A stretch of 54,855 nt of DNA from Deltaproteobacteria bacterium (GTDB lineage: Bacteria > Myxococcota_A > Polyangia > JAAYKL01), in contig JAFGQN010000113.1 in NCBI GenBank assembly GCA_016935665.1, positions 1-54,855 of the forward strand. Reading direction: 5' to 3'. Shown piece by piece: positions 1 to 54,855 of the stretch (position 1 is the stretch's first letter; each line of letters begins with the position of its first letter). The position numbers and the translations under genes are program-made. The notes beneath the pieces were generated by a model. It worked only from the letters and a program-made list of their open reading frames with translations, was not told where the DNA came from and did no database searches.

Positions 1-74
1 AAAACTTCGAAGCCGCAGCCCAGTCCCCCGCTCAATGGCTCCCCTGGAACTATCAGCAAAATCTCGAAAAATAA
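1..74 (+). CDS. Possible 3' end of an upstream gene (partial)
   Basis: The third frame is open from the window edge to a TAA at 72-74 and reads as a plausible protein C-terminus ending in WNYQQNLEK. The first frame is also open, to a TAA at 280-282, but it gives a less protein-like, Lys/Asn/Met-rich reading. Without the upstream sequence neither can be preferred firmly, and no function can be assigned. Confidence 0.3.
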   Translation, partial: NFEAAAQSPAQWLPWNYQQNLEK

Positions 75-438
75 TTCAACTTTTTTTTCAATTAAGCAGG
101 CTGGTCGGAAGGACACTGTTTTTGGAAAATTGGAACTCGATCCTCCTGGTGAGATAAACGGCATAGAAATATTGATAAAGGAAATCATCATTTCCGAAAA
201 AATGGACGGATTGGTTATCGATAATAAACTAATGAACAATAAAATGAATGGAATGCTTCATGGAAACGATGACCGGCAATAAAAGGCTTTTCATTGGGTA
301 GTTTGAAAACTTTTGCCTTCTTTGATTTTTGAAGCACAGTTTTTTCACGATAACTACATTCATTGACGCAGTCACCTTGTCTTTGTGAAAATAAAGGATT
401 TGGGTCATCACATTAGACCCTTCGCCAAAGGAGAATTT
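75..438. other. AT-rich spacer before the glycine-rich protein gene
   Basis: No convincing gene is seen. The only possible content is the first-frame opening that runs to 282. The final part supplies the ribosome binding site AAAGGAG (427-433) of the next gene. A GTG at 385 is in frame with that gene but lacks a comparable ribosome binding site. I see no clear promoter or terminator hairpin. Confidence 0.5.
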
Positions 439-3138
439 ATGCCAAACTCAAACATTCCAGTAATTCAACCACGTCGCCACAACACTGTGGCGGAAACCAC
501 CCGGCCCGGTGTAGTAGTTCCCGATTTCATGGACCGCGCTCCACAGGAATATACTTCCTGGAAAACCGGAATATCACATTCGCTCTCGCGATTACATTTG
601 TTGCGTTCGCCGACTGTATTGTCATTTCGCGATTCTTTTGCCCAGAAAGTGACAATTCAAACGCTATTGGAAAAACTGAAAACTAATCAGATGACAGTGC
701 CCAACAAAATCAATCTCTCTTCAATAATGTATATTAACCAACCAGGTTTGTTGAAAAGCCGACAAGAAAGGCCATTAGGTTCATACACTTCTGTGGGGCC
801 ATATGTTTATGGTCCACTTGCCGAAAATATTCCTTATTCGTTTCCATCAGCACTTCACTGCCAATCAGAGACAATCAGTGGAGACCAGGTCGTTAATCGT
901 TTTCTTATTATTGCCAATGAAATTGTAATAGAAACTAACACGGTAATCATCATAGGAAAAAACATCAACAATTTAACAATCATCACAGACAAATTGGTAT
1001 GTGGAACCAACGTTAAAATTGTCAGTCAATCGAATATGTTTGAGCCGGCTCCCAAGGGTGTCAATGGCCAGAAAGGGAATCCTGACTGGGATCCCAAACA
1101 CGAAGACCCGCATCATAGCCCTAAACCAGGCCAAGGCAGAAAAAACGGTGGACATGGAGGTCGCGGAGGGGATGGCGATTCTGGACGCGATGGAGACGAT
1201 GCTCCGCGCCTGGAACTATGGGCTGTAAAATTTGACCGTTTGCCCAATATCGCTCTTATTGGCGGAGACGGACAAGATGGGGGAAACGGAGGCAATGGAG
1301 GAATCGGAGGAGATGGGTTAAAAGGATTCCATTCTGCTTCAAATATTTTTAACTGCAACCGCGGTCCGGGGCATGGTGGAAACGGAGGCAACGGTGGAGA
1401 TGGCGGTAGCGGTGGAGATGGCGGCGATGGCGGTAAGGGTGGTATTTTTGCACTCCACACCAGTGAGGTGAACATTAATTTGTCAATAGATTTGAGTGGC
1501 GGGAGAAAAGGCGTAGGAGGGAGTGGCGGAAAGCAAGGCACCGGCGGAGATTATGGTCGGCAAGGAGAACGTGAAGGATGGTGTAAAACAGCTTTTGGTA
1601 GTCATGATCGAGACGGCAAAAGCGGTCAGGCTGGTAAATCCGGGACACAAGGCCGAAATGGCATAGGTCGAGAGGAAAATGCTTCAGCTGTTTATGGTGT
1701 ACAGCAAATTTCATTCATTGATGATATTCCTACTCCTGTCACGAGCAATCCTATCATTCAAACTATCGACCCCTTAGAATGTCATCCAGGGGATACTATC
1801 GCTGCAGCAGGTATGAATTTGAAGAAGGAAGGATATACGACAAAACTCCATTTGGGAAGGCAAGAAGTTGCAATACAGGGATTAACGTCCACAAGTTTCA
1901 ATTTTAAAATTGATCCAGCGATAACTGCAGGAAACTATCAAATCGTTGTAAAGCTAATAAAAGGCACCGAAATTCTGCAGAGTAATTATGCGAATATCTT
2001 AGTAAAAGGCAGAATTGTTTCCGTTGAACCAGGCATTTTGATTCGAGGGTCGGCAGTTAAAGTAACTTGTAGTGGGCTAACATCCAGTCCAAGGCTACGA
2101 ATAAATAATGAAGACGTTTTGAACCTTCAGAAAAATGGTGATATATTAACCGGGACTCTGCCAATTCCATCAGACCCATATAAAGACTTCAATACACACG
2201 CATGCGTTCAAGTGTTGGATCAATCTAACGTTTATAGCTATTATGTCAGATATGAAAACTGCATTGATTTCGGGATGCGACCCTACCCAAATGGGTATGC
2301 ATTTGTTAATGGTGGATGGAGCGGCGTGGGAGATATAGGTATGTTCAAAAGGACCTACGGCCAGGACGCAGAAGTGAGAATAGCTTTTGGCGATGTTGTT
2401 GCATTGGCCTGGTTCGGTTTTTACAAATGGTTTTTTGTTAAGAAAAAACCAGGTCTTTGCTTCGGGATGTCAAATTCCGTTTTATATGCCTACCTCGTGG
2501 GAAGCCCAGGTCTGTTTGGCGATGACAAGGATGCAAGAGAAAAGTTTTTGACGGAAAAAGCAGGCAAAATGCTAAGTCAAGAGGTGTTACTCCATTTCTA
2601 CGACCAGATACGAACACCAGATCTCCCAGGGAGGTTGCAGGACCTTGAACTGAGCTTCGACCAGGTATTGGCCCAGAGTCAATCGGGGAATTCCTGTGTT
2701 GAGAATGCCAATTTCATTGCACTTCTGCCCCAGGGTGGATTAACTGCTGATCCAAAGTCGTTTTTTAATCTACTCCCATCTGCTCACATTATTGCCCCAT
2801 ACAAAATGATTTATCCCTCTTCTTCAGACTCTTTTATAAGACGGTTTGAATGCTACAATCCGAACAATCCAGGCCAACAAACCGACCAACAAATCAATGT
2901 CAATTGTCTTGATTTCTACAAAGAAAATGGACGACTAAAATTTAAATTATCCAATTACGGCTATAATGGTACACTGCAGGAAAATCCTGATTACAAAATG
3001 GCTGATGGCTGGACGATTGCAGTTGGAAATTTAAAAAAGCACTACATAGATGATGTTGATATTCCCCGAGCTGATTTCCTGGCAAATGTGCTGAATACCG
3101 ACTTGGCAGCGTTGATAAACTCCATTACGGGTAATTAG
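439..3138 (+). CDS. Glycine-rich, IPT-like protein with a putative papain-like C-terminal domain
   Basis: The chosen start is ATG 439, preceded by AAAGGAG with 5 bases between; a GTG at 385 in the same frame has no such site. The protein has 899 residues. The N-terminal ~190 residues are not recognised. They are followed by a collagen-like GGNGGDGG-type region, roughly residues 200-410 in two blocks. Next come one or two IPT/TIG-like beta segments (about 445-600). The last third carries CFGMS (Cys674), AHIIAPY (His783) and YNPNNPG (Asn807). This pattern resembles bacterial papain-like cysteine peptidase domains with a Cys-His-Asn/Asp set; that is recognition by eye, not a search. No signal peptide or membrane segment is evident, so its location is unclear. 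It stands alone, with a gene remnant downstream. Presence of the gene is near certain; the peptidase call is tentative. Confidence 0.8.
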   Translation: MPNSNIPVIQPRRHNTVAETTRPGVVVPDFMDRAPQEYTSWKTGISHSLSRLHLLRSPTVLSFRDSFAQKVTIQTLLEKLKTNQMTVPNKINLSSIMYINQPGLLKSRQERPLGSYTSVGPYVYGPLAENIPYSFPSALHCQSETISGDQVVNRFLIIANEIVIETNTVIIIGKNINNLTIITDKLVCGTNVKIVSQSNMFEPAPKGVNGQKGNPDWDPKHEDPHHSPKPGQGRKNGGHGGRGGDGDSGRDGDDAPRLELWAVKFDRLPNIALIGGDGQDGGNGGNGGIGGDGLKGFHSASNIFNCNRGPGHGGNGGNGGDGGSGGDGGDGGKGGIFALHTSEVNINLSIDLSGGRKGVGGSGGKQGTGGDYGRQGEREGWCKTAFGSHDRDGKSGQAGKSGTQGRNGIGREENASAVYGVQQISFIDDIPTPVTSNPIIQTIDPLECHPGDTIAAAGMNLKKEGYTTKLHLGRQEVAIQGLTSTSFNFKIDPAITAGNYQIVVKLIKGTEILQSNYANILVKGRIVSVEPGILIRGSAVKVTCSGLTSSPRLRINNEDVLNLQKNGDILTGTLPIPSDPYKDFNTHACVQVLDQSNVYSYYVRYENCIDFGMRPYPNGYAFVNGGWSGVGDIGMFKRTYGQDAEVRIAFGDVVALAWFGFYKWFFVKKKPGLCFGMSNSVLYAYLVGSPGLFGDDKDAREKFLTEKAGKMLSQEVLLHFYDQIRTPDLPGRLQDLELSFDQVLAQSQSGNSCVENANFIALLPQGGLTADPKSFFNLLPSAHIIAPYKMIYPSSSDSFIRRFECYNPNNPGQQTDQQINVNCLDFYKENGRLKFKLSNYGYNGTLQENPDYKMADGWTIAVGNLKKHYIDDVDIPRADFLANVLNTDLAALINSITGN

Positions 3139-3361
3139 TTATCCTTCCCTTCAATCATCACACACAACGACAACTACCGCATTACGCATCGATCACACTT
3201 CTCAATACCGCCAGATCATTGCATTCATGAAATACGTTCCGTTTTACATAATTGGCCCGAAGGTCCCTCGCGTGCTCCTCCGCTTCCTTGAAATCTGTTT
3301 TGGCTTTTCTGTGTTTCTCGCTCTGGGTAACAACTATCTCGGTCACCTCATCATACAGTAA

Positions 3362-3757
3362 TACATACAGCCCGATGGATGCTCCGAGTATGTGCAGGGG
3401 GTTGAAGTATCGGCGGCTTTCGATGGCACTGTGCCAGAGGGATTTGAAATAACGGATTTGGCACCATGCGCCATGCTGGTGTTTCAGGGACCGGCGTTTG
3501 AAGCGCTGTGGGATGTGATGAGTGATTACGATCCCGCCATAATTGGTTACGCGTGGGCGCCCGATGACAGTCCGCGCTTCCAGCTGGCGCCCATGGGGTA
3601 TCGCGGCTACATTGAAGGCAAACCGGTTCGCCACAAAATAAAAAAAAATCGTTTCCCGCCCAACGGATTTTCATACCACCGGCCATTTACAGAGCAAACA
3701 CGAGCGCTGCAAATGTGTCGCTCTTTGCAATTGATGGAGTGTGTATGGAACCGATGA
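3362..3757 (+). pseudogene. Remnant of an AraC-family regulator (GyrI-like effector domain only)
   Basis: An open frame after a TAA at 3359-3361 encodes a C-terminal effector-binding domain. Diagnostic stretches are YVQGVEV, PEGFEITDL, MLVFQGP, YDPAIIGYAWAPDDSPRF and QLAPMGYRGYIEGKPV. This is the GyrI-like sensing domain found at the end of some AraC-type transcription regulators. The DNA-binding AraC HTH region and the first part of the sensor are missing upstream, and no good start is present (a GTG at 3392 is the first candidate). The last ~40 residues after GKPV look like read-through. The frame runs into the next gene's start region. A truncated, non-functional remnant is the simplest reading. 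A small stand-alone SOUL/GyrI-type binding protein is less likely. Confidence 0.6.
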
Positions 3758-4710
3758 CCCGAATTTTATGTTTAACCGGAGTGTGTCTGTTGGCCATGGC
3801 GTGCGGAGGAAATCTGGACGACTTGCTTGACGACGCGGGAAACCGCGCGAATGCAGCGATTGACGATTTGGAGGCGTCGGATGCGGACCTGGTTTCCGAG
3901 TGTCTGGCGCGCGTTCCACAATGCGCCGACGGGAATGCGAAAGGAAATATTTGCCAATTGATGGAGGAGCAGTGCCTCGCGCTGGGGGACCATTTGGAGG
4001 ACGTGCGGGGGCCATCGGTATCGTGTTGGCAGGATGTGGCAGACTGCGCCGATGCGGGGGCTGACGATTGTGGCGCCAAAGCCAACGATTGCGACGCCAA
4101 TGATGACGATATGGTTTTTAATCGGGAGCCATTGATTGATTGCTTTGGGATTGTGGAGTTTTGCCTGGTGGGTACGGTCGATGGCGAGCGAGAGGATCCG
4201 CTGGTGTGCGCCGGTTTGTTGTCCCAGTGCGATGATTTGGCCAAATGGGTGATTGCGGTGGAGGCTGCGCGATTCTACGATAGCCCGGACGCATACAATT
4301 TGTGTGTGACGGCGCGGCAACAGTTGCCCGTTCACTGGGTTTGCCCCATGCCCGATGGCGCATTGGATACAGAGATGGATACCATGTGGAGTGCGCCGGT
4401 GGACGCGGATACCTCGACAGTGTGGGGTGGAGATGGCGATACCGCTGCACCGGATACGGGTTGGTGTAGCTGTCTGTGCGGAGAGGTGGACTCGTCGACG
4501 GAGTGGAGCGGGGAGATGGATACGGCTGACCAGACGGATACCGGTTGGGAGTATATCGAGGATACGGCTGCACCCGACACCAGCCCGGTTGACGTCGTCG
4601 ATCATGATTCGGAATGGAGCGACCAGCCCGATAAATGGGATACGGAGCCCGTGCCCGATGCCACTGAATGGGATACAGAGCCCGTGCCCGATCCCAATGG
4701 GGCCCAGTGA
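3745..4710 (+). CDS. Cys-rich lipoprotein with Asp/Thr-rich tail
   Basis: The ATG at 3745 is chosen because a GGAG-like site lies just upstream and the product begins with a compact lipoprotein signal ending LLAMAC. An ATG-like start at 3715 would hide it. The product has 321 residues. Mature residues ~20-210 contain regularly spaced Cys (CLARVPQC, CQLMEEQC, CWQDVADC, CFGIVEFC, CAGLLSQC), suggesting several disulphides. The C-terminal ~110 residues are an Asp/Thr/Trp/Pro-rich low-complexity tail with DTEPVPD units. No family is recognised. It is the first of six closely packed same-strand genes around an ECF sigma factor and is probably a surface-exposed outer-membrane lipoprotein of that module. 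Confidence 0.8.
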   Translation: MEPMTRILCLTGVCLLAMACGGNLDDLLDDAGNRANAAIDDLEASDADLVSECLARVPQCADGNAKGNICQLMEEQCLALGDHLEDVRGPSVSCWQDVADCADAGADDCGAKANDCDANDDDMVFNREPLIDCFGIVEFCLVGTVDGEREDPLVCAGLLSQCDDLAKWVIAVEAARFYDSPDAYNLCVTARQQLPVHWVCPMPDGALDTEMDTMWSAPVDADTSTVWGGDGDTAAPDTGWCSCLCGEVDSSTEWSGEMDTADQTDTGWEYIEDTAAPDTSPVDVVDHDSEWSDQPDKWDTEPVPDATEWDTEPVPDPNGAQ

Positions 4711-4780
4711 TGCTCAATCCTGACAATGAGTGACATTTCCACTGTTGAATTATCTGTTCTGCCGGTATACTGAGCCACAG

Positions 4781-5902
4781 ATGCGCTGCTGTATATACCG
4801 CCCCCTTCTGTATTTGTTTATCCTGCCAATAATTGCCTGGTTGGTTCCCGCAAAGGGCCTTTGCCAAAATGACAAAGCGCTGCCGTATCAATGGCGTGTT
4901 CCAGGCGTATGCGGTGGTGAAGCCGATGTGGTGTCTCGTGTGGCGCGAATTCTGGACGGGGCGTTTGTGGCCGCGACAAATCGACGGGTGCACGGCGAGA
5001 TTCGGGCGGTGGATGCGCGTTGGGTAGTGGGGATGCGAGTGTTTGACGATTCGCAGCCGTACGAACGGACGATTACCGTTCACACATGTCATGCGGCACT
5101 CGAAGTGGCGGCGCTGCTGACGGCGCTGGCGATTGATCCGATGGCGGTGATGCACTCTGACGACCCGTCACTGGAAGCCCGCATGGCGCAATTGGACAAT
5201 GATACCGTCAACGAACCGGTGACCGCCCCTGTTCAGGCAAACGACGCGCCTTCAAAGGCTGTGCCGACAAATGGCACTGGCGCTGTCCGCTCTGATCCAG
5301 CGCCCATTGCCCCGGTAAACAATACGCCCGCACCAGCGGATGCCGACGCGACAGAGGCAGGCGGGGTAAATTGGGTGCTGTTTCGGTTTGCTGCGGGGGC
5401 CGGTGTGCAGATGGATTTTGGAACGCTCGCCGCAGTTCGACCGGGGGTCACTTTGACGGGGGCCTTTTTCTGGCGGCAATGGATAGGGACGGTGTCGGTC
5501 GGATACCTGCCGCCCATGACCCAAACAGTGACCACGGCTCAACACAGCGTTCATTTTACGTCGCAGGCGTTCTTGCCGGCGGTGGGGGCGGGACGGATTA
5601 TCCACCTGAATCGCCTGTTGCTGGGGGGATCTGTAGCGGTTGCCGCCATTGGCATCCGGGCGGCGGCCACGGGAATTGTGCGGCCTGTGCAACGCTCGGT
5701 ATGGACGGGCAAAGGGAGCGTGTGCGGGCATGTGGCGTGGCGCTTTTCCCGTTCCATTGGCGTTTGGTTGACCGTCTCTGCGGATGCCCTTTTGGCACGA
5801 CCCCGGTTTTATGTGGAGGGGGTGGGCACTGTTTATCAGCCTCGACGTGTGGTGGCGACGGCACTTATTTCTCTTTTTTTCACGCGAGGTAACGGAAATT
5901 GA
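4781..5902 (+). CDS. Exported envelope protein, possibly beta-barrel, of the sigma-factor cluster
   Basis: ATG 4781 gives a clean signal peptide (hydrophobic LLYLFILPIIAWLV followed by a small-residue cleavage region near KGLCQ). A GTG at 4730 is an alternative start. The product has about 373 residues. Residues ~30-130 form a compact domain with CGGEADVVSRV and a later TCHAALEVAALLTALAIDP segment. That arrangement is common in Myxococcota proteins encoded beside ECF sigma factors (recalled, not searched). A Pro/Ala/Asp linker follows, then ~190 residues of alternating Gly/aromatic strands that could form an outer-membrane barrel. The stop overlaps the start of the sigma-factor gene, implying translational coupling. 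Confidence 0.75.
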   Translation: MRCCIYRPLLYLFILPIIAWLVPAKGLCQNDKALPYQWRVPGVCGGEADVVSRVARILDGAFVAATNRRVHGEIRAVDARWVVGMRVFDDSQPYERTITVHTCHAALEVAALLTALAIDPMAVMHSDDPSLEARMAQLDNDTVNEPVTAPVQANDAPSKAVPTNGTGAVRSDPAPIAPVNNTPAPADADATEAGGVNWVLFRFAAGAGVQMDFGTLAAVRPGVTLTGAFFWRQWIGTVSVGYLPPMTQTVTTAQHSVHFTSQAFLPAVGAGRIIHLNRLLLGGSVAVAAIGIRAAATGIVRPVQRSVWTGKGSVCGHVAWRFSRSIGVWLTVSADALLARPRFYVEGVGTVYQPRRVVATALISLFFTRGNGN

Positions 5903-6525
5903 TCATTGCGGCCATATACCATGTGATGACCGTTATATGTGCCATCGCCGCGCTCTTTCAACGCCATCGTTCTGCTGCCACAACGGCAACGACGGCGTTG
6001 GCGGAATATTCGTTTGAAGCGGTGTATGAAGAAAATTTTGAGTTTGTGTGGCGCACCGTGGGGGCATTTGGCGTATCTTTGGCGCAGCGGGATGACGCGG
6101 TTCAGGAAGTGTTTATTGTGATTCATCGCCGACTGTCTGCGTACACGCCCGAGGCGTCATTGCGCAGCTGGATTTTTGGTATTGTCCGCCGTGTCGCCCG
6201 GGATTTTCGGCGAGCGCAGCAGCGGCGGGGGACCAAGGTGGCGGCAACGGACGTGAATGTGGGCGCAGACGGGCGCGATCCGTATTTTCACGCCACGCGC
6301 AATGAGGCGCTGTCGATTGTGTTGGCATTTGCCGACACCCTTGATGAAGAGTGGCGGGCGCTGTTTATCCTTTCCGAATTGGAGCAGCTGTCGGCGCCAG
6401 AGATTGCGGCGGCCATGGCGCTGAATCTCAATACGGTGTATTCGCGTATTCGCAGCGTGCGAAGCCAATTGGCCAAATTTATGAATGAGCGCACGGGAGA
6501 CGTGCAGGGAGTCCCCTATGAATGA
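5899..6525 (+). CDS. ECF-type RNA polymerase sigma factor
   Basis: A sigma-70 family, extracytoplasmic-function-type protein of 208 residues. Region 2 lies around residues 40-105 (VYEENFEFVWRTV, then DDAVQEVFIVIHRRL and LRSWIFGIVRRVARDFRR). Region 4 lies around 145-200 (LDEEWRALFILSELEQLS, then APEIAAAMALNLNTVYSRIRS), with no extra domain. The proposed start TTG 5899 overlaps the upstream stop; ATG 5926 is the alternative. Both leave an unusual short hydrophobic leader before region 2. The next gene begins inside its last codons. The arrangement of sigma factor, membrane protein and lipoproteins suggests it controls envelope genes, perhaps this cluster itself. Its promoter motif cannot be read from one copy. 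Confidence 0.9.
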   Translation: MIIAAIYHVMTVICAIAALFQRHRSAATTATTALAEYSFEAVYEENFEFVWRTVGAFGVSLAQRDDAVQEVFIVIHRRLSAYTPEASLRSWIFGIVRRVARDFRRAQQRRGTKVAATDVNVGADGRDPYFHATRNEALSIVLAFADTLDEEWRALFILSELEQLSAPEIAAAMALNLNTVYSRIRSVRSQLAKFMNERTGDVQGVPYE

Positions 6526-7372
6526 CAGGCATATAGACAACCTCCTGTCGGATGCCCGGTCAACGCTGGAACCGACACCCATTGACAGGGAACGCATGCA
6601 TCGCAAAGTGATGGGGGCTGTGGGTGTGGCGACCGTGGTGACGGCAGCAAGCGCATCGGCGGCAAAAGCAACGAGCGGTTTGGCGTCATCGCTGGGCATT
6701 TCGGGCGGTGCGGTTGCCGTGGTCAAAATAACAGTGAGCGGACTGCTGCTGGGGGGCGTTATCGCACTGGGAGCAGCGGGCATTAACGAGCTGGAAAAGG
6801 ACACAACCGAAGATGTGCCGAGGAAGGTTACCCGGTGGGATGATGGCGCGGGCACCGTCCACGCTGATCCCGTTCCAATAGGACCGTCTGAACAGTTCGA
6901 TGAACGTGACGAAATCCCCCCAATCCCCTTTGAAAAAGGGGGAACCACTATCTCGGAACCCATTGAGTCAAATGATGGCACTGCCATTTCTGCTCCTTTG
7001 TCTCGAGCGCCCAAACGGGGCACCACCGCCAAAACGGCGCCGATTCAAAACGCAACCCCAGACAGGGGCGATGATCAGGTGTTGCAGGAACTGGCGATGA
7101 TCAAAACGGCCGTATTGGCGCTTCGGCAAAATGATTTTAGTCGGGCGATTCAGTTGTTGGAGGACTGCAAAGGCCGGTTCCCCCATGGGTCAATGCGTCA
7201 GGAGCGCGATGGGCTGTATATTTCGGCATTGTGTGGAGCCGGCAACATCCAGCGGGCAAAAAAGGCCGATGCGGCGTTTCGCAGGCGGTACAAAAACGCA
7301 CCTGTCATGGTTCAGGTGGCGCCGGAGTGTCAGGCGCCGGGGAACGCCATGGTACGGGATACTGGGAATTAA
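6518..7372 (+). CDS. Single-pass membrane protein following the sigma factor, possible anti-sigma regulator
   Basis: ATG 6518 is preferred because AGGGAG lies just upstream and it overlaps the sigma-factor stop. The product has 284 residues. A short cytoplasmic N-terminus (LLSDARSTLEPTPIDRERM) precedes a Gly/Ala/Val-rich hydrophobic stretch at about residues 60-90. A Pro/Thr-rich linker follows, then a helical C-terminal ~90 residues (LAMIKTAVLALRQNDFSRAI, LLEDCKGRFPHGS) resembling a TPR/BamD-like pair. Position and topology fit a membrane anti-sigma partner, but no zinc (ZAS) motif HxxxCxxC is present, so this is inference. The linker contains the peptide IPPIPFEKGG, encoded by an inserted repeat (see 6911-6944). 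Confidence 0.75.
   Translation: MNDRHIDNLLSDARSTLEPTPIDRERMHRKVMGAVGVATVVTAASASAAKATSGLASSLGISGGAVAVVKITVSGLLLGGVIALGAAGINELEKDTTEDVPRKVTRWDDGAGTVHADPVPIGPSEQFDERDEIPPIPFEKGGTTISEPIESNDGTAISAPLSRAPKRGTTAKTAPIQNATPDRGDDQVLQELAMIKTAVLALRQNDFSRAIQLLEDCKGRFPHGSMRQERDGLYISALCGAGNIQRAKKADAAFRRRYKNAPVMVQVAPECQAPGNAMVRDTGN
6911..6944 (+). repeat. Short palindromic repeat of the NPPNPP-xKGG type inside a coding frame
   Basis: The segment reads AATCCCCCCAATCCCC then TTTGAAAAAGGGGGAA. CCCCTTT (6925-6931) pairs with AAAGGGG (6935-6941) around a three-base loop. From memory, sequences of this form, often translated as NPPNPPF-KGG, are dispersed short repeats in many bacterial genomes. Here it lies in frame within the linker of the membrane protein and adds IPPIPFEKGG. 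Confidence 0.55.
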
Positions 7373-7373
7373 C

Positions 7374-7742
7374 ATGAGAAAAATGCGCCTGGGTCTGGCT
7401 CAAAAAAGGTGTCTTGTCACTTGGAGCGCGGTTGTGTGCATTGGGTGCGATGATCCGCTGGTGAATCTGGGCAGCGATGTGGAATGGACCCATCGCGATA
7501 CCTCGACGGTCAATATGGGGGCAGACAGTGATACATCGGGTTCAGACCATGATGCCGATACGGATACGCAGGACCTGCCGGACGAAGACACGGCAGAGAG
7601 TGCGGATACCGCTCCTGAGGCAGATACCGAAAGAGTGCCGCTGGATACGATGGCAACAGCCACTGACGACGGTGACACAACAATCGAAGATACCATGCCA
7701 CCGTTAAGTGGAGATATCGACAAAAGCGGTATAAATAAATGA
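7374..7742 (+). CDS. Small Asp/Thr-rich lipoprotein
   Basis: The ATG at 7374 lies one base after the upstream TAA. The 122-residue product opens with a basic/hydrophobic signal ending in VVCIGC, a lipobox-like site. Almost all of the mature part is a low-complexity Asp/Thr/Ser/Glu linker (DADTDTQDLPDEDTAES and similar) with no folded domain apparent. It overlaps the next gene by four bases (ATGA). It may act as a flexible surface stalk or as a decoy or linker lipoprotein; no function is recognised. Confidence 0.75.
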   Translation: MRKMRLGLAQKRCLVTWSAVVCIGCDDPLVNLGSDVEWTHRDTSTVNMGADSDTSGSDHDADTDTQDLPDEDTAESADTAPEADTERVPLDTMATATDDGDTTIEDTMPPLSGDIDKSGINK

Positions 7743-8554
7743 ACACAAGGGTCTTCGCAGCACAAAATCTTCCTGTGTTGCTTCTGTTACTGCAACTGCT
7801 GTTGAGCGGTTGTACGCCATCCCCCAGTTCAAAACAGACGCCAAACAAACATCACAGCGTGTTAAACCCAAAGGACACTGCGTCATCAACGCATACGCCG
7901 ACCCAGCAAAAGTCCAAACAAAAGCTTCCGCCAGACGTTTCCCAAAACGATGTCGCACCGCCGCCGAGTCCGCAGTTTGAAATCAGACGCGAGATGACAT
8001 CCTGCGAAACCTTCGTGGATATTTCGCCAAAAGGAAAAGACCGCCCGACAATCAACTGGCGTTCAAAATCGAAACGGATTTTTATTCTGTGGAACAGGGC
8101 GCAACCGATGAGCCAGCAAACAGGTGTGCTGCGAGATATGCTGATGGAGCTGGCATCTGCGGAAGGCAAAGCCGTCCTTGCACATGCCTCGATGAGCACC
8201 AGTCTGGATTGGTACAGCAATCCGGAGGTCGCACAGCGCATCGCACAGGCCGCCGCCACTGACAGTGACTGGACAGATGCCCGCCGAACGCGAAACCAGC
8301 GGTGGGATCCCGCATGGACGCTCAACAGATATATTGTGCGGGTGGCCGAATCAAAACGGCTGTTCACGGAGCTGGACGATATTTTTGCGCCACTGGGAGT
8401 GCGTCCCGTGCTGGAAGGTGTGGAAAAATGTTCCACGGCCCGGGCGAATGGAAAGGGCGAGTTGGGAAAGCTGCTCAAAGAGGGCGGTATTCGTTCCCAA
8501 AAAGTATTGCCCGCCGGATGCCTGATGTCCTGGTTTGAACTGGAAAAGTTATAA
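7739..8554 (+). CDS. Lipoprotein of unknown function, last gene of the sigma cluster
   Basis: It starts at ATG 7739, overlapping the previous stop. The 271-residue product has a strong lipoprotein signal (LLLLLQLLLSGC). A polar, Pro/Lys/Thr-rich linker of ~60 residues is followed by a folded, Trp-containing region (FILWNRAQPMSQQTG, SLDWYSNPEVAQRI, RWDPAWTLNRYIVRVAESKR). Three Cys in the mature domain (TSCET, EKCSTA, AGCLMS) could form a disulphide. I do not recognise the family. The position implies co-expression with the ECF sigma factor. No clear terminator follows; the next annotated gene converges from the other strand. Confidence 0.75.
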   Translation: MNTRVFAAQNLPVLLLLLQLLLSGCTPSPSSKQTPNKHHSVLNPKDTASSTHTPTQQKSKQKLPPDVSQNDVAPPPSPQFEIRREMTSCETFVDISPKGKDRPTINWRSKSKRIFILWNRAQPMSQQTGVLRDMLMELASAEGKAVLAHASMSTSLDWYSNPEVAQRIAQAAATDSDWTDARRTRNQRWDPAWTLNRYIVRVAESKRLFTELDDIFAPLGVRPVLEGVEKCSTARANGKGELGKLLKEGGIRSQKVLPAGCLMSWFELEKL

Positions 8555-9094
8555 TAAAAAGGGACCTTTTCTGCGGAGTTGTGGCGGCTTCAAACTGTGT
8601 TTCAGTCACTTCCTGCATGTTGTTAAAATCTTCATGCGACGGGTTTCGCATCTCTTCGCAGGGGTCGCGTGTCTGCTGCAGTGAGATGCGAAGAGAAAAT
8701 CCCCTAAGAAAAAAAAAGTGTGACAGAAGTGATTGACGAAGCGAATGAAAGGGAAAAAGGGCGTCCATTTTGGGACCCAGCGGTGTAAGCAGCATGGCAA
8801 GCAGACGTTGCACTGATAGCGGCATCCGTTGCAACGGGGCCTCCCGGCGATGAACGGACTCGAAGCGGGCAATGTTGCCGATTCGGTCATTTCCCTTTTT
8901 TTCAGGATAGGTGCTCCTGGCATTGCCCACAGGCGTTTCCACCGAAGGAATCACGCTGAAGAAAACCACCTTTATCAGAATCCGGCCACAATCTTTCAAA
9001 CTGCAAATCGGAGCGCCGGAATAAATTGTCTGTCAACGATAAATGAGGGCGCAGGCGCCGTGACCAGCGGGCTATTGCGGTACAGGTCCGCTTT
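8555..9094. other. Spacer between convergent transcription units, no gene seen
   Basis: This 540-base stretch separates the plus-strand sigma cluster from the minus-strand PHP operon. Open frames on both strands here have no start signal, no motif and unlikely composition. A run of A at 8706-8716 is the only conspicuous feature. I see no RNA gene and no strong intrinsic terminator. Confidence 0.5.
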
Positions 9095-9997
9095 TCACAA
9101 TTCCAATGCCAAATCACGAAAAGACTGTAAAATAGCCATATCCATATTGCGACAATCAATGGCCCCGGGGAGAATTTGGGGTTTGTGTTTGCCATGGAAA
9201 TCGCTGCCGCACGTAATGCGCTGTCCGCAATTTTGAGCTATCTCCAAAAACAGATCGGTTTCTTCCCTGCTGTGATAGCTGCTGAATACCTCTATCCCTT
9301 CGATGCCGGTTTCGAGAATCGCCAATAGCGTCTGTCGCATTTGCGCGGATGGCACTCGAAGTGAGGCTCCCGGATGCGCGAGGACCGGTATGCCACCTGT
9401 GTCTTTGATAATCCGCACCACATCCCGCAAATCGGGCCAATGCTTCTCAACATACGCCGGTTTTCCTCTGGTGCAGAAGTCGTAGTAAAAATGCACGTTG
9501 GGCATATCGCTTTTGCTCGCCCCGGGTCTGTAGGGCGCCAGTCTGGCGTCATCCAGGTGTACGGGCGATTGCAGCAACACCTCCGCAATATCTTCGGCCA
9601 CGGGAATGGGATTCATCGATTGGTGCAAAACCGCCGCTTCGGTAACTTCAAACCCCAGGGATTGAAGCTTTCGAATCGCCCCCATAAACGAATTTTTCTC
9701 CTCTGCCTTTGCATTTCGTTCAATTTCAGCGAAAGCAGGGTCTTCGATATTAATGCCATATCCGAGCACATGCAGATTCAACTCATCGAATCCACAGTCA
9801 ATTTCAATACCCGCCAGCATTTTTACGTCTGCGATGTTTGCCGATGCCACAACCTCTTTCACGCCGCCGACACTGTTGTGGTCGGTAATTGATATCATCG
9901 ACAAACCGCGCTGGGTTGCCAATTTGACAAGTTCGGCAGGCGCAAACTCTCCATCGGAACTGAACGCCGAATGAATATGAAGGTCAACGGTACTCAT
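9095..9997 (-). CDS. PHP-domain phosphoesterase (nucleotide phosphatase / RNase AM-like)
   Basis: A 300-residue PHP-family metal phosphoesterase. Metal-binding motifs are visible: DLHIHSAFSSDG (residues 5-16), SITDHNSVGG, AGIEIDCG, PVLAHPGAS and GSDFHGKHKP near residue 280. The layout with a helical insertion between about residues 90 and 170 matches the YciV/RNase AM and 3',5'-nucleotide bisphosphate phosphatase group, which hydrolyses phosphomonoesters of nucleotides or short RNAs in the cytoplasm. Substrate specificity cannot be read. Its ATG overlaps the stop of the DeoR-type regulator gene by four bases, so the two are one operon with the regulator first. Confidence 0.88.
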   Translation of the reverse strand: MSTVDLHIHSAFSSDGEFAPAELVKLATQRGLSMISITDHNSVGGVKEVVASANIADVKMLAGIEIDCGFDELNLHVLGYGINIEDPAFAEIERNAKAEEKNSFMGAIRKLQSLGFEVTEAAVLHQSMNPIPVAEDIAEVLLQSPVHLDDARLAPYRPGASKSDMPNVHFYYDFCTRGKPAYVEKHWPDLRDVVRIIKDTGGIPVLAHPGASLRVPSAQMRQTLLAILETGIEGIEVFSSYHSREETDLFLEIAQNCGQRITCGSDFHGKHKPQILPGAIDCRNMDMAILQSFRDLALEL

Positions 9998-10767
9998 GAC
10001 TCACCTTTTTCGATACGAATGGAAAGATTGCGGCATGGGAGCAGTCGTTCATCCGGAGTGGATTGTTCGGTCACAATCACGCTCACGCATTCCATGGGGG
10101 CGATGAAAAACGGTGCGGCGGTACCGAACTTGTCGGAGGTTGCAGGCACAATCACCATCCGTGAATTGCGGATGATTTGGCGCTTGATGTCCACTTCCTC
10201 AAAGCGCGTGCATGTTATTCCCGTATCGGCGTCAATGCTGCAGGCGCCCAGCAGACACACATCCGCACGGATATTTCGAAACTGGTCCATGACACCGCTT
10301 CCGTTAAGAATCATCGACTCGCCATCTACCGTTCCGCCTGGCATAATGACACGAAGATGTCTGTGGCTGCCGAGTGTCATGGCCACCGGAAGGCTGTGGG
10401 TGACAACCGTCGCGGTGAAGTCGGAAGATAAATGGCGAGCCACTTCTTCAACGGTGGTCCCGCTGTCCATAAAAATAACCTGTCCTTCCTGCAGCAGCGC
10501 TACCGTTTTTTTGGCTATTTGCATTTTCGCAGTACTGTTTTGCTCTTTGCGCAAATGATACGCAGCGGTCGCCGGCGAACGAGGCAACGCCCCCCCATGG
10601 GTTCGGTTGAGCTGATTGGTCCTTTCGAGCTGAATCAGATCTCGGCGAATGGTGTCGGCCGAAACGCCCAGACGTCTGCTCAAATCCTGGGCCGTAACCT
10701 TTCCCTCTTCACTCAGAATCGTTGCAATTCTGGATCGCCGCTCTTCCGGCAAATATGTCGTTACCAT
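9994..10767 (-). CDS. DeoR/GlpR-family transcriptional regulator
   Basis: The 257-residue protein has the DeoR winged HTH at the N-terminus (RRSRIATILSEEGKVTAQDL, then RRLGVSADTIRRDLIQLE) and a following THGGALP motif typical of the family. The C-terminal ~180 residues form the DeoR sensor domain, related to ribose-5-phosphate-isomerase folds (IFMDSGTTVEEVARHL, VVTHSLPVAM, GGTVDGESM, LGACSIDADTGITC). Such regulators usually bind sugar phosphates and repress neighbouring genes. The gene is first in an operon with the PHP phosphoesterase and is divergent from a VOC-fold gene. The shared promoter region carries phased TGCA repeats, which could be its operator. Confidence 0.9.
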   Translation of the reverse strand: MVTTYLPEERRSRIATILSEEGKVTAQDLSRRLGVSADTIRRDLIQLERTNQLNRTHGGALPRSPATAAYHLRKEQNSTAKMQIAKKTVALLQEGQVIFMDSGTTVEEVARHLSSDFTATVVTHSLPVAMTLGSHRHLRVIMPGGTVDGESMILNGSGVMDQFRNIRADVCLLGACSIDADTGITCTRFEEVDIKRQIIRNSRMVIVPATSDKFGTAAPFFIAPMECVSVIVTEQSTPDERLLPCRNLSIRIEKGES

Positions 10768-10804
10768 ACAGTTTTACCTTTCCGTTGCACTTTTATCCCG
10801 TTGA

Positions 10805-10890
10805 CGCACGCAAAACATTGCATAGTCATGCATAAAATAGCATAATTACCAAGCAAAAAATGCACAAACTTGCAACAACATGCAAACAAG
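10805..10890. promoter_or_regulatory. Divergent promoter region with two sets of 10-bp-phased TGCA repeats
   Basis: TGCA occurs at 10819 and 10829, with AGCA at 10839, so the spacing is 10 bases. A second set has TGCA at 10861, 10871 and 10881, again every 10 bases. The sets lie between the start of the DeoR-type gene (10767, minus) and the VOC gene (10958, plus). Helical phasing puts all half-sites on one DNA face. DeoR-family repressors are known to bind tandem direct repeats, so an autoregulatory operator is a reasonable inference. Confidence 0.5.
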
Positions 10891-10957
10891 GTTAACCCAA
10901 ACAACTCATTAAACATGACAAAGCGCTCACCGGCGCAACGGAAAGGCAGGAATAAAA

Positions 10958-11359
10958 ATGAAATGCCACCACATTGCTTTTTGGACCAATGATATTGAAA
11001 AACTGGCGACTTTTTACAAACGTTACTTTGAGGGACATGTACTGTTCCGCCATTCAATTGATGACTTCCGATGCATTTTTATGCGTATCTGCGAAGGGGT
11101 GCTCATCGAAATCATGTCGCGCACCGGATTGTCTGCAACAAATTCACACGAGCGGGTGGGTTACTCCCATTTGTCCCTCGAAGTGGCGAGTCGGGCGGAG
11201 GTCAATCGCCTGACCGAGTATTTTCGGGGACACAATGTTCCCCTGGTGAAAGACAGGGAACAGTATGACGACGGATTCTACGAAAGCGCCATTTTGGACC
11301 CGGACGGTAACATTATCGAACTGGCATACATAGATCGAAATGTAAATCCAATGGTTTAA
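10958..11359 (+). CDS. VOC-superfamily (glyoxalase-fold) protein
   Basis: This 133-residue single-domain protein has the two beta-alpha-beta-beta-beta modules of the vicinal oxygen chelate fold. It starts MKCHHIAFWTNDIEKLATFY with His5 as the first metal ligand. GYSHLSLEVAS carries the second-module His, and SAILDPDGNIIELAYID carries the terminal Glu. That set fits a metal-dependent lactoylglutathione-lyase-like or dioxygenase-like enzyme of the cytoplasm; the exact substrate is not deducible. AGGCAGGAA lies just upstream of the ATG. It is divergent from the DeoR-type regulator and probably controlled by it through the repeats between them. Confidence 0.88.
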   Translation: MKCHHIAFWTNDIEKLATFYKRYFEGHVLFRHSIDDFRCIFMRICEGVLIEIMSRTGLSATNSHERVGYSHLSLEVASRAEVNRLTEYFRGHNVPLVKDREQYDDGFYESAILDPDGNIIELAYIDRNVNPMV

Positions 11360-11377
11360 TAAAAAAAATGAGGAAGT

Positions 11378-12283
11378 TTAAAACTGAGAGAAGAACTCCC
11401 AGGATACGTCGGGAATCCAGTTGCTGGAGGTGGAATCGTTGCTTTCAGCCTGGTGACCGCCATTGAAGGTGCACACTTTGGTGGGATGGTTCTCGTCGCA
11501 TCCTTCAAAGTCGTAACACACATGGTCGCCGTTTTTCCAGGTGGGGATGTCCCCCGGTATGGTGCAATTGTTGTCTTCGGCCTTTTCCAGACCCAGCCAT
11601 TTCGCGCCGTTGGTGCTGCCGTTCTGGTCCCATGGATATGTGGTGTCGCCCATACCGGTGGTCTGCATCCAGGCAATGGGCTCGTGGGTCTTCCGGGGGA
11701 GCCAGATGTTGTAGTTGGCCGGGGCAATGCCCACTGCGGCGCGAATGTCTTTTTGATGATTCGTCGACAGTGAGTACGTGATCATTCCCACCGAAGCTGA
11801 ATCCGGTGGCAAAGACGCGCGAGGTGTCGAAACAGAGATTCTCTTTAGCGAAGGCCAAAAGGTCATCGAACAGGGCATGGTCCTTCTCCTGCCAGGTTTG
11901 GCCATCCGAGCTGGGGGCGATAAAAATGGCCGGCTCCCCTTTTTGCTCTGCAATCGTTTTGAGGCCGTACATTTTGTTGTTGACCATATCCTGATAGCGG
12001 GAGCCAATCCAGTGGGAAATGTAGAACAGGCAATACGGCTTGTTTTCTTCGTAGTTGGCGGGAATATCGAGATAATAAACCCGATTCTGGTTGGAACTGT
12101 TGATGGTTCGCTCGCCTGTTTTTAAAGTTGTTGGCGTCCCGCAGGCGTCGCTCAGCACGGCTCATTGCCAATCGGGTAATTGCCGGGGGTCCCATTATTG
12201 GTATCGGAGTCGGAATCGCCATCCGAATCACTGAAATCGGACCCATTAGAAGGTACTGTCAAGAGGTAAAACGAATCCATTGT
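11378..12283 (-). pseudogene. Frameshifted secreted esterase (PHB depolymerase / feruloyl-esterase-like)
   Basis: Three consecutive minus-strand frames join into one alpha/beta-hydrolase. A Ser/Asp-rich linker (SNGSDFSDSDGDSDSD) ends at about 12160, where a frame change is needed to enter SDACGTPTTLKTGE. That frame continues through YYLDIPANYEENKPY to the nucleophile motif GFSFGG near 11785. There one extra G (GGTGGGAATG) shifts the frame. The reading resumes as MITYSLSTNHQKDIRAAVG and runs to VCTFNGGHQ, which holds the catalytic His, and the end SWEFFSQF. The signal peptide is not found upstream of the linker. The intact family cleaves esters of polyhydroxyalkanoate or feruloylated polysaccharide outside the cell. 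Two indels plus a missing export signal suggest a dead gene, though assembly errors could mimic the indels. Confidence 0.75.
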
Positions 12284-12864
12284 GCCTCGTTCGCACTTTT
12301 TTCGTCTGATGGGTGACTCCTGCCTAACTCTGGGCCAAACTGGTCGAGAAATTTCGGTCAATCACACATGAGGTCATAGCCGACTTCAACATACTCCTAA
12401 ACAAAGGGCTTTTGGAAGAAGGCCCATAAAGCAGAAAAAAACCTGATCAAACCTGCAATATTTTCGTGATACTTGTTGAGAAACAAAAATTTAAAATCAG
12501 CGTATTGTTGCGCCGTTAGACGACAGCGAAGTAAAAGAATCCAATGATGCTGAACGGCGTATCTTTTTTCTAATGGAATCTTACTGCCACGAATGCTATT
12601 TTTGCGTTCATGAGATCAATCGCAAACAAAAACAAGGGGATTTCGCCGAACGGAAGGTAAAACGGAAATGGGTTTTGTCCGCCTAAGGACGCCACAAGGA
12701 ATATCATTTCCAGGCAACGATACTTTTTCTGATTTTTCAAAGAAGCATCATGCAAAAAGTGGTTTTCATAGAAATATGCGTTATGTGCCGGTACACGTCA
12801 GGATGGGTTTCCTATTTAGTACAGCTGTATTGGTGGAAACCTCGTAGATAGAAAGAAGAACAAA
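12284..12864. other. Spacer with no recognised gene
   Basis: The 580 bases hold a few short open frames on the minus strand without start signals or recognisable motifs. The region just upstream of 12865 contains the AGAAAGAAG-type ribosome binding site of the next gene. I see no strong hairpin or RNA gene. It may contain further decayed N-terminal sequence of the esterase pseudogene. Confidence 0.45.
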
Positions 12865-13824
12865 TTGATAAAACAAGTTATCTGTCTGTTGATTATGACA
12901 ACGCTAATTTCCTGTCCAGTCGTTCACGGAGATGACCGGGAAGATGCCATGCGCGTTTTCAGGGAAGCCATTGATGCCTATGAACGGGGAGATTTCGACG
13001 AGGCAGCGGACAAATTCAGGGAAGCCAACAAATTAAAAAACAATTGGAAAATTTTCTACAATATCGGTCAGGCAGAAGCAGCGGCCGGCCGTACAGGCAT
13101 TGCGCTGGAGGCACTTGAAATCTACATCAGCGAAGGTGGCGACGCCATTCCCAAGCAACGTCAGGATGAAGTCCATGCTGAAATCAAGCGATTTCGAAAC
13201 ATCGTTGGTTTATTGGATATTGACTCCCCCGACGGTTGTATCGTGTACGTTGATGATATGGAACGGGGTGTGACGCCTCTTCCAGGGTCAATCTGGGTAT
13301 CAGCAGGTAAAACTCATACCCTTCGCGTCGTTCAAGACAAAAACGAATTGCTCAATTTGCAGTTTCGTTTGAACAGTGGGCAGCAAAAAAACATCTCAAT
13401 ACAAGAGGCCGCCGCAGACGAAACAACAGCACAGGAACAAATACCGATCCAGGACGCAGCCTCACCACCGAATAATAAAAAAAACAAGCTGAAAATTGCC
13501 GGATTGATCCTTACCATCACTGGCGGTGCTGTGGTCGTGGGGGGCGCGGTAGCCGGCGCCATCGCCATTGGAAAACGAGATGATTTTAATTCCGAATGCG
13601 GAAATGACGCCAGCGCAGCGTGTTCCAATGCTTCGGAGAAGTATTTAAACGCCTCGACGACTGCGGGCGTCGCTTCTACTATTCTATTTGTCACTGGAGG
13701 CGCGGTTGCAGCAACCGGCATCGTATTGCTGGTGGTAGGTAAAAAACGCGAATCGCGGACCGTATCGTTCCAGCCGGTGCTAAGCCCTGACATTGCCGGT
13801 TTAGAATTCAAACTGAGGTTTTAG
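12865..13824 (+). CDS. Exported TPR and PEGA-like membrane protein
   Basis: The start is TTG 12865, with AGAAAGAAG upstream. The 319-residue product has an N-terminal signal (IKQVICLLIMTTLISCPVVHG). Next are one or two TPR-like helix pairs (AMRVFREAIDAYERGDFDEA, FYNIGQAEAAAGR) over residues ~25-110. A PEGA-like beta segment follows (LLDIDSPDGCIVYVDDMERG, TPLPGSIWVSAGKTHTLRV), then a Gln/Ala linker. Two hydrophobic helices lie at about residues 210-235 and 268-295. This domain order is very common in Myxococcota envelope proteins of unknown role. The MopE/DUF1566 lipoprotein gene starts on the base after its stop, so the two are co-transcribed. A longer paralogue lies at 42353-43570. Confidence 0.83.
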   Translation: MIKQVICLLIMTTLISCPVVHGDDREDAMRVFREAIDAYERGDFDEAADKFREANKLKNNWKIFYNIGQAEAAAGRTGIALEALEIYISEGGDAIPKQRQDEVHAEIKRFRNIVGLLDIDSPDGCIVYVDDMERGVTPLPGSIWVSAGKTHTLRVVQDKNELLNLQFRLNSGQQKNISIQEAAADETTAQEQIPIQDAASPPNNKKNKLKIAGLILTITGGAVVVGGAVAGAIAIGKRDDFNSECGNDASAACSNASEKYLNASTTAGVASTILFVTGGAVAATGIVLLVVGKKRESRTVSFQPVLSPDIAGLEFKLRF

Positions 13825-15735
13825 ATGTTAAAGAGAAAGACAATTCACAAAATAATTACGCTACCTTTTATACTCTTTGCTTTTGGCTGCAACGCGATAC
13901 TCGGAACGGATGACATCAGTATCAAGTCTTCAACAGACTCCGCTGCGGACACAGATACCGACACAGATGCGGACACGGGCACGGACACCGATACGGACAA
14001 GGACACCGATACCGATACCAATGATTCAGGCGGTAGCTCCAGCGTTGATACCGACAGCAATACGGATACAGACAGTGGAACGAATATAGATACATATACA
14101 GATATGGATACGGCAGTCTGTGAACCATTCCAGAGTCGGAAATGCAAAAACGTATTGGGGAACTGTGCAAAGGGGAATGAAACGTGTCTCGAAGACGGTT
14201 CGGGTTGGTCCAATTGCAGTATTCTTCCCGAAACGTCGGACAGTTGTGAACTTGACGATGATGCCAACTGCAACGGCATGATGAATGAAGGCTGTAGTTG
14301 CACCGCGGAAAGCGTGCGTTCATGTGGTCCGGCCGATGAGGGCATTTGTAAAAGTGGCACCCAGAGCTGTATCGGTGGCACGTGGTCCAGTGACTGCATT
14401 GGGCAGGTCTTACCGGAAGAGCGGGACTGCGCGTCGGAAATCGACAACGACTGCGACGGTGTGCCGGACAACAATACCGATAGTGATTGTAACTGCATCC
14501 CCGGCGCGAAAAGGAGCTGCGATCCGTATGGAAAAGGCGGTATCGGTATTTGCACGCTCGGCGAGCAACGGTGCGTTTACGTCAACGGCACGTCCACCTC
14601 GGACTGGAGTTCCTCCTGCATTGGAGCGGTTGAACCAAAGGCGGAAGTATGTGATGAGAACCTCACCGATGAGGATTGTGACGGTATCGGCAATGAAGGC
14701 TGTAATTGCGTTATCGGTACAGAACAGGATTGCGGTACGAATGTTGGTGTCTGTGAATATGGTTCAAGAAGCTGTGAAGACGGCCTGTGGCCCACCGCCT
14801 GTGAGGGGGGCATTGAGCCCGGTACTAGAGATTGCAATTCATCAAAAGACAATGACTGTGACAATTTTGCGGATAATATCACGGACGATGTTTGCCAATG
14901 TGAAAATAGTAAGACTCGGTCCTGCCTGGTGCCTGGTGAGCAGGGCATATGCCAATCAGGAACTCAAAGCTGCATCATGGCCAATGACAATAGCAATAGT
15001 CACTGGGGAACCTGCCAAAGTATAAATCCCGCCGGTACCGAACTCTGCAATAATGACGATCTCGATGAAGACTGTGATGGATTGGTGAATGAAGGATGCG
15101 AATGCATCAACGGCAATGATGCGCAATGTGATGACGGAATCAGCTGTACCACTGATACGTGCAGCAATGGACAATGCAACAACATTGTCGCGAACTCTAA
15201 GTGTTTAATAGGCAATATCTGTTACGATAATAACGACGATAATTCAAACAACACATGCCAGTACTGCAACGCGGCAAACAACCAGAAGGGCTGGACAACG
15301 CGCGATAACGGTTGGTACGATAGTACGAACGGCTACTGCTGGCAAGTTACGCCGAACGCTCAGCCTCTGACCTACGCGGAAGCCGACTCATATTGTACGG
15401 GACTGGCGGAAGGCTGGCGGATACCCACCGTACATGAAGCAATAACGATAATGAGGGGATGCCAGGATGGCTCTCCTGTCAGTAAATCACTGCCGAGCCT
15501 ATGTACCGTAACAAATTGCAGCGTTGACTACTGTAACAGAGTCTCAGGCTGCGCCATGGGTTGTCCCACAGATGAATACTGGCCATCACAACTGGAAGGA
15601 GAAGCGGGACAATATTGGACTTCAACCTACTCGGACAGCGAACAAAGTTTGCTTTGGGGCGCTTCCTATAGCATGGGTTTTGTAATTAATACTTTCCGTG
15701 CTACGACACCAACCATGGTAAGATGCGTTCACTAA
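13825..15735 (+). CDS. Lipoprotein with MopE-like NDCDG repeats and a C-terminal DUF1566 domain
   Basis: The ATG directly abuts the previous stop. The 636-residue product has a lipobox (FILFAFGC), then an Asp/Thr linker to about residue 95. At least five Cys-rich MopE/Stigma-type units follow, each with a core like EIDNDCDGVPDN, NLTDEDCDGIGNEGC, SKDNDCDNFADN or DLDEDCDGLVNEGC. They alternate with short CxxG-containing modules (SGTQSCIGG, YGSRSCEDG). A Cys/Asn cluster follows (CDDGISCTTDTCSNGQC). The C-terminal ~140 residues match DUF1566/Lcl-type folds: YCWQVTPNAQPLTYAEADSY, GWRIPTVHEA, YWTSTYSD, MVRCVH. MopE-type motifs are associated with metal binding. It is presumably a surface adhesin or binding lipoprotein. 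Confidence 0.85.
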   Translation: MLKRKTIHKIITLPFILFAFGCNAILGTDDISIKSSTDSAADTDTDTDADTGTDTDTDKDTDTDTNDSGGSSSVDTDSNTDTDSGTNIDTYTDMDTAVCEPFQSRKCKNVLGNCAKGNETCLEDGSGWSNCSILPETSDSCELDDDANCNGMMNEGCSCTAESVRSCGPADEGICKSGTQSCIGGTWSSDCIGQVLPEERDCASEIDNDCDGVPDNNTDSDCNCIPGAKRSCDPYGKGGIGICTLGEQRCVYVNGTSTSDWSSSCIGAVEPKAEVCDENLTDEDCDGIGNEGCNCVIGTEQDCGTNVGVCEYGSRSCEDGLWPTACEGGIEPGTRDCNSSKDNDCDNFADNITDDVCQCENSKTRSCLVPGEQGICQSGTQSCIMANDNSNSHWGTCQSINPAGTELCNNDDLDEDCDGLVNEGCECINGNDAQCDDGISCTTDTCSNGQCNNIVANSKCLIGNICYDNNDDNSNNTCQYCNAANNQKGWTTRDNGWYDSTNGYCWQVTPNAQPLTYAEADSYCTGLAEGWRIPTVHEAITIMRGCQDGSPVSKSLPSLCTVTNCSVDYCNRVSGCAMGCPTDEYWPSQLEGEAGQYWTSTYSDSEQSLLWGASYSMGFVINTFRATTPTMVRCVH

Positions 15736-16241
15736 ATAAACGCGCATCAATTCAGTACAGTTTCCGCTATATCTGGTGGTGCGCGCGGGGAATGGACCGT
15801 TGTGGCGATTGATGAAAGCAGTAAACGCCTGATTTGCTGTCTGGCTGAATAATCGTCCAGGCGGAAAGAGGGATGGCGCGGTTTTTATCCTTAGGGCAGA
15901 TAAAAGCCATATCGCTTCTACCATCCATTCAGCATAATTCCTGATTTGCTTTTCACATCTAAGTTCATGCCCTTAAAAATAGCACTTATCCTTGGAAAAA
16001 TGCATCGCAGGCGTACCCAGAAAACCAGTGGACTCGTCACACAGCAAAGCGGGTGGCACCACTGCAATTAATGATATTAGCCGCCGCAATACTGTATGCT
16101 GCAAAAACCAAATGGGGATCTGTCTACAGGTGGGGCGAAAAGACGGTCACCAATACATTCGAGCTTAGCTCCGCTCACAACCTGGCAACGACAGTCGAGG
16201 CGTACCTTTAAATTGTTCAGGAATACGAAACGCCGTCAATG
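15736..16241. other. Spacer containing a dispersed repeat, no gene seen
   Basis: This 506-base region lies between the 3' ends of two convergent lipoprotein genes. Apart from the repeat at 15888-15977 it contains no convincing gene, RNA or strong terminator. Open frames here are antisense extensions of the flanking genes. Confidence 0.5.
15888..15977 (+). repeat. Dispersed intergenic repeat, copy 1
   Basis: About 90 bases beginning TCCTTAGGG and ending near AAGTTCATGCCC align with 30403-30493. By eye identity is roughly 70% with a single one-base gap; CAGCATAATT and AGTTCATG are identical. Both copies lie shortly downstream of gene ends. It has no obvious coding capacity or strong internal hairpin. 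Confidence 0.5.
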
Positions 16242-16988
16242 TCACAATACATCGGCCGAGTCGCACATCGAATCGGGAAAATATGTGTCACATGCGATTG
16301 AACACGCCTCGCAAAATACACACTCTGCGACGTCCAGATACATTTCCTTTGTGATCGCGTCCGCGGAGTCTAAACAGCGTTGTATCAGCGTTTCAGGGGA
16401 TGCCGACATGAGCGCTATGCTGACGCAGCTTTCGAGTATGACGCACCCTCTGTCGTCTTTGCAATCCTGTGTCACGTCGACGCACGGACCATACAACACC
16501 GCCCAACTGGCGCAGTCCAGCTGTCCTGGAGCTGCAAACCGAGGCATACACGGAGAATCACTGGAATTGTAACAGGCATCGTCTTTAAGTCGACATTCAG
16601 GGGCGGTATCCCATATCCGGTCACTGTCAGTGCTGTTTTCAGTGTCCGCTGATGCATTGCTGCTATCTGTGGATTCATCGACTGTAGATATTTTAACACA
16701 CATGGGGGTTCCCTGCTCCACTGTACATGTAGCCTGCCCCGACTGGCAATCCACCGCAACTCCCCAGCTGCCCAGCAAACACAGCATCACCCTATCCCCA
16801 TCACAAATCACATCACCGGTCTGGCAATCCTGCGGCAGATTTGCATCGGCTTCCAAATTTGAAACAGCGCTTTCAGATGGCTCAAGTTCTTTGGATGCAC
16901 TATCGGTTTCCAATTTTCCCAGAAATTCTCCTTCACACCCTGAAATCACCACCACCAATATGAACAGTATGAACCAGTTTTTTATCAT
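16242..16988 (-). CDS. Cys-rich lipoprotein of unknown function
   Basis: The internal ATG at 16988 is chosen because it begins an ideal lipoprotein signal (MIKNWFILFILVVVISGC); an upstream in-frame start would bury it. The product has 248 residues. Mature residues ~45-95 form a small Cys domain (QDCQTGDVICDGDRVMLCLL, VDCQSGQATC), like the QxCxxG..C units common in Myxococcota surface lipoproteins. A Ser/Asp/Thr linker follows. The C-terminal half has ten or more Cys, including CASWAVLYGPCVDVTQDC and CVFCEACSIACDTYF. No enzyme family is recognised. It is divergent from the LRR lipoprotein gene across ~250 bases. Confidence 0.78.
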   Translation of the reverse strand: MIKNWFILFILVVVISGCEGEFLGKLETDSASKELEPSESAVSNLEADANLPQDCQTGDVICDGDRVMLCLLGSWGVAVDCQSGQATCTVEQGTPMCVKISTVDESTDSSNASADTENSTDSDRIWDTAPECRLKDDACYNSSDSPCMPRFAAPGQLDCASWAVLYGPCVDVTQDCKDDRGCVILESCVSIALMSASPETLIQRCLDSADAITKEMYLDVAECVFCEACSIACDTYFPDSMCDSADVL

Positions 16989-17235
16989 GAACGCCCCCAC
17001 ATGGCAGCATACAATGCCTACAATAACCACATCGGCTTACACGAGGAAAACTTTAGAGAACAACCGATTTTCCATATTTATATCCCACTCCGAATAAATC
17101 AAGCAATCCGCTTTGTTCTGTGTTGGCGTCAGCACTTTTTACCTTCCTTTTTGCCTTTTTCATTAAATTTTTTTTTCCCCCACCGACTTTTGTGGCGTTG
17201 CGCTAAAAAATTGAACCACCAAAAAAGAGGGAATC

Positions 17236-18318
17236 ATGAAACCAATTACCTGTATCGTTTTTTGTACCGCCACGTTTGGGGCACTGGCCTGCTGGAACGT
17301 CGCCCCCTACGACAGAGATAAAAGTATCGCGTCCAGTCAGGTCATCGGCTACACTCAGGAATTCTGTGCGAGCTATTGCGAGGAATTCCAGGAGGACCAC
17401 GCCGCAGCGAATTGTCCAAAAACCGATGATGACGATTGTAAAGAAATACTCGAATTCGTCGATAAAGCGTTGAAAAAGGCAATTTTGTCCGATTTGGACA
17501 TTGATGAAAAAAACATCAGTTACAAGGACGCCAAAGACGTGGAAGAACTGGATCTGGAAGGCCGCGATATTACCACACTCGATGGCATTCAATGCTTCAG
17601 AAATCTAACCCGCCTTGATCTCGAAGATAACGCGATTAGTGATATTAACGTCCTTGCACAACTGACCCAGCTCAAAACTCTGGACCTGCGTAAAAACGAG
17701 ATCACAGACATTTCGCCCCTGGGTTGTCTCACTGATTTGGAATCCCTGCGGTTAAGTGACAACACCATTACCACTTTTGATGAATTGTCAGAGCTGACAG
17801 GTCTATCGGTATTGGAACTTGACGGCAATGAAATCAGCGAAGTCGACGCCGTTAGCTGCATGCCGCAACTGACATGGGTCGATGTGAGCGGATATGAAAT
17901 TGATGACATCCGACCCATTTCCTGTCTGACCGAACTCGACGGTCTGGCACTGAACGGTACCGGAACTGATGACATCACCCCATTACGCGACTTAACAGAA
18001 CTGACAGAGCTATACCTGAGTGACAACAACATCAACGACATCACTGTTTTGTCCGGCATGACAGAACTGACGAATCTGACCCTCTCGAACAATGACATCG
18101 CCGACACGGAACCGTTGACATGCCTGACCCAATTGTCGCAGCTGTACATCGAAAACAACGACATCACCGATATCTCGCCCATCATCGAACTGGACGATTT
18201 GGAAGAACTTTTTATCGAGGGCAATCCCCTGGACTGTGAAGAAGATGTCACAGAGGAAAATATCGACTATTTAAACGACGAATTGGATGACCACGATTTT
18301 TATGAAACCTGCTACTGA
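17236..18318 (+). CDS. Leucine-rich-repeat (internalin/SDS22-like) lipoprotein
   Basis: The ATG at 17236 follows GAGGGA at good spacing. The 360-residue product has signal MKPITCIVFCTATFGALAC with a lipobox. A short Cys-containing N-terminal segment (FCASYCEEFQEDHAAANC) comes first. About ten 22-residue LRRs of the SDS22/internalin kind follow, with the pattern LxxLxxLxLxxNxIxDIxPL, between about residues 95 and 345. Examples are LTRLDLEDNAISDINVLAQ and LSQLYIENNDITDISPIIE. The cap contains NPLDCEEDVTEEN. Such repeats bind proteins or peptides, and here the protein is probably outer-membrane anchored. It is monocistronic and converges on uvrA. Confidence 0.88.
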   Translation: MKPITCIVFCTATFGALACWNVAPYDRDKSIASSQVIGYTQEFCASYCEEFQEDHAAANCPKTDDDDCKEILEFVDKALKKAILSDLDIDEKNISYKDAKDVEELDLEGRDITTLDGIQCFRNLTRLDLEDNAISDINVLAQLTQLKTLDLRKNEITDISPLGCLTDLESLRLSDNTITTFDELSELTGLSVLELDGNEISEVDAVSCMPQLTWVDVSGYEIDDIRPISCLTELDGLALNGTGTDDITPLRDLTELTELYLSDNNINDITVLSGMTELTNLTLSNNDIADTEPLTCLTQLSQLYIENNDITDISPIIELDDLEELFIEGNPLDCEEDVTEENIDYLNDELDDHDFYETCY

Positions 18319-18355
18319 CGCGGGATGTGCGCCCATCTGAACGGCAGCCTCTCTT

Positions 18356-21190
18356 TCACCCCAGCCCGCCGTATTCTTTAAGACATTGTCCCGTCGCGGA
18401 TGCCGCCACCTTCATGACTTTCGCGGGCGGTCCGCTGGCCACCACATTGCCGCCTTTGTCGCCCCCCCCAGGACCCAAATCGATAATCCAGTCGGCGGAT
18501 TGAATCACATCCATGTTGTGCTCTATCACCACAACGGTATTGCCTTCATCCACCAGGCGCTGCAGCACAATCAGCAGTTTGCGCACATCATCGAAATGGA
18601 GTCCGGTGGTGGGTTCATCCAGCACATACAGCGTTCGCCCGGTGCTGCGTTTGGCCAACTCCCGCGACAATTTGATACGCTGTGCCTCGCCGCCGGACAA
18701 CGTGGTGGCCGGCTGGCCCAGATGCACATACCCCATCCCCACATCCTGCAATGTTTGCAGAATGCGTGACAGCTTTTTATGACTGGAAAACAGTTCCTGT
18801 GCTTCATCCACCGTAATATCGAGTATTTCCTTGATGTTGCGACTCTTGTACCGAACCTGCAACGTGGCGTCATTATAGCGGTGTCCCTTGCACACTTCGC
18901 AGGTGACATACACATCGGCCAGAAAGTGCATTTCCACTTTCACCACACCCGCGCCGCCGCACGCCTCACAGCGACCACCTTTTACGTTAAAGCTGAACCG
19001 CCCCGCATTGTACCCTCGCGCCCTGGCCTCTTTGGTCTGCGCCAGAACGGCGCGAATCTCATCGAATGCTTTGGTATACGTCACCGGGTTGGACCGCGGC
19101 GTACGACCAATCGGTTTTTGATCAATATGAATCACTTTGTCAAATTGCTCCACCCCCAGCAGCTTTGTGTACGGCCCCACGTGCACAGAAGAGCCATGCA
19201 GGGTTTTCTGCAGCGCGGGCAAAAGTGTCCCCGACAGCAATGAACTTTTGCCCGCGCCGGAAACACCTGAAAAAACAGTAAGCGTTCCAAGGGGCACCCG
19301 CACATCCACGTTATTGAGATTGTTCAGCGTTGCGCCCTGCAGCTCCAACCATCCCAAAGGTTTTCTGGGCGCTCGCTTTGGCGCCACCTGCATGTCCCCT
19401 CTCAAATACGCACCGGTGAGGGACGCTTTGGATTTCATCAAGTCAGCCAATGAGCCTTCACACACCACCCGTCCACCACTGTGGCCGGCCCCCGGACCAA
19501 AATCCACCACGTAATCCGCGCGCTCTATGGTATCGCGGTCGTGCTCCACCACAATCACAGTGTTGCCCAAATCACGCAGCCCGAACAATGCATCCAGCAG
19601 CGCCGCCGCATCTTTGGAGTGCAGTCCAATGGACGGTTCATCCAGCACGTACATCACCCCCGACAGCTCCGCGCCCAGTTGGCTCGCCAGACGAATCCGC
19701 TGGGCTTCCCCGCCCGACAGCGTGGGCGCCAGACGATCAAGTGTGAGATACGATAATCCCACATTGACCAGAAAACCGGTTCGGTCGTGTATTTCTTTGA
19801 GTATTTCTTTGGCCACCACACTTCTGGCCCCGAACAGTTCAACGTTTTCAAACCAGTGGCAGGCCTCTTCCACACTCAGAGAGGTTACGTCGGCAATACT
19901 TTTGTCCCCCACTTTGACGGCCAGCGATTCGGGACGCAAACGGGTGCCACTGCATTCGCTGCAGGGAATGGTGGACATGTACTGGGTATAAAACTCACGC
20001 ATTTGCGGCGACGTGGTTTGCTGCAATCTGCGCAGCAACGTATTGGCCACGCCCTCAAATCGAATGGCCATGCGGTGAGAAGAGGAGTCTCTATCCCACT
20101 CCACATTGACCCGCTTACTGGTTCCGTACAAAACGATATCTTTAATTCGTTTGGGAAGCTTTTTCCAGGGCACATCCAAATCCACTCCCATTTCCCGCTC
20201 CAACGCCTCAAAAATGCGCGCGTTCCAGCCATCAAACCGTTGCAACTGCGCAGCAAACGGAGCAATGGCCCCCTGGTAAATGGACAGATTTTCATTGGGC
20301 ACCACCAGCGCCGGGTCCATCTCCAGTCGCGTCCCCAGGCCGTTGCACGACTCACAGGCGCCCATGGGGGAGTTGAACGAAAACGACTGGGGCGACAACG
20401 AGGGAAAACCAATATTGCAGTCGGCACAGTGATGTTTGGACGAAAACCGCAAATCTTTTTTGCCGGACACCGCTACCACTAATTCGCCACCTGATTCCGC
20501 CAGCGCTGTTTCCACCGAGTCCACCAGACGAATCATTTCCGTTTCGCCCACCTGAATGCGATCCACCACCACTTCAATGGTATGCTTTTTATTTTTAGCC
20601 AGCTTCGGCAACTCGTCATCGAAACGATATGTGGCGCCATCTATGCGCACGCGCACAAACCCCCGCTCGCGGGTGCGATCCAGCACATCCTGATGAACCC
20701 CTTTGCGATTGACCACGAGGGGCGCCAGTATCTCCGCGCGCACCCCACTGCCCAGTTGCGAGATTTCGTCCACCAGCTGATCCGGCGTCAACGCGGCCAC
20801 TTCCTTGCCGCACTCGTGGCAATGCTGGGTGCCCACCCGCGCCCACAGGACCCGCATATAATCGTAAATTTCCGTAATGGTGCCCACTGTGGACCGGGGG
20901 TTGGCCGAAGCGGCTTTCTGTTCGATGGCAATGGTGGGGGAAAGACCGCTCAACTTTTCAAATCGCGGCTTTTCAAGCTGTCCCAGGAACTGGCGGGCAT
21001 AGGAGGATAGTGATTCCACATATCGGCGCTGCCCTTCGGCATACAGCGTGTCAAACGCCAGCGATGACTTGCCGGAACCGGAAACGCCGGTGAAAACCAC
21101 CAGTTGGTCTTTGGGAATTTCCAGTTGCTCGATTTTAAGGTTGTGCTCTGTTGCCCCTTTTACAAAGATAACGTTCTTCTTGTTTTTCAT
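18356..21190 (-). CDS. uvrA: UvrABC nucleotide excision repair, excinuclease subunit A
   Basis: A full-length UvrA of 944 residues, the damage-recognition ATPase of nucleotide excision repair in the cytoplasm. Visible signatures are the first Walker A ([20 protein letters not shown] near residue 38) and its UvrA-specific following stretch [17 protein letters not shown]. The second zinc-finger region has CADC and CESC pairs. The first ABC signature is [12 protein letters not shown] and the second Walker A is [10 protein letters not shown]. The C-terminal zinc finger has CEAC and CEVC pairs. The last ABC signature is [12 protein letters not shown], followed by [12 protein letters not shown]. 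All motifs are intact. No lexA-type operator is recognised upstream, where repeat units fill the spacer. Confidence 0.97.
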
Positions 21191-21230
21191 GTGTGTTTCG
21201 AAATTTCCGGCAGACTACCTGGTGTTCTTC

Positions 21231-21297
21231 GGGCGGATATGGGGCCGCCCCTTCATTGTTATCCTGGGCGGGCACGGGGACCCTCCCCTACATTGTT
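21231..21297 (-). repeat. Two tandem ACAATGTAGGGG-type repeat units between DUF6178 gene and uvrA
   Basis: Read on the minus strand, unit one begins AACAATGTAGGGGAGGG (21297 downwards). Unit two begins AACAATGAAGGGGCGG (21260 downwards). Each is GC-rich with GGGGC/GCCCC complementarity. A similar unit occurs at 30591. From memory such units form dispersed repeats in many bacterial genomes. The first unit overlaps the end of the upstream gene and supplies its stop codon. Confidence 0.6.
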
Positions 21298-23015
21298 AAA
21301 ATTGCACTGGATACGGCTTCGGATTCCAGTCTGTCTCTTCCTATCAGCAGCAGCCGAAGCAAAAGACGACGCAGCGGATGACGCTCATCTGCGGGAGACA
21401 AACTTCCCTCCTCCGGCACATTCAGTGGCAAAGTAAGCACTTTCAGCGAAGACACAAGCATCTCTTCGACGGGTTGATTTAAAAATGCACTCGTAAACTG
21501 TTCGGCATCCCTGGACGGGACCACATCCAGAGTGGCCTGTCCATCAACGTATGCATTGCACAGTGCAGTCAGTATCAGCGTTGACGGTTGAACCGGCTGA
21601 CTGGAGAATCCATCCCGCCACTCCAACTGCGCCAGCACAGTCAGCAGGGATTCCATTTCGTCCAGATATCGCGCCGCCTGGGATACCCGATTCGTGGTGG
21701 TAATAAACTCCAGCTCGTCGGGTAACGGTTCCACAATGGATGCGGACGCATACCCATCGTCGAGCATGGGCCACCATTTGGGAATAAAGGAACTGACGCA
21801 ATCCAGTACCACCTGCCAGGGCGTATCCAGCTGAATTGTCTGCAATACATCGCTGTACTGTAGTTTTTTTGCCCGCTCGCGCAACGGTATCACCAGTCCC
21901 ATGCCCACCTGAAGAATTTCTCCCGGAGTGAGATACGCCAATGCGGCGGCGCCTTCGTGGGGAGTTTCCGCAATGTCGGAAAGTCCGAGCGTTAAAATAT
22001 CCCTGGCGAGCACTGTTCCTTTGGAGATGGCGTCCAAATCCGCCAGATTGCATTTGATTCCCGTTAAAAAGAGACTGACCATGGCGCTCATTTCGGCTTG
22101 CAAAGTCGTCGCGCGTTCCTGCCATTTGGCGTCTTTGGCCCCCGAAAGCAGCGCAAAGGATTCGTCCAACAGTTCATTTCCACTCAGATGTTCCCGGTAT
22201 ATGGCAGGCACTGGAGATTCCAGATCCAGCGGATGCGGCATTTCCTTTTTGGCCATTTTTTCCTTTACGGCTTTAGTCGATCGTGGCGACAACAGGGCCA
22301 GACCTTCTTCGAAGGTGCCAAATCCCAAATCCGCCAGACGTGCGTTGCGCCAGCGAAGTGCGTCCTCCATCTGATCGAACTTCAGCTCGTGACGAATCGC
22401 CTCCAGCTCTTTTTGATAATATTCAAACGGCTTGAAAAGCATGGCGCGAATCAACTCTTTGATAACATCCGGGCACATCTCCGCATCCGGGATTTCGATG
22501 CCGTAATATCCATCTGGTGTTGTGATAAAATCCGACGTATCCAACACATCCGGGAAGTCTTCATCCTTTTCTTCCCGCAGATGCACGATGACGCGATTTT
22601 GCAGCATGAGCGTCCGCGTTTCGTCATTCAGTTTATCCAGCGCCCGAATGGCGCCACCGATGCCGGAATGCACCAGCGGAGATATAAATTCCTCCACCTT
22701 TTCCAGCTGCATCTCGTATCCATCCCAGCACGAAAAATCCACCATTTGCTCGAATTGCTCTTTGGATGCCAGTACAAGCAAATCCGTGCGCTGCTCATCA
22801 TCCGCCTCCGCCATGGCCAACAGCAGATCATGGGCCCCCAGTTCCTGGACCAGCGCCTGCGGCACATCCGCATGATGGAGTTTTTTTAAAAAAGCAATGG
22901 CTCCCTCTTTGGAACCAGGACTATCCGGCAATAAAATGTTTTTCTTTTCCATAAATGGTTTATCGGCAAACGCCCGGTTTAAGTCAAGAGGGTAGGTGAC
23001 CTGGTGCGTTACCAT
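21288..23015 (-). CDS. DUF6178-family protein of unknown function
   Basis: A 575-residue soluble protein with no signal or membrane segment. Conserved-looking blocks are [87 protein letters not shown] and [21 protein letters not shown] associate these with DUF6178, a family seen in delta-proteobacterial lineages; this is recall only. The helical, Glu/Leu-rich composition suggests an all-alpha fold. The gene ends ATT TTA ACA ATG TAG, where ACAATGTAG is the first part of a repeat unit, so the original C-terminus may have been altered. It may share a transcript with uvrA (98 bases downstream). It is divergent from the NamZ-type gene across only 56 bases. Confidence 0.8.
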
Positions 23016-23071
23016 TTATTATCCATTGCCTATTTTCTTTTCAGGTGACGCCGTTGTGATAAACTTGCGCC

Positions 23072-24241
23072 ATGATTCAAACCGGATTGGACAACCTGCT
23101 CGCCAACCATGCACATCTCGTAAAGAATAGAAAAATCGGCATCGTGGCCCATCCGGCCAGCATCACCTGTCGGTTCACCCACATTCTGCCCGCGCTGCAG
23201 CGCATCGGCGCACACGTCACTGCGCTGTTTGGACCGGAGCACGGATTCGGCGGAGAGGCACAGGATATGGAACCGGTCGCCGCCCCTGTCAAAGGCCCCG
23301 GGGCCATCGATTTGTATAGCCTTTACGGCGCAACCGTCCAGAGTCTGTCCCCGTTAAAAGCGGCGGTGGCCGACCTGGATGCGCTGGTAGTCGATTTAAT
23401 GGACGTGGGAGCGCGATATTACACGTTTGTGTGGACGGCGGTGCTCTGTCTCGATGTCTGTCATCAAACGGGCACGCAACTGATAGTACTCGACAGACCC
23501 AACCCCATTTCCGGAACCACAGTGGAAGGCGCCCCTCAACTGGACGACTTTCTGTCGTTTGTGGGATTGCGTAAAGTACCGGTGCGCCACGGACTGACAG
23601 TGGCAGAAATTGTACGCATGGTGGCACGGCAGGAGGGGCATTCGGATGTGTTGACGATTGTCCCCATGAAGGGATGGCAGCGCCACATGTATTTTGACGA
23701 CACCGGCCTGCCCTGGGTGATGCCGTCCCCCAACATGCCATCGCTGAACACCGCCATTGTGTATCCGGGGCAATGTCTGCTGGAAGCCACCTGGTGTTCT
23801 GAAGGGCGCGGTACCACGTTGCCCTTTGAATATTTGGGCGCACCGGGGCTATCCGGCAGTGAACTGGCAGCCCATCTCAACCGCCAATCCCTCCCGGGCG
23901 TCTATTTCAGACCCGCGTCGTTCAAGCCCATGTTTCAAAAACACGCGGGACAGATTTGCAAAGGCGTGCAGGCACACATTACGGAACGGCATCGATTTTT
24001 GCCCTTCAAGACCGGAGTTGCGGTTCTCCTGGCACTAAAACAGACGGCGCCCGCCCAGTTTGCCTGGCGCACCGATCCGTACGAATTTATATCGGATATT
24101 CCTGCAATTGATCTGTTGTGTGGCAATGACCTGGTGCGTAAAGGCATCGACTCAAAGGCGTCGATCAACGACATTGCCGCCACATGGGAAGCGGGAGAAA
24201 AACATTTTTTGGAATTGAAATCGCAATTTCATCTTTATTGA
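23072..24241 (+). CDS. DUF1343 / NamZ-type exo-beta-N-acetylmuramidase
   Basis: A 389-residue protein of the DUF1343 (GH171, NamZ) family, whose characterised members remove terminal N-acetylmuramic acid from peptidoglycan fragments. Motifs include RKIGIVAHPASIT, LFGPEHGFGGEAQDME, DALVVDLMDVGARYYTFVWT, VLDRPNPISGTTVEG, RHGLTVAEIVRM, WVMPSPNMPSLNTAIVYPG and EGRGTTLPFEYLGAP. There is no obvious signal peptide, so it may act in cytoplasmic cell-wall recycling; many homologues are exported. No strong ribosome binding site precedes the ATG. It is followed after 100 bases by the NtrC-type regulator on the same strand. Confidence 0.92.
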   Translation: MIQTGLDNLLANHAHLVKNRKIGIVAHPASITCRFTHILPALQRIGAHVTALFGPEHGFGGEAQDMEPVAAPVKGPGAIDLYSLYGATVQSLSPLKAAVADLDALVVDLMDVGARYYTFVWTAVLCLDVCHQTGTQLIVLDRPNPISGTTVEGAPQLDDFLSFVGLRKVPVRHGLTVAEIVRMVARQEGHSDVLTIVPMKGWQRHMYFDDTGLPWVMPSPNMPSLNTAIVYPGQCLLEATWCSEGRGTTLPFEYLGAPGLSGSELAAHLNRQSLPGVYFRPASFKPMFQKHAGQICKGVQAHITERHRFLPFKTGVAVLLALKQTAPAQFAWRTDPYEFISDIPAIDLLCGNDLVRKGIDSKASINDIAATWEAGEKHFLELKSQFHLY

Positions 24242-24341
24242 GCCTGTGTTATAGCAATTTTCCTGCTGAAACCGCGTATCCAAGTCGGTGACAGTGAAAC
24301 GAAACCCCCTAAAAGGGCGAATTCCGACCAACGAAACGATT

Positions 24342-25748
24342 ATGAGTGAAGAAAAAATACAGGTGCTTGTCGCCGATGATGAACGAAATCTGCGCCGGAT
24401 GCTCAAAGCACAGCTCGAACGCTGGGGATACGAAGTTCACCTGGCGGAAACCGGTACAGAAGCAATGAAAACCCTGGGCGAAAATCACATTGATATTGTG
24501 ATCACTGATTTGCGCATGCCCGAAATGGACGGGATGGAGTTGCTCTCCGCCATTCAAAAAGAGAACAATGGCCTGCCCGTGATAATGATTACCGCTCACG
24601 GCACTGTAGATACAGCGGTGGAAGCCATCAAGCTGGGCGCATTCGATTACATAACCAAGCCCTACGACCGCAACGCTCTTAAAGACGTAGTGGCCAAGGC
24701 CGCAAAGACCTGCGAATTGGCCAAAAAGGAAATCCGCGTTGACACAAGGCAGGACGGGCGTTTTAAAATAATAGGAAAAAGCGCCAGAATGATGGAGATT
24801 TACGAAATGGTGGACAGGGTGGCGCCCACACCTTCCACCGTTTTAATTTCCGGCGAAAGCGGAACGGGAAAGGAGCTTATTGCCCGGGCCCTCTTCGACA
24901 ATTCAAAGCGCGAAAAAATGCCGTTCATCAGAGTGAACTGTGCCGCCATTCCCCCCACCCTCATCGAGAGCGAATTATTCGGATATGAAAAAGGCGCTTT
25001 TACCGGGGCTGAAACCTCCAAGCCGGGCCGTTTTGAGCTGGCCAACGGCGGCACTCTGTTTCTGGATGAGGTGGGCGAAATCTCAATAGAAATGCAGGTA
25101 AAACTGCTGCGCGCCATTCAGGAAGGCGAATTCGAGCGGGTGGGCGGTGTCAGCACCATCAAAGTGGATGTGCGACTGATTACCGCCACCAATCAGGACT
25201 TGCGTCAAATGGTGAAAGACGGCCGATTTCGCGACGATTTGTTCTACCGGTTGAACGTGGTACACATTCCGCTGCCAAGACTGGCCGATCGCAAGGAAGA
25301 TATTCCACTATTGGCCATGCATTTTCTCACCAAGTACAACGCGCGTCTGGGAAAAAACATCGGTGATTTCAGTTCCGAGGCACTCGATGCGCTGTTGCGC
25401 TACGAATGGCCCGGAAATATCCGCGAGCTGGAAAATGTGGTTGAACGCTGTACACTGTTTTGTGACGACGAGCTCATCGCCGTCTCCCATCTGCCCAGCG
25501 ATGTTTCCGGCGAGAGTGAGCGGTCCTCCAGCCCCGACATATCACTGGCAACCGCAGATTTGGATATCGAAAACGGTGGTCTCAAAGACCAGGTGCGCGC
25601 AGCCACCGCCAACCTCGAAAAACAGCTCATTATAAAAGCGCTGGAACAAACCGATAAAAATGTCACACGGGCGGCGCAACTGCTTAAAATCAGTCGAAAG
25701 TCGCTGCAGACCAAAATGAAGGACTTCGGCTTGAGAGACGATATGTAA
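24342..25748 (+). CDS. NtrC-family sigma-54-dependent response regulator
   Basis: The ATG at 24342 begins the receiver domain directly; an earlier GTG-type start at 24288 adds an unneeded leader. The product has 468 residues. The receiver domain spans 1-120 with acidic pocket Asp12/13, phosphorylation site Asp56 in VITDLRMPEMDG, the conserved Thr in MITAHG and Lys in ITKPYD. The AAA+ domain spans ~140-385 with Walker A GESGTGKE, the sigma-54 contact loop GAFTGA, Walker B GTLFLDEVGE and RFRDDLFYRLNVV. The C-terminal Fis-type HTH (LIIKALEQTDKNVTRAAQLL, ISRKSLQTKMKDFGL) is intact. It should activate sigma-54 promoters when phosphorylated. No cognate histidine kinase is in the window. Confidence 0.96.
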   Translation: MSEEKIQVLVADDERNLRRMLKAQLERWGYEVHLAETGTEAMKTLGENHIDIVITDLRMPEMDGMELLSAIQKENNGLPVIMITAHGTVDTAVEAIKLGAFDYITKPYDRNALKDVVAKAAKTCELAKKEIRVDTRQDGRFKIIGKSARMMEIYEMVDRVAPTPSTVLISGESGTGKELIARALFDNSKREKMPFIRVNCAAIPPTLIESELFGYEKGAFTGAETSKPGRFELANGGTLFLDEVGEISIEMQVKLLRAIQEGEFERVGGVSTIKVDVRLITATNQDLRQMVKDGRFRDDLFYRLNVVHIPLPRLADRKEDIPLLAMHFLTKYNARLGKNIGDFSSEALDALLRYEWPGNIRELENVVERCTLFCDDELIAVSHLPSDVSGESERSSSPDISLATADLDIENGGLKDQVRAATANLEKQLIIKALEQTDKNVTRAAQLLKISRKSLQTKMKDFGLRDDM

Positions 25749-25752
25749 ATCG

Positions 25753-25768
25753 TCCAGGAGCGCCTGGA
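25753..25768 (+). terminator. Small hairpin after the NtrC-type gene
   Basis: TCCAGG, AGCG loop, CCTGGA forms a six-base perfect stem just after the stop codon. A T-rich stretch (ACTTTTCCC) follows only after about eight bases. It is a weak intrinsic-terminator candidate at best. Confidence 0.25.
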
Positions 25769-25864
25769 AGTTGAACTTTTCCCAATATTCCCTTTCTATT
25801 GACGCCGGTTCCGTTTAATAAATACCGGCAGATAACCAACTGAATGTTGACAGGAAAATAAATA

Positions 25865-27082
25865 ATGATCGCACTTAAATCGCTGATGTTTTCATATATT
25901 ATCCTTACTTTACTATGGGTCACGTTCCCAGCGACGGCACAGACTGAAGATACAGATGCCACATCGACCGAGGCGACTTTGACAACGGCGAGTCCCGCCT
26001 CCGGAGAAGTTGCAGATATACCAGACGACTCCGAGAGCACTCCCGCAGCATCCCAGCCCCAACGCGATTCCGACATGCTGGATGCATCCCCACAACCGCC
26101 CGGCAGGCAAGATTCCAATGCCCTGAAGTCCGACGCGGCCGCCGACTCAATGACCATTGAATTTGCCGGACCTGTTGCGCCACAGGACAACGATTCAGAC
26201 GCAAACACATCTTCGTCTGCCACAAAACAGGTAGCGAAAACCAGCCCCGAGGCGCCTGTGAAAATGAATCCGTTCATCGCTCTGGGAGATGAAATGTTTC
26301 TGGGCATTGGCTTCATCACCGTTTGGGGCGTTCGATACTGGAACTGGTTTGAACACTCTTTTCATTTTAAACGGGAATTTGGATTTCGACAGGAATCGTC
26401 CACCGGGGGAGCGGATAAAACCGGACATTTTTACACCTCGTATATCATCGCCGATTTCCTCAACTGGCGGCTGCGAAGGCAGGGATGGCCCAGATTGCGT
26501 TCCGCTCTTGTCGCGTCATCGGTGGCCATGGGCCTGATGACGTGGATAGAAGTGGGAGATGCCACCAGCGCATATGGCTGGTCGTGGGAAGATATTCTGG
26601 CAGACTTTATCGGTGTCGCCATTTCCGCCGGACTGGCGCTGTCACCAACCGCAGACAAGTTACTGGATTTCCGAGTGGAATACTGGCCCACCTCATCGTA
26701 CATGGATGGCGGTGTCATGGCCGCGGATTATTCCGGCATGAAGTATCTGATGGCCCTGCGCATGAGTGGTTTCCCGTTTATCAAACGAATGCCCAAGTCG
26801 CCGTTGCGTCTGGTGGAACTGCACATGGGATTCTACAGCCGGGGCTTTCGCACATTTGATCATGCCAAAGAAACCAATCGGGTACTCTACTTTGGCGTGG
26901 GTCTGGACTTAAAAGAACTGCTTCACGCAATACTCCCTAAAAAAGTGCACCGTCCATTCGATGTGGCCCTCAGCTACTACCAGGTGCCCTACACCAGTTA
27001 CCCCGTGATAAAACTGGAAAACCGCTACGCCATAAACCCTCTCGATTCAGCACAGTTCGCGCCCTATACTCCCGAAAAATAG
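25865..27082 (+). CDS. Exported DUF2279-family protein with long acidic linker
   Basis: The ATG at 25865 follows an AGGA-type site. The 405-residue product has a signal peptide (LMFSYIILTLLWVTFPATA followed by Q). A Ser/Thr/Asp/Pro-rich linker runs to about residue 130. Then comes a DUF2279-like domain: GADKTGHFYTSYIIADFLNW, LVASSVAMGLMTWIEVGDAT, WSWEDILADFIGVAISAGLA. Such domains are predicted membrane-embedded helical hairpins with a conserved DK-GH motif. The C-terminal ~150 residues (EYWPTSSYMDGGVMAADYS, FGVGLDLKELLHAI, DVALSYYQVPYTSYP) resemble outer-membrane-associated strands. The role is unknown; the location is the envelope. Confidence 0.82.
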   Translation: MIALKSLMFSYIILTLLWVTFPATAQTEDTDATSTEATLTTASPASGEVADIPDDSESTPAASQPQRDSDMLDASPQPPGRQDSNALKSDAAADSMTIEFAGPVAPQDNDSDANTSSSATKQVAKTSPEAPVKMNPFIALGDEMFLGIGFITVWGVRYWNWFEHSFHFKREFGFRQESSTGGADKTGHFYTSYIIADFLNWRLRRQGWPRLRSALVASSVAMGLMTWIEVGDATSAYGWSWEDILADFIGVAISAGLALSPTADKLLDFRVEYWPTSSYMDGGVMAADYSGMKYLMALRMSGFPFIKRMPKSPLRLVELHMGFYSRGFRTFDHAKETNRVLYFGVGLDLKELLHAILPKKVHRPFDVALSYYQVPYTSYPVIKLENRYAINPLDSAQFAPYTPEK

Positions 27083-27546
27083 TACGTCACACGTAAATGA
27101 TTGCGAAAACAAGGAGAGCGATGTGCACGTCTCAACGGCGTATCAATAAACTGTTCGCAGAGTGGAAGTGGAGATTTAATCAGAAATGTGCATTCCCATC
27201 AAATTTGTGCGAAAAAATTCCAGGTTTCCTTTGGCACCCACGAATTTGTGCCCCCTGGATTCCACGTATGGTCGCCGTTAAATGACGTATTCGTCTTCTG
27301 TTGCTTTTGGTTGCAGCCGCCATTGGGGCTGGATGCGCCGCGATGAAGCCTATTTTAGCACTGAAGACGGCATCGCTGAAATTCAGAACTGAAATGATGA
27401 TTTTCACTGCCAAATAAATCGGTTGGACAAGCGCTCACAAAGAGAGGTGACAATGGCCCTTTGAAACTGCAAAATACCTGTCGTTCGGATTGTTCAGGGA
27501 AGAAACCCCAATACAGCCGATACTGTCGGCCATGTTTGTGCACGGT
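27083..27546. other. Spacer without a recognised gene
   Basis: The 464 bases lie between the DUF2279 gene and the 3' end of the sulfatase gene. Several short frames exist (for example near 27121 on the plus strand) but none has a good start, motif or length. Short matches to decayed coding sequence cannot be excluded. No hairpin terminator is evident. Confidence 0.45.
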
Positions 27547-29511
27547 TCAGTGGACAGGCCAATCGAAAATGCGCTGTTCGTCCGGTGTTTTCAAAACAAC
27601 GTTTTTCAGCTGTATCTCCCCTTCGGACTCCGACGGGAAAACGCGAAGCACTCGGGCTCGGGAGTCCATCTGAAGTAAAATACGGTACCGATGCCACAGG
27701 TTATCGTGGGTAGGCGCAAACGATATCGAGTGAGCGACTTCCCAGCGTATTTTATCATCATCCAGCCAAACGACTGCACCGTTTCCAGTGCCCGAAGACT
27801 TCAGCTCAAATTCCAGCCAATAATCTCCCTCGGACACATACGGGAAATACCGTGTTTCCAGGTATCCCCCACCTGCGAAGAACTGAACCACCGGCTCACC
27901 GTCGTCATACGACAATGTGGCGTCCGGAGAAATATGCCACAAACCAAAACCGTCTCCCCGATACCGTTTATTCCATTGGGGCAGCAAATATCCGGCTTCG
28001 ATTTCGCGCAGGGCCATGCTGTCACGCATTTTATCTGCAATATCCGCGTGCTCGGCGACCAGATTGACCTGCTCTCCAATATCATCATATGACAAATTGT
28101 ACAGTTCGTACCGATGCGTCCGCAATGGTCCGTCGTAATAAAACTTGTACATTCGCCAGGGGCCATCCCGCATGGCGAGATTTGCTCTGCTCCCCGTGGT
28201 TGCGAGATTCGCAGGAAAAAGTGAATACATGGGCGGCCTTTCGAACGATTGACCGTTAAGTGCCGGTACGTATGAAACGCCATCGGTGACATGTCGTGCC
28301 GGCATGGGAATCCCCAATAGCTCAAGGATCGAAACATAGTGATCCACAGATGATACCATCACATCTGACACCGTTCCTGGTGCAGTGACTCCTGGCGCGC
28401 GCACCATCATGGGCACCCGCACTCCGCCTTCATAGTTCACTCCTTTGCCCCCGCGCAGCGGATAATTGTTGGTCGCTGGTGCACCGTCGAAAATGTGGTA
28501 TGAATTTCCTCCGTTGTCCGAGGTAAATATCACAATCGTATTTTCATCCAATCCGAGTTCGGAGAGATGTGCGAGAAATCGCCCGATGTTGGCATCCATT
28601 GTTTCAATCATGGCAGCCATGGTTGGATTTCGCTGTATCTGGTCGGGAGTCTGCCTGCGCCTCGCTTGGTCAACCAAAGGCCACTTTGCCTGAAACGGTC
28701 CATGGACATCATAGTACCACAGACACAACAGAAATGGAGAATTGCGTTGCCGAGAAACAAAATCGATGGCCGCATCCGTCAATGCTTCGGCAATATGTGT
28801 CCCCGCCGGTGCACCAGGCAATGTATCGCCATCCCACGGTGCAAAGTAGTTTCCCGGCGGTGGCGGCCCCGCATAATCCCGCCCCCCCACAACAACGTCA
28901 AACCCCTGATTTTCGGGAATATGAGGCGCTTTTCCCAAATGCCATTTTCCCATGAACGCCGTCGTATATCCATTTTCTTTCAATACTTCCGCGAACGTTT
29001 CGTATTCATTCGGCAATCGCGTAAGCGACTCCGGGACGGCCGTTTTTTGCCATGGCTGAGTGGAAGTGCGTAGTTTGGGGTCCAGAATAATCTTGTCATC
29101 CGATTTCTCAACAATGGGCAGCGTCAGGCGCAGACGCCCGGGTTCCTGACCAATCAGAATGCTGGCCCGTGTGGGAGAACATAATGGACTGGCCGAGTAG
29201 GAATGCGTGAATCGCATTGCCGATTGGGCAAACTGGTCCAGCTGCGGCGTTTGGTAATAATCTGAACCATAGACGCCCAAATCGCGCCATCCCACGTCAT
29301 CGGCGAGAATAAAAACGACATTGGGAGGGCCCTCTCCACGCGTCACCTGAGTATGGTCATCAATCGGAAACGGCAGTACTTTTTCGCCACAACCGACACC
29401 AATCAAAAACAACAGGAGGAGCGGCAGATAATGAATGAGAGCCAATGTTAATCTGGATATCTCACATGCCATCCTGTTGAAAAAAAAATGCTTTAAGCCA
29501 TGCTCACTCAT
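27547..29511 (-). CDS. Sulfatase lipoprotein (arylsulfatase-type, formylglycine class)
   Basis: A 654-residue type I sulfatase. The lipoprotein signal ends LLLLFLIGVGC (Cys41 from the first ATG; a start at Met14 is equally possible). Catalytic features are VVFILADDVGW (metal-binding Asp pair), the formylglycine motif CSPTRAS with Cys111, FMGKWHLGK, and TSDNGGNSY, which supplies further metal ligands. Such enzymes remove sulfate esters from polysaccharides and need a formylglycine-generating enzyme, which is not in this window. The C-terminal ~120 residues after LLPQWNKRYR form a beta-rich extra domain (GDYWLEFELKSSGTGNGAVV) that could be carbohydrate-binding. It lies near a GH62-like gene, suggesting use of sulfated or decorated plant or algal glycans. 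Confidence 0.92.
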   Translation of the reverse strand: MSEHGLKHFFFNRMACEISRLTLALIHYLPLLLLFLIGVGCGEKVLPFPIDDHTQVTRGEGPPNVVFILADDVGWRDLGVYGSDYYQTPQLDQFAQSAMRFTHSYSASPLCSPTRASILIGQEPGRLRLTLPIVEKSDDKIILDPKLRTSTQPWQKTAVPESLTRLPNEYETFAEVLKENGYTTAFMGKWHLGKAPHIPENQGFDVVVGGRDYAGPPPPGNYFAPWDGDTLPGAPAGTHIAEALTDAAIDFVSRQRNSPFLLCLWYYDVHGPFQAKWPLVDQARRRQTPDQIQRNPTMAAMIETMDANIGRFLAHLSELGLDENTIVIFTSDNGGNSYHIFDGAPATNNYPLRGGKGVNYEGGVRVPMMVRAPGVTAPGTVSDVMVSSVDHYVSILELLGIPMPARHVTDGVSYVPALNGQSFERPPMYSLFPANLATTGSRANLAMRDGPWRMYKFYYDGPLRTHRYELYNLSYDDIGEQVNLVAEHADIADKMRDSMALREIEAGYLLPQWNKRYRGDGFGLWHISPDATLSYDDGEPVVQFFAGGGYLETRYFPYVSEGDYWLEFELKSSGTGNGAVVWLDDDKIRWEVAHSISFAPTHDNLWHRYRILLQMDSRARVLRVFPSESEGEIQLKNVVLKTPDEQRIFDWPVH

Positions 29512-29680
29512 ATGGCATCCACCGCCTTTTTTTAAAAGTACTTAAATCTCGCGTTCACCATTTCGCTTGAGAGACACGCTACATCATTATTGCGGATGAA
29601 GGCAATTCAATTGGCAATTGTAGTTGCACATGTTAAGGGTTCCGCAGTAGGAATCATCAATTTTGCCACAGGAGATGGCC

Positions 29681-30388
29681 ATGCGAATACCCAACGCATT
29701 ATTTCTTATTTTCCTGACGTTCTCACTCCCTGCGGCGGCGACCGCGGTTGGAGAGGGACGTGGCAATCCGCATGAGCAATCCGCACAACCACATATATTG
29801 CCCCAAAACGGTTTCAGTGCGTTTGGAGGCATCGGTACTGCCAACCTGATCACATCAGGCGATACCGGCAACGGTGTTGAAAAACCGCGGCCCCGCCTGG
29901 CAGGAATTGGACAGTTTCGCTACACACGTTTTGCCACGTCGCAACTTGGATTCAGCATCGGAGCCGGGATAACGGGCAAAGGGGCGAAACTGGAACAGAA
30001 AACAGACTACAACGCCGACTATAGTGTAAAACTGCAATCTCTGTTTCTGGAAATCCCGGCAGGTATTGTATTTTCCAAAGATCAGCTTCGTATCGGATTG
30101 GACGTGGTGACCAGTTTCCATCTACGAACGCAAACCGTTACCGAATATCGGGCAGAGAAAAAGACAGAAAAAGTCACAAAAGCATATTGGGACAATCACC
30201 GTCGTGTTTCGGTGGCGCCCGCTTTGTTCGCAGGATGGTATATGAGCGTATTCGATCGGTCGTCAGTGTTTGGTGCGTTTGTTTTTCAAATCGATATCTT
30301 TAACAACTTTAAACAGCAAACAACAAACAACTATTCTGAACGGTTCATGAATCTGATGTTCGTATGCGGTGTGGAAATCGGGCGGTGA
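29681..30388 (+). CDS. Small exported beta-rich envelope protein
   Basis: ATG 29681 is chosen because AGGAG lies five bases upstream and the product begins with signal peptide MRIPNALFLIFLTFSLPAAA. The product has 235 residues. After a Gly/Gln/His-rich segment the chain consists of alternating Gly/aromatic strands (FSAFGGIGTANLITSGD, QLGFSIGAGITGKGAKLEQ, KLQSLFLEIPAGIVF, LRIGLDVVTSFHLRTQTV) ending in VCGVEIGR. This suggests an eight-stranded outer-membrane barrel of the OmpA/PorT sort. No family name can be assigned. It is divergent from the sulfatase gene. Confidence 0.75.
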   Translation: MRIPNALFLIFLTFSLPAAATAVGEGRGNPHEQSAQPHILPQNGFSAFGGIGTANLITSGDTGNGVEKPRPRLAGIGQFRYTRFATSQLGFSIGAGITGKGAKLEQKTDYNADYSVKLQSLFLEIPAGIVFSKDQLRIGLDVVTSFHLRTQTVTEYRAEKKTEKVTKAYWDNHRRVSVAPALFAGWYMSVFDRSSVFGAFVFQIDIFNNFKQQTTNNYSERFMNLMFVCGVEIGR

Positions 30389-30402
30389 ATTATTTTTCAA
30401 AG

Positions 30403-30493
30403 TCCTTAAGGCCGAATAAACGTCATTTCCCCTTTACCTGCCTTCCAGCATAATTGTCGACTTTTCGTTCACCTTTGAGTTCATGTCCCCAAC
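30403..30493 (+). repeat. Dispersed intergenic repeat, copy 2
   Basis: It aligns with 15888-15977 over its whole length with one single-base gap. Shared blocks are TCCTTA, ATAAA, TACC, CAGCATAATT, TTCAC and AGTTCATG. It starts 15 bases after the stop of the preceding gene, a downstream placement like copy 1. Confidence 0.5.
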
Positions 30494-30590
30494 CCTTTCA
30501 AGGTGTTGAAAAGAGAGTATTTAATATGGAGAATACTTACGGTATTGTCCAACTTGTTACCACCATAGATTTTTTGGCACAGAGTAGCGA

Positions 30591-30628
30591 AACAATGTAG
30601 GGGCGGGAACGTGGAGGGGCGGAGGCGG
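30591..30628 (+). repeat. Single ACAATGTAGGGG-type repeat unit
   Basis: The unit begins AACAATGTAGGGGCGGG and continues with another AGGGGCGG block. The first 17 bases match the minus-strand unit starting at 21297 except for one base. Confidence 0.45.
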
Positions 30629-30838
30629 AATCAAAAAGTGTTCCCTGAGAACGAATCCGAAATAGTCCCAACTGACCGAGTCCCTCCGCGTCGTTTGAAA
30701 ACAGCTCTCAACCAGCTGAAAGCCACTTGTTTGTCCTAAACCTTTAACGCGCTCCACGGCTATGGTTCAAACGATTTTGTTTACTCTCGGCAAATCAATA
30801 TGTATACTGGTATCATTCATTAAATCTGGAGTAATGAA

Positions 30839-32149
30839 ATGAGAAAAACATTTTTTTTATGTGCGTTGAGCTGGTGTGTTTTATCCTGTGTCACAGACGA
30901 ATCGAGTGATCCTATGGATTCTTCCGCACTGGAAAGCGATAGTGTTACCAATTCAAATCCAGGTTCGGATATAAAAACAGATACCAGTGCAAATACCTTG
31001 GAGGGGACGGGATCAAACACAGCCCCGAATATTCAAATGGACTCGATTGTGGAAACAGCCTGGGACAGCGATTCGGATTCAAATACAGGCACAGATACCC
31101 ATGCAAATACAGCTACGGATGCAGACACCCAAAATAATGCCGATTCCGATACCAATATAAATACGGATACCAATACAGATACTCTCAGCAACACCGACTC
31201 CGATTCAGATTCAGATTCACATACAGCCGAAGATACAGCCACTGACAGCAATCCTGTCTGTGTATTGCCCGACGCCTTTCATTGGATGGATGAAGGGAAG
31301 CCTCTGGCTGAACCCCAAAACCGGTGGGTGTCTCTGTCTGATTTCTCGGCCTGCGCTTATGATGACCGGATGATGATGTATTCAACCTATCACGACAGTT
31401 CAGAGATTGGCATTCAGATGACGGTATTTTATGATTGGGATTCAATGGATTCAGCGGCACAGATTCCATTGCCATTTTACGGCGCAGCACCGAGCCTGAT
31501 GTATTTCGCTCCAAAACACATCTGGGTGCTCGCATATCATTATTGCTTAACCACGGAATCATTCTGCTACAGGACCTCTGCAGACCCCACCAATCCCAAT
31601 GGATGGTCCGATGAACAGGCGTTATTGACAGAAGACATCACCCATTCCGAATATGGTGCAGTGGACCCGGATATCATTTGTGATAATACGACCTGCTACC
31701 TGTTTTATACTGCCAATAACGATCATGTGTATCGCGCGTCCATGCCCATCGGCAGTTTTCCTGGCCTTTTCAGCGGTTCACAGGACATCCTGCACCATCA
31801 TGCATATTACGAAGCCGTGCAGGTCTATACAGTGCAGGGATTGGGCAAATACCTCATGCTGGTTGGCAATGATTCCAATCCGCGTTCCTATAATTATCTG
31901 ATGGCGGATGATTTGGGGGGGACATGGAATTTCATGGGGGACTTTGCCTCAGAACGGAATGCCATATTCCCCATCAAATGGACCTCCGAAATCGGCCATG
32001 GTGACATATTCCGCCAGAATCCCGATCAAACCCACACTATCGACGCCTGCAGCAAACTGCAATTTCTGTATAGCGGACGTGTTCCGCCATCTCCCTCGGC
32101 TTCATACCACCTTGCGTATCGCCCCGGCCTGCTAACCCAACACCCCTAA
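30839..32149 (+). CDS. GH62-like alpha-L-arabinofuranosidase lipoprotein
   Basis: The 436-residue product has a short lipoprotein signal (LCALSWCVLSC, Cys17) and a ~120-residue Ser/Asp/Thr/Asn linker. From FHWMDEGKPL (residue ~148) to LAYRPGLLT it follows glycoside hydrolase family 62. The path includes WVSLSDFS, APSLMYFAPKHIWVLAY, SADPTNPNGWS, AVDPDIICDNTTCYLFYTAN, YYEAVQVYTVQGLGKYL, GHGDIFR and QTHTIDACSKLQFLYSG. Candidate catalytic residues are Asp168 (base), Asp276 or Asp278 (pKa modulator) and Glu325 (acid), at the positions expected for GH62, so activity is plausible. The family removes arabinose side chains from arabinoxylan. Family assignment is from motif recall. Confidence 0.85.
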   Translation: MRKTFFLCALSWCVLSCVTDESSDPMDSSALESDSVTNSNPGSDIKTDTSANTLEGTGSNTAPNIQMDSIVETAWDSDSDSNTGTDTHANTATDADTQNNADSDTNINTDTNTDTLSNTDSDSDSDSHTAEDTATDSNPVCVLPDAFHWMDEGKPLAEPQNRWVSLSDFSACAYDDRMMMYSTYHDSSEIGIQMTVFYDWDSMDSAAQIPLPFYGAAPSLMYFAPKHIWVLAYHYCLTTESFCYRTSADPTNPNGWSDEQALLTEDITHSEYGAVDPDIICDNTTCYLFYTANNDHVYRASMPIGSFPGLFSGSQDILHHHAYYEAVQVYTVQGLGKYLMLVGNDSNPRSYNYLMADDLGGTWNFMGDFASERNAIFPIKWTSEIGHGDIFRQNPDQTHTIDACSKLQFLYSGRVPPSPSASYHLAYRPGLLTQHP

Positions 32150-32216
32150 CGGATTCCTGCGTCCCAAAAGCGGCGCAATACATGCTCATCCAAAACGGAT
32201 GATAAACACCTGCTCA

Positions 32217-33146
32217 TCATTTTCTTCCTTTCGCGCGCAATCGGATGGCTGGAACCTTTGACCAGTAACCATTCTCAGTGTTCCATGACAATCGCGCACG
32301 CGCTGCCCCTGTATGCTCGATATAATCCACACGGATTTTATAGATGCCAGGGCCAAAAATGCGTTCTGACTTTTTTTCCCTGAAACTGTGCGGGCCTTTA
32401 TTGGCAATGATCCGTTTGCCGTCGATAAAAAGCCAGATGCTGTCATCCGCCGCCACGGCAAACCGCTTTTTCTCCCCTTCTGCGATGCGCACATATCCTT
32501 CCCAGCGCACCGAAAAGTGATCGCGGCCAATGCCCTTCATGGGACGCCCATTTTTCCAGTCGAAATCAATGGTTTTGTCTATCTGTATTCGGTGTTTGCG
32601 TTTAAACGCACTGTCTTTGTAATAAAGGGCCGTCAATCCGTTATCGTCACCGGGCACTTCTTTGGCCACCAGAGCAGCTGAAGCAATGAGAACCACAGCA
32701 ACAAATGTGCTCACCACCAGTCGATAACCGCGAAACCAGTGCACTGGAAACCGAGTCGTCTTTTTTGCGGCGCACGCCAACTGCCAGAGGGCATCAACGC
32801 TCCTTGACATTGCGCGAATATGGCGACGCAACAACCCCGATTTAACCTCGGCACACCCCGTACTCAAATAGTGGTGGTACGCTGTCACCAATGCATCAAA
32901 CGATTTTGCGGAAATTGAACTTCGACTGGCAAGGAACTCCACGTCCAGAGTTGCCTGTCGGTTCCCATTTTCCGCGGCAAAAAAAACAAATGCATTCTGC
33001 ACGGCCATCCATCCGTTGTGAACAAACGGCAATACCAAAAAGCGCGCGCCTCGGCTGCCAAACGCTTTTTGGGCCTGCGCAAGCTCTCTTTGCGCTTTTT
33101 GCACCTCATTGAGAAACAAAGTACCGCCAGCAGTTACCATCCCCAT
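32217..33146 (-). CDS. Single-pass membrane protein with extracytoplasmic PA14-like domain (third gene of operon)
   Basis: The ATG at 33146 follows GAGGT and overlaps the upstream gene's end by 13 bases. The product has 309 residues. N-terminal ~145 residues are helical and presumably cytoplasmic. One membrane helix follows (VVSTFVAVVLIASAALVA, about 145-162), then a ~145-residue PA14-like beta domain: GLTALYYKDSAF, FDWKNGRPM, FSVRWEGYVRIAEGEKKRFA, DDSIWLFIDGKRII, GIYKIRVDYIEHTGAARARL. PA14 domains commonly bind glycans. The first gene of the operon has the same architecture, so the two are paralogues flanking a GT-C-like membrane enzyme. Confidence 0.82.
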   Translation of the reverse strand: MGMVTAGGTLFLNEVQKAQRELAQAQKAFGSRGARFLVLPFVHNGWMAVQNAFVFFAAENGNRQATLDVEFLASRSSISAKSFDALVTAYHHYLSTGCAEVKSGLLRRHIRAMSRSVDALWQLACAAKKTTRFPVHWFRGYRLVVSTFVAVVLIASAALVAKEVPGDDNGLTALYYKDSAFKRKHRIQIDKTIDFDWKNGRPMKGIGRDHFSVRWEGYVRIAEGEKKRFAVAADDSIWLFIDGKRIIANKGPHSFREKKSERIFGPGIYKIRVDYIEHTGAARARLSWNTENGYWSKVPAIRLRAKGRK

Positions 33147-34768
33147 GGTGACCTCGCTTTTTCAAACGCCTGACGGGTTTCCTCCGTAATAGGGTGCTTT
33201 TCAAGGAATTTGCGTGCCTCTTTGCGACGGCCGGCCCCAAGGTTGTCCCAAATCAATGCACGTTCATAAAACAGCGCCGCCTTCTGGTCCTCCCCCATCG
33301 CCTTCAACGCCCGGGGTAAACGAATGCCCTTGTTGCGGTGGTCATTTTTCCCACAGGTCTCAATCTCCTGTTCAATCCAGTACGCTTTAACTGCAGCCAT
33401 GGGATGAGCTTCGAATTGGGCTCTACCCAGTTTGTATGCGCACATTTTACAATTTGGAAAATGCGACAGACTGTACTCCCAATACTTGGCCGTCGTGTCG
33501 TATGCGGCGCACTGCCGAAAACACACCACTGCATGCCAGCCGATATACAATCCCAGCACCGCAACGGCCAGTGGCCTGCCCCACCTGTGAAAATGCACGT
33601 GAACCAGGCGCACAACAGAAACGACGGCCAAACTGAAGAACACCGTGGGAATCCACAAATAGCGAAATCCAAATGCCACAGCCCACTTAACGAATCCGAG
33701 TACTGGCCCCAGCGCCAGCCCAATACACAAAAAGGCCAGCAACGGAAGAGGCTCGCGATACTTTTTCCAAATCAGAATTGAGGCCAAAAACAGCAGCAGC
33801 AAAAAGGCCAGACTGGTTATCGGCATAAAATTGGTTATCATCACTTCGGATTGAGGCGGGATACCGAAATAGTATTCAACCTGAGGCATCGTTGCCCCAA
33901 CCGAAATCACAGTGGGTCCTGGAACAAATAAAGAATAAAAGTACTGACCGAGTTCACCGATGGCCATGGGAAGCTGATTCACAATTTGATCGGCAAAAGA
34001 CTCTTTCTTCAAGGCGCCATCGGCGAAGTTGGTGACTTTACCAGGTATCATCACCAGCCGTGCAATCACCGCCGCGGGCACGACTTTATCCAGCAATATG
34101 GATATACTGAACCGCCGACGTCGATAGAAATCGAAAAACAGCAGCATTGGCACTGCCACAACAAACGACGTTTTGTTAATGACCGCGGCGGCACAGCAAA
34201 GAATCGATACCCCATACCATAGGGCTTTTTGCTTCAGTGGCACGCTGCTCAAATACTTGTCCCACGTGATAAACGCGAGCAGCAAAAAGGGCATCCCGCC
34301 AAAGTGACATCGTGCACTTATCCACGCAACAATATCGGCGTTGATACAATGCACCGCAAACAGCGCTGTACTCCACAGTTGCCATTTGGAGGTGGCCAGA
34401 AAAAGTCTGGAAAAACGAAAAAAAATGACAATGGTCAGCATCAGCCAAAGCAGATTGAACACCACAAATCCCAGGTAACTCGCCGGAGTCAGATACCAGT
34501 TCAAAAAGAAGCTGATATACATGGGATTGGAGTTTTTCCGCTCGTAGTTGGTAGTCAACATTTCCTTTAATACGGATGGGTCCTGTTTGGTCACATCCTC
34601 GAACTGGGTAATCTGACCGCCATCGTCGTAGTTTGTAAAATAGCCCCACAGCAACGGCGCATGAACAATCAGTGCGAACAGGCATATCACGGTCACCCAT
34701 ACCACCGGGGGCACTGCCTGACACAGCTTTTCTGCGCGGGTGAAATACCTGCTAATGATGCGCCACAT
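33134..34768 (-). CDS. Polytopic GT-C / TMTC-like membrane glycosyltransferase candidate with helical C-terminus
   Basis: The ATG at 34768 has GGGA upstream and overlaps the preceding gene by 17 bases. The 544-residue product has about ten hydrophobic helices, starting with VVWVTVICLFALIVHAPLLW. Immediately after the first helix comes FTNYDDGGQITQF. An acidic Asp-Asp motif in the first external loop is typical of GT-C glycosyltransferases, including TMTC-type O-mannosyltransferases, which use lipid-phosphate sugars. The C-terminal ~120 residues (YWEYSLSHFPNCKMCAYKLG, ALKAMGEDQKAALFYERALI) resemble TPR helices, again as in TMTC proteins. It lies between two PA14-type membrane proteins. Glycosylation of envelope proteins is the proposed role, as inference; sugar and target are unknown. 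Confidence 0.78.
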   Translation of the reverse strand: MWRIISRYFTRAEKLCQAVPPVVWVTVICLFALIVHAPLLWGYFTNYDDGGQITQFEDVTKQDPSVLKEMLTTNYERKNSNPMYISFFLNWYLTPASYLGFVVFNLLWLMLTIVIFFRFSRLFLATSKWQLWSTALFAVHCINADIVAWISARCHFGGMPFLLLAFITWDKYLSSVPLKQKALWYGVSILCCAAAVINKTSFVVAVPMLLFFDFYRRRRFSISILLDKVVPAAVIARLVMIPGKVTNFADGALKKESFADQIVNQLPMAIGELGQYFYSLFVPGPTVISVGATMPQVEYYFGIPPQSEVMITNFMPITSLAFLLLLFLASILIWKKYREPLPLLAFLCIGLALGPVLGFVKWAVAFGFRYLWIPTVFFSLAVVSVVRLVHVHFHRWGRPLAVAVLGLYIGWHAVVCFRQCAAYDTTAKYWEYSLSHFPNCKMCAYKLGRAQFEAHPMAAVKAYWIEQEIETCGKNDHRNKGIRLPRALKAMGEDQKAALFYERALIWDNLGAGRRKEARKFLEKHPITEETRQAFEKARSPWGW

Positions 34769-35939
34769 TCTTTTTCCCGTTCTGCTTTGATTTGGATATT
34801 ATTTTCGAAAACGAGGGGCATTGATGGATATCATTCCCCCCCGGTGCAATCAGCGCATGATGAGATATGGCATACGGCTTTCCATTTTTCGGCTTCCAAC
34901 GCAGATGAATTTGCGCCGGCACACGATTTTGAGCGCTTTGAATTTCAATCGTGTGAACCCCAGGCGTCAGGGGCGCAGATATTTTTGAAACGAAAGACGT
35001 TTTCCCACTAAGTTTCGACTGCTGCGCCGCAACACCGCTCCCGGGCGCCAAATCGATGATCGTGGCACCATCCACAAGGACCCGCAAGTGGGTTTCGGTG
35101 GTTTCCGCCAGCAGCGACACATTTCCAGCCGGCACTTCAATGCAGCCCAGCCATTTCGACGAAAAATCACGATGTCTGCTGAATTTGACAGGTGGGCGAT
35201 CTATCCAGTCAAACTCGGTGGCATGGTCTGTCCACATGAAGGGATGCCCCTTGAACTCCGGCTTTTCGTAATGCGTGACAGCCAGCCCGTCTTTGGGACC
35301 TGGTCTCGAAAAATATTCACTGGCGCCCCAAATTATTACCGCAGCAAGGAATGCGAGCATTCCCAGTTGTGCCAGCATGGCACAGGCGCGCAGAATTCTT
35401 TCGGACAATTTCGCCCGATGCGTCCAACGCCACTTCCGGACGCGGACGATACCGTCACAGAGCCTGTCGTAGGCATCTTCCATCAGCGCATAGAATTCGC
35501 CGGATGCAAAATCCACTGAATCCAAAAGGTTCAGCCAGTTTAATTTGTCGGCCTGCCATCCATGAATTTGAGATAATGGACTCCCCTGTGCAAAAATGTT
35601 CACAGGCGCGGTGGCTTCCGCCGGTGGGGTGTCGGTTAATGACAACATGGCATGATGCAAATCCCGAAACGCGAATAGCATCAGCTCAACCGCAGTGGCT
35701 GTGACGGGAGCGCCATCTTCAAGATGTTTTTTCAAAACAAACGATTTCTCGACGGCGCATCGCAGATGACGCTGAAAATCACGCCGCTTTGGCCGCGATA
35801 AACCAGCTGCGAGACGCTTAAACAAGGCACGGCGCGCTGTTGTTGCCCCATTTTCCTCTGAACGCATTTTAGAGGTGTAGCCAGGAGATTGAATAGTATC
35901 TGATGGTGCGTTTGGAATCATCTGCATATGGAAATACAA
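34752..35939 (-). CDS. Single-pass membrane protein with extracytoplasmic PA14-like domain (first gene of operon)
   Basis: The frame opens with TTG 35939; in-frame ATGs at 35927, 35921 and 35864 are alternatives and none has a strong ribosome binding site. The product has up to 395 residues. The first ~200 are helical and basic (RRALFKRLAAGLSRPKRRDF, ELMLFAFRDLHHAMLSL). One membrane helix follows (LGMLAFLAAVIIWGASEYF), then a PA14-like domain: GLAVTHYEKPEFKGHPF, FDWIDRPPVKFSRHRDFSS, WLGCIEVPAGNVSLLAE, HLRVLVDGATIIDLAPGS, GVHTIEIQSAQNRVPAQI, HLRWKPKNGKP. It begins the operon with the GT-C-like gene. The PA14 core is recognisably related to the third gene's product. Confidence 0.78.
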   Translation of the reverse strand: MYFHMQMIPNAPSDTIQSPGYTSKMRSEENGATTARRALFKRLAAGLSRPKRRDFQRHLRCAVEKSFVLKKHLEDGAPVTATAVELMLFAFRDLHHAMLSLTDTPPAEATAPVNIFAQGSPLSQIHGWQADKLNWLNLLDSVDFASGEFYALMEDAYDRLCDGIVRVRKWRWTHRAKLSERILRACAMLAQLGMLAFLAAVIIWGASEYFSRPGPKDGLAVTHYEKPEFKGHPFMWTDHATEFDWIDRPPVKFSRHRDFSSKWLGCIEVPAGNVSLLAETTETHLRVLVDGATIIDLAPGSGVAAQQSKLSGKTSFVSKISAPLTPGVHTIEIQSAQNRVPAQIHLRWKPKNGKPYAISHHALIAPGGNDIHQCPSFSKIISKSKQNGKKNVAHH

Positions 35940-36144
35940 TTTGTGTGCCAGAATCAGTATCTACTTGTTTTCTCAACACATCCAGAGAATCATCTGGCAT
36001 AATTCAACCCTGACACTTCATCGTGAGGGTTGCAATAGCGACGTCACAAAATAAAAAGTCTTTTTTCAAGGACCCTTTTTTGGATGCCACTGCAATTGAG
36101 CACATACTGGAATTACAACTGAAATACAACAGGGAGAAGTGCAA

Positions 36145-37239
36145 ATGATAATTGGCGTGCCCAAAGAAGTGAAATCCGATGAATACCGAGTGGGATTACT
36201 CCCCGTCGGTGCAAAACTGCTGGTACAGGACGGACATACAGTTCTGATAGAAAAAAATGCTGGTTTGGGAAGTGGCTATCCGGACGAAGACTACCTCCGC
36301 GAGGGCGCGAGAGTTATTGATTCGCCCAAAGACATTTTTGGAGAGGCGGATCTGGTGGTCAAAGTGAAAGAGCCCCAGCCGGTTGAAATTCCACTGCTTC
36401 AGGATGGACAGATACTGTTTACGTACTTCCACTTTGCCAGCTCGCAAACACTCACTGAAGCGTGTCTCAACGCCGGGATTTCAGCTGTTGCATACGAAAC
36501 CCTTGAAGACGCGCGCGGGCAATTGCCACTGCTCACACCCATGAGTGAGGTTGCCGGCAAAATGAGCGTGCAGGAAGGGGCGCGCTGTCTGGAGAAACAT
36601 CGAGGGGGCCGTGGTATATTACTGGGAGGTGTCGCTGGCGTCAAACCCGCCAATGTATTGATACTCGGCGGCGGTGTTGTTGGAACCAATGCCGCATGGG
36701 TTGCCGCCGGCATGGGCGCCGCCGTCATTGTAATGGATGTTAATCTCGATAGATTGCGTCAATTGGAAGATATTATGCCTGCCAATGTGACCACGGTTTT
36801 TTCGGATCCCCATGCCATCGCATATCACAGCCGCTACGCAGACCTGGTCATTGGCGCCGTGTTGATTCCCGGTGGAAAGGCGCCGCGCCTGATAACCCAC
36901 GATATGTTGCGGGATATGAAAAACGGCGCCGTACTGGTGGACGTGGCCATTGACCAGGGGGGATGTTTCGAAACCAGTCGCCCCACCACCCATGGAGAAC
37001 CCACATATATTGAGGAAGGTGTTGTGCACTACTGTGTGGCCAATATTCCAGGCGCCGTCAGTCGTACCAGTGCTCAGGCACTATGCCACGCTACGCTGCC
37101 CTATTGCCGGGAGTTGGCAGCGGAGGGGCTGGACAAATTTCTGGGAAAATCATCGGGCTACAGAAAATCGCTGAATTTGCGCAGTGGTGAAATAACCCTG
37201 CCTGGCGTGGCCAAAGCGTTTCCCGACCTCTCGCGATAG
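36145..37239 (+). CDS. ald: Alanine dehydrogenase
   Basis: ATG 36145 follows AGGGAGA at proper spacing; a GTG two codons earlier is too close to it. The 364-residue length fits the family. The N-terminal domain has IGVPKEVKSDEYRVGL with Arg15, KVKEPQP with Lys75, and FTYFHFAS with His96, matching the substrate and catalytic residues of known alanine dehydrogenases position for position. The NAD-binding Rossmann motif is ILGGGVVGTNAAWVAAGMGA, followed by DVNLDRL, and later VDVAIDQGGCFETSRPTTH. The enzyme interconverts alanine and pyruvate plus ammonia with NAD in the cytoplasm. It stands alone, with a divergent neighbour upstream. Confidence 0.97.
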   Translation: MIIGVPKEVKSDEYRVGLLPVGAKLLVQDGHTVLIEKNAGLGSGYPDEDYLREGARVIDSPKDIFGEADLVVKVKEPQPVEIPLLQDGQILFTYFHFASSQTLTEACLNAGISAVAYETLEDARGQLPLLTPMSEVAGKMSVQEGARCLEKHRGGRGILLGGVAGVKPANVLILGGGVVGTNAAWVAAGMGAAVIVMDVNLDRLRQLEDIMPANVTTVFSDPHAIAYHSRYADLVIGAVLIPGGKAPRLITHDMLRDMKNGAVLVDVAIDQGGCFETSRPTTHGEPTYIEEGVVHYCVANIPGAVSRTSAQALCHATLPYCRELAAEGLDKFLGKSSGYRKSLNLRSGEITLPGVAKAFPDLSR

Positions 37240-37462
37240 CGGATCATTCTCACAAATGCAATTTTGAATATGCAAATGCTTCGAAAACAAATTTTACTAA
37301 TGGTAAAAAAAACCGTTTACATCAAAAAAAGCACCCACGAGATGATCAATTTCCGTTATAATCGGGGAAATTCATTTTTTCAGCATTTCCTGAAAGAATC
37401 GGATTGCCCTGACCAATAATATTCACCGCCGCACAGCTGCGATGAACCAAGGAGTACGGGTC

Positions 37463-37768
37463 ATGAAAGGCAAATTTCCCAATACCTACTTCCCAGACAA
37501 CTGCCGCGACGAGTCCGCTGTTCTTATTGAAGCCACTGCTTCATCCATCAACAATCTGAATCAACCCCTCACCTCTTTACTGGGTATGTTTTCACTCTTC
37601 AAAAGACGCGTATCCGGACAGACACCAGAGGTTCTCGAACTGGTGGAACGCATGGAGGCCGAAGTGGAACGAATGGCGCTGCTCACTCGAAAACTAAATC
37701 GGATAACGGATGACACCGCCCGCACCGACGTTTTCCGCCAAAGAATATCGTCCGAGAACAACCGATAG
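37463..37768 (+). CDS. Small orphan HisKA-like (DHp) protein lacking the phospho-accepting His
   Basis: ATG 37463 is preferred over ATG 37442 because AAGGAG lies nine bases before it. The product has 101 residues. The stretch SSINNLNQPLTSLLGMFSLF, then VLELVERMEAEVERMALLTR, closely follows a histidine-kinase dimerisation hairpin, where HELNQPLT is typical. Here Asn30 stands in place of His. No ATPase domain follows: the frame stops after SSENNR and the next 340 bases show no HATPase motif in other frames. It could be a dimerisation antagonist or scaffold for a kinase encoded elsewhere, or a decayed kinase piece. The good ribosome binding site favours a real small protein. Confidence 0.6.
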   Translation: MKGKFPNTYFPDNCRDESAVLIEATASSINNLNQPLTSLLGMFSLFKRRVSGQTPEVLELVERMEAEVERMALLTRKLNRITDDTARTDVFRQRISSENNR

Positions 37769-38108
37769 CTCAGTTCGTAACGACAACGAACCAATTGCGC
37801 AGTTGGAGACGAGCATCACGGTTGGGTTTGAAGCACTGCAAGAAAAAAGCTCCCAGGGATCAATGTTTCCATGGCGCCAAACGACTGTTCCAAATATCTC
37901 CAGGGGCCTGGAGCTATTGCGCTTAACCACCTTTCACAATCCAATGCAGACAACGCTATCGCATCAACCATTGTTAAGGCGTTGTTATTACTGAGACAGT
38001 TGTTCAGTTTGTGCTACGCCTTTGTGGAACTGTTTCAATAATCGTTGATAATCAGTGGAGAAAAACGCCTGTAAAAAAGATGAATGACAACCGCCAAAAT
38101 GGCAACTG
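37769..38108. other. Spacer between convergent genes
   Basis: A 340-base stretch with no recognisable gene. An open frame on the plus strand (37710-37994) has no motif, and I regard it as chance or as decayed extension of the HisKA-like gene. No clear terminator hairpin was found. Confidence 0.45.
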
Positions 38109-39764
38109 TCAGAAAAGACCTTCTACGGGTAAAGGAGAAGCGTTTACACGATAATCAGATCCGAAATTTCCATTCCCCAGCTGACCATATTCATTGGACC
38201 CCCAGCATTTGGGTATATGGTCGCCTTTGACCAGAACGCAAGTGAAGTGAGCACCCGTTATTACTGTGTCAACGTTACTTAAGTCATGATTTTTCACAGG
38301 CAAATATTCGAAATCGTGATCAGGCGGCGCCCCCAATTGACCAGTACTGTTAACTCCCCAACAGGACAAATTGCTGCCATCGCTATCCTGTAATATACAT
38401 GTATGCCACTGTGACAGAGAAATTTGGGTAACGCCGGTTATTGAGGGAAGTTTATTAAACCATTTATAATCGTAACCAGAAGCATCTGGGTTCATGCCGA
38501 TTTGTCCGTACCTGTTATATCCCCAGCAGTAAACGTCTTTGTTGGTCAGTGCTGCACAGGCCTGGCCACCAGACATTCCCATATGTTCTATTGTATCGGG
38601 TAGTCCAAGAAGAATAGGATCCATGGATTGGTTTTCATCACATGAGGGTCCAAGTTGTCCTGTATGATTTCGTCCCCAGCAGCTTGCGGTATTGTCTTCG
38701 TGAATCACGCAATAACTGGCGTCTGATGCAAATATTTTTTTTGCATTCAAGACCTTTTCAGCTTCCCCGGGAGTATGTGAATATGTGCTGTCTGATGTAC
38801 TGAACCCGAGTTGAAAAAATGTGTTATCCCCCCAGCATTTTACTTTTTTGTCACTCAGGAGTGCACATACTGATGCGGCGCCAATCGCCAAATCAATGGC
38901 CTGTTCAATATCGCTGACAAGAACTGGAGTGCTGCTGGCTGGCAGGGAACCTGGGCCAACTCCAAGCTGACCGAACATGTTGTCTCCCCAGCATTTCACC
39001 TTTCCTTCGTCAACAATGGCGCAAGTGTGCTGGCCTGCCGGTGTCGACTTAATCATTGATACATTTGACAATTCCGACACTTGTTTAAAACCTGGACTAA
39101 ACTCTGATTTAAACTCGCTGCAACCAAGTTGCAATTTGTTATTTCGGCCCACACAATACACGGTGTCATTACTAAGGAGATAACAGATATGAAATTCTCC
39201 AGCCGCCATTTGTTTGACAAACAGGTCGCAGTCTTTATGGGGAGAGGCAGGATTATCTGTGTATCCGCCCCTGCAAGACTGTACGGCACACGTGCCCCTT
39301 ATGCAGGTTGCCTCTGCCATATTCGCGGGCAACGTATTGTGAAATTCGGGCCATAGTTCAACCATTTCTTCACAGTTGTTGGCACATGCGCCGCAATTCT
39401 TCACATTATCCAGGACGCAATTATTGGTGTCACTCGTATCGGCGGTATCACTCGTGTCGGCGGTATCACTCGTATCACCAGTATCGCTCGTGTCGGCGGT
39501 ATCGCTCGTATCACCAGTATCGTTCGTGTCGCTCGTGTCGGCGGTATCGCTCGTATCACCAGTATCGCTCGTGTCAATGCCGCCAGTTTCTGTTAGATGT
39601 TCCGTCCCTATTGAATCAGTGACATTATTCGAAGAAACTCTATTCTGTGTGTCAGTTTCAGAATCCATGGTTACAGATACTGGAGACAGACAGCCAAATA
39701 TCAGCAGCGTCAAACATATATAGGCAATGCCCAATTTGAAGGAGAATATTTCTTTGATCCTCAT
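38109..39764 (-). CDS. RCC1-repeat lipoprotein with (DTSDTADTSDT) linker
   Basis: Of several in-frame starts, ATG 39764 gives the best lipoprotein signal (FKLGIAYICLTLLIFGC). The product has 551 residues. A linker of perfect DTSDTADTSDTxDTGD units, about residues 50-115, is encoded by a tandem 9/18-base DNA repeat (about 39427-39580). Next comes a small Cys motif (NCGACANNCEE) common in Myxococcota lipoproteins. Seven RCC1-type blades follow, each with a core such as VKCWGDNMFGQLGVG, ASCWGRNHTGQLG, VYCWGYNRYGQIG or PKCWGSNEYGQLGNG. This makes a seven-bladed beta-propeller, presumably a surface-displayed binding module. The gene is divergent from the trypsin-like lipoprotein gene. Confidence 0.88.
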   Translation of the reverse strand: MRIKEIFSFKLGIAYICLTLLIFGCLSPVSVTMDSETDTQNRVSSNNVTDSIGTEHLTETGGIDTSDTGDTSDTADTSDTNDTGDTSDTADTSDTGDTSDTADTSDTADTSDTNNCVLDNVKNCGACANNCEEMVELWPEFHNTLPANMAEATCIRGTCAVQSCRGGYTDNPASPHKDCDLFVKQMAAGEFHICYLLSNDTVYCVGRNNKLQLGCSEFKSEFSPGFKQVSELSNVSMIKSTPAGQHTCAIVDEGKVKCWGDNMFGQLGVGPGSLPASSTPVLVSDIEQAIDLAIGAASVCALLSDKKVKCWGDNTFFQLGFSTSDSTYSHTPGEAEKVLNAKKIFASDASYCVIHEDNTASCWGRNHTGQLGPSCDENQSMDPILLGLPDTIEHMGMSGGQACAALTNKDVYCWGYNRYGQIGMNPDASGYDYKWFNKLPSITGVTQISLSQWHTCILQDSDGSNLSCWGVNSTGQLGAPPDHDFEYLPVKNHDLSNVDTVITGAHFTCVLVKGDHIPKCWGSNEYGQLGNGNFGSDYRVNASPLPVEGLF

Positions 39765-40298
39765 AATCATCTGTAATAACATAGCTTTAACTGTGGTACT
39801 CATTACGCCCTTCCCTGATATGCAAATACGTATAAAAAAATCGTCATTAGTACAGCTCGCAGTAATTTGTCACTGCTTTTTGAAAGCTTCTCATGATTTT
39901 GAAATCATAGACACATTTTACTTTAAATACCGGAAATACCGGAAAAAATTTTTGAACCATTTCGAACCATTTCTAAAAAGCCTTGTGTCACGTTAATTGT
40001 GTTCCAGATCACAGCAAGGTGTTACTTCAAATAGTAAAAGTTACAGAGTTTATCCCTTTCAAATAGTTGTGCCAAACATCTTGCGCTAAGAAAATTCCCA
40101 TAAAATCGCACAGTTATTCATAAAGGGGGACTGACGACATCTCAGTCGCACAGCTGGCATGTAAATCGCAAAAGATCTGCGTCAAGCGAAAAGCAAACCC
40201 TTTATCATTGTGTTTAATAAAATGAAATAGACTCAAAATTCGACCATTTTAAACGAGTCGCTACAAACGTAGCGCTTGTTTTGCTCAGGAGGTTAAAA
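39765..40298. other. Divergent promoter region between RCC1 and protease lipoprotein genes
   Basis: 534 AT-rich bases with no credible gene. It contains two tandem direct-repeat pairs (39927-39973) and, at its right end, the AGGAGG ribosome binding site of the protease gene (40287-40292). It must hold both promoters, but I cannot place them confidently. Confidence 0.5.
39927..39973. promoter_or_regulatory. Paired tandem direct repeats in a divergent promoter region
   Basis: ATACCGGAA occurs twice without a gap at 39927-39944. GAACCATTTC occurs twice without a gap at 39954-39973, nine bases further on. Two perfect adjacent duplications in a promoter spacer suggest protein-binding sites, though slippage duplications are possible. 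Confidence 0.35.
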
Positions 40299-42113
40299 TT
40301 GAAAAAAAACAAATTACTAAAATTGGTAGCAATCGCTGCGTTACTGAGTGTTGCCTGTACAGAATCGGAAATGATTCGAATGGACAACCAGCGCCATCCA
40401 AAGCAGGAAGTGTATAATGGTGATGTTATTACTTCGGACACTGATACCGATGTAAACAATAAGTGGCTTTCGCTTAAAAACGCAGTAGTTGGGATCAACG
40501 AAATCACTAGTTCAATAGCGGGTGGAACAGGTCTACTGGTTGGGCCAAGACTGGTTTTGACGGCAGCGCACGTTGGCAGCCATTGCGCCAATAATCCAGA
40601 TGGAAATGATTGCTGGTTCAATGACGAAAAACAATCATGTGTTTCAGACCTTGGCGTATTTGTTGGCAATGACAGCCGCCCATGGGCGAGACTGGAAACA
40701 TTGAATGTGGTGGATGAAATCGAACATCCCAACTATTGTGGTACCGGATATAGTGGCAACGGGCCAGACCTTGGATTTTGGGTGTTGCAACATCCTCCTG
40801 TCAATGCATTGCCGTATACCGGTGGTTTCGAAGGAAACAAAGAAATCAGCTGGAGTACGCCAATGGATTTTTATGGATTTGGCACAGAACAAAGTATCGT
40901 CGACGGACCTCTTAGACGTGCCGAATGTGTACGCTCGTCAAATACAATAATGAGCGATCGCGGTATGTCTTTTGAGATGTCCTGCCAGAACGCGGCTGGC
41001 GGGGACGCCAATGGAGAATTGGGAGACTCTGGCGGACCTGTCTTTGATAGCAATTATGAAGTTGTTGGATTACATTCAGGAAGTCCTGGATTAATAGATA
41101 GTAAAGTCATTGATTACGGATCCATCGACGCTGTTGTTGGTGACAATTATGCATCATGGATTGAAGACATGAGAGACGCTTACGAAACAGAGTTGATTAC
41201 CGGCGATTTCAATGGGGATGGCATGGGCGATTTGCTGCATTACAACAGAAATGACAGAGGCAGCTGGATAGACCTGTCTCCTTCTTCTACAGAATTTCCA
41301 AACGGTACAAATTTTCAAACCTTCAACTGGTGCACAAATGACCTGATGGTCGGTGATTTCAACAATGATGATCGTGATGATATCCTCTGCAATCGGGGGG
41401 ACCGCATTTTTGTGATTTTGGCCAAACCGAACGGTGGATTCGTTGGAGGAATATTCGATTGGTTTGATGTTGCCTGCGACGGAGACCTTCACGTTGGTGA
41501 CTTCAATGGCGATGGATATGATGACCTGTATTGTCGGGAGGGCTCGTCACGGTCCATCAATTTAAACAACGGGAACTTCTACACAGCATTTGACGGTGGG
41601 TGGGGGTGGATTGAAACTAACAATTGGTGTGGAACTGGAGAGCTGTTTTTCCAGGATATCAATGATGACGACAGAACAGACATCGCCTGCTGGCTGCCTG
41701 GTACTGCAGTATATGTGGACTATGCAACATCTGCCGGCGATTTCTCGGGAATCCATATCAGAATGGGCAGTGGATGGTGTGGAGGTGAAACCCAATTGCG
41801 GGACATCAAGGATCTGAACGGCGATGGACGGGCCGATTTGTACTGTCGCTGGCCGGGTGGCCATAAAACATACATCGAGTGGGCAGGTACAGATACTAAC
41901 CAGCCATTTGATTTCGCTGGATACTGGACCAGTTTAGGATTCTTCTGGTGTGACGGCAGTGAACAGGTTCAATTTATTGATGACATGGATGGCGACGGCG
42001 AGGCAGATGCAGTGTGTTATCACCCGCCCACCGCGAAAACATTGATTGAACCCCATCATGAGTCATCTCATTTCAACGGCGCTTCCTATTTTAAAATTCC
42101 GGATCTGTGGTGA
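40299..42113 (+). CDS. Trypsin-like serine protease lipoprotein with FG-GAP/VCBS-type repeats
   Basis: TTG 40299 is chosen because AGGAGG lies six bases upstream and the signal (KLLKLVAIAALLSVAC, Cys20) then begins at once. The product has 604 residues. The S1 peptidase domain (about 60-295) has catalytic His91 in VLTAAHVG, Asp157 in GNGPDLGFWVL and Ser244 in GELGDSGGPVF, so the triad is complete. The C-terminal half has calcium-type FG-GAP repeats: GDFNGDGMGDLLHY, GDFNNDDRDDILC, GDFNGDGYDDLYC, DINDDDRTDIACW, DLNGDGRADLYC, DMDGDGEADAVC. This combination gives an anchored extracellular protease with a beta-propeller-like targeting domain. Confidence 0.92.
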   Translation: MKKNKLLKLVAIAALLSVACTESEMIRMDNQRHPKQEVYNGDVITSDTDTDVNNKWLSLKNAVVGINEITSSIAGGTGLLVGPRLVLTAAHVGSHCANNPDGNDCWFNDEKQSCVSDLGVFVGNDSRPWARLETLNVVDEIEHPNYCGTGYSGNGPDLGFWVLQHPPVNALPYTGGFEGNKEISWSTPMDFYGFGTEQSIVDGPLRRAECVRSSNTIMSDRGMSFEMSCQNAAGGDANGELGDSGGPVFDSNYEVVGLHSGSPGLIDSKVIDYGSIDAVVGDNYASWIEDMRDAYETELITGDFNGDGMGDLLHYNRNDRGSWIDLSPSSTEFPNGTNFQTFNWCTNDLMVGDFNNDDRDDILCNRGDRIFVILAKPNGGFVGGIFDWFDVACDGDLHVGDFNGDGYDDLYCREGSSRSINLNNGNFYTAFDGGWGWIETNNWCGTGELFFQDINDDDRTDIACWLPGTAVYVDYATSAGDFSGIHIRMGSGWCGGETQLRDIKDLNGDGRADLYCRWPGGHKTYIEWAGTDTNQPFDFAGYWTSLGFFWCDGSEQVQFIDDMDGDGEADAVCYHPPTAKTLIEPHHESSHFNGASYFKIPDLW

Positions 42114-42207
42114 ACCCGTCAATTCCGCATCTATTCATTGATAGGTACATTTCCCTGTTCCCGCAATTCAATTTTTACATTCTGTGAAGCAGCGCTCAAA
42201 TTCAGGT

Positions 42208-42257
42208 GAAAAATCACACTGTCCAGGTATAAAGCTCGACAGAAAGTGTGATTTTTC
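42208..42257. repeat. 13-base perfect inverted repeat downstream of the protease gene
   Basis: GAAAAATCACACT at 42208-42220 is the exact reverse complement of AGTGTGATTTTTC at 42245-42257, with a 24-base loop. It lies between the stop of the protease gene and the signal peptide of the next gene. It could act as a terminator, an operator or an mRNA structure. Confidence 0.5.
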
Positions 42258-42352
42258 CAAAAAAACGATATAAGCTCTCGTTTCAAAAAAAATCAAACAC
42301 AGGATGCAATGACAAAAAATATGTGAATTACCGAGAAGTGACGCGGATATCA

Positions 42353-43570
42353 ATGCTACTGTTAAAATCTGATTATAAGTTCAAAATGATGGTTCAATTT
42401 ATTATTTGCAGTATTCTTTTTACTCTGCTTGGTTTTGTCAATATAAGCCAGGCGGACGATATCAATGTCGAAAAGGATGCTGCAAGACTGTTTGAGAAAG
42501 GAGTTGTTTTCTTTAGAGATGAAAACTATCCGGCCGCTTTGTCTTTTTTTCAACAGTCGTATTTATTAAATGCCAAAGCCTCAGTGTTGTACAACATAGC
42601 AATGTGTTACAAAGCGCAATATCGCTATGTGGATGCGATCGCGCATTTTGAAAAATTCATCGATTTACAGATGGAAGAATCTCTTGAACTGGACAGGGCC
42701 AGACAGGAATTGGAGTATCTGAAATCGCAGCTTGGAATTTTTTCACTTCTGGGCGTTCCCAAAAAAGCGGTTGTCCGCCTGAACGGCCGAGAGCTGGATA
42801 CATACGCCCTCGTTAAACTTGACCCCGGCTCTTATTATCTCAATGTGACTGCCAGTGGATTCGAAGAGTATAAACTCCAGTTTTCAATAGATGCCGGAGA
42901 GGAGCTTGTCAGGGAAGTCACACTAATTCAAAAAAAGGGCATTCTTTCGGTGAACTGCGACCTTCAAAAAGTAAGTATCTGGATTAATGAAAAATTTATG
43001 GGAAATTGTCCGCTCAACACCAGCCTGACTCCGGGGAAGGTGTATTTTAAGGCGGAGGCACAGGGATGGAAACCATACACAAAAGTCGTGGATATTGTAC
43101 CAGGAGAAAAACTGTCATTTTTTGTATCATTTGCCACGGAAGGCAATATGCGAACATCGACAGATAAAAACGTGCAGCAACCAATCCCAAATTCTCCGTT
43201 GCGTACTGGGCCGGACACCACAACCACGCGGGCAAAAAAATTTGGACCGCTTCGCGTTGCGGGACTTGTGACCACGACGACAGGGGCATTGGGAGTGGCA
43301 TTGGGTTTGGCATTTCTAATCAAAGGAGAAATCAATCAAGCCAGGATAGAAGAATCAAATGACCAGCAGGCCAGGCTTGAATACAATCAAAAAGTGTTGC
43401 CGTTGAATCTTGCATTCATAGCCAGTGGTCTTATCGCCGGCTCTGTGACACTGGTAACAGGGTTGACACTGTTAAAAATCAATCGCAAAAGAAATCGCGA
43501 AAAAGCTCCCAATCACGTAAACGTAAGTCGCTTTCAATTGTCCCCAATGAGTATGAGTGTTCGTTTCTGA
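42353..43570 (+). CDS. Exported TPR and double-PEGA membrane protein
   Basis: The start is uncertain. ATG 42353 (used here) and ATG 42386 both lead into signal peptide MVQFIICSILFTLLGFVNISQA. A frame opening at 42248 lies inside an inverted repeat and is unlikely. The product has about 405 residues. TPR helices are DAARLFEKGVVFFRDENYPA, VLYNIAMCYKAQYRYVDAIA. Two PEGA-like modules follow (VPKKAVVRLNGRELD with LDPGSYYLNVTASGFEEYKL; VSIWINEKFMGNCPLN with TPGKVYFKAEAQGWKPYTK). Two C-terminal hydrophobic helices complete it. It is a paralogue of the gene at 12865, which has one PEGA unit. It sits next to an FHA regulator and a kinase, so a role in envelope signalling is possible. Confidence 0.8.
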   Translation: MLLLKSDYKFKMMVQFIICSILFTLLGFVNISQADDINVEKDAARLFEKGVVFFRDENYPAALSFFQQSYLLNAKASVLYNIAMCYKAQYRYVDAIAHFEKFIDLQMEESLELDRARQELEYLKSQLGIFSLLGVPKKAVVRLNGRELDTYALVKLDPGSYYLNVTASGFEEYKLQFSIDAGEELVREVTLIQKKGILSVNCDLQKVSIWINEKFMGNCPLNTSLTPGKVYFKAEAQGWKPYTKVVDIVPGEKLSFFVSFATEGNMRTSTDKNVQQPIPNSPLRTGPDTTTTRAKKFGPLRVAGLVTTTTGALGVALGLAFLIKGEINQARIEESNDQQARLEYNQKVLPLNLAFIASGLIAGSVTLVTGLTLLKINRKRNREKAPNHVNVSRFQLSPMSMSVRF

Positions 43571-43604
43571 AAGAGATGGATTTTTGTCATAGCAGAAACA
43601 GCTT

Positions 43605-44984
43605 TCATATTTTTAGCTGCCATTTTTCCGCATACACTTTAAGCCATCGTCGCGAGCATGAAATGCCGTATTTTTTCAGCATTCGTTCCGTTGCAGAAAA
43701 ATTCCCGTCGCACTTCCGAAACGCATCCGAAATAAACGCTCGATTGCGTTCATATTCGGAACGGTAAAGTTGGGACGAATCCGGCGGCGGCGTGACGGTG
43801 TTTCTCGAGAATACTGGACTTTTGGGAAAGCGTTGCTCGAATACACTGTCAATTGCCTGTTTTACATCCGAACTGTTCTTTATACGCGTTACAATGCGGT
43901 CGCACAGGTCGATGATGCCGCGGACGTTGTCAACTGAAAAACTATCCAGACACATGGCTTCAACATGAGAGCTGCCTAACTGTTTTAAAATCGATGTGCT
44001 GTCAAGCCGATGCTTTTCAGAAAACCGTTGCAGGATCGATTTGAAAATAGCTGGAATATCTGCACGGCGTTCTTCGAGTCCCCTTAGCTGAATAACCCGG
44101 CAGCGTGAATAGAGGTCCGGTGCGAGTCCGCAGAACTCCTCAGTAGCGTTGGACGCAAAAACAAATCTGACAGTAATCTTTCTGGGCGCGTTGTCCCCCA
44201 TTCGCGAAAACAGTCCGTCTTCCATTACGCGCAACAGCGACCGCTGCATCCGCATTGGCAGATTGTGAATTTCATCTAAAAACAGCACACCACCATCCGC
44301 CTGTTCGATAAGCCCCACCCTGGCCCCAACACTTGTAAACACCCTGGTTGCAACACCAAACAGGCTGGATGCGGCTTCTTCTTCCGATGAAAACCTCGCC
44401 ATATTCTGAGACACCATATGCATGGCGCCATATTGCTCGGAATACATTTGCGTCAACGCGTTGGCCGCCAGTTCCTTTCCACAGCCTGTTGGCCCACAAA
44501 TCAGAACATGACGTTCGGAAAACGCAGCTTCTTTTAACTGCTCCAGTAGATCGTGCTGCCAGAACTTTCCTTCTATTCCATAATTTCTAACAAAAGCCGG
44601 AGCCGTGAAGGAATTAGTATTTTGCTCAAAACAGAAAACCGTTTCACCCGCACGAATAATGCTACCTCTTGAAAGAGGCCTCTGCCCACGAACACGTTCA
44701 CCATTTACCCAGGTGCCATTAGTGCTGTTCAAATCTTCAAGAACGGCATTGTCTCCCTGTAAATCTATTCTGAAGTGCATTTTGGACAAGCGGCTGTCGC
44801 AAATAACCATACTGCAACTGGAGCTGCGGCCAACGGTAAATGGAGATTGAACGCGGGCCCGATCGGAAATATGTTCACCCAGCGGCGCATGACAAACAAA
44901 AATTCGAGATACCCGTTTGGAAGGTTCAAGACTCGCAGCGGCGTTTATTTCAGGCAAAGTAGTTGTTACTGTTTTGTTCTTCAC
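43605..44984 (-). CDS. FHA-AAA+ regulator of the sigma-54-activator family lacking GAFTGA
   Basis: The 459-residue product has an FHA domain at residues ~47-118 (FTVGRSSSCSMVI, LSKMHFRI, DLNSTNGTWVNGERV) that reads phosphothreonine. The AAA+ domain has Walker A GPTGCGKE (164-171) and Walker B GGVLFLDEIH (231-240). In typical activators GAFTGA lies between these; here the corresponding site reads RVFTSV (214-219), so direct sigma-54 remodelling is doubtful. The C-terminal helix-turn-helix (FISDAFRKCDGNFSATERML, then SRRWLKVYAEKW) is Fis-like. It is divergently transcribed from a Ser/Thr kinase gene, a natural phosphorylating partner. Confidence 0.88.
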   Translation of the reverse strand: MKNKTVTTTLPEINAAASLEPSKRVSRIFVCHAPLGEHISDRARVQSPFTVGRSSSCSMVICDSRLSKMHFRIDLQGDNAVLEDLNSTNGTWVNGERVRGQRPLSRGSIIRAGETVFCFEQNTNSFTAPAFVRNYGIEGKFWQHDLLEQLKEAAFSERHVLICGPTGCGKELAANALTQMYSEQYGAMHMVSQNMARFSSEEEAASSLFGVATRVFTSVGARVGLIEQADGGVLFLDEIHNLPMRMQRSLLRVMEDGLFSRMGDNAPRKITVRFVFASNATEEFCGLAPDLYSRCRVIQLRGLEERRADIPAIFKSILQRFSEKHRLDSTSILKQLGSSHVEAMCLDSFSVDNVRGIIDLCDRIVTRIKNSSDVKQAIDSVFEQRFPKSPVFSRNTVTPPPDSSQLYRSEYERNRAFISDAFRKCDGNFSATERMLKKYGISCSRRWLKVYAEKWQLKI

Positions 44985-45081
44985 TGGCGTATTGTAATGA
45001 CTTCATACTGGAGTGTATAGATTTTTTCGAAATGGTTTGGCATTAAAGATAACATCGGAATCTGCAGCGAAGGGACAAAAA

Positions 45082-46539
45082 ATGGACGCAGACATCAGGC
45101 TGAAACCAGGTCAGATTATCAACGGCAAGTACAGAATCGAGGGTATGATCGGCAGTGGCGGAATGGGAACTGTTTATCGCGGGATTCAACAGGCCATCTC
45201 GAGGCCCATAGCGATTAAGCTGCTGAACCATCAGTACGTGGACAGTCCCCAGGCTCTCGAAAGATTTCGCCGCGAAGCCAATCTGGCTGGCACCGTAGCC
45301 AGCGACAACATCTGCGAAGTCACCGATTTTGGTATGTTGGAAGAGCATCACCCGTTCATTGTGATGCCGTTGTTGAGAGGGCGCACACTCAAACAGCTTA
45401 AAGCATCCGAACAGATTTCCCTCAACCGAATATTGGATATTGTTCAACAGGCGCTGTTGGCATTGCAGGCTGTCCACTATGCCGGCATTCTGCACCAGGA
45501 TTTGAAACCAGAAAACATTTTTATCACTCAGGTTGGTGACCGAGTTGATTTTGTAAAGCTTCTTGATTTTGGTATCTCCAGGATCATTGGTCAGACCTCC
45601 TCGCCTCTTGTTGACGATCCCCGAAAAATCAACGGAACCCCCGCCTACATGTCGCCTGAGCAAATATGCGCCGCAGACGCGGGTGCGCCATCCGACATTT
45701 ACGCAATGGGTGTTATTTTGTATGAGTTACTGACAGGCAAACGTCCCCACAATGCCGATACCTTTGCCGAGCTGACTCAAAAGATACTCGAGGCGCCATA
45801 CATTCCACCGCGAAAAGCCAATCCTTCAATTTCAATAGAACTTGAACAGATCATAAAAAAAGCATTGAGCAAGGACCCACGAGATCGGTACGGAAGCGCG
45901 GCGTCCTTTCGTGTCGCATTGCTCTCAATAAAGGACAAACATAGTAATACAAAAGCGATAAGCCCTGCGTCCTCAACAAAAAGCGCAGTCATGCCCGTCA
46001 CTGCAACGGTAACGATTTGCGACGAGATATTGGATGGTTCAGACAATTTAAAAGATGAATTATCCAGGTTTCGGCATCAGCACTACAAAAAACGATGGCG
46101 ATACATCATCCCTATAATTGGATTCCCAATTATAGGTCTGGCAATAATTGCCATTTTAGAGGGAACCGATGTGTCTGGTTCAGATATCCCGCTTTCGGGA
46201 CCTGACGCCGCACCTTCATTTAAAAGGAATATTCATTTGCCATTGCCAGCCTCGCATATAGAAAAAGAAGGTCTTTCAAAAATATCGACTTCAACCGTCA
46301 ACGAAAAAAAGCGCTTGCCGGATGCAGTTCCACCGGATCCTGATACTGATACTGATGAAAAAAAACAGACCTGCTCTCTTAAAAGCGGCTCTGTCAAAAA
46401 ATCGACTTTATCGCTCAAAAAAAATCATGACAAAGCTTCTGAACCCGTATACAGGGAATCCATTTCGAGCAGCGAAACTCACAAAAAAATCAAGGGGCGC
46501 TTTCAGACAGAAATAATTTCGGAATACCCCACTTACTGA
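45082..46539 (+). CDS. Ser/Thr protein kinase with one membrane helix (PknB-like, HQD variant)
   Basis: ATG 45082 follows AAGGGAC and begins right before the kinase domain. The product has 485 residues. Kinase motifs are the glycine loop GSGGMG (24-29), Lys46 in PIAIKLL, Glu65 in helix C, the catalytic loop HQDLKPEN (138-145; Gln replaces the usual Arg), DFG (162-164), GTPAYMSPEQI and SDIYAMGVILYELLTGKRPH. So catalytic residues are intact but it is a non-RD kinase. After about residue 290 there is a linker, a membrane helix (YIIPIIGFPIIGLAIIAIL) and a Lys/Ser/Asp-rich extracytoplasmic tail with no known domain. It is divergent from the FHA-AAA+ gene, whose FHA domain could bind its phosphorylated targets. 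Confidence 0.94.
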   Translation: MDADIRLKPGQIINGKYRIEGMIGSGGMGTVYRGIQQAISRPIAIKLLNHQYVDSPQALERFRREANLAGTVASDNICEVTDFGMLEEHHPFIVMPLLRGRTLKQLKASEQISLNRILDIVQQALLALQAVHYAGILHQDLKPENIFITQVGDRVDFVKLLDFGISRIIGQTSSPLVDDPRKINGTPAYMSPEQICAADAGAPSDIYAMGVILYELLTGKRPHNADTFAELTQKILEAPYIPPRKANPSISIELEQIIKKALSKDPRDRYGSAASFRVALLSIKDKHSNTKAISPASSTKSAVMPVTATVTICDEILDGSDNLKDELSRFRHQHYKKRWRYIIPIIGFPIIGLAIIAILEGTDVSGSDIPLSGPDAAPSFKRNIHLPLPASHIEKEGLSKISTSTVNEKKRLPDAVPPDPDTDTDEKKQTCSLKSGSVKKSTLSLKKNHDKASEPVYRESISSSETHKKIKGRFQTEIISEYPTY

Positions 46540-46818
46540 CAACCGCCCGGTTTTCACGGCCCAAACAACGTAAAAATAGTCACCGCAGGTCTTTGTTTTT
46601 TCGAAGTAACCTGCAAAAAAAGCATAACGCAGGAGGACAAGATGTACAGAAATGGAGTCCTTAGGCATAATAGGAGCATGGCATTCACTTTTCCAGCCCG
46701 AAACAGTTTCCTTTCCCGATACGGTTTGCACCAGGCGTCATACTCAAGGAGAAACGCTTCTTTGAACTGGAATAAATTAATTTTGTCTCAAAAACAATCC
46801 CCAAAAAAAGGAGATTCC

Positions 46819-48540
46819 ATGAAACAGACAAGCTGGCTAATCTGCATTGGGACACTGGCCCTGCTGGCGGGAGCCGGATGCGGAGACGACGCGAACAATG
46901 GTGGCATTGGCGCCGACGACACGGACAGCGATTCCGAGAGTACCACCCAGCCATCGGCGTTGGATAGCGAAACGTCTTCTGCAACAGAAAAGGGAACAGA
47001 CGTTGGCACGGATACGTCGACTCTCTTTGACACCGCATCTGCGACGGAACCTGAAATCAGTTCGGATACAACCATCCGTACAGACACAAACACCGGTTCG
47101 GATTCACCATTCGATACCAGCAGCGCCGTCGATCCACCGGGGCCGGCCTGTACCTCACCTGTCTCCCTTCGCGATGTGAGTAATCCTGACGAAATCGTTG
47201 GAGATGGCACTGCGACAAGCTGCACCGAAGAAGCATTGCGAAGTGCGGTTCAAAACGGCGGCACCATCGTGTTCAACTGCGGTTCTGTTCCCAGCACCAT
47301 TTTCATAACGCAGACCATCGAGCTGCCCAATCATAAAACCACCGTTATCGACGGCGGTGGTTTAATCACGCTGGACGCTCAAAAGCGTACGCGCCATTTT
47401 TATTTCAATGAACCGGATTGGATGAACAATCCCGATGGCGTAGTGCTGCAGCGCCTCGCATTCCGCAACGGCAAGGCGCCCGCAACAGATTATCACGAAC
47501 AGGATACAGACAATCCAAATTGTGCGTACGGTTATGCTGACGGCTCCGGTGGCGTACTTTACGTACGCAATGGTGTGGTTCACATTGTCGATTGTGAATT
47601 TTACGACAACGAAGCAGCACTCATCGGGCCGGATGTGGGCGGCGGCGCCATTTATGTGGTGGGGGTACCGGAGCTCATCATTTCGGGGTCGGTATTTGTG
47701 GGAAACAAAGGCGCCAATGGCGGCGCAGTGGGAATGCTTTTTTGCGGCAATCCAGGCATTTACAACTCCCTGTTCGAAAACAACGCCGCCGTGGGCTTGG
47801 GACAAAACGGTTGCTGCGATACGGCATGCGTTGGCGTGGGCCACGAAAATCAAACCGGCGCCGGCGGCAACAGCGGCGCGGTTTACCTCGATGGTCTGAA
47901 CGATGAAGACAAAGTCTTTCATATCTGCGGCACCGTATTTCGCAACAACAGCGCCAATGAACTGGGTGGCGCGCTGTTTCGAACACCCAACTCGGGAGAC
48001 AGAGAAATGCACATCGACAACAGCGTGTTTGATGGCAATACAGCAGCACTCGGAGGCGTGTCGTTCATCAAAGACCATACCTTAACCGTGCGCAACACCA
48101 CCATCATGAACAACAGTGCCGATGCTATCGGTGGTCTGTGGGTAAATCAGGGCACTATGGATATTGAGAACTGCACAGTGTACAACAATCATCCCACCGG
48201 ACTCATCGTGGACAATCCCAGTTCAATCAAAAATTCAACCATTGTGGACTCGCCTCTGGACGGAAATTTCACGGTTACCAATTCGCTGTTTGTCGACATG
48301 GACTGCAACAGCGCGAAATCCGGCAGCGATAATCTGCAGTGGCCACAGGGAGATGCATGTGCAGAGGGAACCACATTCGCCGACCCGCAGCTGGGAGAGA
48401 TTGGCGACAACGGAGGATGCACACCCACATTTTTACCAGGAGACACCGTGCTTGGCATTGGCGCCGATTGCCCCGCCAAAGATCAGCGTGGCGAATCACG
48501 CTCAACCACATCCTGTGCCGCCGGTTCCGTCGAACCGTAG
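46819..48540 (+). CDS. Beta-helix lipoprotein (polymorphic outer-membrane-protein-like repeats), copy 1
   Basis: ATG 46819 is preceded by AAAGGAG; the frame opens 59 codons earlier without a signal. The product has 573 residues: lipobox LALLAGAGC, a Ser/Asp/Thr linker to about residue 110, then VGDGTATSCTEEALRSAVQN and GGTIVFNCG, which open a right-handed parallel beta-helix. Rungs such as GGVLYVRNGVVHIVDCEF, GGGAIYVVGVPELIISGSVF and GANGGAVG carry the GGAI/FxxN pattern of polymorphic outer-membrane repeats. It ends CPAKDQRGESRSTTSCAAGS, like the DQRG-type closing segments of such proteins. Likely a surface polysaccharide-binding or adhesive protein. A shorter paralogue lies at 49277. Confidence 0.86.
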   Translation: MKQTSWLICIGTLALLAGAGCGDDANNGGIGADDTDSDSESTTQPSALDSETSSATEKGTDVGTDTSTLFDTASATEPEISSDTTIRTDTNTGSDSPFDTSSAVDPPGPACTSPVSLRDVSNPDEIVGDGTATSCTEEALRSAVQNGGTIVFNCGSVPSTIFITQTIELPNHKTTVIDGGGLITLDAQKRTRHFYFNEPDWMNNPDGVVLQRLAFRNGKAPATDYHEQDTDNPNCAYGYADGSGGVLYVRNGVVHIVDCEFYDNEAALIGPDVGGGAIYVVGVPELIISGSVFVGNKGANGGAVGMLFCGNPGIYNSLFENNAAVGLGQNGCCDTACVGVGHENQTGAGGNSGAVYLDGLNDEDKVFHICGTVFRNNSANELGGALFRTPNSGDREMHIDNSVFDGNTAALGGVSFIKDHTLTVRNTTIMNNSADAIGGLWVNQGTMDIENCTVYNNHPTGLIVDNPSSIKNSTIVDSPLDGNFTVTNSLFVDMDCNSAKSGSDNLQWPQGDACAEGTTFADPQLGEIGDNGGCTPTFLPGDTVLGIGADCPAKDQRGESRSTTSCAAGSVEP

Positions 48541-48563
48541 TATTCTTTTCCGGGTGTGGAGCA

Positions 48564-49097
<534 letters not shown>

Positions 49098-49276
49098 GTT
49101 CTTACCCCTTTGCTTAAAATGGACAAACACTGAAAATAAAGAAACATGGAAATTATACACCCGTTCAACGAATTGTATAGTTCATTATGAATATTGGCCA
49201 ATCACAAACCCCGATTCACCATCGAGTGATGACGACAATAGAGTTTGCGGTAATACTGATATTTTGAAGGAGAAAA

Positions 49277-50830
49277 ATGCATATGATGACACATGGATTT
49301 GCACTACGGCCTTTTGTATGGACAGGCACAATGGTTCTCTGGCTGTTCATGCAGCAGACAGGATGTGGCAACAATGACAAAGCAAGCGATTCAAAGGGAG
49401 GCGATTCGGATTCAACGCCGATGGAAATAGACACTGATTTAAAAGTCGCAAAGGTGTGTGAGTCCCTTTTGGCAGCAGATGTCTCATTGCCAACCACCGT
49501 GGTCGGAGATGGCACCAGCGCCAGTTGCACCGCCGCCCAGTTACAGAGCGCGGCTGCGGCCGGCGGCATTATTGTGTTCAATTGCGGCGCGGATGCCGTC
49601 ACAATTCCCATTACTTCAACCATTGTGTTCAACAGAGAATCCGTACTGGACGGTGGCGGCAAAATCACTCTCGATGGTCAGGAGACCACGCGCATTCTAT
49701 ACCTGGATTCTGGCTATGATCAGACCGCACCACGGCTAACGGTGCAGCACATCCGCTTTGTCAATGGTTCTGCCCCTAAAGGCGGCGATGATACCGCTCA
49801 GGGCGGGGGCGCCATTTACCGGGATGGCGGCAGTCTGACGGTGATTGACTGTGAGTTCGAAAACAATCGGGCGCCGTCACCGGGACAGGATATTGCCGGG
49901 GGCGCCATTTACGCGTTTGGCGGTGGCGACACATTGATTTCAGACAGCGCATTTATCGGCAACTCGGCCAGCAACGGGGGTGCTGTGGGCAGTCTCAACG
50001 GCGATTTGACCATAATTAACAGCCTGTTTCAGGGCAATCGCGCCGCTGGATACGACGGCAATCCCGGAAATGGCGGATGCGGCGGCGCCATTTACCAGGA
50101 TGGTCGCGATGAGCTTTCCAGTCTGTGCGGGGTGAACATTTCCAACAACGAGGCCGGCGCCATTGGGGGCGCATACTTCCGCGTTTCCAATGATGACAGT
50201 GGTAAAATGACGGTGAATCAAACCACATTCAATCACAATACGGTCACCCCCACCGATGACGGCAATGCCGGCGGCCTTTACCTGCAGGGACTGCAGCTGG
50301 TGATTGAAAACAGCACCATCTCACGCAACAGCGCGTTTTACAATGGCGGTATATGGATTCACACCTGTCATGCCATGCTCACCAATGTCACCATCGCCGA
50401 AAACACCGCCACTGGCAGCAATGGCGGCGGTTTGTGGTTGAGCGGACCGCCCACCGGAACACTGCTCAACTGCACCATCGCCAACAACCACTCCATTGCC
50501 AACGACCAGATTGCAGGCGCCATTTTCGGCGCAGGTCTGTCTTTGAAAAACACCGTTATCGCCGGCAACACCGCCATGTGGGTACCTGGCTGCAACGAAA
50601 CCCACAACGATGAGGGCGGAAACTTTCAGTGGCCGGATGGCGCCCTTTGCACCGATGCCATCACAGTTACAGACCCGCAATTGGGTCTCCTGCAAAACAA
50701 CGGTGGATCCACCGAAACCCTGCGTCCAGGCGCCGATAGTATTATCCGCAGCGCCGGCAACGATTGTCCGACGACCGATCAATTGGGAAATCCCCGCAAT
50801 ACACCGTGCACCGCGGGCGCGGTTGAGTAG
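49277..50830 (+). CDS. Beta-helix lipoprotein (polymorphic outer-membrane-protein-like repeats), copy 2
   Basis: ATG 49277 follows AAGGAG. The 517-residue product has a signal with a weak lipobox (MVLWLFMQQTGC), and only a short Ser/Asp linker. VGDGTSASCTAAQLQSAAAA then GGIIVFNCG parallels copy 1 closely. Beta-helix rungs are IYRDGGSLTVIDCEF, GGAIYAFGGGDTLISDSAF, NGGAVGSLNGDLTIINSLF, GGLYLQGLQLVIENSTISRN and GGGLWLSGPPTGTLLNCTI. The end, CPTTDQLGNPRNTPCTAGAV, again matches copy 1's closing segment. Tandem-type duplication with the (SD)n gene between them is evident. Function is presumably surface binding. Confidence 0.86.
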   Translation: MHMMTHGFALRPFVWTGTMVLWLFMQQTGCGNNDKASDSKGGDSDSTPMEIDTDLKVAKVCESLLAADVSLPTTVVGDGTSASCTAAQLQSAAAAGGIIVFNCGADAVTIPITSTIVFNRESVLDGGGKITLDGQETTRILYLDSGYDQTAPRLTVQHIRFVNGSAPKGGDDTAQGGGAIYRDGGSLTVIDCEFENNRAPSPGQDIAGGAIYAFGGGDTLISDSAFIGNSASNGGAVGSLNGDLTIINSLFQGNRAAGYDGNPGNGGCGGAIYQDGRDELSSLCGVNISNNEAGAIGGAYFRVSNDDSGKMTVNQTTFNHNTVTPTDDGNAGGLYLQGLQLVIENSTISRNSAFYNGGIWIHTCHAMLTNVTIAENTATGSNGGGLWLSGPPTGTLLNCTIANNHSIANDQIAGAIFGAGLSLKNTVIAGNTAMWVPGCNETHNDEGGNFQWPDGALCTDAITVTDPQLGLLQNNGGSTETLRPGADSIIRSAGNDCPTTDQLGNPRNTPCTAGAVE

Positions 50831-50909
50831 TCCTGGCACCGGCTTTACGGCATCGTGAAAAAAACATTCGCGGGGTTAAAAAATATGAATTCCATGCTAC
50901 TATTCCTCC

Positions 50910-52724
50910 ATGAGAACACAACGTGTCACTGTCGAAGAACTCGTCCAGATTCTGTTTGAAAAACAACTGCTCACCAATGAACAGGCCCGCGATGCAGTGG
51001 TTCGCGCCGAAAGCCAGCGTGCCCGGTTGTCGCTGGAGCGATCATCCAACGCCTCCCAAATCCAGAGGGACAAAAAGTCCATCACCGCCGCCGAGGTGAT
51101 CGCATCATTTCAATTTGCTCTCAATAATAATGGAAGCAGTGAAACCCTCGATGAAGACCTCATTGTCAAAACGCTGGCAGAGGCCAAAGGGATTGCGTAC
51201 ATTAAAATCGATCCGCTCAAACTGGACTCCAACCTGATTACCAGCACTGTTTCCCTGCCATTTGCCAGGCGCACCAGCGTATTGCCGCTATCGAGAAGTG
51301 ACAACGAACTTACCGTGGCCGTGTGTGATCCATACGACAAGGAGTTATTTGAAGAACTGCGAATTCTGACCCGTATGGAAATTCATCCCGTGCTGACCAT
51401 GCGCAGCGACATTCAGCGATTCATTACAGAAGTTTATGGCTTTAAAAAATCGGTCACCAATGCGGCCCGGGAAATGACCAGCGGAGTTGATATTGGCAAT
51501 CTTGAGCAGCTGTTTCAACTCAACAAAGTGGATGACATTGAAAGCAACGACCAGCATGTGGTCAACGCAGTGGATTATCTGCTGCACTACGCCTTTGATC
51601 AGCGGGCATCCGATATTCACATCGAACCCAAACGTCTCCACAGTCAGGTGCGCATGCGGATTGATGGTGTGCTGCACGATATTTACAGAATTCCCAAACC
51701 TGTTCACCCGGCGGTGGTGAGCCGCATTAAAACCATGTCCAGGCTGGATTTGGCCGAAAAAAGACGTCCCCAGGATGGTCGGTTTAAAAGCCAGAAGGAG
51801 AATGTGGAAGTGGAGATGCGCGTTTCCACCCTGCCGGTGGCCTTTGGTGAAAAACTGGTCATTCGCATCTTCGACCCCACAATTCTGATACAGGACACAT
51901 CGGAGTTGGGCATTGAGCAGGAGCACCATCCCACATTTATGAATTTTGTCGATAGACCCAACGGACTGATACTGGTCACTGGCCCGACCGGTTCCGGAAA
52001 AACAACCACTCTGTATTCCACTCTGCGCCACCTCAGTTCCCCTGAAGTGAACGTTGTCAGTATCGAAGATCCCATTGAAATGGTGATTGAGGAGTTTAAT
52101 CAGATTGCCATTCACCCCAAAATCGGCCTCACCTTCGCCAATGCGTTGCGACATGTGCTCAGGCAGGATCCCGACATCATCATGGTGGGTGAGATTCGAG
52201 ACACCGAAACCGCGGAACAGGCCATTCAGGCGGCATTGACAGGCCATCTGGTGATTTCCACTCTGCACACCAACGACAGTGCGTCCAGCATCACGCGATT
52301 GCTGGAACTGGGCGCCAATCCCCATCTGGTGGCCTCGGTGCTGGTGGGCGTAGTGGCCCAGCGGCTGGTGCGTTGTGTATGCACCAAATGCAAAACCGAG
52401 GTGTCATTAAATGGCAATCAGCTGGAATTGCTGGGTATCGATTTGGAATCCAGTGGTGTCACAGAGTTGAAAGTTCTCGAAGGCGCTGGGTGTGTGCACT
52501 GCCGCAATACCGGGCTCTACGGCCGAACCGGCGTTTTTGAATTGCTCACAGTCAACGATACCATTCGGGAATTGATTCTCAATCAAGCGGATGCGCCCAC
52601 CATTCTACGCGCCGCCCGCGCTGATGGAACGGTTACCTTAAGAGAATCCGCCATCCGAAAACTGGCCGCAGGGATTACCAGTTTTGGCGAAGTCGTGCGC
52701 GCCACACTGGACGCAGATCTGTAA
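50910..52724 (+). CDS. Type II/IV secretion ATPase (GspE/PilB family), orphan
   Basis: A 604-residue hexameric ATPase of the GspE/PilB group, which powers type II secretion or type IV pilus assembly at the inner membrane. An N-terminal MshEN/GspE-N-like region (about 55-180) precedes the catalytic part. Motifs are Walker A GPTGSGKTTT (358-367), Asp box SIEDPIE (384-390), Walker B IIMVGEIRD (423-431) and His box STLHTND. The zinc pair is CVCTKC (489-494) with GCVHC (527-531), typical of GspE/PilB and absent from PilT. No other secretion or pilus gene is nearby, so its machine must be encoded elsewhere. An FHA protein gene follows after 98 bases, probably in the same operon. Confidence 0.94.
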   Translation: MRTQRVTVEELVQILFEKQLLTNEQARDAVVRAESQRARLSLERSSNASQIQRDKKSITAAEVIASFQFALNNNGSSETLDEDLIVKTLAEAKGIAYIKIDPLKLDSNLITSTVSLPFARRTSVLPLSRSDNELTVAVCDPYDKELFEELRILTRMEIHPVLTMRSDIQRFITEVYGFKKSVTNAAREMTSGVDIGNLEQLFQLNKVDDIESNDQHVVNAVDYLLHYAFDQRASDIHIEPKRLHSQVRMRIDGVLHDIYRIPKPVHPAVVSRIKTMSRLDLAEKRRPQDGRFKSQKENVEVEMRVSTLPVAFGEKLVIRIFDPTILIQDTSELGIEQEHHPTFMNFVDRPNGLILVTGPTGSGKTTTLYSTLRHLSSPEVNVVSIEDPIEMVIEEFNQIAIHPKIGLTFANALRHVLRQDPDIIMVGEIRDTETAEQAIQAALTGHLVISTLHTNDSASSITRLLELGANPHLVASVLVGVVAQRLVRCVCTKCKTEVSLNGNQLELLGIDLESSGVTELKVLEGAGCVHCRNTGLYGRTGVFELLTVNDTIRELILNQADAPTILRAARADGTVTLRESAIRKLAAGITSFGEVVRATLDADL

Positions 52725-52822
52725 CATCCCGAATACCCTTCTTTTTTTTTAAAAAATCACCCATCGATGTTTGCTCTGGCCCACTGCTTACAGTATGATA
52801 ATAAAAGTCGAAAGGGAGCATA

Positions 52823-53200
52823 ATGACTGACAATTCCGATGGGGTCACCAAGGTTGTTTCCAGAAAGAAGTCCGGAAAGGAAAACGCCGATATTCCCGTC
52901 ACCATTCGTGCCCGGCTGAAGGTGGCCAGAGGTCCCGACAAGGGCAAAAAATTCGAGCTCAAGAAAAGCCGAACCGTCATTGGCCGCGGCAAACAGGCGG
53001 ATATTCAACTCGATGATGACCAGGCATCAAGGTTCCATGCTGAAATTTCATTTGTGAATATGGAATTTCGCGTCAAAGACATGCACAGTTCCAACGGCAC
53101 ATTTCTCAACGGCTCATCCGTGGTGGAATACGCCCTGCACAACAATGATAAAATCATGATTGGAGAAACACTGCTCCAGCTCACGATTGAGCTTATTTAA
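52823..53200 (+). CDS. Stand-alone FHA-domain protein
   Basis: The ATG follows AAAGGGAG. The 125-residue product has a basic N-terminus of ~28 residues and then one complete FHA domain: IRARLKVARGPDKGKKFEL, TVIGRGKQADIQL with the Arg of the phosphothreonine site, ASRFHAEI, and DMHSSNGTFLNGS. All the classic GR, SxxH-like (here SRFH) and SNGT motifs are present. Such small cytoplasmic FHA proteins serve as phosphothreonine adaptors. Close linkage to the GspE/PilB-type ATPase suggests phospho-control of that machine, perhaps by a kinase such as the one at 45082; that link is inference. Confidence 0.92.
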   Translation: MTDNSDGVTKVVSRKKSGKENADIPVTIRARLKVARGPDKGKKFELKKSRTVIGRGKQADIQLDDDQASRFHAEISFVNMEFRVKDMHSSNGTFLNGSSVVEYALHNNDKIMIGETLLQLTIELI

Positions 53201-53491
53201 CCTGCCTTTAATCTAAAATCATTGGTCGCGGTAGGAACAGCTCTTAGCACAAATGGGTTCGAGCTGCCCCCCGCACAGTTTCCAGCGAGCAAAATTACCG
53301 CTCTGGGCTCCTACCTCGGGTGTTTGGCGCAAAATCTGTTTTCGGGATATGGATCACCCCTTTTAAGGTGGTGCCAACCTACAGATGAAATACAGCAGAT
53401 TCATAAGGGAAAAAATGATTTTTGCTTCCCCATTTTTAGAGGATTGAAGTTGTGAAGCAACAGGGAATATTTTTCAAAAACACGGTAACTA

Positions 53492-54052
53492 ATGGATGGT
53501 GTGCTTCAATGGCATTTCGCCCTTGATGAGCTCTCCTTTGATGACGCGACAATTACGTTCTATCACATTGACAACGGCAACGCTTTGAAAAGGAATGTGG
53601 AAACCGGCGTGCTTGGAGGAGAAGGGAGCATCCATGGTATTTGGATTCAGCCAGAGTCGCAACTGCCCACAGGCGAGTACGTCGTTGACATCAGTGGAAC
53701 GAGCGGCGGAAGCTGGGGATATCGCGTGCTCGTGACAGATTGTGGCACCGGTGCGCCTGATACTTGCGATGTCTTTGCCCAGGACTGTGGCGCCGATTAT
53801 CTTGGCTGCTATGTGGGAAGAGAGGCCGACAGACTCTGCTCTTATGCGGGCTATCTGGATAAGGGCACGCCCTGCCCCGGTTCAGGATTGTGTAAACCAG
53901 GGTTGATATGTACTGTCAATACAGACGAAACCATGTCGGTTTGCAGCCCGCATTGTGATAGCAATATATTCGGCACACCCACCTCCTGTGATGTCATGTG
54001 TGAGGGAATGATTGGATTCCTGCCAGATGACAGCACCGTTTGTCTGCAGTAA
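53492..54052 (+). pseudogene. 5'-truncated gene for a secreted Cys-rich protein
   Basis: The frame starts at ATG 53492, just after an in-frame TAA at 53486, with no ribosome binding site and no signal peptide. Yet the encoded 186 residues look like the C-terminal part of an exported protein. It has an Ig-like strand set (FYHIDNGNALKRNVETGVL, LPTGEYVVDISGTSGGSWG) followed by a Cys-rich module (CDVFAQDCGADYLGCYVG, CKPGLICTVN, CSPHC, CDVMC). Loss of the 5' half by deletion or a frameshift upstream is the simplest explanation. It might be expressed if an unrecognised upstream exon-like frame exists, but I found none in 53201-53491. Confidence 0.5.
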
Positions 54053-54720
54053 TCCCATCGAAGCACCTCTCGTTGACTATTTCGGTCCATACAAATCACT
54101 CGTAGCCAGCGGACACAAAACGCCCCTTTTCTTTACTTCCTACTCATCTGCAACAGCGTGCCAGTAATTCCCCAATCCCCAAACACCATAAACTAAGGAC
54201 ACTGACCAAAATTAATTTTCCATCTGGCTGCTGCCGCATCCCGGCTGGCTGCGTTACTCGTCGGTCAAATATCTCGATATTCTCCACTCCTCGCGCCTTC
54301 CCAGTCGGGCGCAGCAATTGCCAACCTGGTAAATTAATTTCGATCAGTATCCTAAATGCGGGTCACCTGCGCCAACACGCCGATTCAATACATAAAGACC
54401 CTTCTCGTTCGCTCTGTTGACCTCAATTAGAATTTCCACTGCATTGGACGTCTGTTGATGTTTGAATCTTGCCCCCAAAGGGGCCCAAGCATTCCTTTAC
54501 TTGCGGCTATGATTGCGTCGCCTTTTCAAGGCAGCTTACAAATTGTTCCTGCTCCGGCACACAAAACGCCTCTTTGGCTCACTGCATTCCCAACTGGCGA
54601 CCGGCTCCTTTATAACGCACGAACGACAAATTTTTAATTGATTATTGAAAATTGACCAGGAAACGGCTCTGATGTTATGGCAGTCAAATACGGAAAATAC
54701 GAAAGCGAAACCGGCTTGAA
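54053..54720. other. Gene-free region around a MITE-like element
   Basis: Apart from the palindromic element at 54196-54353 I see no gene. A phrase ACACAAAACGCC followed by CTTT occurs twice (about 54113 and 54558), hinting at a second degraded repeat. No RNA gene is recognised. Confidence 0.45.
54196..54353. mobile_element. 158-bp MITE-like palindromic element with 26-bp terminal inverted repeats
   Basis: The left end AGGACACTGACCAAAATTAA continuing TTTTCC (54196-54221) matches the reverse complement of the right end (54328-54353) at 22 of 26 positions. The interior is GC-rich with a central near-palindrome AATATCTCGATATT. There is no coding capacity. From memory, sequences resembling the core (GCGTTACTCGTCGGTCAAAT) recur as dispersed repeats in other proteobacterial genomes. 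No clear target-site duplication is seen. Confidence 0.65.
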
Positions 54721-54855
54721 TTATTCTTCGGATATGGACGCGTAGAATTGTCCATTGGCGATGTCAATGTAGTTAGTCTTGTCTAAAGTTGCCAACCCCT
54801 CAAAGGTTCCCGATGAAATGCCACCTACACCATCCCATTTGTCAAAATGTACTTC
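54721..54855 (-). CDS. 3' end of a secreted-protein gene (partial, runs off the window)
   Basis: On the minus strand a frame enters at the window edge and ends with TAA at 54723-54721. The 44 visible residues (EVHFDKWDGVGGISSGTFEG, then LATLDKTNYIDIANGQFYAS and ISEE) form alternating beta strands. They have the WDxVGGxxxGTFxG layout found at the C-terminus of small beta-sandwich domains in secreted bacterial proteins. The rest of the gene lies beyond 54855. Confidence 0.65.
   Translation of the reverse strand, partial: EVHFDKWDGVGGISSGTFEGLATLDKTNYIDIANGQFYASISEE

Follow-up and report, generated by a model that had tools for sequence, protein, structure and literature searches.

What is the function of a membrane enzyme whose gene is held, by overlaps on both sides, between the genes of two membrane proteins carrying PA14 domains? 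The question is raised by a three-gene run at positions 32217-35939 of the 54,855-nucleotide stretch of DNA analysed here (the window), on the minus strand, as are all features of the run given below. Gene A (34752..35939) encodes a membrane-anchored PA14 protein of up to 395 residues, gene B (33134..34768) a polytopic protein of 544 residues with a predicted GT-C glycosyltransferase fold and a C-terminal TPR region, and gene C (32217..33146) a second membrane-anchored PA14 protein of 309 residues. The open reading frames lie where an earlier note on this DNA had placed them, and the overlaps it reported are exact, at 17 bases between A and B and 13 bases between B and C. The start of gene A is uncertain, since the listed start is a TTG at 35939 and in-frame ATGs occur at residues 5, 7, and 26. 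The run is isolated, being flanked by a GH62 gene (30839-32149) and an alanine dehydrogenase gene (36139-37239), both on the plus strand. A scan of the locus for promoters and terminators returned counts only about twice those of shuffled sequences and no site of clear meaning. A role in defence was rejected, as the trio has no PADLOC match.

Fold and motifs of the central enzyme

Protein B contains at least eight hydrophobic helices and a YDD motif (Asp48 and Asp49) after the first of them. Its AlphaFold model is of moderate confidence (pLDDT 72, from 7 sequences) and returned nothing under E 0.001 in Foldseek alone. Comparison of the model with known structures by VIA-align revealed matches to GT-C enzymes, namely the yeast oligosaccharyltransferase OST (8agb, Z 18.2), ALG12 (9s6t, Z 17.9), Pmt2 (6p25, Z 17.8), and ArnT (5f15, Z 15.6), and the GT-C matches (OST, PMT, ALG12, and ArnT) spanned 276-350 residues at Z 13-18. 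Down to Z 11.4, the list held GT-C enzymes and PIG-U of the GPI transamidase, followed at 11.2 by a TPR protein. The earlier note had described B as GT-C/TMTC-like and had staked this description on a GT-C fold in structure prediction; the fold is present in the model, and the motifs are TMTC-like. By its modelled fold and first-loop acidic motif, B is thus a predicted membrane glycosyltransferase of the GT-C superfamily.

The sequence motifs place B closer to one branch of this superfamily. Asp48-Asp49 (34622..34627), in the first external loop, form a DD motif at the catalytic Asp position of TMTC, PMT, and ArnT enzymes, while Lys199 (34172..34174) and Arg369 (33662..33664) occupy the places of the Lys in the KET(Q)xxT motif (motif 4) and of the Arg in the ERxxY motif of the TMTC enzymes, all three motifs being described in PMC7801869. 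These positions are invariant in an alignment across seven relatives. After the motif-4 Lys, TMTC enzymes have a Glu, a proposed metal ligand in the same source; the B family has Thr, Asn, or Ser instead, and the Glu is also missing from most of the aligned bacterial relatives. The model further shows TPR-like helical repeats at approximately residues 424-531 (33176..33499). In the sequence of B itself, TPR matches stay under the Pfam thresholds; relatives of B match Pfam TPR models, and the family profile matches designed TPRs (E 1e-16, profile positions 404-501), which bears out the TPR-like C-terminus proposed earlier.

B therefore resembles TMTC1-4 and their bacterial TMTC-like relatives in its GT-C fold, its first-loop DD, the places of the phosphate-binding Lys and Arg, and its TPR C-terminus. 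In contrast to them, it lacks the motif-4 Glu, its TPR stretch is short, and it is co-encoded with two PA14 membrane proteins; moreover, the B family carries a SARCH motif, whereas the other bacterial relatives carry one of the S-x-R-K-D type. None of seven B members matched a named GT-C family in Pfam up to E 10. Because the Glu after the motif-4 Lys is missing, B is classed, on these motifs, as a TMTC-like GT-C enzyme and not as a TMTC proper.

Architecture of the PA14 partners

A and C share only 17-18% identity over their length, yet both fall in one profile family and have a common order of a helical cytoplasmic domain, a single hydrophobic membrane helix, and a PA14 domain outside the cytoplasm, in agreement with the earlier view of paralogues with one architecture. 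The Pfam PA14 match scores 79.9 bits in C and 24.7 bits in A, against a cut-off of 24, and a six-frame search of the genome, which recovered 29 PA14 domains, includes those of both proteins. In C, the AlphaFold model (mean pLDDT 89.9) shows a predicted cytoplasmic helical bundle (residues 6-128, 32763..33131), which by profile comparison is homologous to the N-terminal part of PA14 partners in a second family (f7, see below), followed by the membrane helix (residues 143-161, 32664..32720) and the PA14 domain (residues 169-293, 32268..32642). In A, the membrane helix spans residues 185-203 (35331..35387), with a positive flank on its N side, and the PA14 domain residues 216-358 (34866..35294). 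Positive charge precedes the membrane helix in all 27 aligned partners, and the topology was assigned from this charge. No Pfam, NCBIfam, or anti-sigma match beyond noise was found in the N-terminal part of A or C; the identification of the partner as a known regulator was rejected, since no Pfam or NCBIfam match lies outside PA14 beyond noise.

The nearest solved relative of the PA14 domain of C is the RsgI3 PA14 pair (6qe7; E 5.3e-32 by sequence, Z 21.4 by fold). The model is also close to sugar-bound MpPA14 structures, with Z of approximately 15.5 to the RTX adhesin PA14 lectins MhPA14 and MpPA14. Thus, by sequence and fold, the domains of A and C are most like sugar-binding PA14s, as the earlier note had hinted. 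Asp234-Asp235 of C (32442..32447) are in the position of an Asp-Asp pair that is widespread among PA14 domains; this pair also stands at the corresponding motif of the adhesin lectins and corresponds to the D-cis-D of sugar-binding, Ca-dependent PA14 domains (PMC6650083). In A, Thr-Glu-Thr replaces this pair. Exactly two extracytoplasmic cysteines, at the same places, occur in 25 of the 27 aligned partners and are both lost in the other two; because the pair is kept together or lost together, the pattern implies a predicted disulfide in the partner family. Within the trio, C retains the Asp-Asp pair but has lost the cysteines, the reverse of A, where both cysteines remain and the Asp-Asp pair is gone. 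MhPA14 and MpPA14 are parts of secreted adhesins, unlike A and C, which are putative enzyme partners.

Conservation of the enzyme-PA14 pairing

The earlier note had also staked its reading on conservation of the gene order among relatives. The exact trio is found in three genomes from two genera (G000, G002, and G004; in G004 it is divided between two contigs that share a 99-base exact overlap), and duos of one PA14 and one GT-C gene occur twice each in G004 and G006, of the same family as the trio genomes. The trio is the minority arrangement; what is conserved more widely is a single GT-C enzyme with a single PA14 protein. In a tree, the A proteins of the trio form one clade and the B proteins likewise, which is the pattern that joint inheritance of the genes would give. 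The window-type enzyme is rare, being present in only 4 of 318 genomes of the class, and a pattern search of a genome collection found it in only three named MAGs, with the limit that the pattern requires a SARCH or YDD stretch and may omit the window's own genome.

In f7, across eight genera, 20 of the 21 PA14 homologues examined follow a GT-C gene, mostly with overlaps of 1-8 bases. These partners were found by PA14 search alone, and a separate f7 GT-C profile was used for the neighbour survey. The f7 enzyme is of a different type, PMT_2, with one partner enzyme passing the PMT_2 cut-off. A profile of window-type enzymes alone recovers none of the f7 enzymes, and the two are accordingly treated as different types; moreover, the B and f7 profiles, built from shallow alignments, do not align significantly (probability 1.7), so that one acceptor common to both cannot be assumed. 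ArnT and other PMT_2 enzymes share their fold with B, and we know of no PA14 partner for any of them. Three of the PA14 homologues examined have no adjacent GT-C gene.

Genes that could belong to donor supply also appear at some loci. In G002, a GT2 gene resembling polyprenyl-phosphate-sugar synthases has an overlap with the trio's start, and a gene 49% identical to it is present elsewhere in the window's genome; GT2 or UDP-sugar genes lie beside the GT-C/PA14 pair at three f7 loci; GT2 neighbours are not constant among loci.

Proposed function and competing readings

From computed features, namely folds, motifs, the conserved gene order, charge topology, and linked cysteines, we infer the activity of B, its donor, a physical complex, and the role of the PA14 domains. 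Overall, the trio probably comprises a GT-C enzyme dependent on a polyprenyl-phosphate sugar, with A and C as PA14 accessory subunits acting on the acceptor. B would accept one sugar from its polyprenyl-phosphate carrier on the outer side of the inner membrane and transfer it to an extracytoplasmic acceptor. A and C would be its dedicated accessory subunits, in which the cytoplasmic bundle and single membrane helix may set the lectin-like PA14 domain beside B's external face, where it could recognise or present a (perhaps glycan-bearing) acceptor or the growing product. The two domains may be specialised, C with its Asp-Asp pair and A with its cysteines. MIR domains are thought to serve PMT enzymes in a similar acceptor or product role; in both systems a GT-C fold is accompanied, on the product side, by an accessory domain rich in beta structure, although here that domain is a PA14 and belongs to a protein of its own, which crosses the membrane once and has a cytoplasmic domain. 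Several observations speak against the proposal: PA14 domains are common in the window's genome and not all are sugar-binding, A lacks the Asp-Asp pair and B the motif-4 Glu, three PA14 homologues stand without a GT-C neighbour, and the GT2 neighbours are inconstant.

As to the acceptor of B, our first guess is a cell-surface protein and our second an envelope polysaccharide or lipid. The latter, in which B would act like ArnT or GtrS while PA14 grips the polymer, differs from the main proposal in the acceptor only and is a serious though somewhat doubtful option: the fold of B is comparably close to ArnT and to enzymes of lipid-linked sugars, the nearest PA14 domains bind polysaccharide or sugar, and at one f7 locus (L128) genes for UDP-glucose pyrophosphorylase and dehydrogenase flank the module on either side, whereas the C-terminal TPR and DD-type motifs are features of TMTC protein O-mannosyltransferases. 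A protein acceptor of a particular kind had been suggested earlier, namely the Ser/Thr/Asp linkers of surface lipoproteins. Such Thr/Asp-rich linkers are real and abundant in the window (e.g. at 13825-15735, 30839-32149, 38109-39803, and 46642-48540), but their abundance does not track the genes, as five genomes without window-type B (G007, G003, G012, G013, and G001) exceed two that have it (G000 and G006), with approximately 2,270 TDTD matches in G007 and 1,750 in G003, compared with 106 for the window's genome. Since TDTD linkers are equally or more abundant in family members without the genes, they were rejected as a dedicated substrate, and surface glycosylation of these linkers is the reading to which we give least credence. 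That B glycosylates A and C themselves, which would later serve as surface adhesins, is hardly more credible; constant pairing and overlap would also fit an enzyme with a dedicated acceptor, and some partners have Pro/Ser/Thr-rich C-terminal tails, but these are missing from C and most f7 partners, the short stalk is not rich in Ser or Thr, and the conserved cytoplasmic bundle would be superfluous in a mere acceptor.

A different role altogether would make A and C transmembrane carbohydrate sensors that regulate glycosyltransferase or other genes in the manner of the anti-sigma factor RsgI3. Sensing of biomass by RsgI proteins is described in PMC4711584. RsgI3 provides the closest PA14, is likewise a single-pass protein with the same order from cytoplasmic domain through one helix to external PA14, and the cytoplasmic bundle of A and C is a separate conserved domain. 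However, neither an RsgI N-terminal domain, or any other recognisable match in that part, nor a cognate sigma-I gene was found for A and C, whose neighbours are GH62 and alanine dehydrogenase genes. In addition, the family differs from RsgI3 in its single PA14, its conserved cysteine pair, and its GT-C neighbour, and the scanned neighbours include no recurrent gene for a sigma factor or a regulator, the constant one being the GT-C enzyme. We therefore regard the sensor role as unlikely.

The recurrence of the pairing in a second family, where the enzyme is of another type, makes the PA14 protein look like a helper subunit of GT-C enzymes that has so far gone undescribed. Literature searches for PA14 with GT-C or protein O-mannosyltransferases found no relevant paper, and the papers searched on glycosylation in myxobacteria gave no description of a glycosylation system in Myxococcota, in line with the earlier impression that no system of this composition had been described. 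More broadly, the membrane-anchored PA14 family, with its predicted stabilising disulfide, might be a previously undescribed, general acceptor-recognition subunit for bacterial GT-C enzymes, one that two bacterial families have paired with enzymes of two GT-C types and that some lineages have duplicated to give specialised pairs, a generalisation that we hold at slightly less than even confidence. To our knowledge, acceptors or partners of bacterial GT-C enzymes have been described only in a few well-known cases, and for most of these enzymes the annotation goes no further than the fold. If the proposal is true, a lectin-like subunit that travels with these enzymes would offer a handle on acceptor choice and a candidate bait for the acceptor, and a PA14 domain with two cysteines encoded beside a GT-C gene would be a sequence signature by which glycosylation systems may be found in Myxococcota.

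Operon organization and the central enzyme B

Re-reading of the frames confirmed the three overlapping genes reported in the earlier note, which lie on the reverse strand in the order A (34752-35939), B (33134-34768) and C (32217-33146), A overlapping B by 17 bases and B overlapping C by 13. Since both flanking genes, encoding a GH62 enzyme (30839-32149) and an alanine dehydrogenase (36139-37239), are located on the opposite strand, the unit consists of exactly A, B and C. A sulfatase and the GH62 arabinofuranosidase lipoprotein are encoded on the 3' side of the operon (27547-32149), and the neighbourhood may therefore serve polysaccharide degradation. The window also carries a NamZ-type exo-N-acetylmuramidase gene (23072-24241) and a gene for a UvrA-like ABC protein with UvrA interaction and DNA-binding domains (18356-21190), which adjoins a DUF6178 gene (21288-23015).

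B itself matched no Pfam or NCBIfam family. Its AlphaFold model, built from seven relatives (mean pLDDT 72, pTM 0.76), gave weak E-values in a Foldseek comparison with solved structures, where PglB, DPY19 and ArnT formed the best rows. In VIA-align, nearly all top rows were GT-C enzymes, including yeast OST (Z 18.2), ALG12 (17.9), Pmt2 (17.8), archaeal OST (17.4) and ArnT (15.6), over 309-350 residues, and the GT-C fold previously proposed for B is thus well supported. The C-terminal tail is TPR-like, as had been noticed, the profile of the B family matching designed TPR proteins (E 1e-16) and several relatives matching Pfam TPR models. A study of human TMTCs (PMC7801869) lists the motifs expected of such enzymes; of these, B retains D48 and D49 as the DD in external loop 1, K199 as the motif-4 Lys and R369 as the ERxxY Arg, all of them invariant among its relatives. 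However, B carries SARCH in place of the S-x-R-K-D or similar motif of other bacterial relatives, and, unlike TMTCs, it lacks the Glu after the motif-4 Lys, which is absent too in most of the bacterial relatives aligned. B is therefore an active-looking, divergent TMTC-like GT-C enzyme, and we do not call it a TMTC.

Architecture of the PA14 partners

The PA14-like domain attributed to both membrane partners was recovered by Pfam, in C with 79.9 bits and in A barely above the cut-off of 24 (24.7 bits). The predicted model of C (pLDDT 89.9) comprises a bundle of helices (residues 6-128), a membrane helix (residues 135-163) and a PA14 sandwich (about residues 168-305). Among solved structures, its nearest relative is 6qe7, the paired PA14 domains of anti-sigma factor RsgI3 (E 5.3e-32, Z 21.4), followed by PA14 domains of RTX adhesins with bound sugar (Z about 15.5). 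The adhesin domains hold calcium by a cis-bonded Asp-Asp pair, and the calcium in turn holds the sugar (PMC6650083); an Asp-Asp pair occurs in the corresponding motif of C, whereas A has Thr-Glu-Thr in its place. Across the whole genome, 29 PA14 matches were found, many within open frames of 600-700 amino acids.

As positive charge precedes the membrane helix in all 27 partners examined, their N-terminus is probably inside and the PA14 domain outside. In 25 of these proteins, the part beyond the helix contains exactly two cysteines in matching positions (one in W-x-x-C, the other in a C-terminal CP/DPC), while both are missing in the remaining two, the C proteins of the window and of a congener. 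That the cysteines were lost together argues for a disulfide linking them, which would place the partners in the periplasm or at the surface.

Conservation with two types of GT-C enzyme

Relatives of B and of C, searched separately in 59 related genomes, were co-located in the same places. The conserved gene order that the earlier note had proposed to look for was found as a trio in the congener G002 and in G004, which belongs to a different genus and has the trio split across two contigs whose ends share 99 bases exactly, and as PA14-B duos in G004 and G006, the latter with two in tandem. The trio is absent from another congener (G001) and from most of the window's family; the window-type B occurs in only 4 of 318 class genomes, namely the window's own, G002, G004 and G006, and three of them have records labelled Deltaproteobacteria or Myxococcota MAGs. 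In the trees, the B proteins of the trio form one clade (100/99), as do the A proteins (99/97), and the C proteins occupy one side of a branch versus A and the single partners (98/96), although where the C protein of G004 falls with respect to the rows of the second family, f7, is not firm. Given these groupings, inheritance of the trio as a unit is the simplest reading.

A class search with the PA14 partners alone gave full-length matches in f7, whose genomes are mostly 4-13 Mb with high third-position GC, values that would suit Polyangiaceae. Twenty stretches were selected by PA14 match only; the f7 loci represent eight genera, six of these loci coming from one genus and thus not being independent. 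A GT-C gene precedes the partner on the same strand in 20 of 21 f7 cases, with overlaps mostly of 1, 4 or 8 bases (figures not meaningful for L123, L133 and L138, where ORF starts were set too early). The GT-C enzyme of L132, scanned by itself, matched Pfam PMT_2 with 39.6 bits (cut-off 26.1), and that of L136 fell slightly below (24.9 bits). These enzymes have DE where B has DD, and their profile showed no significant match to that of B. The cytoplasmic domains of window-type and f7 partners, with PA14 excluded, nevertheless matched in hhalign (probability 95%, E 1.8e-8). The partner family thus accompanies two types of GT-C enzyme.

Layouts vary among the f7 loci. L122 holds two tandem GT-C/PA14 pairs, near which a third partner with its cysteine pair kept stands alone on the opposite strand (15921-17165). 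In L128, the GT-C gene is followed by two PA14 genes, one behind the other, the first resembling A in lacking the Asp-Asp pair. A second, different GT-C-like gene with an ADE motif follows the PA14 gene in L129 (86-1942) and L130 (5107-6948), giving a GT-C/PA14/GT-C order. The exceptions, with no PMT_2-type GT-C gene adjoining, are the third PA14 copy of L122 and weaker homologues from other families in L140 and L141. Judged by eye, the homologue in L141 (6340-11038) overlaps a gene for a sulfatase/LtaS-like membrane protein, and another multi-helix membrane protein comes next.

Donor, acceptor and role of the partner

In G002, a GT2 gene resembling polyprenyl-phosphate-sugar synthases lies upstream of the trio and overlaps it, and a gene 49% identical to it is located elsewhere in the window's genome. 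The f7 pairs of L122 and L139 likewise have GT2 neighbours, and that of L128 lies next to genes for UDP-glucose pyrophosphorylase and dehydrogenase. Such neighbours are consistent with, but no proof of, a polyprenyl-phosphate sugar as the donor.

Ser/Thr/Asp linkers had been suggested as substrates. Long Thr-Asp/Ser-Asp linkers are indeed present in lipoproteins and surface proteins of the window (13825-15735, 30839-32149, 38109-39803 and 46642-48540). However, when the TDTDTDTD pattern was counted across 14 family members (0 to about 2,270 coding matches per genome), it was most abundant in G007, G003, G012 and G013, which lack the window-type B, and less so in G000 (the window's genome) and G006, which have it. 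The linkers are thus unlikely to be the reason for the operon.

Gene order supports the PA14 partner well as a conserved companion of a GT-C enzyme, a partnership for which we found no description in the open-access literature. The main rival for its role is a sugar sensor, as in RsgI3, whose PA14 is the closest and whose topology is shared; yet no regulatory gene recurs beside the partner in the neighbours scanned, and its neighbour is constantly a GT-C enzyme. For this reason, we infer that the partner would act as an acceptor-recognition subunit of the GT-C enzyme, with a protein and an envelope polysaccharide both possible as the acceptor.
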